Source of the DNA: Lineus longissimus
Taxonomy: Eukaryota > Nemertea > Pilidiophora > Heteronemertea > Lineidae
DNA: 64,000 nucleotides
Direction of reading: 5' to 3'
Assembly: GCF_910592395.1 (NCBI RefSeq)
Contig: NC_088322.1
Location: forward strand, 1,426,001 to 1,490,000
Numbering within the stretch: the stretch's first letter is position 1; every line of letters begins with the position of its first letter. The notes beneath the pieces were generated by a model. That model worked only from the letters and a program-made list of their open reading frames with translations, was not told the origin of the DNA and did no database searches. The position numbers and the translations under genes are program-made. This document shows positions 1 through 64,000 of the stretch, piece after piece.

Positions 1-121
1 GGAGCTCTCCTGTGTTTCTTTCCCGTTGGAGGGGGCGCAATACCGAGGCAACTAAACCGCGCCATCTGTCGCCGGATCTTAGAACTTGCAATTGCCGTGT
101 CTATTCAGATTCCACCTATAA
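1..121. repeat. Interspersed repeat R1, partial copy
   Basis: This stretch matches 12192-12319 almost base for base (shared blocks such as ggagctctcctgtgtttctt and cgccatctgtcgccggatct) but lacks a short internal segment (gtgaatttcacatg) present in the other copy. It is cut by the window edge, so its true left end is unknown. The match ends at a ttccacctat motif, which also marks the ends of the related element at 12052-12483. Confidence 0.7.
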
Positions 122-728
122 CAAGAGGCCCAAGGGCCTGGCGCTCAGCTGAGTTGTTGCTGCGTTGTTCGTATATATTACATTACTCGTCAAACTCTAC
201 TAAACTAAGGACTCAAAGCCTTAGGATATTAGCTTCTGGATGTGTAACAGTGAATTACGGTAGACTGGCGCAATCTACTTCAAGCAAGCTCCACCCTTGC
301 AATGTGTGCGCAAACAGATAACCTAACCTATATTGGACCATCAATTCTACACACAGCAACATGATTCATCCTCAGCTGTTACCATGATGATGATGATGAT
401 GATCCTTTTCGCAAATTGGTCGTCTTCTGTCTTTCTTCCATACCTCAGTGCCACCGAATGTAGTCTGCCCTTGTGGAGGGATCCTTTCAGCACCGGGACA
501 CAAGAATCCATGCGAATTGGATCACATGGAGAGACTAGCCCAATCACCCGCTTTTGGCTGGGTAGAAATGGGTAAATCTCGCAGACTTAAACTCTACTGC
601 CGACGTGTGAGGCCGGTCTGACAGATGAGTAAGTGGGGTCCACCTAATGCAGAAGGCACCAGTTTCCCTAACTAAAAGGGTAACATTAACAAAATGCTCT
701 ACCCAACTCTATTATTGCCTAAAGGCCC
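122..728. other. Non-coding stretch with an ATG microsatellite
   Basis: No convincing coding sequence is visible. A short (ATG)n microsatellite lies at about 384-402. The open frames here are short, overlap on both strands across the microsatellite and resemble no family I recognise. Confidence 0.5.
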
Positions 729-2028
729 GTGTACACTAGTAAAATATTAGCAACATTTTTACATTTCCAGTTGCAACAAATGTTGCAAAAATGTTGCGTA
801 GTGTGTACAGAGCAAAACGCGTCTTACAACATGTTGTAAAATTGTTGCAAATTAAATGCAATGCAATTCCTTGTTGCATGTTGTAAAAATGTTGCAAACT
901 CTTCAGCCAATCAGAAATAGGATTTGCGTCATGTGATCTACCGGAGTTCATGTGACTTGAACAAGAAGCAGGTATAGCAACTCTCAAGTGAGTGTCTTGC
1001 TTCGTAGGGTGATGAAACCTTTTCTAGAAGTTTTTGTATGACGGCTTGTCAGTCAGCCGCAACTCCTTTAGGCTGCGTATCCATAGGCTGTTCCGTGCCC
1101 TGCACAACATTCCCTTTTTACCAACTAGCGCGCCACACGGACAATGAACCTTCGTTGGTGTTATTGATCGTTCCCATATGTTATGCCGTGTCACATTGCG
1201 GGCATATATGCACTGTGGATTGGGAATATAGGCCCATATTGGGATTGAACATGTCCATTCTTTTGCGAGTGAACAACACGGAAGCAATGTCTGGGGCGAA
1301 ATTAATTCAAGAGGTTCATCAACGGGAACTACTCTGGGACCCCGAAACTGATGATTATCATAACAAGCACAAACCTGTAATTTGTTGCTTAAAAGTCAGG
1401 TTTTATATACATGTACATGTCAATTTGATGTTGCAAGTGAAAATACAAGTTACTTGTATTTTCATTTTCAATATTCATAAGAAATTGTCTTCTGAAATAA
1501 TGACAGCGTGCGGATAAACGCGATTGACCGCTGCGAAATGAGGACTACAAAGGCCTACATGACCAAAAAGGAATATCCAATGGAGACTCAGGGCATAGTG
1601 CCAGGTCACAAGGCTGTTACGCCATAACGCCACACTACACAAGGGCATACCCTATGGATACGCGGCCTTAACAGGCAGTGGTATGCCCCATCATCCACCC
1701 TCATTTTGATCCAGGGCCTGGTCCATATTCTCTTTGGTTATTTCGCCGCCTCTTCCGTCTCTCAACAATGACAGCTAAAATTGCTGCAGAAGCACTCAAA
1801 ACACATCTTCTCTCCTTGGAATCATCCATTTTCCCTCCAAAATACCTATTTCCCTTTGTTCCCACTAAAAAGTTTGCAACAATTTACCAACATGTTGTAA
1901 AAATGTTGCTAATTTGTTGCAATTTTGTTGCTAGTGAACACAGGGCCTTGAAGGGCTTGTTGCAAAATTGTTGTAAAAATGTTGGTAAAATGTTGGTAAA
2001 ATGTTGCTAATATTTTACTAGTGTACAC
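729..2028. mobile_element. Nonautonomous DNA element with 31-bp terminal inverted repeats
   Basis: The left end reads GTGTACACTAGTAAAATATT and continues to about 759. The same sequence, reverse complemented, lies at about 1998-2028, so the two ends pair perfectly over about 31 bp. Both subterminal regions repeat the motif gttgtaaaaatgttgc many times. There is no transposase. A clear target-site duplication could not be identified, so the superfamily is open; a CAGGG-like right end would fit hAT. A second inverted-repeat element (1071-1667) is nested inside. Confidence 0.65.
1071..1667. mobile_element. Nested PIF/Harbinger-like MITE
   Basis: Terminal inverted repeats of 17 bp, beginning GGCTGCGTATCCATAGG on the left and GGCCGCGTATCCATAGG (reverse complement) on the right, enclose 597 bp. 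TTA lies immediately outside both ends (1068-1070 and 1668-1670). A TTA target duplication with GGC-type ends is typical of Tourist/Harbinger MITEs. The element carries no transposase and sits inside the older element at 729-2028. Confidence 0.55.
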
Positions 2029-3400
2029 CCTGCTTAAGTCAAGTGAAACTCTTAACAAACCTTAGCAGAATGCCACCATTGAAATGTTGATAATAATGAT
2101 AGCAAGTAAAAACTTTAAACAGATAGACTTGATTTTTTTAACCAACTGCCACATGCGGTTTTCTTTATTTAGTAAATTTTGAGGTAAGTATTACAGAATG
2201 AAATACTTGAATACTAGAATTGCCTGGCTCTTCTGATGATTGCACTGGTGAACACCGAAGTCGATGGGATGTGCAAAGTCATAGCTCGATCCTCTCTCTT
2301 GGTCATCTTTGAGATGTGGTCACCAAATATGTTCAAATGCAGCTGCAGATCATTCCTGTCCTGCAAAACATGATGAGGAGATAACATTTTAATTTTGATA
2401 GAATAGGTAAGCTAGCCAAGTTTTATATCAAATACAAGGCCAACAACAACTGATAAGGCGCTAGGGCCGAATGATCAAGGAAGTTCATTGATGATATGAT
2501 TGGGAATACATTGTGATAAGAGTGATGAATCGGCCCCGTTTGAAGCATTGTGCCATGTACAGTGTGCAAGTGTCAGTGTGTATGGGTATCATAGCGCATT
2601 TATTGTTTGTTGACATTTCAAATCGCTGGAGTCGATCCTCAATTACACTGTTTATGTACATTGGCAACCTTACCCGATGATATCAGAACGATGTTTATTA
2701 TTGTCTTGTTTATTCACATTAGTTCTGCTATGTGACAAGAGTTATTTGTTGAGAAATCCATGATTTAAAGCCGGACTTTGACATCGTTTCTCAGACCAAC
2801 CAAGCTGCATTTCGCAGATCGTTTTTCAACGATCGTCGACGAACTATTTCAAATTAATCACATCCAATTAAACAATCCAAGCCTTTCCTAATGTCATCAA
2901 CATGCAATAACACAAGCAGCCAAATATTATCGCCTTTGAAATTGTGAATTTAATGAGAACTTACCTCTGAATTGACAGAACGCGATCTATTCCATAGCAT
3001 GGTCTCCTTACGTCTGAACTGCGCAGACTCGAGACGTGACGTTCGCTGCACGTGTGATTGGACGTGGGATAACTCGCGCGAAATTTAAAATGCTCTTCTT
3101 GGGGGGTGCTCACTAAATTGCGCCAGTAACACCACCTGGTGAGAAATTCATGAACTACGCCTATTGATAATGAAAGAGAAAGCTTTGCCCTATAAAATTA
3201 GATTTGATTCATGATCCCCAACTGAGAAATCAGCTGCTGGAAAAGTTTTTGGAAAATTTCGCTCGGTGCCACCTAGTGGCCAAACCGCTCATCCTGCCGG
3301 ACCCACATTTGGTCTATTCAGGAGTCCTGAAGGGTCTCAACGCCTCAGAGGGAAGATCTATCGCCTATCCGCCATAGTTTTGAAACGTGCCTGTTTAACG
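2029..3400. other. Non-coding stretch
   Basis: No gene, RNA or transposon end could be supported here. Short open frames show no recognisable domain. A low-complexity segment leads into the GACA microsatellite. Confidence 0.4.

Positions 3401-3451
<51 letters not shown>
3401..3451. repeat. (GACA)n microsatellite
   Basis: About 13 uninterrupted copies of the tetranucleotide GACA. It gives the illusion of an open reading frame (TDRQ repeats) at 3266-3481. Confidence 0.95.
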
Positions 3452-3510
3452 GGACACTCATTCTACCATTTACTCATATGAATAGCTCAGCTTTTCAGCT
3501 GAGCTAAAAA

Positions 3511-3670
3511 AACCCGTGTTAAACACGGGTCTAAATTAGCCCCCGATTAGCCCCATCGAGCTCGATGGGGCTAATATACACGGGGATTTGACACACGGGT
3601 CTATTTAGACACGGCAATTCATAGGTGTAAGCGCAAAAAACACGGGGATTTGATAGGTGGAAGTACGACT
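3511..3670. repeat. Interspersed repeat R2 with a 28-bp perfect palindrome
   Basis: This copy matches 12325-12483. It contains a perfect 28-bp palindrome at 3547-3574 centred on ATCGAGCTCGAT, flanked by further small hairpins (cccgtgttaaacacggg at about 3513-3529, and agctcagcttttcagctgagct just outside at 3484-3505). It ends with ttgataggtggaagtacgac. The ttccacctat/ataggtggaa end motif suggests a MITE-like origin. No coding capacity. Confidence 0.7.
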
Positions 3671-3741
3671 ATAGAAGTGTTAAGTTACAGGAGTGAGTGA
3701 TGAGTGGTCAAATTAAACCTCCCTGCAATGTGACTCACTTT

Positions 3742-3747
3742 TTTATT
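3742..3747 (-). promoter_or_regulatory. Possible polyadenylation signal of the LACTB-like gene
   Basis: AATAAA on the minus strand about 135 bases downstream of the LACTB stop codon. Position and motif fit, but no cleavage evidence is available. Confidence 0.35.
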
Positions 3748-3881
3748 GGTGTCATGGTATGCGTGATTTTGCCAGGCAGTGACATCAACCTGCATGCTTA
3801 CGTGCTTAACAAACAAGGTGACTAGAAATAAGTTGTTCACGCTAATTTTGGTGTGCGACATGAAAATTGGCATGGAAGAAG

Positions 3882-4485
3882 TTACTTGCCTTGAATCGGC
3901 ATGGGAACATCTTCAAATAAAGCAGCTATCTCCATGGCAACCTTAGCAAGTCCAACACTACTCAGATTTGTTATTATACCAACAACCACACCACTAGGGG
4001 GCACTGTATGACTGCCTTCACCCTCACGCGGAAGGATAACCAAGGCACTGGAAGCACCAACAGCTCCACCTGTATGTGAGATATAGAAACGCTGCTCCTG
4101 ACAACAACCATTCGTCTTCTTCTCAGGAACAACAGCCCAGCCTAAAGCAAAGTGACCATTCTTATCCCATGAGCACTTGGCCTTCTCATTCACGTCCCAA
4201 GTCTTTACTATAGTCTGCCGACTTAAATATCCTGGAAGGCCTTTTGCTTTGATTATGTCTTTTTCATGATTTACAACCAACTCCTCTGATTTATTAGACA
4301 TATGAATTCCGGTAGACAGCTCAGAAGAAAAGTTGTTTGGATGCCATTGGTAACTGTATAAAATAACATTGCCAAACTTTAACAAGTCTCCAACAGTTGA
4401 AAGTAATCCACCTCCAGCCCACTTGTAAGAGTTGTCCACGTATGGTGTATTCATTATTTTACCTTTATTGTTCCTTTCATAAAAC
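3882..4485 (-). CDS. LACTB-like exon 5 (C-terminal, HTG motif)
   Basis: 604 bp from TTTCAG|GTTTTATG to the TAA stop. It encodes FYERNNKGKIMNTPYVDNSY, KWAGGGLLSTVGDLLKFGN and SHTGGAVGASS; the HTG replaces the KTG box of classical beta-lactamases, as in LACTB. The C-terminus, ...FEDVPMPIQGK, is slightly different from the human end. Confidence 0.92.
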
Positions 4486-7400
4486 CTGAAAAAAGACAAT
4501 CAGTTCATTATTGAAAAAGTTTAATGTAGGCTTTATTCGGGAGCTTTTGGAGATAAAAGTGAAAGGAGACAATCTTGGTAATGATTGCGTGCAGCACTTG
4601 CATACATATCATGTATACCATGATGACAGTCTAGAGCTTCTACACGGTAAGTGCTTGAATACTGGGTCATGTGGGCAAAGGAATTGAATTCTGAGCCTCA
4701 ATCAGGGGCCAGTAAGGGTTTAAAACAATGTAGAGGGTATAACTAGAAGAGGGAGCATAAAGAAATTTACAGAGGAACTTCTGTGAATTCATTCTCCTTC
4801 AACTTTAACCCTTCATGGACATTATTTACCACCATCCTGAGCCTTGATTCAGAGGGCTGTGATGTGACCTTATACCAGAAGAAACTACAGCGAAGCCTGG
4901 TAAAGATTTTCTTTCGAAAATAGATGTAGACTGGCACCCCCAAAGGGGGAGGGGCAAGGTACGAACGACCCCCTTTTGGAAAGAAGTCATTGAAATTTTG
5001 AGAAGAACAACTTGCCTTGATCTTCCATAAATCAGCGGCTCGTTTTCATCCAGATACGTCCTCGTCATGCCAAGCTCTTTGAATAAACTACGCAGCATGT
5101 CCGGGAATTCCTTCTTAGTGGCGCCCTCTAACACAGCACTAACAAGCGTCCAAGCATGAGTTGAGTAGAGGAACTCAGTGCCTGGAAATAAAAAGACAGT
5201 CCAGCTCATATTCATATGAACACGTCAAGCAAAACATGTGTCTCCAATGAAATGGTCCAGGGACCATGTGCTCACCTGTTGTCCAAGGACACAAAGGAGA
5301 CAGATGTACCCATGGACAACATCATCTGTGATGTGTGGGTTCAGGGGTACATTTGTACCAAGATCTGTAGCGAATACAAAACGTGCCATTATTGCCGAAC
5401 GTTGATCCTGACGGTACACTTTGACCTCTGTGACCTTGAAAATACATCAAGTCAAGCATCCATATTATATAACACTTTAAATATTTCAGCCAGCTTTGAC
5501 CATTATCAGAGGAGTTATCACACTTTTTGTGTTTTCGCATAACGCCCCTGGTAGCCAAATGAGGACTGGTATTGGGCGGCAATTTGGCACATAATTTCCC
5601 CTTACCTTAGGATTCATTTGTACTAAGTTTGGGGTCTGTAGCTAAAGCGGTAACACAACGTGCCACTATTGTCGAATGGTGGTGCCGACAACACAATTTG
5701 ACCTCTGTGACCTTGAAAAATAGGTCGAATCAAAAATCTGTATGCCTTAAAAATGTCAGCGAGCTGTGACCATTATTACGGGAGATATAACACTTCTTGT
5801 GTTTTTGTCAACAGACCCCTGTTGGCCAAATTGGAAATCATAAGGGGCTACGATTTGGTGTCCAAGTAGCGGTCACCCAGGGGTATATGTGTACCTAGTT
5901 TAACTTCCGTAGCTTAAGGGGTTTAGAAACATGCCCCCGTCTAACGCCGGATGAATCGCTTTGACAAAGGGTCACAGGTGAGCCAAAACACAATGTACAG
6001 TCTCGCTCATATTGATATCAACACCTCCATCATACAATATCTCCCTGCCAAAACACACTGTACAGTCTCACTCATATTGATATCAACACCTCCATCATAC
6101 AATATCTCCCTGCCAAAACACACTGTACAGTCTCACTCATATTGATATCAACACCTCCATCATACAATATCTCCCTGCCAAAACACACTGTACAGTCACT
6201 CATATTGATATCAACACCTCCATCATACAATATCTCCCTGCCAAAACACACTGTACAGTCTCACTCATATTGATATCAACACCTCCATCATACAATATCT
6301 CCCTGCCAAAAAACACTGTACAGTCTCGCTCATATCAACAACACTGAAATTCTGAGACTCTAGGTTCTGCAAAAAGAGGGGACTAAGGTATCTCCATTGA
6401 AATACAGGGTGGATTGAGAGGTGACATTCGTTTGGAAGTTCCTATCTCAAACCTGCTTAAACCTAGGCCGTTTTCAAGACAAAAATGGTGTGGAGTCATC
6501 TGTTGGTGCAAGGGTGATATAAAGACATCAATGGAAAGGGCCTTGCTCCTTCTTTATCATACATCCAATGAAATATTCATGGCATCATTAATTATCACAT
6601 AAAAGCCGATTGTTTCAGGATTACCTTTTTATTGACCCACCCTCTATAACTCAAATTGATTATCTTTTCACAAAAACCAAGGTAAACACATTTTGAGTAA
6701 GGAGCAAAGACACATCATCATGCTACCTCAGTTCAAAGCTAGGAGTGAGGAGCAAAGACACATCATCATGCTACCTCAGTTCAAAGCTAGGAGTGAGGAG
6801 CAGACACATCATCATGCTACCTCAGTTCAAAGCTAGGAGTGAGGAGCAAAGGCACATCATCATGCTACCTCAGTTCAAAGCTAGGAGTAAGGAGCAAAGA
6901 CACATCATCATGCTACCTCAGTTCAAAGCTAGGAGTGAGGAGCAAAGACACATCATCATGCTACCTCAGTTCAAAGCTAGGAGTGAGGAGCAAAGACACA
7001 TCATCATGCTACCTCAGTTCAAAGCTAGGAGTGAGGAGCAGACACATCATCATGCTACCTCAGTTCAAAGCTAGGAGTGAGGAGCAAAGGCACATCATCA
7101 TGCTACCTCAGTTCAAAGCTAGGAGTGAGGAGCAAAGACACATCATCATGCTACCTCAGTTCAAAGCTAGGAGTGAGGAGCAAAGACACATCATCATGCT
7201 ACCTCAGTTCAAAGCTAGGAGTGAGGAGCAAAGACACATCATCATGCCACCTCAGTTCAAAGCTAGGAGTGAGGAGCAAAGACACATCATCATGCCACCT
7301 CAGTTCAAAGCTAGGAGTGTGGAGCAAAGACACATCATCATGCTACCTCAGTACAAAGCTAGGAGTGAGGAGCAAAGACACATCATCATGCTACCTCAGT

Positions 7401-10400
7401 ACAAAGCTAGGAGTGAGGAGCAAAGACACATCATCATGCTACCTCAGTACAAAGCTAGGAGTGAGGAGCAAAGACACATCATCATGCTACCTCAGTTCAA
7501 AGCTAGGAGTGAGGAGCAGACACATCATCATGCTACCTCAGTACAAAGCTAGGAGTGAGGAGCAAAGACACATCATCATGCTACCTCAGTACAAAGCTGG
7601 GAGTGGGGAGCAAAGACACATCATCATGCCACCTCAGTTCAAAGCTAGGAGTGTGGAGCAAAGACACATCATCATGCTACCTCAGTTCAAAGCTAGGAGT
7701 GAGGAGCAGACACATCATCATGCTACCTCAGTTCAAAGCTAGGAGTGAGGAGCAAAGACACATCATCATGCTACCTCAGTTCAAAGCTAGGAGTGAGGAG
7801 CAAAGACACATCATCATGCTACCTCAGTTCAAAGCTAGGAGTGAGGAGCAAAGACACATCATCATGCTACCTCAGTTCAAAACTAGGAGTGAGGAGCAAA
7901 GACACATCATCATGCTACCTCAGTTCAAAGCTAGGAGTGTGGAGCAAAGACACATCATCATGCCACCTCAGTTCAAAGCTAGGAGTGAGGAGCAGACACA
8001 TCATCATGCTACCTCAGTTCAAAGCTAGGAGTGAGGAGCAATGACACATCATCATGCCACCTCAGTTCAAAGCTAGGAGTGAGGAGCAAAGACACATCAT
8101 CATGCTACCTCAGTTCAAAGCTAGGAGTGAGGAGCAAAGACATTGCACTGCAAAAAACTTTGTATTATTTTTCCTCTCACCTGGCTTATGTATCAACTCA
8201 TCATCTTTAAAGATCATCAAGGCATCCTTCACACTCGCATATTTCTCCTTCAGATTATACTCCTTTATCTTTAACTCATTCTCGTTCTTGACCAACTTCT
8301 TGCCTTCTTTCTTCTCTCGTTCCTTTTCTTGCTTCTTCTTCTGAATCTCTTCAGCCGTCTCATAGTGTCTGATCCCGCTCACGTGTGACAATAGATGACG
8401 CGTTGTTATGGTAACCTGATACATGATGGAGACAATTTTACAGGGTGTGCCAACATAGTTGATAAACATGCCAAATAATCACTGGAAGGAAACGTAAGGA
8501 TCGTATCAAAATGATGTGATGAAAACATGGTGGTCAACGTAGACCACCGATCTCGATGGCCTAGTGGTCAACCTCTTGACTACCGGGCCGTTTGATATTA
8601 GAGACTTTCAGCAAAGTCTAATCTCCTACCCATATAACGTATCCCTATCAATAGCCTGTCACCTTAAGATGGAATGAATGCCCTTGCCTCGTGAATCAAA
8701 CAATGCATATATCTGATCAATCGACGGGTGAACCGGATGTTATAGATGGATATCTTTTAAGATGACATCATTACCGTTGGCTCCGTTACTCGTATCTCAA
8801 GAGGGCATGACGTGTCATAACAATATCAACTTCCACGATCATTGTTGGTTTCACTTGGATACGAGGAGTTTTTCTCGCCTATCTCGTGACTTACATGACA
8901 TTTTAGAATAAAACTTGGGTACGATTTTGTTACAATGACAGTCGTACATCTTCGGTTAAAAGCATCATTATGTTATCGAGAGAAATCTCACCAGGACGAC
9001 AGTTTATCGCCACTTTTCTTCATGAAAACCATGTTGAAGAGATACGAGAGTGCGCGCGCATGATGTTTACAAATTAGCTGTGACGCCAGCAGATATCCAT
9101 CTATTATTGGCCGATATATGACATGTCATTTTGAATACGGACAAAGCCTTTTTGAGCTGATGTTTTGTGGGTTGTCCCAGATCATTTTTAGCATTATCCT
9201 GCAAGTAACTGGTTACCTTTTCCCCCTCAAAGGTTTTCTCTGGAAATTCCTTCACATATTCTTGAACCGGTTTATCAATATCAAGTTGATTGTTCTCCAT
9301 CAGCTTGGCAACTATCGTCATGGTGATAACCTTGGAGATGCTGGCTATCCTCATGACTGTCTCCGAGTTGCAGTGGACACGATTCTCAACATCAGAATAG
9401 CCCGATCCTTCTTTCCAGACATGCTCACCATCAACACACACACCAACCACAATTCCTGGGGCACCAACCTCATCCTGAAAGAATACGATTCATTATTCAA
9501 ATGTGCGGGATCAAGAGCTCAATATCAATCTCTTAGAACCTAGATGGTCATGACATATATACAGAACTATTTTACCAATAATCTGTCCAAATGATACGAC
9601 CAGACACTTCTTCCAGCAGGAGATTTTCTACTTCCACACAAGCAAATCAGTCATCAATTGGCACAGTTAAAAACACATCGTGGAGATTCCACTTCCATAC
9701 CCGGGTGGACATAACACTCAATTCAATCAATCAAGGAGATTCGTAGGTAAAAAACTTCCTTGTTCCAATTCAATTCACTCATTCTCAACTTGTTCACCCT
9801 CAACAACAAAGACCCACAGATACCTCTGCATTGGAGAGTGCCCGTATAATCATTTGCATGGAATAAGTGTTCACTTCAATCAACATCAAACAGCTCTCTA
9901 TGGCAAAGCTCATCATTGTTCAAGTAACGGACATCGCTTGCTACATAATGGTGTTTTTTTAACCATCTACTTCATCACAGACACAAACTACACCACGTGA
10001 CCATCTATCACTTCACCATGTGCTCTTCTAAACTTAGCATATGCTGCCTCCTTGAAAAACTCTTGATCTAGCCACACCCACGCACCCTACCTCCGATCTG
10101 AGACACCATGTGACTCAAAACCTTTAGTCTGAGACACCAAGCACCATACCTCCGATTTGAGACACCATGTGACTCAAAACCTTCAGTCTGAGACACCTCA
10201 CACCCTACCTCCGATTTGAGACACCCTTCAGTCTGAGACACCAAGCACCCTACCTCCGATTTGAGACACCATGTGACTCAAAACCTTCAGTCTGAGACAC
10301 CAAGCACCCTACCTCCGATCTGAGACACCATGTGACTCAAAACCTTCACTTCAGTCTGAGACACCTCACACCCTACCTCCGATTTGAGACACCATGTGAC

Positions 10401-13400
10401 TCAAAACCTTTAGTCTGAGACACCAAGCACCATACCTCCGATTTGAGACACCATGTGACTCAAAACCTTCAGTCTGAGACACCAAGCACCACGCCTCCGA
10501 TTTGAGACACAGTGTGATCCAAGACAACATGCACCCTACCTCGGATGTGAGACCACACCATTGGGCCCAAAACCTCTGATCTGTGGCACCATGGGATCCA
10601 AAATCTCCGATCTGAGACACAATGCACCCCACCTCTGCTCTGGTGTGAGACACCATGTGATCCAATACTTCCGATCTGAGACACCATGCACCCCACCTCT
10701 GATCTGGTGTGAGACACCATGTGATCCAATACTTCCGATCTGAGACACAATGCACCCCACCTCTGCTCTGGTGTGAGACACCATGTGATCCAATACTTCC
10801 GATCTGAGACACAATGCACCCCACCTCTGCTCTGGTGTGAGACACCATGTGATCCAATACTTCCGATCTGAGACACCATGCACCCTACCTCTGATCTGAG
10901 ACATCATGGGATCCAAAACCTCTCATTGGAGGTACAACATGCCGCACCCTACCTCAGATGTGAGCCACCATTAATTGGGCCTAAAACCTCCGATTTGAGA
11001 CACCATGCACCCTACCTAAATCGAATCCGTTTCAAAGCACTTCACCACCCCATGATAAGAATCGAACCCTTGGCTTGCCCAAAGCCCTTCACCACCCGAC
11101 TGAGGAGTAAATGAGGAATGGAATCCATGACCAATCAAAGCACTATGTATCCCAGGTGCCAAGTGTCTACATGTATATGAGTTTGAAGAATCTTTGACAA
11201 GTGTTAATGTACCACCTTCAGCAAAATTTTAGAGTTTGACCTTTTTGACCTTGGAAACTAGGTTAAAATAGGTTAAAATAGTGTGACGTCACAAGGCTAG
11301 CCAATCAGCCCATTGTTTGTCAACCAATCATTTTCGCAATAAGCACCTCGCACTTCGTCCCTTTTGGAGACCAGGTATTGGTCTGAGTCGGTCTTACCCC
11401 TGACAGCAATATGTGTGGAGTCGACCAATAAAGATTAGATAAAACACAAGTAACATCAAATTTCTCAACAGTGTTATTTCATTGTTCTGTTGTTTGATAA
11501 TTTGGATGGATGAGGAAATGAATCTTGATGCTCTTTTTTCTTCACAGCAATTTTGACAATCTTAAGAAATGCGAGGTTTTTATACAAAATGGCGCTGTTG
11601 ATACCAGTGGTTTACACATGTTACACAATCGTGCAACATTGACATTTTCGCTAGGATATAATCTCCTAATGTGTTACCCATCTGTCTGGAGTTAGCCGTC
11701 TTCTAAATCAAGTTTGCTTTGAAACGGTCTCCAAATAGACCGTATGCGAAATAAATTTTGTCCATTTTGAAAAGACCTTTTCACAGGCAACGTAAGTTTA
11801 CCTCAACATGAAAGTCATGTTTTAAATCAAATCACCACCAAAAGCATTCAAAATATCATGAATATTGGAAGACATGGACAATGATTCAAGTAAATTGCTT
11901 GAATAAGCTTGTATATTTTTACTTTTTGCCATGGTAAACAAACGTTGCCTGTGAAAAGGGTCGTTTCAAAATGGCCAAAGTTTGTTTTTGCAGGCCGTCT
12001 ATTCACCTGGGATTTTAACCAATCATTCATCAATCTATCGGTTTGGCTTCATAGTTCCACCTATCATAAAACCCAGTGTTTTTTCAAGACCCGTGTCTTC
12101 GCCGTGTGTCAAAAAACCCGGGGCGCACTTAAACCTATCAGTGATGTTAGATAATGGTTAATAGCCCCGGCGACAGGTGCGCTGTAAGTAGGGAGCTCTC
12201 CTGTGTTTCTTTCCCATTGGAGGTGAATTTCACATGCGCAATACCGAGGCAACTACACCGCGCCATCTGTCGCCGGATCTTAGAACTTGCAATTGCCGTG
12301 TCTACTCAGATTCCACCTATCAAAAACCGTGTTGAACACAGGTCTAAATTAGCCCCCGATTAGCCCCATCGAGCTCGATGGGGCTAATAGACACAGGGAT
12401 TTGACACACAGGTCCATTAAGACACGGCAATTCATAGGTGTAAGCGCAAAAGACACGGGGATTTGATAGGTGGAAGTACGACTTATGTTTTTCACCAACC
12501 GCTAAGGGTAGGCTACAAGTTTGTTAACATGGTAGTGTTTTAAAAGCAATGCATATTATGGTTTAAGCGCATGCACTCTGTATTTATTATCTATTCCATA
12601 CGAATAGTGAATTTGGCAGTAATGGCCAATGCCGAGTTCTTAAAGATTCATGCACTTGATTGGGAACAACGTTTACGAGGACATTGCATTACGTCACGTC
12701 ACAGTAATGTAAGACCGTTAGAGCTGCAATGCATCGTGACGTGACGACGGCCAACACTATGTAAACGTTGTTCCCAATCAAGTACATGAATCTATAGTTA
12801 AGATGAAAAAGGAAACCTTCTCTGAAGTATTTTTCTTTTATCGTCTTAAGTTTTGAGACTACCATGGCCTGACTTAGAGTAGACCACATTCAAAAGCCGG
12901 TTAGCAGTCAGATACAAGTAGGCAAATACAAGTGCATGCACTGTCATGTCAGAATGATCCACTGTCAAGATTTGCTGTGACCGACTGGCCGACTTTCCAA
13001 TGTGGTATATTAGTAGAAGAACGACAGGTGACTCACCGGTGGCGAGGTGAAGCCGCCGCCGATGGAATCATTATGATTATACCTTTACTCTTTGGATAAT
13101 ATCTCTACTCTCTTGTATTGCATTTTCAAGTGTTCTTCTCTTCCGTGAGGCGTTCACCTGGTCCCCCTGTCCCAACACCAAGGAGGATACCGCGGTGACG
13201 TCACGGCTTTTCCAGATGGCGCTGCATATTGTAAACAAACTCGATCCACAGCCAAGGGAAAATCAAGTCATCAAAAAAGTTAGATTTTTCGCATCAAATC
13301 AGAGTTATTAGTACTTTTCTGCTATGAAATAAGTCTTCAGACAATAAGCTATCATTTGAATAATGAAAAGTGCTGTTTTGATGGGGAAAAATAGGGTTTT

Positions 13401-14352
13401 TTAAACCAAATAGCCGGCACCGATCTTCCAAAATTAGCGATGGTTTCAAAACAGTCTCCCAGATATGGGGCAATCTCTTCATTATCATAATGGGATTTGG
13501 AGGCATGTTTACAGATTTTACAAGTTCGAGACCTGTTATACCTAAAACTCGCATAGATCCCCATAGATCCCCTCTATTTGTCGAGTTAGCGCCCCTGTAA
13601 GATCATGCATTTTCGGACACTAGAACGAAATCTTCCTGCGGATATCGCGGTTTCGGTGATGATTTAAGGAGAAATTGACTGTTCTTCGAGTTGTATGGGA
13701 CAGAAATGAGTTCATACTTCATGAATACATGAATATATTATGATATGGGCGGGCTTCTAAGTCAAAACAATAACAAACTCAACTGCATCTCTACCGTGTA
13801 TCGCGTAGTGCATTGCCTAGTGTATTTCGTAGTGTATTTTAGCGGAGACATTATTTCCCATTATTTCCGCACTTTGGCCACGCCAAACGTCTTTTTTATT
13901 CGTGGAAGTTAATCTGCTCTGTAAATTTTATTCTACACAGGAAGAATCCATACTAGGTATTGCAATATTTCATGTCTATTGGTGTTTTTGTGTACAGGAG
14001 CGCACCAGACAGTGAGACGTGGAGACGTGTTCAGTGCTGGTGCTGTCAGTAGACTGAATCTGATTGGCCATAGCGATCACTAATATGGGTCGGGATCACG
14101 TGATGTGACGTCACCGCGGTATCCTCCTTGTCCCAACACTGTATCTTTGCGCAGCCAGGCAAAAGCCCCAACACAACCACACAGCACAAGAGGTGCAGAA
14201 ATGTACACCAGTGAATTCCACTTCCAGGATCGGAACTTTTGACCTCCATTATTTTCACAATAAGCCCTTTTTGGGAAGATTTTGGCACACTGAACTCTTG
14301 ACAATAATAGAACCTTTGATGCAGATCGTAATGATATAAAATTCCAGTGCAT
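3882..14352 (-). CDS. LACTB-like mitochondrial serine beta-lactamase-like protein, exon 1 interrupted by a transposon
   Basis: Five coding exons on the minus strand: 14352-14131 plus 13169-13083 (one exon, split by an insertion), 9474-9217, 8415-8181, 5181-5016, 4485-3882. With the insertion and one TSD copy removed the phases agree throughout and give 523 residues, close to the 547 of human LACTB. The LACTB family is a metazoan branch of penicillin-binding/beta-lactamase proteins that forms filaments in the mitochondrial intermembrane space and acts as a protease influencing lipid metabolism. Visible hallmarks: a basic Ser-rich leader and a membrane segment near residues 48-66, DEVGAPGIVVGV at the start of exon 2, SISK (SxxK, about 148-151), YST (about 273), a Lys/Glu-rich insert in exon 3, and HTGG (about 460). 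An in-frame stop precedes the chosen ATG. The insertion makes the present allele doubtful: unspliced translation stops inside it. Confidence 0.88.
5016..5181 (-). CDS. LACTB-like exon 4, followed by a GC-AG intron
   Basis: 166 bp encoding TEFLYSTHAWTLVSAVLEG through ENEPLIYGRSR. The YST triad corresponds to the second conserved active-site motif. The only donor that keeps the frame and the family sequence (…GRSR|FYERN…) is CAAG|GCAAGT, a GC donor with otherwise strong consensus. Confidence 0.9.
5230..5940. repeat. Diverged tandem repeat of about 290 bp within LACTB intron 3
   Basis: Two to three diverged copies share the order: cattgtacc-like segment, gtctgtagc, aaaacgtgccattattg, ttgacctctgtgaccttgaaaa, atatttcagc, and cttcttgtgtttttg. 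The tgacctctgtgacctt motif is widespread in marine invertebrate repeats. Non-coding. Confidence 0.55.
5986..6345. repeat. Minisatellite, unit about 65 bp, 5-6 copies
   Basis: Near-identical units containing cactgtacagtctcactcat, attgatatcaacacctccat and catacaatatctccctgcc repeat with a period of about 65 bp. The array lies in LACTB intron 3. Confidence 0.9.
6697..8142. repeat. Minisatellite, unit 48 bp (variants of 46), about 30 copies
   Basis: Each unit contains gaggagcaaagacacatcat, catgctacctcagttcaaag and ctaggagt. Variants alternate by cagttc/cagtac, ctacc/ccacc, gagg/gtgg and by a 2-bp loss (gagcagacac), so higher-order structure is present. Because 48 is a multiple of three it produces long open frames on the plus strand that are not genes. 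It lies in LACTB intron 3, between exons 3 and 4. Confidence 0.95.
8181..8415 (-). CDS. LACTB-like exon 3 (SH-SGIRHYE and Lys/Glu-rich insert)
   Basis: 235 bp, starting VTITTRHLLSHVSGIRHYE and continuing with a long charged segment (EEIQKKKQEKEREKKEGKK...) that is characteristic of animal LACTB. It ends ...ELIHKPG at donor CCAG|GTGAGA in phase 1. The next intron downstream carries the 48-bp and 65-bp minisatellites. Confidence 0.92.
9217..9474 (-). CDS. LACTB-like exon 2 (catalytic SxxK)
   Basis: 258 bp, phase 0 at both ends. It encodes DEVGAPGIVVGVCVDG, then YSDVENRV and MRIASISK, where Ser and Lys of SISK correspond to the nucleophile and general base of serine beta-lactamase-like enzymes, and ends at EFPEKTFEGEK. 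Acceptor TTTCAG|GATGAG and donor AAAAG|GTAACC are clear. Confidence 0.92.
10075..11020. repeat. Compound minisatellite in LACTB intron 1
   Basis: Tandem units built from two related modules: cctccgatttgagacaccat with gtgactcaaaaccttcagtc (10080-10510), and cctctgctctggtgtgagac with catgtgatccaatacttccg (10610-10900), each about 55-65 bp, with mixed edges. The theme is gagacaccatg repeated throughout. Open frames here on either strand are repeat artefacts. Confidence 0.9.
12052..12483. mobile_element. MITE-like element containing R1 and R2
   Basis: Begins agttccacctatcataaaac and ends ttgataggtggaagtac, so the ends are short inverted repeats around TTCCACCTATCA. It contains R1 (12192-12319, also at 1-121) and R2 (12325-12483, also at 3511-3670) including the same 28-bp palindrome (12360-12387). 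An internal ttccacctatc at 12311 suggests two related elements joined end to end. No coding capacity. It lies in LACTB intron 1. Confidence 0.55.
12644..12793. mobile_element. Short hairpin MITE, 150 bp
   Basis: Terminal inverted repeats of about 32 bp (left AGATTCATGCACTTGATTGG and on through gaacaacgttta; the right end mirrors it with one mismatch) enclose an inner imperfect palindrome rich in ACGTCAC. TTAA-like bases lie near both edges but not symmetrically, so the target duplication is not settled. Confidence 0.6.
13083..13178 (-). CDS. LACTB-like exon 1, downstream part
   Basis: After the insertion the frame resumes: one TSD copy, then QGDQVNASRK and the helical stretch ending ESRDIIQRVK, followed by a donor (AAAG|GTATAA). 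It joins exon 2 in phase 0 to give ...QRVK|DEVGAPG, the junction expected in LACTB proteins. This is what shows that the MITE lies inside coding sequence rather than in an intron. Confidence 0.8.
13179..14130. mobile_element. 952-bp nonautonomous element inside LACTB exon 1, 9-bp TSD
   Basis: Perfect 26-bp terminal inverted repeats (13179-13204 and 14105-14130, starting CAAGGAGGATACCGCGGTGA) are flanked by the 9-bp direct repeat TCCCAACAC (13170-13178 and 14131-14139). No transposase is encoded. A 9-bp duplication fits MULE/Mutator-type (or Merlin-type) transposition. The insertion point is within codons of the LACTB-like gene, and deleting the element plus one TSD restores an uninterrupted reading frame. 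Confidence 0.88.
14131..14352 (-). CDS. LACTB-like exon 1, upstream part (mitochondrial leader and membrane segment)
   Basis: The ATG at 14352 is preceded in frame by TGA. The first 71 codons encode a basic, Ser-rich leader (MHWNFISLRSASK...) and a hydrophobic segment ending AFAWLRKDT, as expected of a mitochondrial inner-membrane or intermembrane-space protein. Codons GTG TTG GGA (14139-14131) are the target site that is duplicated at the insertion. Reading on into the insertion gives about 17 foreign residues and then a stop. Confidence 0.8.
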
Positions 14353-15034
14353 TTTATTTCATAAAGTATGTTTTGATTCTAAATTTCTTGCTATTTTATC
14401 AAATCCAGAATCAGCTGATGTAATAAACGTCACCAGATCGTGTGTTGTTTCAAAGATTGATGATGTAAACTACGTCATCGTACTTGTGGTTTGACCTGAA
14501 TTTTTAGCAGTCTCCAAGCGTCGTCAACGGTGACCATAACCGTCTAGTCTCACTCGATCTACTGTCTCTGCCACAGTTGGTTACCAAGCCGCTTTGAACA
14601 ATGGGAACAATCGACGGCTATTCGAACCGCCACGGTGCATGGGGCCATTGTTTCCGGTCTTATTCGCACCGTCAGAAACACCATTACGGTGAAAGGTACC
14701 GTATCGTGATGGTGCGAATAATACGGAGTGAATAAATAGATCGCACCGTGGTGACATGGGTGATGGTGGGTAAGGAAAGTAGGCCTAATTCATGATTGAG
14801 GTGGTGTTTGTTTGTGACGAGTGTTGGAAGTGCCTTTACTCCTGGCTCCGGGTGTGGGTAGGGTCCTTGACTTCCAGCCAGGCCAGCGCCGGCCCTGTCA
14901 CGGTACGAATAGCCACGGCCTTTCCATTTTCACCAGTTTTATCTATGTACTATGAGCCGTACTGTGGACCATCCTGTGGACGGGTACTAATTTCCTTGTG
15001 GACGGGCATTCCAATTTGGGAAGTGGTGTCAGTG
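14353..15034. other. 5' flank of the LACTB-like gene, no recognisable gene
   Basis: Upstream region of the minus-strand LACTB start. No TATA box or conserved promoter motif can be assigned. A short inverted pair (TATTCGCACC / GGTGCGAATA) occurs around 14660-14730. Confidence 0.35.
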
Positions 15035-15043
15035 ATTTCCTGC

Positions 15044-16004
15044 GGCTTACTGGACTTTGCGCAATATTTCGCCAAAAAAGTATTCTACGCAACGGTCCCT
15101 AGGTGACTTTTCCTATTCATAATACACAGCCTGTCCATCCTAGATCGTGGTTACATGGGGAGTAATCGTTGTAAAATTAGGTCAAACGCAAAGACAGTTA
15201 ACCCGGGTACCACTATGTTCACGATGCGAACAAGCCGTGTAAGTCATTATCAGCATTTTTTTCATTGAACATTTGCGGGTACAGCGTCACATGGAGCAGC
15301 ATTGAACGGTAAACATGTTCACATCATATTCAGACAACGGCTTGTAACGGCCATACAGGAAACGATTCGTATCAACAAAACTACGGGCCGTATCGTCTGT
15401 TTCATGTTTTTTTGCATTACACCCCCTGGTGCTAAACAAAGAATAATTTTGAAACGAAATTTGGTGTTAATTTGTAAACAAAGTTAAAGTCCAGACCTCA
15501 AGCGGTTACGGGTACACACTACATTTATTATAAAATTGCTAATGCATTAAAAAGTTGAATTGGTCAAGTTTAGCGCCCCATAGATTTTTCCCAGACGTGC
15601 CGATGAAAGTCAATTTCCGGCAGATAATACAGCCCGGGGTTAGATCTTCAAACCATAGAAATTTTGTTGAGGGCTGACCGTGATAATTACCAGGCTGGGG
15701 GTCTGATGTTTTGGGGGTCATCGACCATTTGTGACCGGTGAATCGACTTTTCAGCCAACGAGGGGTTAATTTGGCCATTGGGACCACAAAACTTAGGCTC
15801 CTAAACTGAAACGTCGTCATCGTTTTCTTCTAATGGAAAGGAAATTCATGATTTTGATTTTTAAAAACACGTATTCATAATGGAAAACACATCCATACTG
15901 GTGACTGACACCATATCGAACTTGACGTACCGGGGTAAAACATAATGGTCGCTCCCCCATTTCGCTCGTTTCGTTTCGTTTCGTTGCGCAAAGTCCAGTA
16001 AGCC
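15044..16004. mobile_element. 961-bp nonautonomous element, 21-bp TIRs, 9-bp TSD
   Basis: Perfect 21-bp terminal inverted repeats (15044-15064 and 15984-16004, starting GGCTTACTGGACTTTGC) are flanked by the direct repeat ATTTCCTGC (15035-15043 and 16005-16013). No transposase is visible. A related terminus is present at about 54675-54730. Confidence 0.85.
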
Positions 16005-16013
16005 ATTTCCTGC

Positions 16014-17894
16014 TGCAGGGCCACACAGCGGGTTCCATTGGTAATGTTTGGTGGTTCGAGTGATCTGAGGATGATTACTGGACAGCCTTTTCAAGAATGA
16101 GGCGGTGTGGTGGTAAGCCTTGGATGTGCAATGTGTTGAGGAATTCGACTGGGAAGTGGCAAGGGGGAAGTGGATTGCTTCTTCTGGGGTGAGAGTGGTG
16201 TCATATGAGTGGTAGAAGTGTTGTGTACCCATTTCACAATCCCAAGAGAACCATGTACAGTGTCCTCGCGGCCCCTTCGGAGAAATTCCCGGCAGCGACG
16301 GATTTTAACAGCCTGACGAAAACGGGGAATCCCCATTTCACATTCCCCGATACCACTGACGGTCACGCACCTGTATTAAACCAATCAGCATGAGGTTGTA
16401 CCCGAAAATAGTTCAGTTTGAGATCAATGCGTGGTCTCATCATACCAGTTGAATGGTATTTTCCATTTAAGATATAATTTTTCTAAAATTGAGAATAAAG
16501 TATGTTTAAAATGAAGAAAATGATGAAGTTTCAGTCCAATTTGCTTACTTATGTGGTTTTGAGGCTCCATTTAACCCGTCGTGGTGAAAAAGCTGACTCG
16601 CTGGTTAAAAGCCATCAAAATCCCCCCCCCCCCCCCCCCCCCCTATGTCCAGACCCCCAAACCCTGAAATTATCATGCAAAACGTGTTTTTCGTTGTGTA
16701 ACACACAACGAAAATTTCATGGTTTGACAGGCTAGGATAGGTCTATTTGGCTTTGAAAGCGTTCCTCCCAGATTACATCTTGGAAAAAGTTATGAGCATG
16801 TAGAAAGTAATGTTTTAAAGGGAAAACGGCTTAAAACTTTATTACAGGTACGTGGCCTGACGAAATGCAATGTATTGATGTATACATCTTGGCTCGGATT
16901 TCCCCGTCAAATTCGTTTTTCCAGCAATTCCAAGTTTACCTATTATCAAAACAACATTCCGCATAATGTGTAAAGAGGAAGCTCTAGTGAACTCACACAA
17001 CTGTATGTCCTAGCAGACGATAGAGCAAGCTCTAGTGAACTCACACAACTGTATGTCCTAGCAGACGATTTTTAAATACATGATGTCCAACACCCGCACT
17101 TAGTGGCGCCGGTGTGAATAAATCTACTTGTGTGAATGGTCAATGGCTCATGATGGCTAGCTGATCGCGGTGGGAAAAAAACACGATTTGACCAGCCATA
17201 ACTCTCAGCTAGACAGACGGAGCAGCATAAGCTATCAATTCATCTGAGCGCACCCAACGTACGCGAAAACGGACCACTTTCAATCGCTCGGTGCGCAAAC
17301 TTGAACTTGAATTAAAAAAAATTTGCCATGTGTGAATACTACTGGCTATAAATTTCAACAATCATGTTACGTCACGTAGACTCGTTTAAAAATACCACAA
17401 AGGCCAAGTTTCCGCGAAGTTATGTCACTTGTTGTCCGACTCCTGTTCATCCGACCGTGACCTCAGTATTTGACCAATCTGCTTTGTATCGTGAGCATTT
17501 TCGTGTATGGGTCAATGAATTTGATTGAAAATCACAATTTGAATAGAAGAGTGGTTTGGTAAGCTCTCTGACGTAACGTACTCAATACGAGGCGTTGAAT
17601 TTGGCTGTGTTCCTGGTATGACAGACCGGTTTTGGGAGTTCAGCCTGATTTCTTCACAACTTTTCTCCCCAAATTTTGCGACTATTGTCTGATACAATGT
17701 ACAATCTTATCTTATCTTTTCATTTTCATTTCTTGCAGACGCCAGACACGTTGTCCTGTCTAGCACACCCAATGCTGCCCAACCGGTTTATCACAAGATA
17801 CGACGTGAACACCACAATGGTGAGTTATTTTACTCTATCGAAACTTCCTTGATCGCACATACATGTATTCTTTTGAAACTTCTCATCTCTGCAG
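16014..17894. other. Non-coding stretch with homopolymer and short tandem duplication
   Basis: A run of 22 C lies at 16622-16643. A 48-bp tandem duplication (agctctagtgaactcacaca…) occupies about 16979-17069. No coding exon could be supported. Confidence 0.45.
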
Positions 17895-18087
17895 CAGTGG
17901 CGGATCCAGAAATTTGGGAAAGACGCGGGGGGCCGGGGGGGGGGGGGGGGGGGGCGCTGCTCCACCAATGAGAACTCATGATAGAGCCGAAGGTGCAATC
18001 CTGAAAATGAGGGGAGGGTTCTTGAGGAGAGGTGCCCTAAAATATCAAAAAGGGATGACTCATGCGGGACCCCTAAATCCGCCACTG
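17895..18087. mobile_element. hAT-like MITE, 193 bp
   Basis: The ends CAGTGGCGGATCCAG and (reverse complement) CAGTGGCGGATTTAG are typical hAT termini. The flanking octamers CTCTGCAG and CTGTTCTG are only partly alike, so the 8-bp duplication has decayed or the ends are slightly misplaced. A run of 20 G lies inside at 17935-17954. Confidence 0.6.
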
Positions 18088-18416
18088 CTGTTCTGAATAT
18101 TTCCACACTCGGTTCAGCAGACCTTAGAAAGGAGGACACTGTTAGCCCATACCCTATCTATGGTACTATATCGTTCTGGCAGCAAGAAAATGAGACGATC
18201 GGTCACATGTCTGCCATGTTTTATGACGTCACGCGCCACGTGCTTGGCGCAATGTGTCACGTGCTCATAACACATTCTACCTCTGAACCAATCAGCCCTT
18301 GATAATGTGACATGTGATATGTATGATGAGGACCTTGACCGGATCAGAAAGATAATTCAATCGAAGTAGTTCAGAGACATTTACATGAAGACATGGCAGA
18401 AATGACCAATCGTCTC

Positions 18417-18670
18417 GGTGATCACTAAATCCTACAGGCTAGAGGGAGGTAATTATAATATGATCTCCACCGCCCGACCCGATGACGTCATTACCGGAAT
18501 TCCGGGTGGCAACTTCTAGCTCATCGATTACTTAACTGAAGTTGCCGCCATTGTGATGTAAATACTAGGGGTATTTCCCACCCTGAATTCCGGTAATGAC
18601 GTCATCGGGTCGGGCGGTGGAGATCATATTATAATTACCTCCCTCTAGCCTTTAGGATTTAGTGATCACC
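18417..18670. mobile_element. Fold-back MITE, 254 bp, 9-bp TSD
   Basis: Starts GGTGATCACTAAATCC and ends with its reverse complement. The arms pair over about 90 bp (through ctccaccgcccgacccgatg and acgtcattaccggaatt), leaving a short unpaired centre, so the whole element can fold into one hairpin. The direct repeat AATCGTCTC flanks it (18408-18416 and 18671-18679). Confidence 0.88.
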
Positions 18671-18679
18671 AATCGTCTC

Positions 18680-19680
18680 ATTTCACCTCTGTGCTGCCAA
18701 CTGTGCGACGATCGAGGATCAGTCGGAGATCAGCATCCCAGAGCTTTGATAAACCTTCCATTTGTTCCCAGGCTTGTGTTATGAAATGACCATGGTTTAG
18801 TGATAGGCCTACCCCCACTTGTATTCAGTGGTATTAAATGGACAACTGTGGAATGAGATATGGTGGTTTTTCCTACAAAAATGGCTTCCAGTAGAACCGT
18901 GACTTCTCAGTCCAAACAGGAAAATTGAAATACATCATTGAACTGCAATAAACAGTGCACAAAAACTGGGTGTAACCTTAGGCCTGCCTGAATTTCACAG
19001 GTCATGTCCAAAACTGCCTCGCACACTGGCGAAAATCGTCATTTGAGATAAGTGGCGGTGCATGGTGACAAGCAGAGGTACTATCCTCCTGGCCAGGGAA
19101 ATCCCACACCCAGGTTGTCCCTTTAAAGTTGACATGCATGCATAAAAACCCTAACGGCCAAATTAGAAAAGACGGAAAGGATGAAGTGGCGAGGGTTCCG
19201 AGTTCGAACCCGCTCGAGGAATAATTTTTTGTTTTTTCTTTCTCTGTGACCTGTCTCGTCAATGAACTTGTGTTTCTGCAGTCAAGTGAGACCTGTCGCT
19301 GGGTGTCTATCATGTTTCAAGTGCAGTTTGTCTTTTGGTGGTCGGGCGTTTGTGTTTTCTATCTTTGTCGTTTGGGTTTTTATGCATGCACGTCAGCTTA
19401 AAGTAGGTTTTTGCGTGGTCACGAAGATGATATGTGAATAATGACACCAATGCATTGGCCCTGCGGTCACGTGGTGGCTTTCAAAGATATCCTTGTGCCG
19501 TCGGTAGGAAGCTGCTGAAAGCCGCAGCAAACCAGCAGCAAACAAAAGACTTAGGCTACTTAAAATCTCGGGAGAAGTAATAATCTCGTCACCATTGAGT
19601 TTTACCTATAGCTCCTATACAAGTACATGTATAAAGATGGTGTGCGAAGATAAATTTCGGCCATTTTGTTACCATTTTAA
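18680..19680. other. Non-coding stretch
   Basis: No exon supported. A single Pol III B-box-like sequence (gagttcgaacccgctcgagg, about 19200-19219) followed by a T-rich tract may be the remnant of a tRNA-derived SINE, but no A box is clear. Confidence 0.35.
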
Positions 19681-19682
19681 TA

Positions 19683-20405
19683 GCTAACTGTATGCGCATG
19701 TTTAATCGCCCGCCCGCGAAGTTTTTCCCTGAACCTTTCGGGCAGTACAGTGTACATTTGTACACAGGTTCTCAGCCAATCAGAATCCGATAAATCTGTG
19801 TCGTCTTCAGGGCGTCATCATGAAACTTAGAAGTAAGCTTGTATTGTTTTGTGCTTGTTGCTCAAATTGAAGCATACAGTATCAAAATATACTGGAGGAA
19901 GACCATACACACGAGGTAGTATCGAAAGACAAGTCTCATTGCAGAGAAACATATTCCTACTGGAGGAAGACCATTCGAATGAGACAAGTCTCATTGTATA
20001 TTCATGCTCAATATGATATCTGAAGGACTATCCCTTGGATCTTGGAGATGGGCTATTGTTATTGTCCTTTCTGTAGGTATGTTGCAGGCAGCAGAAATAA
20101 CTAAAATATCTAAAATCTAAATAACAAGGGAAAAGAAACGCGCTATAAAAATAAAATATAAAGAGTAAAAAAGAAAAAGAAAAATGTTGTCCACAACCGG
20201 ATTCGAACTCACGACCTTTGGATCGAACATCGTATTCTACTATTTCTGACGAGCGCTCTACCAACTGCTCTAAAGTTTCTAAGACTTCTGACGTCATGTA
20301 TTTGTCGAAATCTGATTGGCTGAAAGTCCCAATGTACACTATAGTGACCAAAAGGTTCAGGAAAAAAAAATTCGCTACCCGCCCTTTTCAGATTGACAGT
20401 TAGCC
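19683..20405. mobile_element. Inverted-repeat pair enclosing a tRNA-like sequence
   Basis: About 100 bp on the left (gctaactgtatgcgc…, ccctgaacctttcgggcagt, tctcagccaatcagaatccg) matches the reverse complement of about 20290-20405 (…ccaatcagattt…, cctgaaccttttggtcac, ggctaactgtcaatc) at moderate identity. This looks like a diverged MITE or inverted-repeat element. No target duplication was found. Confidence 0.5.
20188..20276 (-). repeat. tRNA-like sequence, probably tRNA-derived SINE or decayed tRNA gene
   Basis: On the minus strand an A-box-like TAGAGCAGTTGGTAGAGCGC is followed about 50 bases later by a B-box-like GAGTTCGAATCCGG, the normal Pol III spacing. A T-rich tract follows (TTTTTCTTTTTC). 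The acceptor stem does not pair convincingly and the anticodon arm is unclear, so a functional tRNA is not claimed. Confidence 0.45.
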
Positions 20406-21530
20406 CATCTATCACTTCGATCTATCTACCGTAACTGTCATGGCCAATACTTTTTCTTTCAGAAGCCCCGACGTCCTTTGAACTTTCAAGAAATGGTTGG
20501 GTTTGGTCAAGGGACTGGTATTGGATCTGATATATTATCATTGTTGTCACACCTTTTCGCTAAATATGAGGTCTTGAAAATGCTTGGTATTGCTCCTTGT
20601 GAGGTGTTACCCAATGTTAATGACGCCTGTCTGTATAAGTGGTACATACTTGACACCTATGGCGAAGGATGAGCCAGTTATTTTCGAGTTTGTACTTTGG
20701 GTGCATCTCGTTCCTCGGGTTGCATTGCGCCCGCGACCCCATAGGAGTTCCTGGTCTTGTCTCTTCGCCCCCAACCCCGATAAACTCTATGTACCGTGAA
20801 CGAATGCTCATCAGGTCGACAGTTATTTGACGACGTAAATCCATCCATATTAACTGGCGCTGCGGCTGCGCTCAATAGACTCCGTTGGGGAGTCTGAGCC
20901 TGATAGGGTGTACCAGTCCAGCCGGTTATGTACGGTTGGTATGCTCTATGATATGGATCTCCAGCCACCTGTCAGCTAGGGGCAGACCCCAGTGTCTCAA
21001 CCCTGGGTCTCAGAGGCGGTAACTTCTAGTCAGGCAGCGCGCTATGTCTGGTTAGGCGACATGGGTTACCAGGGCATCCACAGCCAAAATGGTTTGCACA
21101 TGGAGGTCATCGCGACCGACTTGTGAGGGGGAAGAAGTGATGTCCATGGCGGTTTCAAATTGATCTGACGACCCCCGCGTCTTCTGGACAGGGAGGGGTT
21201 CATGTGGCCAAATCCTGTCAGCTAAATCCTATCGTTAGCATCGTTCGCGGTTCATGGAAACCAAGGGCATGGAACCCTTTTTTGTCTTGGTTTAATTTCT
21301 CTGAGGATTTCAATGATGATGTATATATTTAGATCCACAGGTATAGTCGGTACATGTGGCGACTCGCCACATGAACATTTTAAAAGTTTTTTTCGAGCAT
21401 TGTTAAAAGTTATGAGAATAAATTTCTTCTTTGGACGTGTTTTTTTTTACCAGAATGACAATCAAAAAGTTTGTCACTGGAGAATTTCCCCATCCCCACC
21501 CCAGCCCTAGAATAATATACAGACTAAATA
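20406..21530. other. Non-coding stretch
   Basis: No gene or repeat could be supported. Open frames are short and unlike any known family. Confidence 0.35.
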
Positions 21531-21536
21531 GTATCT

Positions 21537-21812
21537 TTGGACTGTACTGGTAATATAGGTCAGTCACGAAAAATGCTGAAATATATATTGGACTGTACTG
21601 GTAACATAGTTCAGTCACGAAGAATAGAATGTATATTGGACTGTACTGGTAATATAGGTCAGTCACGAAAAATGAAATATATATTGGACTGTACTGGTAA
21701 TATAGGTCGGTCACGAAGAATAGAATGATATTGGACTGTACTGGTAATAGAGGTCAGTCAAAAAAAGAAATATATATTGGACTGTACTGGTAATATAGGT
21801 CAGTCACAAAAA
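21537..21812. repeat. Minisatellite, unit about 46-51 bp, 6 copies
   Basis: Units contain ttggactgtactggtaatat and aggtcagtcacgaaaaat. Copies differ by small indels, which produce short repetitive open frames on both strands that are not genes. Confidence 0.9.
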
Positions 21813-22262
21813 TATCTGAAAGTCTGTGCCCCATTGTTGACGAATATAATATCGTGAGGACATTATCAATAGTCACGGTCCCTGGCCCCTCCCACATAAA
21901 AATCATTAGCAAGGTCACTGCAGGCAATAGCTTCAGCGTTGTTATTGTATAAACATGTCTTAAACATTATAAACGGCCCTATTTGTGGGGTTACATTGGG
22001 TTCTTGCTGGGGTAATGATGTCCATGTCCGATTCTGCGTTTTGTGGACTTGTAAATCAGTCCAGCAGTGACATTGCGTTTTGTGGACATGTAAGTCTGTC
22101 CCGCAGTACCAAGTTTCACCCCAGCAATAACCAACAAGACCTGCACGTGACCTTAAAGTAAATAGCTATGCAAGTGTGGTCGAGACAAAACGCGATGTAT
22201 GCATTGGAAGAAGGAAATCTGCGAAGAGTAGCAGGAACTGTCTGTCCAGCTCTCGTTTATGA

Positions 22263-22313
22263 AACAATGGGCGATTTGAAAGACGTCTCCTGAACAGATC
22301 GCCCATTGTTCAC
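22263..22313. repeat. Short hairpin
   Basis: aacaatgggcgat and its reverse complement atcgcccattgtt form a 13-bp stem with a loop of about 24 bases. It could be a fold-back remnant. Confidence 0.5.
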
Positions 22314-25023
22314 TGAAGCAGCAGTCGAATTGTCTCCAATTTTTTCAGGGGGATTGCTCCATCTCGTGTGGTTTCGCTGTCTCGTCCCAAGAATCGAGCC
22401 AACGCGACCGAGGCCACTTCTGAGAGATAAATATTCAGGATGCCAGATTTATGGAACACAATTGAGGTAAATGAGATAAAATTCGATAAGCTGCTACAGT
22501 TGATGAAATGAGGCTTTAGGTCCGTCATCATGTGACTGATATTGGGACAAACCTGAGGCAGGTTGACCACCATTGCCTGACAATTCAATTTAATTGATTC
22601 ATCATATTAGTGCCAATGAGGCTGTCACAGACATAAACATGTGTATAGACATATTACTGATATGCTATACACCTTTCCAGAAATGGGGCGCTGAGTGTCC
22701 GAAATAGTGATGTCAGAAGGAGAAACTAGGCCTTATGGTGGAGGGACAAAGGAGAAAGTCATGGTTGACCAACACTCTTGAATGCCTTTATTGACGGACA
22801 AGGGGGAAGCCACCAATTTCGGGGAGCATGTATAATAGAAGATTTTAAAAAAAAACGTCATGAAAAATGATCAAATACTTCAATTTCTTAAATTGTATAT
22901 TTCAATGTTTCTTGGTATCTAAATCTTCCCTTTCTATTCCAGGCCAGTAGTCAAGAGCCATGATCAGGGAACAGCAGTTCCCAACGGAATTGACCCTTTT
23001 CTTGTTGTTATTCATGCTGTTGGCTCAGAATGGGTTGACACTCACCTGTTTTCGACCCTGAAAATTAAACATCGAACATTGTTACTCTTTGTTAAAAGTG
23101 AACCTTGCAAAATATGTGCTTATTCCTGAAATCAATAGCACTTCATGTATGTACTCGCTGATCCAGAATATTGCTATTTCTTGTTCCGTTTTCAATGTGG
23201 CAATCTATTTACCGTATCTGAGCTATTTCACAGCACAAGAAGTGCAACATTACAACAATGGAGCTATTTCTTGATCACAGCAAAAATGTGTTTCCACATT
23301 GTTTTACTCAAATGATGCATGGTTGAGCCTTATTGACATATTTGTTTTCAAGAGGAATTGCTTGTAGGTTTTCTTTCTTTTTTCTTAAGGCAGGCCTAAT
23401 TTAACAGAAGGCCTATATTTTAGGTAGGATATTATTTATACTATAGGCCCATATCAGTTTTGAGATCAATTTCCTCTTGAAGACAATAAACGTCAATCGA
23501 GTCTCTGCACCATTTGATTAGGCGGTTTTGGGCTAAAATACAGTACAAGAGAATGCTCCATTGGTGTTAACAGAATATGTCATTGTTTTGGTCAGCAATC
23601 AGTTCTTGCCACCTTGAAAGCGGTCACGGTTACTTACGACTTGTACATTGTTCAAGTGTTATTATGCTATTGTCATTTGCCTTTGCCCCCCCCCCCCCCC
23701 CCCCCCCATCCTTATCGACACTCACAGTGCACCACCCTCAATCCCATGCCCCGCATGCGCACTCACCCAACATCTGATCCCTTGACACGCTTGTTCAAGC
23801 GGCTCAAGCGGCGTCAGTAGTATCAACGTTGTGTTATTGTATTCCAAGTTTTGCATTATTCATATGCATGTACTTGCCAAATAAATGTTGTCATATCAGA
23901 ACCTTCTTCTCTTGTCCTTCGGTCAATAAGTGTGCGGATCACTCCCAACAAGTTCGATTAACACACTACACTATCTTCACTTGCAACAATTTACTGTCAG
24001 CCTTTTCTGATTCCGCATGCCGGCCACTAATTCTTTCTCTTCTAAGTCTTTCAGCGTGGGGGACACTCTCGAAAAGTGAGATTTATGCACTTACCAAATG
24101 CACCTTCTTCACCAAAAATACCTCACGCCTGCGGTCAGGGACGAAATAGCCAGAGTCTGTACCGTAACTTAATTTGCATTCAACCCGAATGAGATACCCA
24201 ACTTGTATGTAAGCAGTTGACGATCGAGAAGAAGAGACAGTTTTTCCAAGCCTTGCGGAGACCAACGTCTATGTATGACGACAGTTCTGAAGAGCTCTGT
24301 CTGGTTTCCTATATCTGTATAGTCATCATGGTATCAATGATTGAGCCGATTTACGAATATCGCGTGACTGAACTTAAGTAGGATTTCATGACACCACAGA
24401 CCATCTTTCTAACATCTTCGCTCGTGAGGGCTTGCGAAATCTGCCTAGATAAATTTTTTTTACTGACAAAAGTCCTATTTCTCCACGACTCACGGAAAAT
24501 AACTGGCGCTCAATGTGTGTATCTATGTGTCCCTGGAGTTCGAAGGATGTGACATTACAGAGCGTCCGATTTAGTCTTGTGAAGAGACGCGAATTATTCC
24601 AGGACATTCAAACTTGTGTTGTATCCTATCCTTACGATGTATGGTTATCCCTACAGATGTGCTAAAAGCCCTGTCTCTTTAGTATTGGATGAGGCATCCT
24701 GCAGACAGTCCGCTGTACGCTCTTGAGAGAGACACTGACACCCCATCTCTGCCCAGAGTAACCCGTGCTTAGAGTAACTGGTAAACCGCTATCGTCACTT
24801 GAAGACAAAGCATTTGCTGGTGTTTATTCATATCATCTCCTCAAACACTACTCGAGTACTTCTTGGGTGGTACCTGATACGAGACAACTAACTGAGCTAT
24901 AACTCACCTGAAGTGCTATTTGATAAGGGCACATGAGCTGTGTCCCTTTAGTTCGAAGGATGTGACACCTCACAGTGTCCAATGCGGCTCCTTGAGAGAA
25001 AAAGACACTAATACATTCACAGG

Positions 25024-25084
25024 ACTTTCAAACTGCTGGGAGCGTCCCTACAGACTTTCAAACTGCTGGGAGCGTCCCTACAGA
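25024..25084. repeat. 30-bp tandem duplication
   Basis: gactttcaaactgctgggag followed by cgtccctaca is present twice in direct tandem. Confidence 0.9.
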
Positions 25085-25482
25085 CTGTTCAACAGAATGA
25101 TCAAAGGTTTTATCATATTTTATCTTCTGAATTCGTAAATTTAAGCAAGAAAATGACAATGACCCATTTTGTGTTTTAATGCTGCAATAGTTTAATATCG
25201 TGAAGAAAAAGAATGATTACAATTTATTAGAATTACAATTACCAATTAGTTTATTAACACCTTATAAGCAAACTTACATCGGTGAGGAGAGCAGAATAAA
25301 GTGAGTGCGGAAAGCTATCGAAGCTATTGATAAGAGGAGGAGAAAAACCAAAGGGGATCTGTCTATAGGAATGTACCCCTTCTGTCAGCGTGTGAGGAGA
25401 CGGTGCATACACACTTGATACAGCAGTTTAAAAGATGAACAAAGTGTATCAAAATACCAGTAACTAAATAAAGTCACTTGTC

Positions 25483-25820
25483 TTATAAATTATTTGCACA
25501 AAACTTTGAAACTTTATGAAGTAAATCACCCTCAGCAGTCATTAGGTAAATGAATTTTTTTGATAGGAGGTTGACGGAAGGGTACTGTGGGATGGATTTT
25601 TCGATAAAAAGTTCCCTATCCTTTCGAAAATTTGGACAGTCTAAAAGAACATGGATTTCATCTTCAACACAGTTTATATTTTTAGAAGCAGAACAAAAAT
25701 GACAGAATCTGTTTTCTCGAGGAATGATAGGTTGAACAAACCTCCTCGTCTCAATTTTTCACCTATGACTGCTGATTCTAAAACGGGTAAGCGAAAGTCG
25801 GTCGCGTCTATTCGCAATAA
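25483..25820 (-). mobile_element. 3' end of a decayed non-LTR retrotransposon (LINE)
   Basis: On the minus strand a frame reads RLSLTRFRISSHR*KIETRR, then PRENRFCHFC, a CVEDEIHVLLDCPNF stretch and LMTAEGDLLHKVSKFC before a stop. The LTRFRISSH, PRENRFCxxC and EDExHxLxxCP signatures are the usual C-terminal tail of LINE reverse-transcriptase polyproteins. One in-frame TGA and loss of frame upstream show that it is dead. The clade cannot be decided from the tail alone. Confidence 0.7.
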
Positions 25821-25859
25821 TGTCTTAATATTTTTCATTCTCAAAGCGTGTCTTTAATG

Positions 25860-26677
25860 AGACAATGGTATTACATTTTCCACCAGTATTACTTTGGTAG
25901 TTGGATACAAAGTGTTCTGACCAGTAATCCTTTGAAATATTTCTTTAGAACCTGACAAGACTATGCGCCTTTGTTTACAACCACAGAATCAAGATTGATG
26001 TAAAATGAAATGCAATTCTCTTTACATCGGAAAATCAAGAGAAAGTTCCACTATTATCGAAAGATTTAGCGTTTTTAGTAGTTTTGTGTAGCATATTGGA
26101 GTACAATGGTTCTAAGACCATGCGAAAATTTAGTCGATATGTTCGGGTTCAACAATATTCCCAGTTTTTGGTGTACACGTGGTCCTTTGAACACCATGGT
26201 TTTGAATCGATGCATCCACTGTACCACACGCCCTTGTATTTGAAAGGGATAGCACAATTGCCAACTGAAAGTGAAAGAAAGGCGCATTGAATGAATTTGA
26301 TACACTAAAAAAATCACCTGAAAATTTCATTAAAACATAACACAAAAAAGCGTCGAATTGTATCGGGAAAAGTATTTGTGCTAAAAATGTATGGAGATTT
26401 TTACGGCTGTAAATGAATCCCGTGTTTTTTTTTCTAAAAACGAAAAGAGCAACGTCAGGTTACATCAAGGCACCACCTGGTGGCCTTACTATTCAAAGAT
26501 TTCGCCATTGCTATTCGGTTAATGAGGTCAGAATCCTGACAACTTCTTCATCTTGTTGAAATAAGCCTTCATAAATTCCCTCCTGGTTCGGGTGAAGGCG
26601 ATGGCAATGAATTTGAATCTGACTAGTCATATCTCAAATGGCCTTTGACCTTTGACCTCATCGGTGAGGGATCAAGG
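25860..26677. other. 3' flank of the LamG/VWD gene
   Basis: No exon seen. A tttgacctttgacctcat repeat motif lies immediately beyond the stop codon. Confidence 0.35.
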
Positions 26678-26805
26678 TCAAAGCTTGAACTCACCCTTCT
26701 TGACTTCAGCATACTTCCCGTCATCCTTGCAGTAATACTGCATCCCGGCAAATGTATATGTCACTCCACTAGCTACCTTGGTCTTCATTTGCGTGTCACA
26801 TGTAG
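26678..26805 (-). CDS. Terminal exon of the LamG/VWD protein
   Basis: Acceptor CTTCCAG|CTACATGTGAC followed by (A)TCDTQMKTKVASGVTYTFAG and MQYYCKDDGKYAEVKKGEFK, then a stop at 26680-26678. It starts in phase 1, matching the phase-1 end of LamG-3. The sequence has two Cys and no recognised domain. It has the composition of genuine coding DNA. Confidence 0.55.
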
Positions 26806-29800
26806 CTGGAAGGAGACAGATCGGCAATATACAGGTAACTGCGCAGGCATCCTGAGATATTCCTTTTTTAACTCCTACCTGTACGCAAAATTTAAAATAT
26901 ATTAAAAAGTAGGGAGGCGGGGTATATTGAAAATAACTGGTGCCAGGACGCTGCACATTAATGTGTCGTGTACCATACATAACATTAGATAACCTGAGAA
27001 AACATGTCAATTCGTCAGACCCCTCGTAAAGCTTTAGAGAAGATGACATCAGTTTGTTGAGAATCTGCTGAGCAAGTTTAACCCCTCCCCTTTGACACGG
27101 AAAGGTATATCAATTTCGTTTTCTTTTGCACATACGATCTTCGAAGCTAACAATTACGGCTTTATTTGCATCGACTTATGAACATCTCCAAGGGTTCATT
27201 TCCTAACTCCAAAGTAGTTTACATTTTCGTCATTGACAGATTTTTCCACCAAATGTTTGAAGAGTAAACTGATTTTCGATTATGATTGAATATGCCACAT
27301 TGACGTTAATTTAGACCCAGTTTTGAAGGAGTATGTCAAAGAAACATGTTCACCTACATCTGTCACTTTTATCAAATTGTGTCAATCAAAGGCTGCTTTC
27401 ATCTCTATTGTAAGAGTGTCGATTAATACCAGTTGGTTAGGGACCAATTTGGCCATCAGACGTCTATGTGAATATGACGAATGTGTCCCTGGTACACCAA
27501 CTGACCTTTCGAAATTCAATCCTGAACAAACATCAGTCAAAAGTCAAAAGACCTAAGCTCCTTTAACACAACGCCTTTGGGTTTCTTCACATAAAACGTG
27601 TTGAGAAAAACTCTTTTGTGTTTTCAGCACTTCTCAATTTGCCAGATGTTGCTTATTGTGTTGTGTCGCGCGGGATACGCAGTGTCGCAGGGTGGCTCTA
27701 GGCATATTTCAATCAAATTCCTAAAGCCCGTAGCACACTAGCCGCCAACTTCGGCGTTCACAGGCGTTTTTTGCCGCAAGAGTCCTGAACGCCTGAAAAA
27801 TCCCTAGTCTGCTACGAACGGCGTAGGCGAACGCCACTTGCCGCCACTTGCCGCAACTAAACGCCAAATATCTAACATTTTTGATTTTTGACGCGTGTCG
27901 CCGCGTTTGAACGCAAGAAGAAGCCAGGTGTGCTACGGATTGCCGCCTGAATTGGCGTCGGCGGCGAGGCTATGGCCAATCAGTATGCGTCTTGATGTCA
28001 CATGATTTCAAAATGGCAGCCTAAAGTGGCTGAAAAGACGCTACTGGATGCCGATTCTGGGCAGGTGTGCTCCGACCGGGATCCACTGGCCGCCAACTTC
28101 GGCGTCGAGAGGCCTGGGGCCTAACTGATCACTTTAAAACAACAAACCAAATTTATTTTCAAAGACAATTATCAAATCATAGTTAATTTTTGTGAGCATA
28201 TCGAAAGACTAGATAGAATTATGTCTCATCAGCACGATTGGAAGCAGAAAAAAAGCCCTTCTATTGAAGTTATCGTTTTTCTCAAAATGTAAAGTTGTTT
28301 TCATCTTTAAAAAGAATCAGGAAAGATATGAAAGACTAAAGACGAAACGCCTGCATCAGTCCTTCTCTTTACAGAGATGCATACTATTATACCCACATCA
28401 TGGAATTACGTAGGCAGAGATATGCCTGCATATATATTTCAAATATGGCCGTCACAAAATACTCTCTTTTAAAACCTAGCTTCTCGAAAACGTTTCGACT
28501 TGTCCTTTAATGTCTGTGGTTACTGGGCATACGCCGCCAGATCAAGAACAAAAACAGTGGACGTATTCACGATGTAATTCGAATACCGACATTCAAGATA
28601 AGAATATATAATTTATCACATCAGAAGACTGCTGTGAGGGAAAACTCATCGTCAGGTAAACCTTCGTATTCTAATGATTTACCCATGTGGTAGAAAGAGC
28701 ATCGTGTTTAAACTTACCAGGTTTGGCTCTACTTATGATCAGCTTCCTAAGTTCCTCGATCTGGGCCTTACCACTGACTGCACATCTCATCAGCGTTGTT
28801 CCGGCCAGCTTTCCCGTGAATTTGGACCCACCATTTGCCGGCCTGAGTCCAACGTACAAATCACCCAACATGTCTCGGAGTCCTATGGCTCCGACATTCT
28901 TGATGAAAACATTACCATCGACCCACATCACCAAATTGCCAGTTTGTTGACTGTAGCTGATCCCTACGAACGACCATTTCTTAGTTGGTGGAGCAATATG
29001 AAATTCACCAAGGCTGCGTCCAGTATGGGCATCCATGTTGATCAAAAGCTTTTCTTGATAAATCCACATGTGAGTTCCGAAATCTCCTCTTCCTCTCCAC
29101 TCCACGATTGCTTCGTCTCTAAGCACGTCTTGGTAAAGATAAGTCGCGATTGTGAAACTATCACGCTCAATATCCAGCTTTCCGTCACTGGTTATCTTGA
29201 CGTAGTTATGCCCGGTGAAAACCCATGCGTTGATACCTTCAGGGCCGGTGGTGAGAGTTGTGGCTCCTACGGTAGATAGGGTTAGGCCACCAAGGCCGCT
29301 TGGTTTGGACTCGATCCTAGGTCCGAGAAGAAGCCACGAACCACAGCTCGACATCCCACCTGAAACAGAAATCGAACATTTAAACGACAAACACTAAGGC
29401 ACTAAAGGTGTCATCACCAAAATTTGGCGAACACCAAGCTTTTAGATGCAAATTTTGAAGACATGTGACACATTGGAAACAAATAATGAATAGGAACATA
29501 AAGTATACATCTTTAACATCAAATCTAGTTTTATGAGAGAGCTGGCCATGGAAAAGGGTTTTCGTAAGATTCTCATAGTCTGGGACAAGAAAACGCTGCA
29601 TGAGCATCTAATACACCTGCATATACAACTCATTGTGAAAGCCAAACTGTAAACAATCAACATCGGATCGAGTCACAACAAATCACCAACTCTTGCAGAA
29701 ATCCATTGATGGTAAAGTTGTTGATCCCGAGGAGCCGATCTCCCATGTCAACCAGCACATCCACACGGCACCGCATAGCAAACAGTCCTTACGGTTGATT

Positions 29801-32800
29801 CCAACAATACCCAATCACCCGACCAGGTTGAACTGAAGGTAGCCATGCTTTTCAAAGCCGTTCAGGATCAAAATGGATTTAAAACAAGTCAACGATCGTG
29901 ACCAAGGAGCATGCAAATCAGAGCGGATCTCAAACGCTGACTTGAGGAAACTCCAAGAATTCATAAGAAATTTGATTGTTAGTTCAAGTAGGCCTACGCG
30001 TAAAAACGGTTTGGACGATTTTCGGTCCGACGTTGAAACGTTCATGGCCTGATGCGAAGCGCGAATACGCATCTAGAGGGGAAGTGTAGTAAGCTCCGAT
30101 CAGAGATCAGCGCTTCGAAAGCCGAAATTCGAGGGCTAGACTAGAGCAAACATTAGAACAGGTTCATCGGGTCTCATCACAGGCGCTTTAACAGTGCAAT
30201 GGTATGATGGTCTCCCTCGTGAGTTCAAGGAAGTAAAATAAGGATTTGAGCGCATCAAAGATGTGAGAGATTCTTGTGCGTCAAAGTTACGAAATGATCT
30301 TAAATCAATCTGCCTATGTTCATGCGTTCCCGCACAAATTGACGTCACTTGGGTTGGGTCGGCGCTTCAAATAAGAATACGCCTTTTGCCACACCCGGAA
30401 CTGCATGTTTGTTGAGTGTCGATTTCTGCCGTCTTATCGTCATCGTCCTTATTTTGTCGTACAAATGCTGAATCATGGATCAGAAGAGCTTAAAGTATCG
30501 GTGAGTTATTAGGGTTGGCACAGACTCACCCCAGTGCCAAAATTAAAAAAACTTCAGAATTGATCGATTGCCGCCATCTTGGATCTCGGCATCCTTAGAT
30601 TCAGGGTTTTGATAATCCTAAGTCATCCGCCGCATCGCCAGTTCGGACTGTAAATCATATTCAGGCCGAATTATTGCCACTTTCTCTCATAAAACGTTTT
30701 CTTTTATTAATAACTAAGAAAATATGATCTTTATAAATAAAATCTGACACTTACTGGTGGGTTTTAAGATGATTGTATGGAGAACTATAAACGCAGCGTA
30801 GTGCAGCAATCATTTTCGCGGGCTTAGTGGTGATGCGTGTTAATTCAGAAAGATTCTTTCCTTTTCTATACACGCGGTACTGCTTTTCAAGATGGTGGCA
30901 AGTTACTAGTTCTAGAGGCGTTGTAAGGAACGAAATCAGCGCCTCTCGTGTCAAGATTTGTGTTTGCAATGATCCAGTGCATTGTACGGTGGCCCATATA
31001 GGACATGCGTTTATTTTCATTATACATGTACATGTATTTGAAAAAAATTCTTAATACAACGCTATATTTTCTTTTGAATTATATTTTTCTCTCCTCATTA
31101 ACAACCGCCGTCGGAAATAATTGTCACCGCGGTGGAAAATATTTTTCACCGCTGTGTATGTAAGCGACTTATGTGAAGGGCCAAATTTTTCCTTTGATCC
31201 GAATGACCCTTGAAGCTGGTAAACTTAAGTGCCCCTTTCGGTCGTGTGGATGGAGATGCGTTTGCAATATCGTTTATGAAGCAAAATGATAACCAGTTTA
31301 CGAAGACACGCAAAGAGATGTCAAATTTGGCAAACTTATTGGCCTCTGTACGGATAAACCAAAGGACGTTCTGATGCTTTTATAGATAACTACAGCATAT
31401 ATAGCATGACGCATTTCGTGGAAACAGAGTTTTGTAAAGAAAACTGATAGTATCATTTGGTTGGGATGTATAGGGGCAAGGAAAACAAATTAAAAACTTT
31501 AAATAGGCTAAACAAGTATAAATTGGCTAAAATAGTCTCTTTTGACATGAAAAGAGCAAATGGCACTTTCTACATGCGACATAATAAACACGCAAAGAAG
31601 CGTGTTGTAGTACAATGACTGAATACAACTTCATAGTAGGGAGTAGGTCTTCTGTGTACATCTCACGAAACGGGACGACCTTCGTGGCGTCTGCTGGCGA
31701 GCTAATACTAGTCACGAGGTGATAAATCAAGCTCGTTTCCACAGGTGAGTTGTCATTTATAACGGCACCCAAACTTGCTGCACTTACGTTTCGTGCATTT
31801 GAATCCATCTCCTTGGTATCTTTTCTTGCAGCCACAAGTATATACCCCTTTGTCTCCAGGTCTGCATACAGCATCCTTGCCACAAGGTTTAAGCTCACTG
31901 GACCCTAGCTTGGCGACTGATCCTACTTTGATACACTTGTAAAGTGTCGTGCAGTCGGAGCTTATGCGCTCATCACCAATCTGATAGGTAAAAAGAATTG
32001 TTGACAATATCAGCATATGCAGAACAATGAAAAGCCCCACTACATGCTCTGGTCTCTTCAATCCTGATGAGATTACGTCATACCGGAAAAGAGAAGAAGC
32101 AAAGACCGTATAGTTTTTTCCTCATAAGAGTAGCAATATAAGCAGAACTACTGACGAAATGGTTGATGAAGGTAACATTGTCTTAGACGGCGAGGGGGCG
32201 ATTTCTTCGTTCATGCAGTTTAGGGTGAAGAGTTAGACACGATCTGACTCAGTAAGGTTCTACTCATTACCCACCGTGTAATAGTTTTTGTCTGCATCCC
32301 AACAGCCACATGACTGCTCGGGGACACACGAATCACCATCTCGGATGAAGCCTTTATTACACTTGCAGCCTTCCATCAACTCATCCTCACAGAAGATTGG
32401 TTCGGGCTTGATACACGTCGGTTGGCATGGACGCATCTTGGACTCATATACGCTGTTAGCAGGGCACTTCATTGCTGGAAAATGACATTGATATTAATCG
32501 TATATTAACAGTAAAAAGAGAACAAGGTAGAGACCATTCGATAATGAAGTGAAAACTGTGATGATAGTTTTAACGTCTACATGCTTGTTTTAAGATTGCC
32601 AGGAAAGGTCTCATCATTTACAATGCGCTTACATCAGAGCCACTGCCCCAACACCAGAATCACACAACACGAGTCAATGGATGCTGGCGCTGACCAAACA
32701 CAAGATCCACAAGAGCCAATTTACTCGGGTTGAAACCAGACGCTCTTGGCATTTACCAGATCCTAGAGCCAATGGACCCACTCCAGATGCACTGGAACAA

Positions 32801-35800
32801 CGCCAGCACCACTGGCTCCACACCGAAGCCAAATGGTTCTTGATTTTCGAACTTCTGTGACCAGTTGCCTTAGGCATAGCGTGACCTCAGGAATATTCCC
32901 CAATCATATTGAGGATTACAAGGCTTGAACTTCATTGGTTCCATTTTGATATTCGACAAGCAATCGGAAGGCCATTATTGTAGATTTGCAGCCAAAGCAT
33001 CTTTTTGAAAAGCAGAATGAGTCAAACTTACGACAGAATGTGGTTGTTCTCCAAACCTTCGAAGGTTGGTAACCATTCAGCTGACATTCGCTGGCGAATT
33101 CTCCCACATCAGCGCATATAACTTCTTTAATGGACTCGGGTTTGTCCACAAAAGCGCAAGCATCTATCTGGCAAGCAGCATAGGCTGACTTCCAATCTAC
33201 CTTTCCGCTCTTGATGCACTCTGCGAATGGTCCATTGGTTGACTTGATGTAACCGCAGTACGTGTCTGATGCAATGAGGGCATTGTTCTTATCCGAACAT
33301 TTGATGACTGGATCCTCGCTCTTCTTACAGCTAAAGTATCAACACTATTAAATTCGACTTCTATTTGGAATGAATACAAAAATCTGCTGTATGGTAAGAC
33401 TTCCAAAGTCATCCTACCTCTCTGGACGAACTATTCTAAAGGATATCACGAATAAGCTGTCGCCCACCTGTCTTATTTGAATGTGACGGTACTCATGACC
33501 GCGAGTAAAGGCTGTCTGTTCGTATTCAACAAAGGGCGAATACTCTTCTTAACCTTTCGATGTATTTCTGACATCGGTTGAATATTGCAGGATCCGGATT
33601 CAGATAGGACATAGTGTGGTTTGTTATAGATGTTATCAAGTATGTATAAAGACCTACTTGATGTTATCAAGCATAGAACTTATTATTTTCAAGGTATACA
33701 ACCGATTTCTTTTGTTTTATTTGATCATATTTCAAACGGCTTGTTTGAAACATACACTTACTTAACTAATGGCACATCCGAGTCATCGGGAACCTGATAA
33801 TTATTGAAGCTAGTCAAGGCATCTGCCATTCCATCGCAGTCACCACACATTCCAGTAAGCTTTCCAGCACCTCCATACTGCTAGTGGCCAAGAGATGTCA
33901 CAATACCTCCATATTGACCACCGAATGACAAAGCGAAGGAACAGGTTGGCACTGATATCTTAAAGTCGTTGGCTCCAGATTTTGTGGCACTGAGAGTATG
34001 TCCGCCTTTGAGTTTGAAGTTAAAGGGCATTCTTTGTGTGAGGCCACTGACCTGCAGAACAAAGTTGTGGTGACTTGTTAGAGAGTAATGCAATGTCCCG
34101 TATAACTGGATAACATAAGTTTTTAGATTAGTCGATGGGTGTATCGAAATCGCGAGATAAGTAATCATCATTTTCTACTTCCCTCGATCATGACAATCAC
34201 CATTTCCAACGCTGCTGTTTACTTCTTAATTCAATGAGAGTACGGCCGAATATGATACAAAGGCTACATGCAACTGCACGTTCATCTTGACCACTAGGGT
34301 TTTTGCAACTTATCAAGATATGCCGCGAGGTTCAGTATGCAGTATGTGTCAAGATTATTTCCCCGTTGCGCCTGGCGGCACAAGTCACCATACACTTGAT
34401 TGACCGATAACACAGGGCATGTACCTGGTGAACGTCTGGTCATCGCTAAAAATAGCATGGGATAGTCTGACCATCGAAAGTAGGCTATAAGTTAGGTTAA
34501 ACTCCACACATCGCAGAGCGGAGTCGATTTCAATGACGGGCAAATCAAAACAAGGATAACTCCAGACTACAGCCTCGGTCTCATAAATGTTCGCCTTTTC
34601 AGGTTCCATATTTGCAATACATCCTCTGGCGCATGTTACTCTCACAGAGGTTGGCATCTCTCGATTTCGCATTCCGCATCTCGCGGTTTATAATAAGTCG
34701 GCAAAAATACCATTACACTTCAGTATGTTGACTGAACATTGCTTGCATTTTGATTTCGCCTATCACATGCAAGTAACGCGAAAAAACCCCAATGAGAAAC
34801 AAGTGAGATGTAAACGCTCTTGGATCCAAACATCTTATTAGAGTGTGCAGATCGAGATTCTGTCTTGATGAAAGAACAATGAACCACCACAACAATATGA
34901 CAGTTCTAGCAATTTATCAAACAGCTCAAATTCATCAAAAAAAGGGTGGAGCATATACTAGTATATGAGAACGTACCCTAGTCCATCCGTCCTTGTGAAG
35001 TCGGACAACGAAACCTCCCATCTTCAGGTCCATCATCCTACCGAAAGACACAATTGTGTTGCCTCGATATTCGTTCTTCACCTCAATGGAGAAGGAACAC
35101 GCGACGTCAGAGTTGGTCGTCTTGGAGAAGACATATTTGCAGGTGCAGATTTCTAGTGGATAAAACAGACGGAGAGCTACACTTAGTATACATCAAACAT
35201 CAATAATCTACATGCATCAATTTGTGCTGAGGAGACACTCAACTTCGCTACATAGTTTGGAATCAAATGAGTCTAAACACGCCTGATATACAATTTGACT
35301 TACCGTTATGATGCACCGATAATTGAATACATGTTGTTCAGAATTCATTAAGTAATATTTAAATTTCCTTTCCTCCAAATTTCTTGGCCTAGATTCTGTG
35401 TCAACCTTGGCCTCTATTGATCTCCTGATTATTAAGTCCGTGGCCACGGTATGAAGTTCTTGATCAATGGGGACTAGGGTTGACACGGTTGTTACATCAT
35501 TTTCTGGGCCGACTATAAATTCGGCAACGCCTCCCCGCCATGTTAGTTGGCATTTTTGGTCTTTCACTCCGGGTGTTCCCACGTTGCACTGGTGCGGGCA
35601 AATTCGGTAGGTAATTTTCTTATCTTTAAATTTGTCATTTATTGCCCAATTTGTCATTTATTGCCGTTTTAACCGTAGGTATTTTTATACTCCCTGATGC
35701 AAAGCTTATGTATGTTTCTTTGTATATTTTAGTTTACTTGTTGCGTTGTCCTTGTTGACCCCGTCGTCGCGGAATAAACGTTAATGTATCGTAAACTTCC

Positions 35801-38800
35801 GACTCTCTCAATCCTTAACACATGTCGTTTGGATAAACGACTTTCAAGAGCAACACTTTGAGAACCAAGATAAAGTTTTAATGCGTTGTATCATCTACAG
35901 AGGCATTTTTATCACTAATCAATTAGTTCGTTATTGGTTATTCAAACTCAATTCCAAAGACGGACTTACTTTCTGTACAACTCTTCAATCTGAGATCCCA
36001 TGATTTCGGTGGAGTACAACCTGAAGTGAAGGAAAACAAGAAAATGTGTATTTAGCCTCGAGGTTAAGAACGAACAGCTCTTGATGAGTGATCGAAATTA
36101 GAATGTCATGTAACATCTCCAAGCAAAGCTGAATGTAGATAGACAGTAGTGACTACGTGGCTTCGGTAATGTTAACAACTGCTTGCCTTGAACCAGACTT
36201 TTCCCTTCAGTGTTTTGTCTATTCTATCATCGTCTCTGGACAGCGTACAGGCTACACTACATCTGACAAAGTATTTAATGTATCAACAAATCATTTGATG
36301 TACGAGCACTTTTTCAGATTGAGCATCTTTGAATCCATAATTTGAAATTTAAGGATTCGGAATTAAGGCTTCGGTGAATTATATCTTTTTACATTGAATA
36401 TCCTCAAATATAATGAACTATACTTACGAGCAACACAGTCTCCTTTCTTCAACATGTCAGAAGGTTTACACCCTGAAGGTAAAATTTGAACGGAATAATT
36501 TTTATACTCTGGCTTTTCCAAATATATCTCCAAAAGGATATATGAACTTCATTAATATAATTATCAGGTCGGAGTATACATTCTAACATTAAAACCTAAC
36601 CATCATCACATTCACAATCACGAAAATCTTAATGACTGCCACCAACGGTCCTTGGATGTCGAGGCCAAGGACCACGGCACTAGTATCTCCCAGGCTTCAT
36701 CATCAGTAATCGTAATCGTGCGTTTGTTATTATACAGTTATTGAGATAAGACATACATACTGTCTACACATCGTTTGGTCGGGATGTTCCATAACTGAGA
36801 CTCGGTGCACCCTAGAGAAAAAAGTAAAGCATTAAACGACAGTTAATGGTTACGAAACTTCATTCAGCTTGGAATGGATTCTATTTTGAAACCACCTAGT
36901 GTTTGCGTATTAATGTACAAACTCATGGCTTAAGGAATTCACACCGCACTTGCGCGTCACTCTATCATGAATGAAATCGCGATGGTTAAGTAGCTTTGGC
37001 AAAGCCTTTGGTGAGGTCGCATCCAAAAAGCGAGTGCAGATAATGAAAACGAGTTGCAACGCATTTAACATACAACACTGTTTTACCACAGTCGAGCTGC
37101 CTCAAGAGGATAAACTACAGAAAGACAGATATATTTAAAAGGATAAGTGCTATGTTGTAGGCTAATCCTGTGATGTCTCATACTCACTCGGTGTGCAGAT
37201 CTTCTTGGTGTTATCCCAGATCTCCTCTGGAGCGCAGCGGTTGACACATTTATCCCCCGTCCATCTCTTTGCAACATTTGTGCATTCTTGAAGAAAAAGG
37301 AAGTTAATTACTGGCAGTGAAAACTTCTTCTTCTCCCTGCTTAATGTTTAATCCTTCAACAGAAAAACACTTGAAACTTGTAAACTTTAGTGCACCCTTT
37401 CGGTCGTGTGGATGGAGATCCGTTTGCAATATCGTTTATGAAGGAAAATGATAACCGGTGAAGAAGACACGCAAAGGGGTGGCAAATTTGGCAAAAATAT
37501 TGGCTTTTGTTCGGATAAACCAAAGGAAGTTCCGATGCTTGCTATAGATAACTGCAGCATATAAAAAGATGCCATGGTACGCTCTTCGTAGAATAAGCGA
37601 TTTGTAAAGAAAACTGATCGTATCATTTGGTTGGGATGAAGAGGGGCAAGGAAAACATATTACAGTTACTCTAAACATGTTGACATAACCATGAAAAGCA
37701 CATGACAGGAGCTTTCTAATCGTTTCATCCATGGACAACCCTCGTGGCGTCTGCTAGCGAGTTTATACCAGTCACGAGGTGATATATCAAGTTCGTTTCC
37801 ACAGGTGAGGTGTCATTTATAACGGCACCCAAACTTGCTGCACTTACGTTTCGTGCATTTGAATCCATCTCCTTGGTATCTTTTCTTGCAGCCACAAGTA
37901 TATACCCCTTTGTCTCCAGGTCTGCATACAGCATCCTTGCCACAAGGTTTAAGCTCACTGGACCCTAGCTTGGCGACTGATCCTACTTTGATACACTTGT
38001 AAAGTGTCGTGCAGTCGGAGCTTATGCGCTCATCACCAATCTGATAGGTAAAAAGAATTGTTGACAATATCAGCATATGCAGAACAATGAAAAGCCCCAC
38101 TACATGCTCTGGTCTCTTCAATCCTGATGAGATTACGTCATACCGGAAAAGAGAAGAAGCAAAGACCGTATAGTTTTTTCCTCATAAGAGTAGCAATATA
38201 AGCAGAACTACTGACGAAATGGTTGATGAAGGTAACATTGTCTTAGACGGCGAGGGGGCGATTTCTTCGTTCATGCAGTTTAGGGTGAAGAGTTAGACAC
38301 GATCTGACTCAGTAAGGTTCTACTCATTACCCACCGTGTAATAGTTTTTGTCTGCATCCCAACAGCCACATGACTGCTCGGGGACACACGAATCACCATC
38401 TCGGATGAAGCCTTTATTACACTTGCAGCCTTCCATCAACTCATCCTCACAGAAGATTGGTTCGGGCTTGATACACGTCGGTTGGCATGGACGCATCTTG
38501 GACTCATATACGCTGTTAGCAGGGCACTTCATTGCTGGAAAATGACATTGATATTAATCGTATATTAACAGTAAAAAGAGAACAAGGTAGAGACCATTCG
38601 ATAATGAAGTGAAAACTGTGATGATAGTTTTAACGTCTACATGCTTGTTTTAAGATTGCCAGGAAAGGTCTCATCATTTACAATGCGCTTACATCAGAGC
38701 CACTGCCCCAACACCAGAATCACACAACACGAGTCAATGGATGCTGGCGCTGACCAAACACAAGATCCACAAGAGCCAATTTACTCGGGTTGAAACCAGA

Positions 38801-41800
38801 CGCTCTTGGCATTTACCAGATCCTAGAGCCAATGGACCCACTCCAGATGCACTGGAACAACGCCAGCACCACTGGCTCCACACCGAAGCCAAATGGTTCT
38901 TGATTTTCGAACTTCTGTGACCAGTTGCCTTAGGCATAGCGTGACCTCAGGAATATTCCCCAATCATATTGAGGATTACAAGGCTTGAACTTCATTGGTT
39001 CCATTTTGATATTCGACAAGCAATCGGAAGGCCATTATTGTAGATTTGCAGCCAAAGCATCTTTTTGAAAAGCAGAATGAGTCAAACTTACGACAGAATG
39101 TGGTTGTTCTCCAAACCTTCGAAGGTTGGTAACCATTCAGCTGACATTCGCTGGCGAATTCTCCCACATCAGCGCATATAACTTCTTTAATGGACTCGGG
39201 TTTGTCCACAAAAGCGCAAGCATCTATCTGGCAAGCAGCATAGGCTGACTTCCAATCTACCTTTCCGCTCTTGATGCACTCTGCGAATGGTCCATTGGTT
39301 GACTTGATGTAACCGCAGTACGTGTCTGATGCAATGAGGGCATTGTTCTTATCCGAACATTTGATGACTGGATCCTCGCTCTTCTTACAGCTAAAGTATC
39401 AACACTATTAAATTCGACTTCTATTTGGAATGAATACAAAAATCTGCTGTATGGTAAGACTTCCAAAGTCATCCTACCTCTCTGGACGAACTATTCTAAA
39501 GGATATCACGAATAAGCTGTCGCCCACCTGTCTTATTTGAATGTGACGGTACTCATGACCGCGAGTAAAGGCTGTCTGTTCGTATTCAACAAAGGGCGAA
39601 TACTCTTCTTAACCTTTCGATGTATTTCTGACATCGGTTGAATATTGCAGGATCCGGATTCAGATAGGACATAGTGTTTTTTGTTATAGATGTTATCAAG
39701 TATGTATAAAGACCTACTTGATGTTATCAAGCATAGAACTTATTATTTTCAAGGTATACAACCGATTTCTTTTGTTTTATTTGATCATATTTCAAACGGC
39801 TTGTTTGAAACATACACTTACTTAACTAATGGCACATCCGAGTCATCGGGAACCTGATAATTATTGAAGCTAGTCAAGGCATCTGCCATTCCATCGCAGT
39901 CACCACACATTCCAGTAAGCTTTCCAGCACCTCCATACTGCCAGTGGCCAAGAGATGTCACAATACCTCCATATTGACCACCGAATGACAAAGCGAAGGA
40001 ACAGGTTGGCACTGATATCTTAAAGTCGTTGGCTCCAGATTTTGTGGCACTGAGAGTATGTCCGCCTTTGAGTTTGAAGTTAAAGGGCATTCTTTGTGTG
40101 AGGCCACTGACCTGCAGAACAAAGTTGTGGTGACTTGTTAGAGAGTAATGCAATGTCCCGTATAACTGGATAACATAAGTTTTTAGATTAGTCGATGGGT
40201 GTATCGAAATCGCGAGATAAGTAATCATCATTTTCTACTTCCCTCGATCATGACAATCACCATTTCCAACGCTGCTGTTTACTTCTTAATTCAATGAGAG
40301 TACGGCCGAATATGATACAAAGGCTACATGCAACTGCACGTTCATCTTGACCACTAGGGTTTTTGCAACTTATCAAGATATGCCGCGAGGTTCAGTATGC
40401 AGTATGTGTCAAGATTATTTCCCCGTTGCGCCTGGCGGCACAAGTCACCATACACTTGATTGACCGATAACACAGGGCATGTACCTGGTGAACGTCTGGT
40501 CATCGCTAAAAATAGCACGGGATAGTCTGACCATCGAAAGTAGGCTATAAGTTAGGTTAAACTCCACACATCGCAGAGCGGAGTCGATTTCAATGACGGG
40601 CAAATCAAAACAAGGATAACTCCAGACTACAGCCTCGGTCTCATAAATGTTCGCCTTTTCAGGTTCCATATTTGCAATACATCCTCTGGCGCATGTTACT
40701 CTCACAGAGGTTGGCATCTCTCGATTTCGCATTCCGCATCTCGCGGTTTATAATAAGTCGGCAAAAATACCATTACACTTCAGTATGTTGACTGAACATT
40801 GCTTGCATTTTGATTTCGCCTATCACATGCAAGTAACGCGAAAAAACCCCAATGAGAAACAAGTGAGATGTAAACGCTCTTGGATCCAAACATCTTATTA
40901 GAGTGTGCAGATCGAGATTCTGTCTTGATGAAAGAACAATGAACCACCACAACAATATGACAGTTCTAGCAATTTATCAAACAGCTCAAATTCATCAAAA
41001 AAAGGGTGGAGCATATACTAGTATATGAGAACGTACCCTAGTCCATCCGTCCTTGTGAAGTCTGACAACGAAACCTCCCATCTTCAGGTCCATCATCCTA
41101 CCGAAAGACACAATTGTGTTGCCTCGATATTCGTTCTTCACCTCAATGGAGAAGGAACACGCGACGTCAGAGTTGGTCGTCTTGGAGAAGACATATTTGC
41201 AGGTGCAGATTTCTAGTGGATAAAACAGACGGAGAGCTACACTTAGTATACATCAAACATCAATAATCTACATGCATCAATTTGTGCTGAGGAGACACTC
41301 AACTTCGCTACATAGTTTGGAATCAAATGAGTCTAAACACGCCTGATATACAATTTGACTTACCGTTATGATGCACCGATAATTGAATACATGTTGTTCA
41401 GAATTCATTAAGTAATATTTAAATTTCCTTTCCTCCAAATTTCTTGGCCTAGATTCTGTGTCAACCTTGGCCTCTATTGATCTCCTGATTATTAAGTCCG
41501 TGGCCACGGTATGAAGTTCTTGATCAATGGGGACTAGGGTTGACACGGTTGTTACATCATTTTCTGGGCCGACTATAAATTCGGCAACGCCTCCCCGCCA
41601 TGTTAGTTGGCATTTTTGGTCTTTCACTCCGGGTGTTCCCACGTTGCACTGGTGCGGGCAAATTCGGTAGGTAATTTTCTTATCTTTAAATTTGTCATTT
41701 ATTGCCCAATTTGTCATTTATTGCCGTTTTAACCGTAGGTATTTTTATACTCCCTGATGCAAAGCTTATGTATGTTTCTTTGTATATTTTAGTTTACTTG

Positions 41801-44800
41801 TTGCGTTGTCCTTGTTGACCCCGTCGTCGCGGAATAAACGTTAATGTATCGTAAACTTCCGACTCTCTCAATCCTCAACACATGTCGTTTGGATAAACGA
41901 CTTTCAAGAGCAACACTTTGAGAACCAAGATAAAGTTTTAATGCGTTGTATCATCTACAGAGGCATTTTTATCACTAATCAATTAGTTCGTTATTGGTTA
42001 TTCAAACTCAATTCCAAAGACGGACTTACTTTCTGTACAACTCTTCAATCTGAGATCCCATGATTTCGGTGGAGTACAAACTGAAGTGAAGGAAAACAAG
42101 AAAATGTGTATTTAGCCTCGAGGTTAAGAACGAACAGCTCTTGATGAGTGATCGAAATTAGAATGTCATGTAACATCTCCAAGCAAAGCTGAATGTAGAT
42201 AGACAGTAGTGACTACGTGGCTTCGGTAATGTTAACAACTGCTTGCCTTGAACCAGACTTTTCCCTTCAGTGTTTTGTCTATTCTATCATCGTCTCTGGA
42301 CAGCGTACAGGCTACACTACATCTGACAAAGTATTTAATGTATCAACAAATCATTTGATGTACGAGCACTTTTTCAGATTGAGCATCTTTGAATCCATAA
42401 TTTGAAATTTAAGGATTCGGAATTAAGGCTTCGGTGAATTATATCTGTTTACATTGAATATCCTCAAATATAATGAACTATACTTACGAGCAACACAGTC
42501 TCCTTTCTTCAACATGTCAGAAGGTTTACACCCTGAAGGTAAAATTTGAACGGAATAATTTTTATACTCTGGCTTTTCCAAATATATCTCCAAAAGGATA
42601 TATGAACTTCATTAATATAATTATCAGGTCGGAGTATACATTCTAACATTAAAACCTAACCATCATCACATTCACAATCACGAAAATCTTAATGACTGCC
42701 ACCAACGGTCCTTGGATGTCGAGGCCAAGGACCACGGCACTAGTATCTCCCAGGCTTCATCATCAGTAATCGTAATCGTGCGTTTGTTATTATACAGTTA
42801 TTGAGATAAGACATACATACTGTCTACACATCGTTTGGTCGGGATGTTCCATAACTGAGACTCGGTGCACCCTAGAGAAAAAAGTAAAGCATTAAACGAC
42901 AGTTAATGGTTACGAAACTTCATTCAGCTTGGAATGGATTCTATTTTGAAACCACCTAGTGTTTGCGTATTAATGTACAAACTCATGGCTTAAGGAATTC
43001 ACACCGCACTTGCGCGTCACTCTATCATGAATGAAATCGCGATGGTTAAGTAGCTTTGGCAAAGCCTTTGGTGAGGTCGCATCCAAAAAGCGAGTGCAGA
43101 TAATGAAAACGAGTTGCAACGCATTTAACATACAACACTGTTTTACCACAGTCGAGCTGCCTCAAGAGGATAAACTACAGAAAGACAGATATATTTAAAA
43201 GGATAAGTGCTATGTTGTAGGCTAATCCTGTGATGTCTCATACTCACTCGGTGTGCAGATCTTCTTGGTGTTATCCCAGATCTCCTCTGGAGCGCAGCGG
43301 TTGACACATTTATCCCCCGTCCATCTCTTTGCAACATTTGTGCATTCTTGAAGAAAAAGGAAGTTAATTACTGGCAGTGAAAACTTCTTCTTCTCCCTGC
43401 TTAATGTTTAATCCTTCAACAGAAAAACACTTGAAACTTGTAAACTTTAGTGCACCCTTTCGGTCGTGTGGATGGAGATCCGTTTGCAATATCGTTTATG
43501 AAGGAAAATGATAACCGGTGAAGAAGACACGCAAAGGGGTGGCAAATTTGGCAAAAATATTGGCTTTTGTTCGGATAAACCAAAGGAAGTTCCGATGCTT
43601 GCTATAGATAACTGCAGCATATAAAAAGATGCCATGGTACGCTCTTCGTAGAATAAGCGATTTGTAAAGAAAACTGATCGTATCATTTGGTTGGGATGAA
43701 GAGGGGCAAGGAAAACATATTACAGTTACTCTAAACATGTTGACATAACCATGAAAAGCACATGACAGGAGCTTTCTAATCGTTTCATCCATGGACAACC
43801 CTCGTGGCGTCTGCTAGCGAGTTTATACCAGTCACGAGGTGATATATCAAGTTCGTTTCCACAGGTGAGGTGTCATTTATAACGGCACCCAAACTTGCTG
43901 CACTTACGTTTCGTGCATTTGAATCCATCTCCTTGGTATCTTTTCTTGCAGCCACAAGTATATACCCCTTTGTCTCCAGGTCTGCATTCAGCATCCTTGC
44001 CACAAGGTTTAAGCTCACTGGACCCTAGCTGGGCGACTGATCCTACTTTGATGCACTTGTAAAGTGTCGTGCAGTCGGAGCTTATGCGCTCATCACCAAT
44101 CTGATAGGTATCAGCAGATGAAGTACAATGAAAAGCCCCAATACATGCTCTGGTCTCTTCAATCCTGGTGAGATTACGTCATACCGGAAAAGAGAAGAAG
44201 CAAAGACCGTATAGTTTTTTCCTCATAAGAGTAGCAATATAAGCAGAACTACTTATCAAATGGTTGATGAAGGTAACATTGTCTTAGACGGCGAGGGGGC
44301 GATTTCTTCGTTTATGCACCTGAGGCTTAGCAGTTAGACACGATCTGACTCAGTAAGGTTCTACTCATTACCCACCGTGTAATAGTTTTTGTCTGCATCC
44401 CAACAGCCACATGACTGCTCGGGGACACACGAATCACCATCTCGGATGAAGCCTTTATTACACTTGCAGCCTTCCATCAACTCATCCTCACAGAAGATTG
44501 GTTCGGGCTTGATACACGTCGGTTGGCATGGACGCATCTTGGACTCATATACGCTGTTAGCAGGGCACTTCATTGCTGGAAAATGACATTGATATTAATC
44601 GTATATTAACAGTAAAAAGAGAACAAGGTAGAGACCATTCGATAATGAAGTGAAAACTGTGATGATGGTTTTAACGTCTACATGCTTATTTTAAGGATGT
44701 CAGGAAAGGTCTCATCATTTACAATGGGCTCACATCAGAGCCACTGCCCCAACACCAGAATCACACAACACGAGTCAATGGATGCTGGCGCTGACCAAAC

Positions 44801-47800
44801 ACAAGATCCCCAAGAGCCAATTTACTCGGGTTGAAACCAGACGCTCTTGGCATTTACCAGATCCTAGAGCCAATGGACCCACTCCAGATGCACTGGAACA
44901 ACGCCAGCACCACTGGCTCCACACCGAAGCCAAATGGTTCTTGATTTTCGAACTTCTGTGACCAGTTGCCTTAGGCATAGCGTGACCTCAGGAATATTCC
45001 CCAATCAAATTGAGGATTACAAGGCTTGAACTTCATTGGTTCCATTTTGATATTCGACAAATAATCGGTAGGCCATTATTGTAGATTTGAAGCCAAAGCA
45101 TCTTTTTGAAAAGCAGAATGAGTCAAACTTACGACAGAATGTGGTTGTTCTCCAAACCTTCGAAGGTTGGTAACCATTCAGCTGACATTCGCTGGCGAAT
45201 TCTCCCACATCAGCGCATATCACTTCTTTAATGGACTCGGGTTTGTCCACAAAAGCGCAAGCATCTATCTGGCAAGCAGCATAGGCTGACTTCCAATCTA
45301 CCTTTCCGCTCTTGATGCACTCTGCGAATGGTCCAGTGGTTGACTTGATGTAACCGCAGTACGTGTCTGATGCAATGAGGGCATTGTTCTTATCCGAACA
45401 TTTGATGACTGGATCCTCGCTCTTCTTACAGCTAAAGTATCAACACTATTAAATTCGACTTCTTTTTGGAATGAATACAAAAATCTGCTGTATGGAAGAC
45501 TTCCAAAGTCCCCTTAGCTCTCTGGACGAAGTGTCTTATTTGAATGTGACGGTACTCATGACCGCAAGTAAAGGCTATCTGTTCGTATTCAACAAAGGGC
45601 GAATACTATTCTAAACCTTTCGATGTATTTCTGACATCGGTTGAATATTGCAGGATCCGGATTCAGATAAGACATAGTGTGGTTTGTTATATATGTTATC
45701 AAGTATGTATAAAGACCTACTTGATGTTATCAAGCATAGAACTTATTATTTTCAAGGTATACAACCGATTTCTTTTGTTTTAATTGTTCACATTTCAAAC
45801 GGCTTACACTTACTTTACTAATGGCACGAGTCATCGGGAACCTGATAATTATTGAAGCTAGTCAAGGCATCTGCCATTCCATCGCAGTCACCACACATTC
45901 CAGTAAGCTTTCCAGCACCTCCATACTGCCAGTGGCCAAGAGATGTCACAATACCTCCATATTGACCACCGAATGACAAAGCGAAGGAACAGGTTGGCAC
46001 TGATATCTTAAAGTCGTTGGCTCCAGATTTTGTGGCACTGAGAGTATGTCCGCCTTTGAGTTTGAGGTTAAAGGGCATTCTTTGTGTGAGGCCACTGACC
46101 TGCAGAACAAAGTTGTGGTGACTTGTTAGAGAGTAATGCAATGTCCCATATAACTGGATAACATAAGTTTTTAGATTAGTCGATGGGTGTATCGAAATCG
46201 CGAGATAAGTAATCATTATTTTCTACTTCCCTCGATCATGACAATCACCATTTCCAACGCTGCTGTTTACTTCTCAATTTAATGAGAGTACGGCCGAATA
46301 TGATACAAAGCGTACATGCAACTGCACGTTCATCTTGACCACTAGGATTTTTGCAACTTATCAAGATATGCTGTGAGTATAATACCGCGAGGTTCAGTAT
46401 GCAGTATGAATCAAGATTATTTTCCCGTTAGGCCTGGCGGCACAAGTCACCATACACTTGATTGACCGATAACACAGGGCATGTACCTGGTGAACGTCTG
46501 GTCATCGCTAAAAATAGCACGGGATGGTCTGACCATCGAAAGTAGGCTATAAGTTAGGTTAAATTCCACACATCGCAGAGCGGAGTCTATTTTAATGCCG
46601 GGCAAATCAAAACAAGGATAACTCCAGACTACAGCCTCGGTCTCATAAATGTTCGCCTTTTCAGGTTCCATAATTGCAATACATCCTCTGGCGCATGTTA
46701 CTCTCACAGAGGTTGGCATCTCTCGATTTCGCATTCCGCATCTCGCGGTTTATAATAAGTCGGAAAAAATACCATTACACTTCAGTATATTGACTGAACA
46801 TTGCTTGCATTTTGATTTCGCCTATCACATGCAAGTAACGCGAAAAAACCCCAATGAGAAACAAGTGAGATGTAAACGCTCTTGGATCCAAACATCTTAT
46901 TAGAGTGTGCAGATCGAGATTCTGTCTTGATGAAAGAAAAATGAACCACCACAACAATATGACAGTTCTAGCAATTGATCAAACAGCTCAAATTCATCAA
47001 AAAAAGGTTGGAGCATATACTAGTATATGAGAATGTACCCTAGTCCATCCGTCCTTGTGAAGTCTGACAACGAAACCTCCCATCTTCAGGTCCATCATCC
47101 TACCGAAAGACACAATTGTGTTGCCTCGATATTCGTTCTTCACCTCAATGGAGAAGGAACACGCGACGTCAGAGTTGGTCGTCTTGGAGAAGACGTATTT
47201 GCAGAGACCCATGAAGTCGATCATTCTGTTAAAATCGTCGTAACGATGGTAATGGGGATCTCCCCAAGCCTTGCAGGTGCAGATTTCTAGTGGATAAAAC
47301 AGACGGAGAGCTACACTTAGTATACATCAAACATCAATAATCCACATGCATCAATTTGTGCTGAGGAGACACTCAACTTCGCCACATAGTTTGGAATCAA
47401 ATGAGTCTAAACACGCGAGATATACAATTTGACTTACCGTTATGATGCACCGATAATTGAATACATGTCGTTTGGATAAACAACTTTCAAGAGCAACACT
47501 TTGAGAACAAGATAAAGTTTTAACGCGTTGTATCATTTCTACAGAGGAACTTTTATCACTAATCAATTAGTTCGTTATTGGTTATTCAAACTCAATTCCA
47601 AAGACGGACTTACTTTCTGTACAACTCTTCAATCTGAGATCCCATGATTTCGGTGGAGTACAACCTGAAGTGAAGGAAAACAAGAAAATGTGTATTTAGC
47701 CTCGAGGTTAAGAACGAACACCTCTTGATGAGTGATCGAAATTAAAATGTCATGTAACATCTCCAAGCAAAGCTGAATGTAGATAGACAGTAGTGACTAC

Positions 47801-50800
47801 GTGGCTTCGGTAATGTTAACAACTGCTTGCCTTGAACCAGACTTTTCCCTTCAGTGTTTTGTCTATTCTATCATCGTCTCTGGACAGCGTACAGGCTACA
47901 CTACATCTGACAAAGTATTTAATGTATCAACAATTCATTTGATCTACGAGCACTTTTTCAGATTGAACATCTTGGATTCCATAGTTTGAAATTTCAGGAT
48001 TCGGAATTAAGGCTTCGGTGTATTATATCTTTTTACATTGAATATCCTCCAATATAATGAACTATACTTACGAGCAACACAGTCTCCTTTCTTCAACATG
48101 TCAGAAGGTTTACACCCTGAAGGTAAAATTTGAACGGAATAACTTTTATACTCTGGCTTTTCCAAATATATCTCCAAAAGGATATATGAACTTCATTAAT
48201 ATAATTATCAGGTCGGAGTATACATTCTAACATTAAAACCTAACCATCATCACATTCACAATCACGAAAATCTTAATGACTGCCACCAACGGTCCTTGGA
48301 TGTCGAGGCCAAGGACCACGGCACTTGTATCTCGCAGGCTTCATCATCAGTAATCGTAATCGTGCGTTTGTTATTATACAGTTATAGAGATAAGACATAC
48401 ATACTGTCCACACATCGTTTGGTCGGGATGTTCCATAACTGAGACTCGGTGCACCCTAGAGAAAAAGGTAAACCATTGAACGACAGTTAATGGTTACGAA
48501 ACTTCATTCAGCTTTGAATGGATTCTATTTTGAATCCACCTAGTGTTTGCATATTAATGTACAAACTCATGGCTTAAGGAATTCACACCCACTTGCGCGT
48601 CACTCTATCATGAATGAGATCGCGATGGTTAAGTAGCTTTGGCAAAGCCTTTGGTGAGGTCGCATCCAAAAAGCGAGTGCAGATAATGAAAACGAGTTGC
48701 AACGCATTTAGCATACAACACTGTTTTTCCACAGTCGAGCTGCCACAAGAGGATAAACTACAGAAAGACAGATATATTTAAAAGGATAAGTGCTATGTTG
48801 TAGGCTAATCCTGTGATGTCTCATACTCACTCGGTGTGCAGATCTTCTTGGTGTTATCCCAGATCTCCTCTGGAGCACAGCGGTTGACACATTTATCCCC
48901 TATCCATCTCTTTGCAACATCATCTGTGCATTCTTGAAAAAAAGGAAGTTAATTACCGGCAGTGAAAACCTCTTCTTCTCCCTAGTTAATGTTTAATCCT
49001 TCAACAGAAAAACACTTGAAACTTATAAACTTTAGTGCACCCTTTCGGTCATGTGGATGGAGATCCGTTTGCAATATCGTTTATGAAGGAAAATGATAAC
49101 CGGTTTACGAAGACACGCAAAGGGATGGCAAATTTGGCAAAAATATTGGCCTTTGTACGGATGAACCAAAGGACGTTCCGATGCTTGTATAGATAACTGC
49201 AGCATATGAAAGATGCCATGGTACGCACTTGGTGGAAACAGAGTTTGTGAAGAGAACCGATGGTTCCATTCGGTCTGGATGTATACAGTGCAAGGTGCAA
49301 GGAAATCATATTACGGATACTATAAATATGTTGACATAACCATTGAAAGCACATGACGGGGGCTTTCTGATGGTCCCATCAATATTACCCTTCCACGGGT
49401 AACGGACGTTGATCAGCTCGGAAACCAATGTTCTCGGGTAAAATCAGTTCGTAATTCGTAATTTGCAATTCGTGAGATTTGTGGAAACTCGCTATGTCAA
49501 TTGAAGCGCAAAAATGAATCAGACATGTCTCGAGGGGTCTGTTTTCATGTTCGTCGTCGACAGTTTTTTTCAAAGCTCTTTAGGTAAAATCAATTCAAAT
49601 GTTTGAAGAGTAAACTGATTTTGGATTTTAATGGAATATGCCATATGGACGTTAATTTAGACCCAGTTTTGAAGGAGTATGTCAAAGAAACATGTTCACC
49701 TACATCTGTCACTTTTATCAAATTGTGTCAATCAAAGGCTGCTTTCATCTCTATTATAAGAGTGTCGATTAATACAAGTTGTAAATACTTTGTAAATACT
49801 GGTCAGTGACCAATTTCGCCATAAGACGTGTATATGAATATGACGAATGTGTCCCTGGTACACCAACAAACCTTTTGAAATTAACTCATGAACAGTACAT
49901 CTGTCGACCACGTCAGAAGAAACAAGATCCTTACCACATGAAGCCACCCATGAAACCAAAGAACAAAAGACCTATATAAGCTCCTTTAACTCAACGCCTT
50001 TCGGGCAAGTTTCTCTTTACATAAAACGTGTTGTCAGCAAAACCCTTTGGCGTTTTCAGCACTTCTAAATTTGCCAGATGTTGCTTATTGTGTTTCAGGC
50101 AGACTTACGTAGGGTTGGCACTGAAAAGACAATTATCATATTATAATTAATTTTTGTGAGCACATCGAAAGATTTGATAAACTTATGTATCATCGGCACG
50201 ATTGGAAACAGAAAAAAAACCTTCTATTGAAGTTATCATTTTTCTCAAAATATGAAGTTTTTTTCATCTTTAAAACGAATCAGGAAAGATATGAAAGACT
50301 AAAGACGAAACGCTTGCATCAGTCCTTCTCTTTACATAGATGCATACTATTATACGGCTCCAGGAAAATTCGTCCCCGGAAAATTCGTCCCCGGAAAACT
50401 CGTCCCTGGAAAATTCGTCCCCTAGGAAAATTCGTCCCTAGAAAATTCGTCCCCGAGGAAAATTCGTCGCCGGATAATTCGTCCCCGAGGATAATTCGTC
50501 CCTGGAAAATTCGTCCCTGAGGAAAATTTCGTCCCCAGAATATTTGTCCCCGGAAAATATGTCCCCTAGGATAATTCGTCCCTGGGAAATTCGTGCCCGA
50601 GGATAATTCGTCCCTGGAAAATTAGAGAAAAGTTGAAAGTTTCTGACATTACTTTCTAGTAATAACTACTACTTACTACTTTCGACTTTTCTCATTCAGT
50701 GTTATATCTCTATTTACTACCCTACTATCTAGTTACCTACTCCACTCTTTTCATAGTAGGTAGAGGTAGGCAGGCGAAATAGTTTATTTCTTTACAAATA

Positions 50801-53800
50801 AGTATTTTTACTGGTCAGAATGAAAGAAAAACTCTAAATTCTTCAATAAAATATTTCGCCTGCCTACCTCTACCTACTATAAAAATAGTGGGGTAGGTAA
50901 CTAGTAAGTAGGGTAGTAAAGAGAGATGTTACACTGAATGAGAAAAATCGAAAGTAGTAGTTATTACTACAATCCATTCGGCCAGACTTAAGAGTCTTGG
51001 AAAGTAATGTCAGAAACTTTCAACTTTGTAAAATTTTCTGGGGACGAATTATCCTCGGGGACGAACTTTCCAGGGACGAATTACCCTCGGGGACAAATTT
51101 TCCGGGGACGAACTATCCTCGGGGACGAATTTTCCGGGGACGATTTTTCTTGGGGACGAATTATCCGGGGACGAATCTGCGGGGACGAGTTTTCTGGGGA
51201 CGAATTATCCGGGGACGAATTTTCCTGTAACCCTATTATACCCACATCATGGAATTACGTAGGCAGAGATATGCCTGCATATATATTTCAAGTAAGGCCG
51301 TAACAAAATGTTCTCTCTCAAAATCTAGCTCCTCGAGTTCTACAATTAGCTTCTACCCTTATATCTCAATTTTCTGAACGCAGATCCTGCCACACGATCG
51401 TGCTGCTCGTGGAATAAGATGCTTGATTTCCTCTTTATTGAATTTACCAAAGTGTACGCTTAACTGTAATCTCATGCTTGAATGGCCAACATTTTCTGTT
51501 CCAAATTCTATTGAGAGCGGAGACATATACATAATAATTATGTTGACAGGTGTGAGGTGCCGAAAGCTACCACAAGGCTAAAACTTTGGTATTGGAGTTT
51601 TATTTCACCTATTGGGAATGACAAGGCCTTGCTAGGTTATTCTTACCCGAACCGTCAGAACAATAACTTAGTTATTGCTTGGTTAAACGGACATATCGGG
51701 CAAAATATGCCTGGTAGATGACGAGACTATGTCTGTGGTTACTGGGCATACGCCGCCAGATCAAGAACAAAAACAGTGGACGTATTCACGATGTAATTCG
51801 AATACCGTCATTCAAGATAAGAATATATTTCATCACATCAGAAGACTGCTGTGAGGGAAAACTCATTGTCAGGTAAACCTTCGTATTCTAATGATTTACC
51901 CATGTGGTAGAAAGAGCATCGTGTTTAAACTTACCAGGTTTGGCTCTACTTATGATCAGCTTCCTAAGTTCCTCGATCTGGGCCTTACCACTGAGTGCAC
52001 ATCTCATCAGCGTTGTTCCGGCCAGCTTTCCCGTGAATTTGGACCCACCATTTGCCAGCCTGAGTCCAACGTACAAATCAACCAACATGTCTCGGAGTCC
52101 TATGGCTCCGACATTCTTGATGACAACATTACCATCGACCCACATCACCAAATTGCCAGTTTGTTGACTGTAGCTGATCCCTACGAACGACCATTTCTTA
52201 GTTGGTGGAGCAATATGAAATTCACCAAGGCTGCGTCCAGTATGGGCATCCATGTTGATCAAAAGCTTTTCTTGATAAATCCACATGTGAGTTCCGAAAT
52301 CTCCTCTTCCTCTCCACTCCACGATTGCTTCGTCTCTAAGTTCGTCTTGGTAAAGATAAGTAGCGATTGTGAAACTATCACGCTCAATATCCAGCTTTCC
52401 GTCACTGGTTATCTTGACGTAGTTATGCCCGGTGAAAACCCATGCGTTGATACCTTCAGGGCCGGTGGTGAGAGTTGTGGCTCCTACGGTAGATAGGGTT
52501 AGGCCACCAAGGCCGCTTGGTTTGGACTCGATCCTAGGTCCGAGAAGAAGCCACGAGCCACAGCTCGACATACCACCTGAAACAGAAATCGAACATTTAA
52601 TCGACAAACACTAAGGCACGAAAGGTGCCATCATCAAAATTTGGCGAGCACCAAGCTTTTAGATGCAAATTTTGAAGACATGGGACACATTTGAAACAAA
52701 TAATGAATAGGAACATAAAGTAGGGCCAAATTCATAAAGGGCGTTTAAGGGTTAGTCGTCTGTAACTTCTCCCTAATCAGTTTCGGGGCCTATTCATATT
52801 CTGGGAAGATTTACATGAAGGACCTGAATCTCTCTATTTAGTAGTTAAACGCTGTTTTAAGCTAAAAGCCCTTTATGAATTTGGCATTACATCTTTAACA
52901 TCAAATCCAGTTATATGACAGAGATGGGGCATCTGGTTATATGAGAGAGATGGTACGGATGCATCTAGTTATATGAGAGAGTTGGCCGTGGGGTAATTTC
53001 GAGCCGAAATACGCCGCTCGGATGCTGCACAAGATGAAAAGTTCTACTCGGAGCTCGATATCGCAGCCGAGTGCGACCAATTGCACTTTTATCCCCTAGA
53101 TACACTCAGAATGACTAACACAACACTGTATATAGATTGATTATGGACCGATTTGGCCAAAATTTGAGAAATATATATTTATTTGCCAAACCGGCTACAT
53201 AGAGAGAGCACTCACTGCAAAAGTCCAAGTTGTAGAGCAGATCGTTGCGTTAGCTTCGCTACTTTTTGCGAGTGAGGAGACAGCCTCGTGCTGTCTCCTT
53301 AAAACAAAGAACCAATTTGCATACTTTGAAGAGTGATGAGAATAAAGCAGTTCAGATCAGATCGAACTACTGTCTCCCAGCTTAAAGTCTATTGTGATGG
53401 ATAACTTTCTCATAATATGCATTTGGAAGCTGTTAAGAAGCCGATGCCGAATTGCAGAGAGGCCCACATACCCCATGCGCTTCGATGGCAAACGTTCCTA
53501 CAATACGCATGACATTAGGGTCAGATGGTCAGAGTTTTTCGCCGAAATAGGCCTTGCTAGGTTATTCTTACCCAAACCGTCAGAACAATAACTTAGTTAT
53601 TGCTTGGTTAAACGGACATAGCGGGCGAAGTATGCCTGGTAGATGACGAGACTATGTCTGTGGTTACTGGGCATACGCCGCCAGATCGAGAACAAAAAAA
53701 GTGTTATGTATTCACGATGTAATTCGAATACCGACATTTCAGATAAGAATATAATTCATCACATCGGAAGACTGCTGTGAGGGAAAACTCATTGTCAGGT

Positions 53801-55979
53801 AAACCTTCGTATTCTAATGATTTACCCATGTGGTAGAAAGAGCATCGTGTTTAAACTTACCAGGTTTGGCTCTACTTATGATCAGCTTCCTAAGTTCCTC
53901 GATCTGGGCCTTACCACTGACTGCACATCTCATCAGCGTTGTTCCGGCCAGCTTTCCCGTGAATTTGGACCCACCATTTGCCGGCCTGAGTCCAACGTAC
54001 AAATCACCCAACATGTCTCGGAGTCCTATGGCTCCGACATTCTTGATGACAACATTACCATCGACCCACATCACCAAATTGCCAGTTTGTTGACTGTAGC
54101 TGATCCCTACGAACGACCATTTCTTAGTTGGTGGAGCAATATGAAATTCACCAAGGCTGCGTCCAGTATGGGCATCCATGTTGATCAAAAGCTTGCCTTG
54201 ATAAATGCACATGCGAGTTCCGAAATCTCCTCTTCCTCTCCACTCCACGATTATTTCGTCTCTAAGTACGTTTTGGTAAAGATAAGTCGCGATTGTGAAA
54301 CTATCACGCTCAATATCCAGCTTTCCGTCACTGGTTATCTTGACGTAGTTATGCCCGGTGAAAACCCATGCGTTGATACCTTCAGGGCCGGTGGTGAGAG
54401 TTGTGGCTCCTACGGTAGATAGGGTTAGGCCACCAAGGCCGCTTGGTTTGGACTCGATCCTAGGTCCGAGAAGAAGCCACGAACCACAGCTCGACATACC
54501 ACCTGAAACATTTAATCGACAAACACTAAGGCACGCAGGGTGTTTTACAAAAGTAGCCATTGTTTTACGAAGCTTTTAGATGCAAATTTGGAAGACATGC
54601 GACACATTTTACAAAAATGATGAATAGGACGTAAAGTTTACATTTTTATCATCAAATCTAGTTATTTAAGAGGGCTTACTGGACTTTGCGCAAAGAAAGC
54701 AATGATCGCAATGGGAGAGCGACCATTATTTTTGACACCGCCATTTTGTCTTCCTAAAATTAACCTTTGGCTAAAACGGCCACAGAATAGCCGTACCTCC
54801 ATATTGTGGATGGTGTAATGCTTGGTCATGGGTTCCATTCTTGGGATTAACTCCTCAAGAACGTAAGCCATGGGTTTTGAAAATATGTATATATTTACCC
54901 CTCATTAACGTGATGTTGTAGCGCGTTAGTCATAGATACAATTCTTGATTGTTACTCCTCGATGGGGTGGTGAAGTGCTTCAGTCATGGGTTCGATTTTG
55001 AGATTCACTCTCTGGTGTGGTGCGGGTCTCATACCTTCCATTTCTCGCGCTGGCACCACCTTTCCATCCCCACTTGTAGCCCCCCTCTATTCATGACCAT
55101 AGCAACAAATATCTGCACAGTTAGATGCTGGCGCCACCTATCAATCCCCATGAACCAACCAAAATCGATACTCCAAACTACCCTAATGTCACTAGCTCCC
55201 TTTAAATGCAATAATTTGCACTGGTAGCGCCCTCTATGACCATAAAGACAAATATATGCTCGGTTAGATTCTGGCGCCAACTATCCATCACCATGAACTT
55301 ATATTCCGAACTAACCTTATGTGAAAAGATAAGTCCCTTTATTTCATTGTCATAATGGATAATATATATAGCCTCGTTTTCACCACAGAGGTTCGGATGA
55401 GAAAACCATAACCGCTTGGGTTGGTGCAAAATGTGGAAGCTTTTCAAAAGCATTTAAAACCACATTATTCGATATTCAATTTGAGATGTTTTAGAATAGA
55501 AATTGATGCCTCACTGTCGGTATTGATTATCTCACCCAAACCGCTCGGGTAGAGCTAAAATATTGGCCAAAACCTCGGCTACGTCTGGGTTTTGGTCTAC
55601 AATTTAGCTCCACCCTCGCGGTTTGGGTGAGACAATCAATACCTCCAGTTCGGTACCAATGCCTTAAATATTATACTCCTCTGTTGCTACTGACACAATT
55701 TTCAAAAACTTCACATGATTAGATTTTCCACAGTTATTCATTGAAGTGTTAAATAAAACAGTGTGACGTTATATTCACTTTACAAACTCGCCCATTAACG
55801 CATTTGAAACTACCGAAATGTAGCAGGTATTGACATGGCTTGACACTAAAGGCAACTGAAATTATCAGAAACTGCTGCCGGGAAATGTGAGGAATAATTA
55901 TGGTTAACTTACCCGAGGGTGCGACAGCCGGAGCTAATGAAATAGCAACAGCTAAAACAGGCATCCACAGGAGAAACAT
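26678..55979 (-). CDS. Secreted multidomain LamG / VWD-C8-TIL-EGF protein (gene-level model)
   Basis: One minus-strand gene is proposed: signal-peptide exon (55979-55913), LamG-1 (54502-53861), LamG-2 (52576-51935), cassette 3, cassette 2, cassette 1 (nine exons each), LamG-3 (29359-28718) and a terminal exon (26805-26678). All splice phases agree, and apart from two lesions the exons sum to 2135 codons plus stop. VWD-C8-TIL assemblies are found in gel-forming mucins, zonadhesin, FCGBP and invertebrate adhesive or coagulation proteins; this suggests an extracellular Cys-rich, oligomerising or adhesive role. The function is inferred from domains only. Two lesions (a 4-bp frameshift in cassette 3, a TAG in cassette 1) would truncate the product at about residue 709 as the sequence stands. 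LamG-3 and the terminal exon could alternatively belong to a separate transcript. Confidence 0.75.
27722..28110. repeat. GC-rich insertion in copy A, possible MITE
   Basis: Absent from the paralogous copy B. Contains gcccgtagcacactagccgc at its left edge and a direct repeat gccgccaacttcggcgt at about 27741 and 28089, plus many gccgcc/ggcgt motifs. No symmetric ends or target duplication were identified. Confidence 0.4.
28718..29359 (-). CDS. LamG-like domain exon 3 (copy A)
   Basis: 642 bp with phase 1 at both ends (TTTCAG|GTGGGATG … CCTG|GTAAGT). Encodes a concanavalin-A-like/LamG jelly-roll fold: GGMSSCGSWLLLGPRIESKP, INAWVFTGHNYVKI, DSFTIATYLYQD, KKWSFVGISYSQQTGNLVMW, DGNVFIKN, and DLYVGLRPANGGSKFTGKLA. 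The three LamG exons in this window are more than 95% alike. A symmetric 1-1 exon is the standard substrate for exon shuffling in extracellular proteins. Confidence 0.85.
29690..30360 (+). pseudogene. Possible decayed coding remnant
   Basis: Stretches on the plus strand look protein-like in changing frames (for example IDGKVVDPEEPISHVNQH, then QVELKVAMLFKAVQDQNGF) but are broken by frameshifts and stops. No family is recognised. A decayed retroelement is possible. Confidence 0.2.
31788..37286 (-). CDS. VWD cassette 1 (nine exons; TAG in VWD, GDPHY deleted)
   Basis: Exons from 5' to 3' on the minus strand: 37286-37188, 36811-36761, 36472-36428, 36020-35970 (small Cys-rich exons), 35152-34977 and 34051-33762 (VWD halves), 33330-33032 (C8), 32474-32275 (TIL), 31980-31788 (EGF-like). 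Phases are consistent from exon to exon; the cassette starts and ends in phase 1. Visible sequences include DKCVNRCAPEEIWDNTKKIC, CGYIKSTNGPFAECIKSG (C8), CKCNKGFIRDGDSCVPEQSC (TIL) and CGKDAVCRPGDKGVYTCGC (EGF-like). The first VWD exon lacks 24 residues around WGDPHY. TAG at 33883-33881 replaces a Trp codon of cassette 2. About 99.9% identical to cassette 2. Confidence 0.8.
35335..35820 (+). mobile_element. Solo LTR in cassette 1
   Basis: 486-bp insertion starting TGTTCAGAATTC and ending TTAACA, flanked by CATGT on both sides (5-bp TSD). Cassette 3 has the empty site with a single CATGT. No internal retroelement sequence remains, so it is a solo LTR left by recombination; a Gypsy-like element is likely. 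An AATAAA near the right end supports plus orientation. It lies in the intron between the last Cys-rich exon and the first VWD exon. Confidence 0.85.
37848..43346 (-). CDS. VWD cassette 2 (nine exons, open frame, GDPHY deleted)
   Basis: Exons on the minus strand: 43346-43248, 42871-42821, 42532-42488, 42080-42030, 41212-41037, 40111-39822, 39390-39092, 38534-38335, 38040-37848. All are open and in phase. The VWD second half (VSGLTQRMPFNFKLKGGHTL … GMCGDCDGMADALTSF) is intact, followed by C8, TIL and an EGF-like exon. The first VWD exon carries the same 72-bp in-frame deletion as cassette 1, giving ICTCKYVFSKT instead of ICTCKAWGDPHY…. It is exactly 6060 bp from cassette 1. Confidence 0.85.
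41395..41880 (+). mobile_element. Solo LTR in cassette 2
   Basis: Same 486-bp solo LTR as at 35335-35820, with TSD CATGT at 41390-41394 and 41881-41885. Only one base difference from the cassette 1 copy was noticed (ending CTCAACA rather than CTTAACA). Confidence 0.85.
43908..48932 (-). CDS. VWD cassette 3 (nine exons, complete GDPHY, 4-bp frameshift)
   Basis: Exons on the minus strand: 48932-48831, 48455-48405, 48116-48072, 47664-47614, 47286-47039, 46099-45814, 45431-45133, 44575-44376, 44100-43908. The first VWD exon is full length and carries ICTCKAWGDPHYHRYDDFN; GDPH is the autocleavage site known in some mucins and FCGBP. In the second VWD exon a 4-bp deletion at about 45826, relative to cassettes 1 and 2, shifts the frame and creates TAG at 45820-45818, close to the splice donor. 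The first exon has one extra codon (CTDDVAKRW rather than CTNVAKRW). No solo LTR is present. Confidence 0.8.
50356..51232. mobile_element. 877-bp fold-back element built of GGAAAATTCGTCCC repeats, 9-bp TSD
   Basis: The left arm starts with about 15 close copies of ggaaaattcgtccccg in one orientation (50366-50625); the right arm ends with about 11 copies in the opposite orientation (51037-51228). Inside these, a second pair of arms matches (gttgaaagtttctgacatta with its complement; the ggtagaggtaggcaggcgaa block), so nearly the whole element can fold back on itself. The direct repeat CTATTATAC flanks it (50347-50355 and 51233-51241), and paralogous copy A (around 28383) has the empty site with one CTATTATAC. 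No coding sequence. Confidence 0.92.
51935..52576 (-). CDS. LamG-like domain exon 2 (copy B)
   Basis: 642 bp, phase 1 at both ends, fully open. Nearly identical to the other two LamG exons; differences include DGNVVIKN in place of DGNVFIKN, MLVDLYVGLRLANGG and RCALSGKAQ. It precedes cassette 3 in the gene model; G from its end joins AA of cassette 3 to make Glu. Confidence 0.85.
52723..52887. mobile_element. 165-bp MITE with TA target duplication
   Basis: Ends GGGCCAAATTCATAAAGGGC and (reverse complement) ATGCCAAATTCATAAAGGGC, flanked by TA. Paralogous copy A reads aaagtatacatcttt without the element, and the LamG-1 flank also lacks it. A TA duplication points to a Tc1/mariner-type MITE. Confidence 0.8.
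52990..53600. other. Intronic DNA between LamG-1 and LamG-2
   Basis: No exon supported. Part of the right edge (ggccttgctaggttattctt, about 53551-53570) recurs upstream of LamG-2 at about 51631. Confidence 0.4.
53861..54502 (-). CDS. LamG-like domain exon 1 (copy C)
   Basis: 642 bp, phase 1 at both ends, fully open. The first domain after the signal peptide in the gene model; the signal exon ends in phase 1 (TCG G|) and this exon starts GT, giving …PSGGMSSCGSW. Differences from the other copies include YQNVLRDEIIVEW and GTRMCIYQGKLL. Confidence 0.85.
54674..54735. mobile_element. Terminus related to the 15044-16004 element
   Basis: ggcttactggactttgcgca followed by a diverged copy of its subterminal DNA (…atgggagagcgaccatta). 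No partner end was found within the next kilobase, so this is a fragment or one-ended remnant. Confidence 0.5.
55045..55310. repeat. Diverged tandem repeat of about 80-165 bp
   Basis: ctggcgccacctatc…ccccatga, atgaccata…acaaatat and gttagat-type segments recur two to three times. Intronic and non-coding. Confidence 0.5.
55519..55643. repeat. 125-bp hairpin in intron 1
   Basis: ggtattgattatctcaccca and on through aaaccgctcgggtagagcta pairs with its mirrored copy ending gggtgagacaatcaatacc; arms are about 55 bp. The centre is short. No flanking direct repeat was found. Confidence 0.65.
55913..55979 (-). CDS. Signal-peptide exon of the LamG/VWD protein
   Basis: ATG at 55979 opens MFLLWMPVLAVAISLAPAVA followed by PSG at donor TCGG|GTAAGT. 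The hydrophobic core and small residues near Ala-20 fit a cleavable secretion signal. The exon ends in phase 1, as needed to join LamG-1. Confidence 0.75.
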
Positions 55980-56305
55980 GATGATGACTGTGAGGCGGTC
56001 GCAGCCAGAATGACGAGTTTATGACAGAGTTAAGATTTTAACCAGGCAAGATTTTGATGTCAAGCAGACGGTTTGACAGCAGATGTTGAAAGCTGATTCG
56101 GTCTTAAGTCTGGCTCTGTTCATTGGCGCCACTACTGCTCTCTGCAGCTGACATGATATGTTACTCTCCCCTTCCAAGTCGATGAAGTACATGTAGACTC
56201 GATGCTGGATAATCACGTTAATAGTACATACAGACTTTATCTAATTTCTTAGTGGTGGTTGTGAGAGGTGAACTATTCAACATGAAAGCTACATGACTGC
56301 ACCAG

Positions 56306-56710
56306 TTGGCTACTCGAACCAGAGAGATCCTGAGAACTCATAACGAGCCAGAGGAAACTTCGGAAATCGTAGCCCGGCAGTTTTGTGAAAATCGAGAAGA
56401 ACAATTCTACAAGGGCTTGCAATGCTTTAATGGGATGGACACTGGGAACTTGATCTTTCCATTCGCTTCACTCCGACAAAATGTTTTAAGTACCAGCACT
56501 GTTATTGGTCCTGGACTTTATAACTCTTTGATAGATGACGGAAATGATGAATCACTGGACAAGCGGGGTATTGGCACAATTAGATGGGAGCGGGAACTTC
56601 ATGGTGTTGTAGTACAAATAGCCTGGGTCAAACTTGATATGGATATGGTCTCAATTGAATTTCACCCCAAAACACAGAACAAGTGGGGTTCAATTCGGTG
56701 CTTAAATTGA
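56306..56710 (+). other. Unassigned open reading frame
   Basis: An open frame of about 134 codons (…TREILRTHNEPEETSEIVAR… WERELHGVVVQIAWVKLDMD) with protein-like composition ends in TGA. It has no ATG at its left end, so it would be an exon or a fragment of a former gene. No domain recognised. Confidence 0.25.
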
Positions 56711-57399
56711 CACCACCACTTAAGTTTTAAAAATACACCCGATGTTGGAGTTGGCATCGAGTAACATGATCACTCCACGGTACGAACAAATCTGTTTTAG
56801 TCTGTGTAACCTTAGATGCTGCACATCTGTTTCATTGTATTTAAAGGAATCGCCGTTTTACCCGAATTGATTGCAATGGTTTCTATCATAAGAGTACATA
56901 TTTCAATGGATTAGGCATAGAAAGAGTACATGTTACATTTCAAATCGAGTTGCACCACACTTTTTCACACTAGTGAGAGCAAATCAATCTCATTTGCTTC
57001 AGTAACAGCATACAGGCTCTAGTTGTTCCAACCGATAGTCAGAAATAAGTAGAATATCGTGATAAAGGAAAGTGAAATAACTAAATAACACATTTCAACT
57101 TGTACGGTCAGATGCTCTTTCGGGAAGGTCGACGTTCCGTTTTCTTCATATAGATGGCAACATCGTGGTACTGGCAGGTCACCTTGTCTTTGGGAAGTGT
57201 CTATCCTGACAACTGCTGACCATGTAGATAACACTTCCGTCTGATCTGATTCTTGGGCAGGCCGCTAGTTAGCAAATATGTATATATATCTCGTTAATGA
57301 ATAGCCGGAATCGTATAAAATCAGGATCTTTCCGGGATTTTCAATCCGAGTTGTAAGCCAGATATAAAATGTTGCTTCACTTTGCTGCCACTAATGCAG

Positions 57400-57529
57400 A
57401 AGGTGTTTTACCTCAGTGACCCGTTACATGTACCGATCCAGCACGACAAAGTCGACCTGATTGTGACGGGACATGTCTTCAGTTACGTAACCGTCATTTT
57501 AGCAGACGACCCGAACCATTCTTGCAGAG
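57400..57529 (+). other. Candidate exon of an unknown plus-strand gene
   Basis: Acceptor AATGCAG|AAGGTG and donor CAGAG|GTGAAC bound an open 130-bp segment (KVFYLSDPLHVPIQHDKVDL, IVTGHVFSYVTVILADDPN). The composition looks coding. No neighbouring exon or family could be assigned. Confidence 0.3.
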
Positions 57530-57871
57530 GTGAACTCATATCTTCGCCTCCTGTCGGGCCACTCATGCATTAATTATAACCACGGTTGATAAATGAAGAA
57601 ACAAGTCATTACAATAACCACAAACATTTAATTAACAAATGACTGAGTGGCAAATGTACAGCGTGACTTTATATACAGTAGCAAGAGAAAACAAGCATTG
57701 CTTAAACTCAAAACAAGTTTATTGTGAACTCTAATCTTCCTACATGCGGGAGAATTCAACTTACCTCGACGCGAGTCCATGTCATAAAATTTTCTAAGTT
57801 CTGATAATACCGTAATATACTGTATACATTGCATTTGCTGGCCACCACAAGAAGACCAGAATAGGCCTGTA

Positions 57872-59816
57872 TTACTCCTTATACATGTTTAAGGCCACGA
57901 GGAGAGTTCCATTTGTCACCATTCACTGAAATGTTGTATAATAATTTTGGAAGCCACGGATTGCCCTGTCAGCAGTCTGCTGGCACACTGACATTAACTG
58001 TCAATGAAAGTTAGGCCTTTGAAAACAATCTTATGCAATATTGATTAGCAAGATGTTGAGGCCAAGGCAGTTGATGTTGTCAGCATGCTTGTAAGGACAA
58101 TTCTTTTTCTCCTGATTTTGCACCGCCTTTGGTGCATGGACAATGGGAATGGAGCTGAGGAGGACCGTAATGAAAATGATGCTGTTGGTGATAATGAAAA
58201 CGTCGTAATTCCTCGCAGACTGAACGCCTACTCATTAGATATTCGTATCAGGCGACTTGATGAGAACCATGAGCTGAACATTGCAAGGTCAAATGGGATT
58301 ACTCCTTCAGAATATGGACAGCTACATGGCATTCCCCGAAGGACCATTGCGCGATGGATACAGGAGGATGAATTGCGCGAGAGACACCGAGAATCCACAT
58401 ACAGATTGCGACAGATGCAAAGGCTAAGGCAACATGGAATTGATGGCACAGGTTAGTTATCCTGATGACCTTGGTGCATCGGGGAAATGAATCAGGTGAA
58501 TGAGGTGAAATGTAGGTGGGGGCTGGTAGGCCCGCAGGTGATGTGGCCCTTACGATTTTCCTCTCTCGTTTCAGGTAGATGGCCAGAGGCAGAGAGACTC
58601 TTAAATGATTGGTTCCTACAGCGTCGAGAACATGGTCTTCCGGCTGGGAGTTACCTGATGTTCCAGGGTGAACGGTTCTTCAAAATTTGGTGGCACGATC
58701 TTCCTGAGGAACAGAGAAAACATTGGATGGAACTGCGCCCTCATCTCATACCATTTTCAGCATCAAGTGGATGGTTACAAGGTTTCTTGACTCGTCATGG
58801 TATTAGCTACAGGAAGACTTGCAAAGACTCTACATCAATACCGCTCAATGCTGCAGAGTTGGTAACGGCATTTCAAAATGAGGTCCGAAACATTATCAAT
58901 GATAATGGAATACAGATTATCGTCAACATGGATGAAACTTTTGTTCTTTGGGACATCGCACCCACGTACACGTACTCTTTGCAAGGTTTGAAACAAGTGG
59001 ACATACGAACTTCGCGAGGAAATGCAAAATTAGGGTGTACGGTGACTTTAGCGATGACTGCGTGTGGGAGAAAACTCCCTGCAAGTATAATTTTCAAGGG
59101 TCTGCGCGATGATGGTCCAGAAATCGCTCGACTTCGGGCAACTGCCCCCGATGGTGTGCGGGTAACGGGCTCGCAAACAGGCTGGGCAAGTTGGCAGACA
59201 CTGATTGCTTGGGTAAATGATTGCCTCATACCGTTTGTGGGAGACAACTTTCCATTCCTCCTAATTTGGGACATGTTCCCAGCGCACCGGCATCAACAAG
59301 TGCGTGACCATGTAGAGGACGCTCCCGGGTTCATAGGGCTGATACCAGGGAGATGTACCTCACTGGTACAACCTTTGGATCTGACCATCATCCGCAGCTT
59401 CAAATGTACAATGAGACGCCTATGGAAGGAGTGGAAAATTGAGAACAATGACATTCATGGTCGTTCCCCACAAATCACCAGGGATGCTGTAATTCAGATG
59501 GTATCAACTGCCTGGGAGAGAATTGCCCCAGAAGCAGTCAATACAGCATGGTGAGTGAGTGGGCTTGAAGGCAATCAAGAAAATCCGCCTCATCAAAATG
59601 ATGAGGTACACTTTGAAGTTGATGCTGATAATCCCGAAGATGATCTTCATTTTCTTGAAGATTTAGATGAGTGAGATTGATAGGGTAATGCTCTCCAATA
59701 AAGCCCCGTGTGTTCAAATCAATGTGTTATTATGTCAGTTTTTCCCACATGCCTAGGCCTAATTCCCTGAACAATGCAGTTGATCTATGAAGGCCTAAAA
59801 CATGTATAAGGAGTAA
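57872..59816 (+). mobile_element. Near-complete pogo-like DNA transposon
   Basis: 25-bp terminal inverted repeats with one mismatch (57872-57896 and 59792-59816, starting TTACTCCTTATACATG) lie between TA dinucleotides (57870-57871 and 59817-59818). A TA target duplication fits Tc1/mariner/pogo. The 1945-bp element encodes one intron-containing transposase. Close similarity of the ends indicates fairly recent activity. Confidence 0.85.
58136..59554 (+). CDS. pogo/Tigger-like transposase (DDE_1), intron-containing
   Basis: Exon 1 58136-58451 and exon 2 58575-59554, joined in phase 1 across a 123-bp GT-AG intron (ACAG|GTTAGT … TTTCAG|GTAGATGG). The N-terminal region has a helix-turn-helix (GITPSEYGQLHGIPRRTIAR); RWPEAERLLNDWF resembles the start of a CENP-B-type DNA-binding segment. 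The catalytic core shows NMDET, LIWDMFPAH and VQPLDLT, with 35 residues between the second and third Asp, as in pogo. About 431 residues to the TGA at 59552-59554; reading through that codon adds 39 acidic residues to a stop at 59672. An alternative upstream ATG exists at 58085. Confidence 0.85.
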
Positions 59817-59818
59817 TA

Positions 59819-61078
59819 TAGTGTTTTTACGATGACGAAAGGTGAGATAATTAGGTTTTTACTCACCGAATCGGAAGTCGATCTGCTGCTATTGGACCTC
59901 GCCAGACGGCACCCGTTTCCAACCCCAGTAGTCAAGTAGTGACGATCGAACACGGAAGTCCCCTCGGCAAGACGGCTTCAACGTACACAAGTCACGACAT
60001 CAGGCGTGGAGCAGCACTATATCCTCTGATTGGTAACACTCTGGATTATAAATTGTGGCGTTAAGCCAATATAAGCAGCACGTAGTGCTTCACACACATA
60101 ATTGATATATATATAACGGGTTGTTGCATAATTACAGAGGGTTAGCCTATCACTAGACCAAACGAAACGATGTCAAAGTCAATGCTGGCCAAGTGATACT
60201 ATTCAAAGAGTAGTTCTGGAAATATATTCTGCAACAACGGAACGGACGTCAAAAGGGCGAGAATATTCTCATCTATAATTAGCAAGTGGACGTCCTAAAG
60301 GCGAGACTCTTAACAGTACTCATCTATATACACGCAGCGATCCAGACATCACGGACGCCATCTATCGACTATATGTTGCAGCAAACCTCGATAAAGCCAG
60401 GGTGATACTACTCTCACGAATAGACACAGTGTCGGTATCCTAGACAGCACGTTCCAATCAATTCTTGGCCTATGATTCTAACCCCCTCCTCTATGTCAAC
60501 AACAATCTAACACAGCCCTCTAATAACGGAGGTTAATACATCACACACATGAAACTATATCACGTTTCGAAATATAAATCTATTCTCTATGTAACTATTT
60601 TTTGGGTTTTATAAATACGTAACGTCAACGATGATGTGCTTGAAGTTCTGAATTAAACCAACCATAAAAACTACTTACAAAGGTGAGGCCTATTGGACAG
60701 AATAGGCCTATCGCGGTCCTTCAAGAAGACTACAGTGCCGCAAGGCACCTGTAGCGACCCATTAAAATCCTTTTGAATAAAATCCACATCACGCTCACAA
60801 AACAGGACTGCACAAAAACAGGACAACACCAAACGAACACGGCAGTGCAGTAAAAACGTCTCCTCAACTCCACGAAATATGGTCGACTGGGATTACGCCC
60901 AAAAATTAACTCAACCAGAACAAAATAATAATATTAATTCAAAGTCCCGGCCCGCCTACCCGACAGGCAGTGCGCGCACCGGAACTGCTTACAGCAAGTG
61001 AAATGACAAAACATGGCGGGGCGGCGTCCGTAGAAACACATTGTCCTACAGGCCTGGCGTCATTCTCACAAGTGAAAA
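59819..61078. other. Non-coding stretch
   Basis: No exon, RNA or transposon end could be supported. Confidence 0.35.
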
Positions 61079-61236
61079 CTAAGTCTCCCCCGCCCCCCGA
61101 GGTGCGAAGGCCTTTGTTCGCCTTTCCTGGAAGGTTTTTCCAGTACCCCTGCACCTTTCACACAATGGGAAGTTTTTCTTGGCATCATAGATGCACAAAT
61201 CCTCATCTGTACCACATTCAAAGCACAGTGGTTCCT
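61079..61236 (-). other. Candidate terminal exon with a zinc-ribbon-like CxxC pair
   Basis: Acceptor ATTTCCAG|AGGAACC followed by PLCFECGTDEDLCIYDAKKN and FPLCERCRGTGKTFQERRTK to a stop. The spaced Cys pairs (CxxC, then CxxC about 18 residues on) followed by a basic tail suggest a small metal-binding fold. No upstream exon was found and no family is claimed; part of a transposon-encoded protein is an alternative. Confidence 0.3.
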
Positions 61237-61239
61237 CTG

Positions 61240-62810
61240 GAAATGAGGTGTAATAAAGAATCTCCATGTGCCACTTGAAAACTGAGAATAAATGTCACTC
61301 ATTGTGGCTTGAGGCGGGACAGATGTTCCGTACCACGCCTTCAAAATACGTGCTTTATGCACAATCTGTAACACGACAAACGGCATTCTGGCAGCTAGTA
61401 TCAAAAAGTGGAAGATTTAGTTCAACGAGGCGCCATGAGAGGCGCGCTATACATTTAGCGCCGGGAGAGCACGTGTTCTGAAAAAGGCGCGAATTTGGCA
61501 ATTGAAGACAAAATCTTTCAACAAATTCCTCTGAACCTCCTTGAAAAGTATTGTAAAACAGCATTGACTATCTAAAATCACTGTGATATTGTTTGTTACG
61601 CTGAAAACTCTGATGTGTCAATGGTGTTTGGCATATTTGATGAGTGTAGCGTTTTTCGCGCCAAATCAATCGCCGTCCGTTCGGCATGCCGCCGGCCGTC
61701 ATCTACGCTGGGGCGAGTTTCCTCATATAAAAGTGAATAACAGTTGATTAAAATGAACCAAAGTAGACATGTCTGGTATCATTGGAAAGAGAATTTCATC
61801 AGAAATGCAACTGAATAGATAGTGAATCAATTCTTACCTGCTGAAAGCCTAATTTAGTGATTGAAATTGAAAATTAAAAAATAATTTTTTTTTTGATGCG
61901 GGTCAAAAAAGTGATGCGGGCGGGGATGATAAACTGACACTTTTTTTTATGGGGCCTAACAACATAAATCATAAATCGGAGGCAAGAACTACCAGTTATC
62001 TGCACATTTCATCGGTCAGATTTTAATCCTCTGGAGCGCCATTCATGCCATTCTGATCGACTCTTCTCTCTTTTTTTCTTGGTGTTGATAAACTTTGCAT
62101 GTTATCTTCGACACCACCGTGGTTCCTTCCCTAACGGAACACATTACGAGGCTGCTTTCAAGCTAGTGTGATTGATGCCCAGATTGATGTACGTTACGGT
62201 ATATGCCTCCTTCTATATAAGTCGATGACGAACTGAATTCTGGTCTACGAAAATTTTTAGGACAATCTCCTTGCAGCTCGAACCTAACCAACCATATGCG
62301 ACTGCACATTGGAGTCTATTTTAAGCAATCACAAAAACTTACTTCGCGGCCCGTCTAGAGTATAAGTTTATTTCAAACCACAAGGTGCTTGTGAATTACG
62401 ACGGATACAGCGCACCATATAACGGGGATTCCCAAAGACCTTGTCACCAGGAGTACTTCATGCGCACAACAATGCACACTACTAATATGAAAAACTCTCA
62501 CCTGCGGTTCAGGTAGCCACCCTGTCGCCAAGTTAGATTTTTCCGCGGATTTCCGCGGAATCTGCGTTTTATAACAGCCGAGCCTGAACGCCTAGACAGC
62601 AGTCTTAAGTCTGCACACACTCGACAGTGTCAATGACACACACGCCATGCATCGATTGCATGAATGATGGTCTGTACTCTGTGGTACCGGGCGGTAGGCC
62701 TACGAGTAAGCGTCTTTTTCTCACAGAATCAACGAAAAAAACTTGTTCGTCTTCTATAATACTTTTCCCTAAATCATCCAGACCGTAAAGCAATAATATT
62801 TACCGATTAC
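61240..62810. other. Non-coding stretch
   Basis: No gene supported. A short palindrome (ttccgcggatttccgcggaa) lies at about 62550-62569. Confidence 0.35.
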
Positions 62811-62996
62811 ATGATGGCGAACAGCAATCCCAACGCTAGTATTTCGGAACAAACTACTCATGCTAGTATAACCGCGGCAAAAGCACGAAAAGCAGCGACA
62901 AGACAGTGTCCAAACGCAAGGGAAATCGTCGTTAATTTGTAAAGTACGCCCTCTCGCGGAGAACGACTGACCCCGTCTTGGCCATTCCAATGTTAG

Positions 62997-63413
62997 TGCC
63001 CTAACATCTGTGGAGTGGGAAAGAAGACAATCAAGGGTATTTTTAAAAGATTAGAAAATGGGGAATGGCCAACAAGCAGGGATAGGAGGGGAAGGCGACC
63101 TGCAGAAATTGACAGAAAGGCAGCATGGTATATCCATGAAATATGTCAAAAAATGTATGACAGACAAGTGAAGCCAACAAGCAAAAAAATTCGAGAAAAG
63201 TTGGACTGGTATCATGGCATCATCATTGGCCATCACTCTCTTGTTCGGCTGATGCACAAGTTGGGATACCAGTATAAAAGGCCCTCCAGCTCCAACAAGA
63301 GATTTTTCGAGATGACACCGGAACTGAAGCTGCTCCAGAAAGAATATATTGCGAAGATTGGTAGCCTACGTCATGATGGCCGGGACATTATCTATATAGA
63401 TGAAACATACTGT
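62997..63413 (+). CDS. Transposase-like exon (HTH and first catalytic Asp)
   Basis: Open from an acceptor (AATGTTAG|TGCCCT) with CGVGKKTIKGIFKRLENGEW and then RRGRRPAEIDRKAAWYIHE, matching helix-turn-helix regions of IS630/Tc1-related transposases, followed by SLVRLMHKLGYQYKRPSSSN and GRDIIYIDETYC, where IDET is the first catalytic Asp motif. The frame loses protein character soon after this point, so an intron or truncation follows. A possible first exon at 62811-62940 (MMANSNPNASISEQTT…) could not be joined in phase. The C-terminal part is not seen before the window ends. Confidence 0.55.
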
Positions 63414-64000
63414 AGCGAAATTCCTCTGTTGATATTTACGTTGTGCACGTGCTTCACGCGCATGGCTCATTTATATATTTACGTGACCTGTGACCTCATC
63501 TTTTGGATCTTTGCCATGGTCATAGATTTGCGAAACTTCCGAACAGTGCCAATATTTGCATTTTTACGTACAGAAAACGTAAGTATTTTAATAGAAACTT
63601 ATAGGTTTGTGTCTTTTCACCGGTAAGAATATGTGTGTGTATGATTTTTGTCCCTTTGTACAAATTTCATTGTGTTTTTACGAGTTTAACATTTGACAGT
63701 TCGCACCGCTGTTTATGGAAATGAGGTAGAGTGTTCATTCTGTCTTTTGACTGAAATTCGGGTCAAAATTGTAGGGGTTTGAGTACTTCTTAGTTATTTT
63801 CACCCTTGGGGTTAAATTCTTATCATATTCAGATATTGTTTCTGGTCTGGTTTAATTTAATGAATACGGTTTCCCAATTTATATGAGGTTTGTTTCTGGT
63901 TCACGATCTTCAATGTTGACATTTCGTCGATGTAAATTCAGCGCATTGATCCTCGCGCTGTGTGAGAAGTTTAAAATAGTTCTTGGTGTAATCTGAATAT
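63414..64000. other. Non-coding to window edge
   Basis: Probably intron or flank of the transposase-like gene. No second catalytic motif was found. Confidence 0.3.

Follow-up and report, generated by a model that had tools for sequence, protein, structure and literature searches.

A 64,000-nucleotide stretch of the Lineus longissimus genome (C15:1426001-1490000, hereafter the window) raises the question of whether a transposon has destroyed a gene. A sequence-only reading had placed a mobile element inside an otherwise complete LACTB-like gene, and had taken that gene to have been broken by a recent insertion, leaving an allele that is either null or rescued by splicing. Loss for the animal is not inferable from a single locus, since a gene found broken there may have near-identical copies elsewhere. 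We searched the L. longissimus genome (391,118,348 bases; the accessible text of PMC8593623 gives an assembly size of 391 Mb). LACTB is present there in seven copies, and in the window copy exon 1 was probably broken by the insertion of a non-autonomous Mutator-like element. The features on which the argument turns are the following.

14140..14352, minus strand: LACTB exon 1a, codons 1-71, with the ATG at 14352
14131..14139, strand not given: target duplication (TSD) TCCCAACAC, 9 bp, exact, on the exon 1a side
13179..14130: non-autonomous Mutator-like element, a deletion derivative (basis: perfect TIRs, 9-bp TSD, collinear pieces on a 16,184-bp MULE)
14105..14130, minus strand: right TIR, 26 bp, from comparison of the TIR arms
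14080..14082, minus strand: the native frame, 90 codons long in the filled copy, meets its first stop here
13179..13204, plus strand: left TIR, 26 bp, from comparison of the TIR arms
13170..13178, strand not given: TSD TCCCAACAC, 9 bp, exact, on the exon 1b side
13083..13178, minus strand: LACTB exon 1b, codons 72-103, with one TSD copy within it and the donor GTATAA next to it
9217..9474, minus strand: LACTB exon 2, starting DEVGAPG, with the SISK motif
8181..8415, minus strand: LACTB exon 3
5016..5181, minus strand: LACTB exon 4, with a GC donor
3882..4485, minus strand: LACTB exon 5, with the HTGG motif and the stop codon

The element (window 13179-14130) interrupts the coding portion of exon 1 in a minus-strand gene. 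Its TIR arms are complementary at 26 of 26 positions and an exact 9-bp repeat borders it on both sides, which confirms the 952-bp length, perfect 26-bp TIRs and TSD described earlier, with exact coordinates. The flanks have two more bases (TG) in common beyond the TSD, and a repeat of up to 11 bp would formally be possible; we favour 9 bp because of the symmetry of the TIRs and because exact 9-bp TSDs occur in 22 of 25 inspected copies of the family. The reading frames of the element are interrupted by stops, and it has no transposase of its own.

When the element and one TSD are left out, exon 1 is a single open frame of 309 nt, from the ATG at 14352 to 13083, with a GT donor next to it. The frame ends in ...SRDIIQRVK and exon 2 opens with DEVGAPG at 9474, as had been read from the window. 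The introns are three GT-AG introns and a last GC-AG intron, and the conceptual protein, with the element left out, has 523 residues. The exon 2 product matches the Pfam family Beta-lactamase with 73.4 bits, and its best matches among solved structures (PDB) are human LACTB chains (2e-35). In the protein search (7,991 candidates scored; 912 matching proteins, 120 of them listed), the best match was the L. longissimus LACTB protein of 523 aa, at 99% over 100% of the query. Of its 523 residues, 4 are different in the window copy, and the protein runs uninterrupted through the insertion site. Like LACTB, the mitochondrial serine beta-lactamase-like protein, the conceptual protein has the SISK (SxxK) motif, invariant in ten aligned LACTB proteins, and a basic N-terminus (7 K/R vs 1 D/E in residues 1-40) with a hydrophobic segment that peaks at residues 47-65. 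A literature search for LACTB together with Nemertea found nothing. Intron 4 starts with GC in all seven copies of the gene (GCAAGT; GCAAGA in the C17 copy c436), the window donor lying at 5016, and intron 3 of the window copy contains a 48-bp minisatellite of about 30 copies (window 6695-8142) that is open in more than one frame.

Each LACTB exon occurs seven times in the genome: one instance lies on C15, where exon 1 is split in two, and six lie on C17, spread between 27 kb and 1.39 Mb; one further, weak match lies on C8 (protein search of the genome, 37 matches, 39 of 39 candidates scored). The six C17 copies provide empty sites. In each of them the flanks are joined directly, the target sequence is present once and the frames are open, and the TIR was looked for at the insertion site and was absent (6/6). 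Therefore the flanks are contiguous coding sequence. Contiguity, checked against these homologues, holds in the L. longissimus protein and the six C17 copies alike, all of which read straight across the site; the same sequences establish that the element lies in the coding part of exon 1, and that the continuous frame proposed for the window is a real arrangement. The conceptual CDS of all seven copies is 1572 nt long with a single terminal stop (the window copy without the element), and the C17 copy near 944 kb (c944) encodes the database LACTB protein without a single difference over 523 residues. At codon 81 the window copy has Ala and all six C17 copies have Val. The locus thus combines a clean insertion in a coding exon with six empty sites from the same genome as controls. 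Unlike LACTB as otherwise known, the gene is present here in seven near-identical copies, with the window copy interrupted.

The inserted element belongs to a large family. With up to three mismatches, the TIR occurs 578 times in forward and 562 times in reverse orientation (1,140 in the genome), and a reversed-pattern control in the same genome gave no match; therefore the TIR is not a product of chance. A search with the whole element gave 721 candidate places; the best 40 were scored, and all of them cover positions 1-952 at 99-100%. Among 25 distinct copies taken from the first listed loci, a non-random sample, the exact 9-bp TSD is missing only from three, and lengths are 952-953 bp in 10 and 924-945 bp in 15. 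The TIR sequence was absent from viral contigs and was not found in the literature searched.

The parentage of the family is indicated by a larger element with the same ends. MULE-domain matches number at least 127 in the genome (150 of 235 candidates scored). A locus on C1 was picked for follow-up, with a perfect TIR 3.3 kb from its MULE match; four other MULE loci were without such a TIR in the 3.3 kb examined around each. The C1 element (C1:15600619-15616802) is 16,184 bp long and is bordered on both sides by the 9-bp TSD CATGATTCC; its right TIR is perfect and its left TIR is 3 bp short. Its open reading frames match the MULE domain (PF10551) with 54.7 bits (cut-off 27.6) and the ZSWIM1-3 RNaseH-like domain (PF21056) with 107.5 bits, and ZSWIM3_N with 27.2 bits, just under the cut-off of 27.8. 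The window element aligns to it as four ordered pieces (1-67, 64-592, 588-907 and 903-947), with identities of 97, 96, 94 and 91%, respectively. Adjacent pieces have 4 or 5 bases in common, the pattern that deletion at short repeats would leave. Segment 64-578 is present four times in the C1 element, 1,902 bp apart, in a 1.9-kb unit beside the transposase gene. Since its pieces are collinear with a transposase-bearing MULE that has a TSD, we conclude from the alignment that the window element is an internal-deletion derivative of a Mutator-like element, which the large C1 element or its kin would mobilise. Three other superfamilies, hAT, P and Merlin, had been considered on TSD length and were dropped once the MULE with the same ends was found.

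In the accessible text of PMC6446971, the MULE superfamily is described as having TSDs of 8-11 bp, SWIM fingers and TIRs that are commonly hundreds of bp long. The 9-bp TSD of the window element falls within that range, and the element resembles MULEs in its TIRs and in its collinear, same-ended relative with a MULE-domain transposase; it differs in having no transposase itself and in TIRs of 26 bp. The C1 relative, 16.2 kb with its four 1.9-kb units, is longer than complete arthropod MULEs, for which the accessible text of PMC13359780 gives 1.4-10.0 kb. The family is also MITE-like, in that its many near-identical copies are short, have no recognised long open reading frame and share their ends with a larger element, and the window element is non-coding and deletion-derived from a larger transposon. 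At 952 bp, however, it would be long for a MITE by the usual size limit. These results tie a large family of insertions in a ribbon worm to a transposase-bearing Mutator-like element.

The divergence of the LACTB copies bears on the order of events. An alignment with 5,404 shared columns puts the window copy 70 to 95 sites (1.3-1.8%) away from five C17 copies and 127 sites (2.35%) away from c944, 79 of the latter in the exon-1 block, where columns may be partly misaligned. The seven copies are about 1-2.6% apart, the closest pair of all being the C17 copies near 319 kb (c319) and 35 kb (c35), with 52 differing sites. Their tree is nearly star-like and puts the window copy beside c436 with 76% support. 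The simplest history is a single insertion into the window copy once the copies had separated, because the element is missing from all six C17 copies. Four substitutions and one indel separate the window element from a consensus built on 10 group-A copies, of which it is one, and the insertion is apparently recent. To this extent the claim of a gene broken by a recent insertion stands; the gene is one of seven near-identical copies, however, and LACTB as such is therefore not lost.

We propose that a non-autonomous element from a much-multiplied Mutator-like family entered one LACTB copy in exon 1 and duplicated 9 bp of target there, its mobility presumably supplied in trans by a MULE/ZSWIM-type transposase. 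The insertion would have hit the C15 copy, in a stretch related to C17, after the copies separated, and the other six copies, with their open frames, would carry the function. Because six uninterrupted copies exist in the same genome, the insertion looks like the ordinary loss of one redundant LACTB copy.

The relationship of C15 to C17 extends well beyond the gene. Four places on C17 match window 54.6-57.6 kb at 97-99% (40 scored of 2,252 candidates). For window 25.2-27.6 kb, matches at 97-99% lie on C17 near c436, c35 and the copy c1385 (15 of 3,972 candidates scored). Matches at window 17.6-21.7 kb count less, since they fall within a dispersed repeat (window 17.0-25.1 kb). The matching pieces have the same order and orientation on C17 as on C15; from LACTB to the 54.6-kb piece the distance is about 40 kb in the window, 51 kb at c1385 and larger at the other copies. 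Outside the window, C15:1340001-1343000 matches C17:870629-873613 at 96% over its full length, and a query from C15:1.56 Mb consists of dispersed repeats. On C15, sequence related to C17 at 96-99% thus reaches from 1.340 Mb to 1.484 Mb or beyond, as judged from separate tested pieces. Window 3505 was considered as an end of the duplication and rejected, since the stop of similarity seen there in four of the six copies is the edge of a dispersed repeat.

With tested pieces between 1.340 and 1.484 Mb matching at 96-99%, the C15 block could be a haplotype variant, or a part of the C17 array misplaced on C15, in which case one of the C17 copies would have the insertion as an allele. A divergence of 1.3-1.8% could also be allelic, and the accessible text of PMC8593623 states that the assembly is not fully phased and that five haplotypic duplications were taken out by curation. 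The same text describes Hi-C scaffolding and manual curation, however, and no single C17 copy is specially near the window copy, which differs from them at 70 to 127 of 5,404 columns; c319 and c35 (52) are nearer to each other than any other two copies. We regard a misplaced or allelic block as rather unlikely.

The seven copies are a more unusual fact than the insertion. The ratio of summed dN to summed dS over the 21 pairs of copies is 0.27, a value that old polymorphism or gene conversion may distort, and the copies are therefore constrained on average. Two of the C17 copies, c35 and c319, carry Glu in place of Gly 463 (G463E). This glycine belongs to the HTGG motif and does not vary among ten aligned LACTB proteins; the two copies may be impaired in catalysis. 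We consider it possible, if rather unlikely, that LACTB is in the middle of an amplification, in which seven copies would be kept for dose or diverging roles and single ones would decay by different routes, through the transposon on C15 and through G463E. If so, the genome would offer, for a mitochondrial protein that forms filaments, a natural series of variants in dosage and damage.

For the window copy itself, the native frame with the element in place comprises 90 codons, of which 74 are from LACTB and 16 from the element; codons 72-74 are repeated on both sides of the insertion. The LACTB part takes in the basic N-terminus and the first VLG, together with the hydrophobic peak (residues 47-65). 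The filled copy would yield at best a 90-residue product without the catalytic domain. A stop that precedes the introns of a gene generally leads to mRNA decay, and because this one precedes all four, the mRNA is probably degraded. The filled copy is therefore likeliest to be null, judging by its predicted frame, as one of the two outcomes of the sequence-only reading had it.

The other outcome, in which part of exon 1 is spliced out together with the element as a new intron and LACTB is still made, seems to us quite improbable. Exact removal of the 961 nt is excluded for canonical ends, as none of the 12 possible offsets has GT-AG, GC-AG or AT-AC ends. Inexact removal has more scope, in that 108 single introns with canonical ends would leave some frame open; it would need poor sites, however. 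Scored with an untrained splice-site matrix, the best frame-restoring intron reaches a combined -0.6 (donor -2.3, acceptor 1.8) and eats into the hydrophobic segment, and the one that loses VLGQ only reaches -5.8 (donor -5.3, acceptor -0.5), vs 6.2 and 4.8 for native introns 1 and 2. The donors of these introns score at most 0.1 among the 15 of the 108 pairs shown. Less probable still is a new start from the element or nearby sequence that would give a shortened LACTB without its targeting sequence: each TIR contains TGACGTCA, a putative CREB/ATF site, but the frame running from the element into exon 1b has no ATG, and past the insertion the native sequence offers no Met before residue 144, right before the SISK motif.

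Several other features surround the locus. Just 3' of LACTB lies a dispersed repeat of about 3.4 kb (window 118-3512) with 34 near-full-length copies elsewhere at 96-99% (among 40 scored of 1,700 candidates), and a second, of about 8 kb (window about 17022-25054), has long matches on many contigs at roughly 93-96%. A short, mostly palindromic dispersed repeat is found 3' of exon 1 (window 12641-12797), where 33 of 40 scored places, of 515 candidates, match that part only. Three near-identical sets of open reading frames (window 31753-32121, 37813-38181 and 43873-44178) mark a tandem repeat of about 6.06 kb, one frame of which has a sub-threshold match to EGF_3. Three further near-identical frames of 240-253 aa lie at window 28671-29393, 51888-52610 and 53814-54575, the first of them matching Laminin_G_3 with 27.5 bits, just under the cut-off of 27.6. 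Finally, a 361-aa open frame at window 58469-59554 has DDE_1 and HTH_Tnp_Tc5 domains and is a pogo/Tigger-like transposase.
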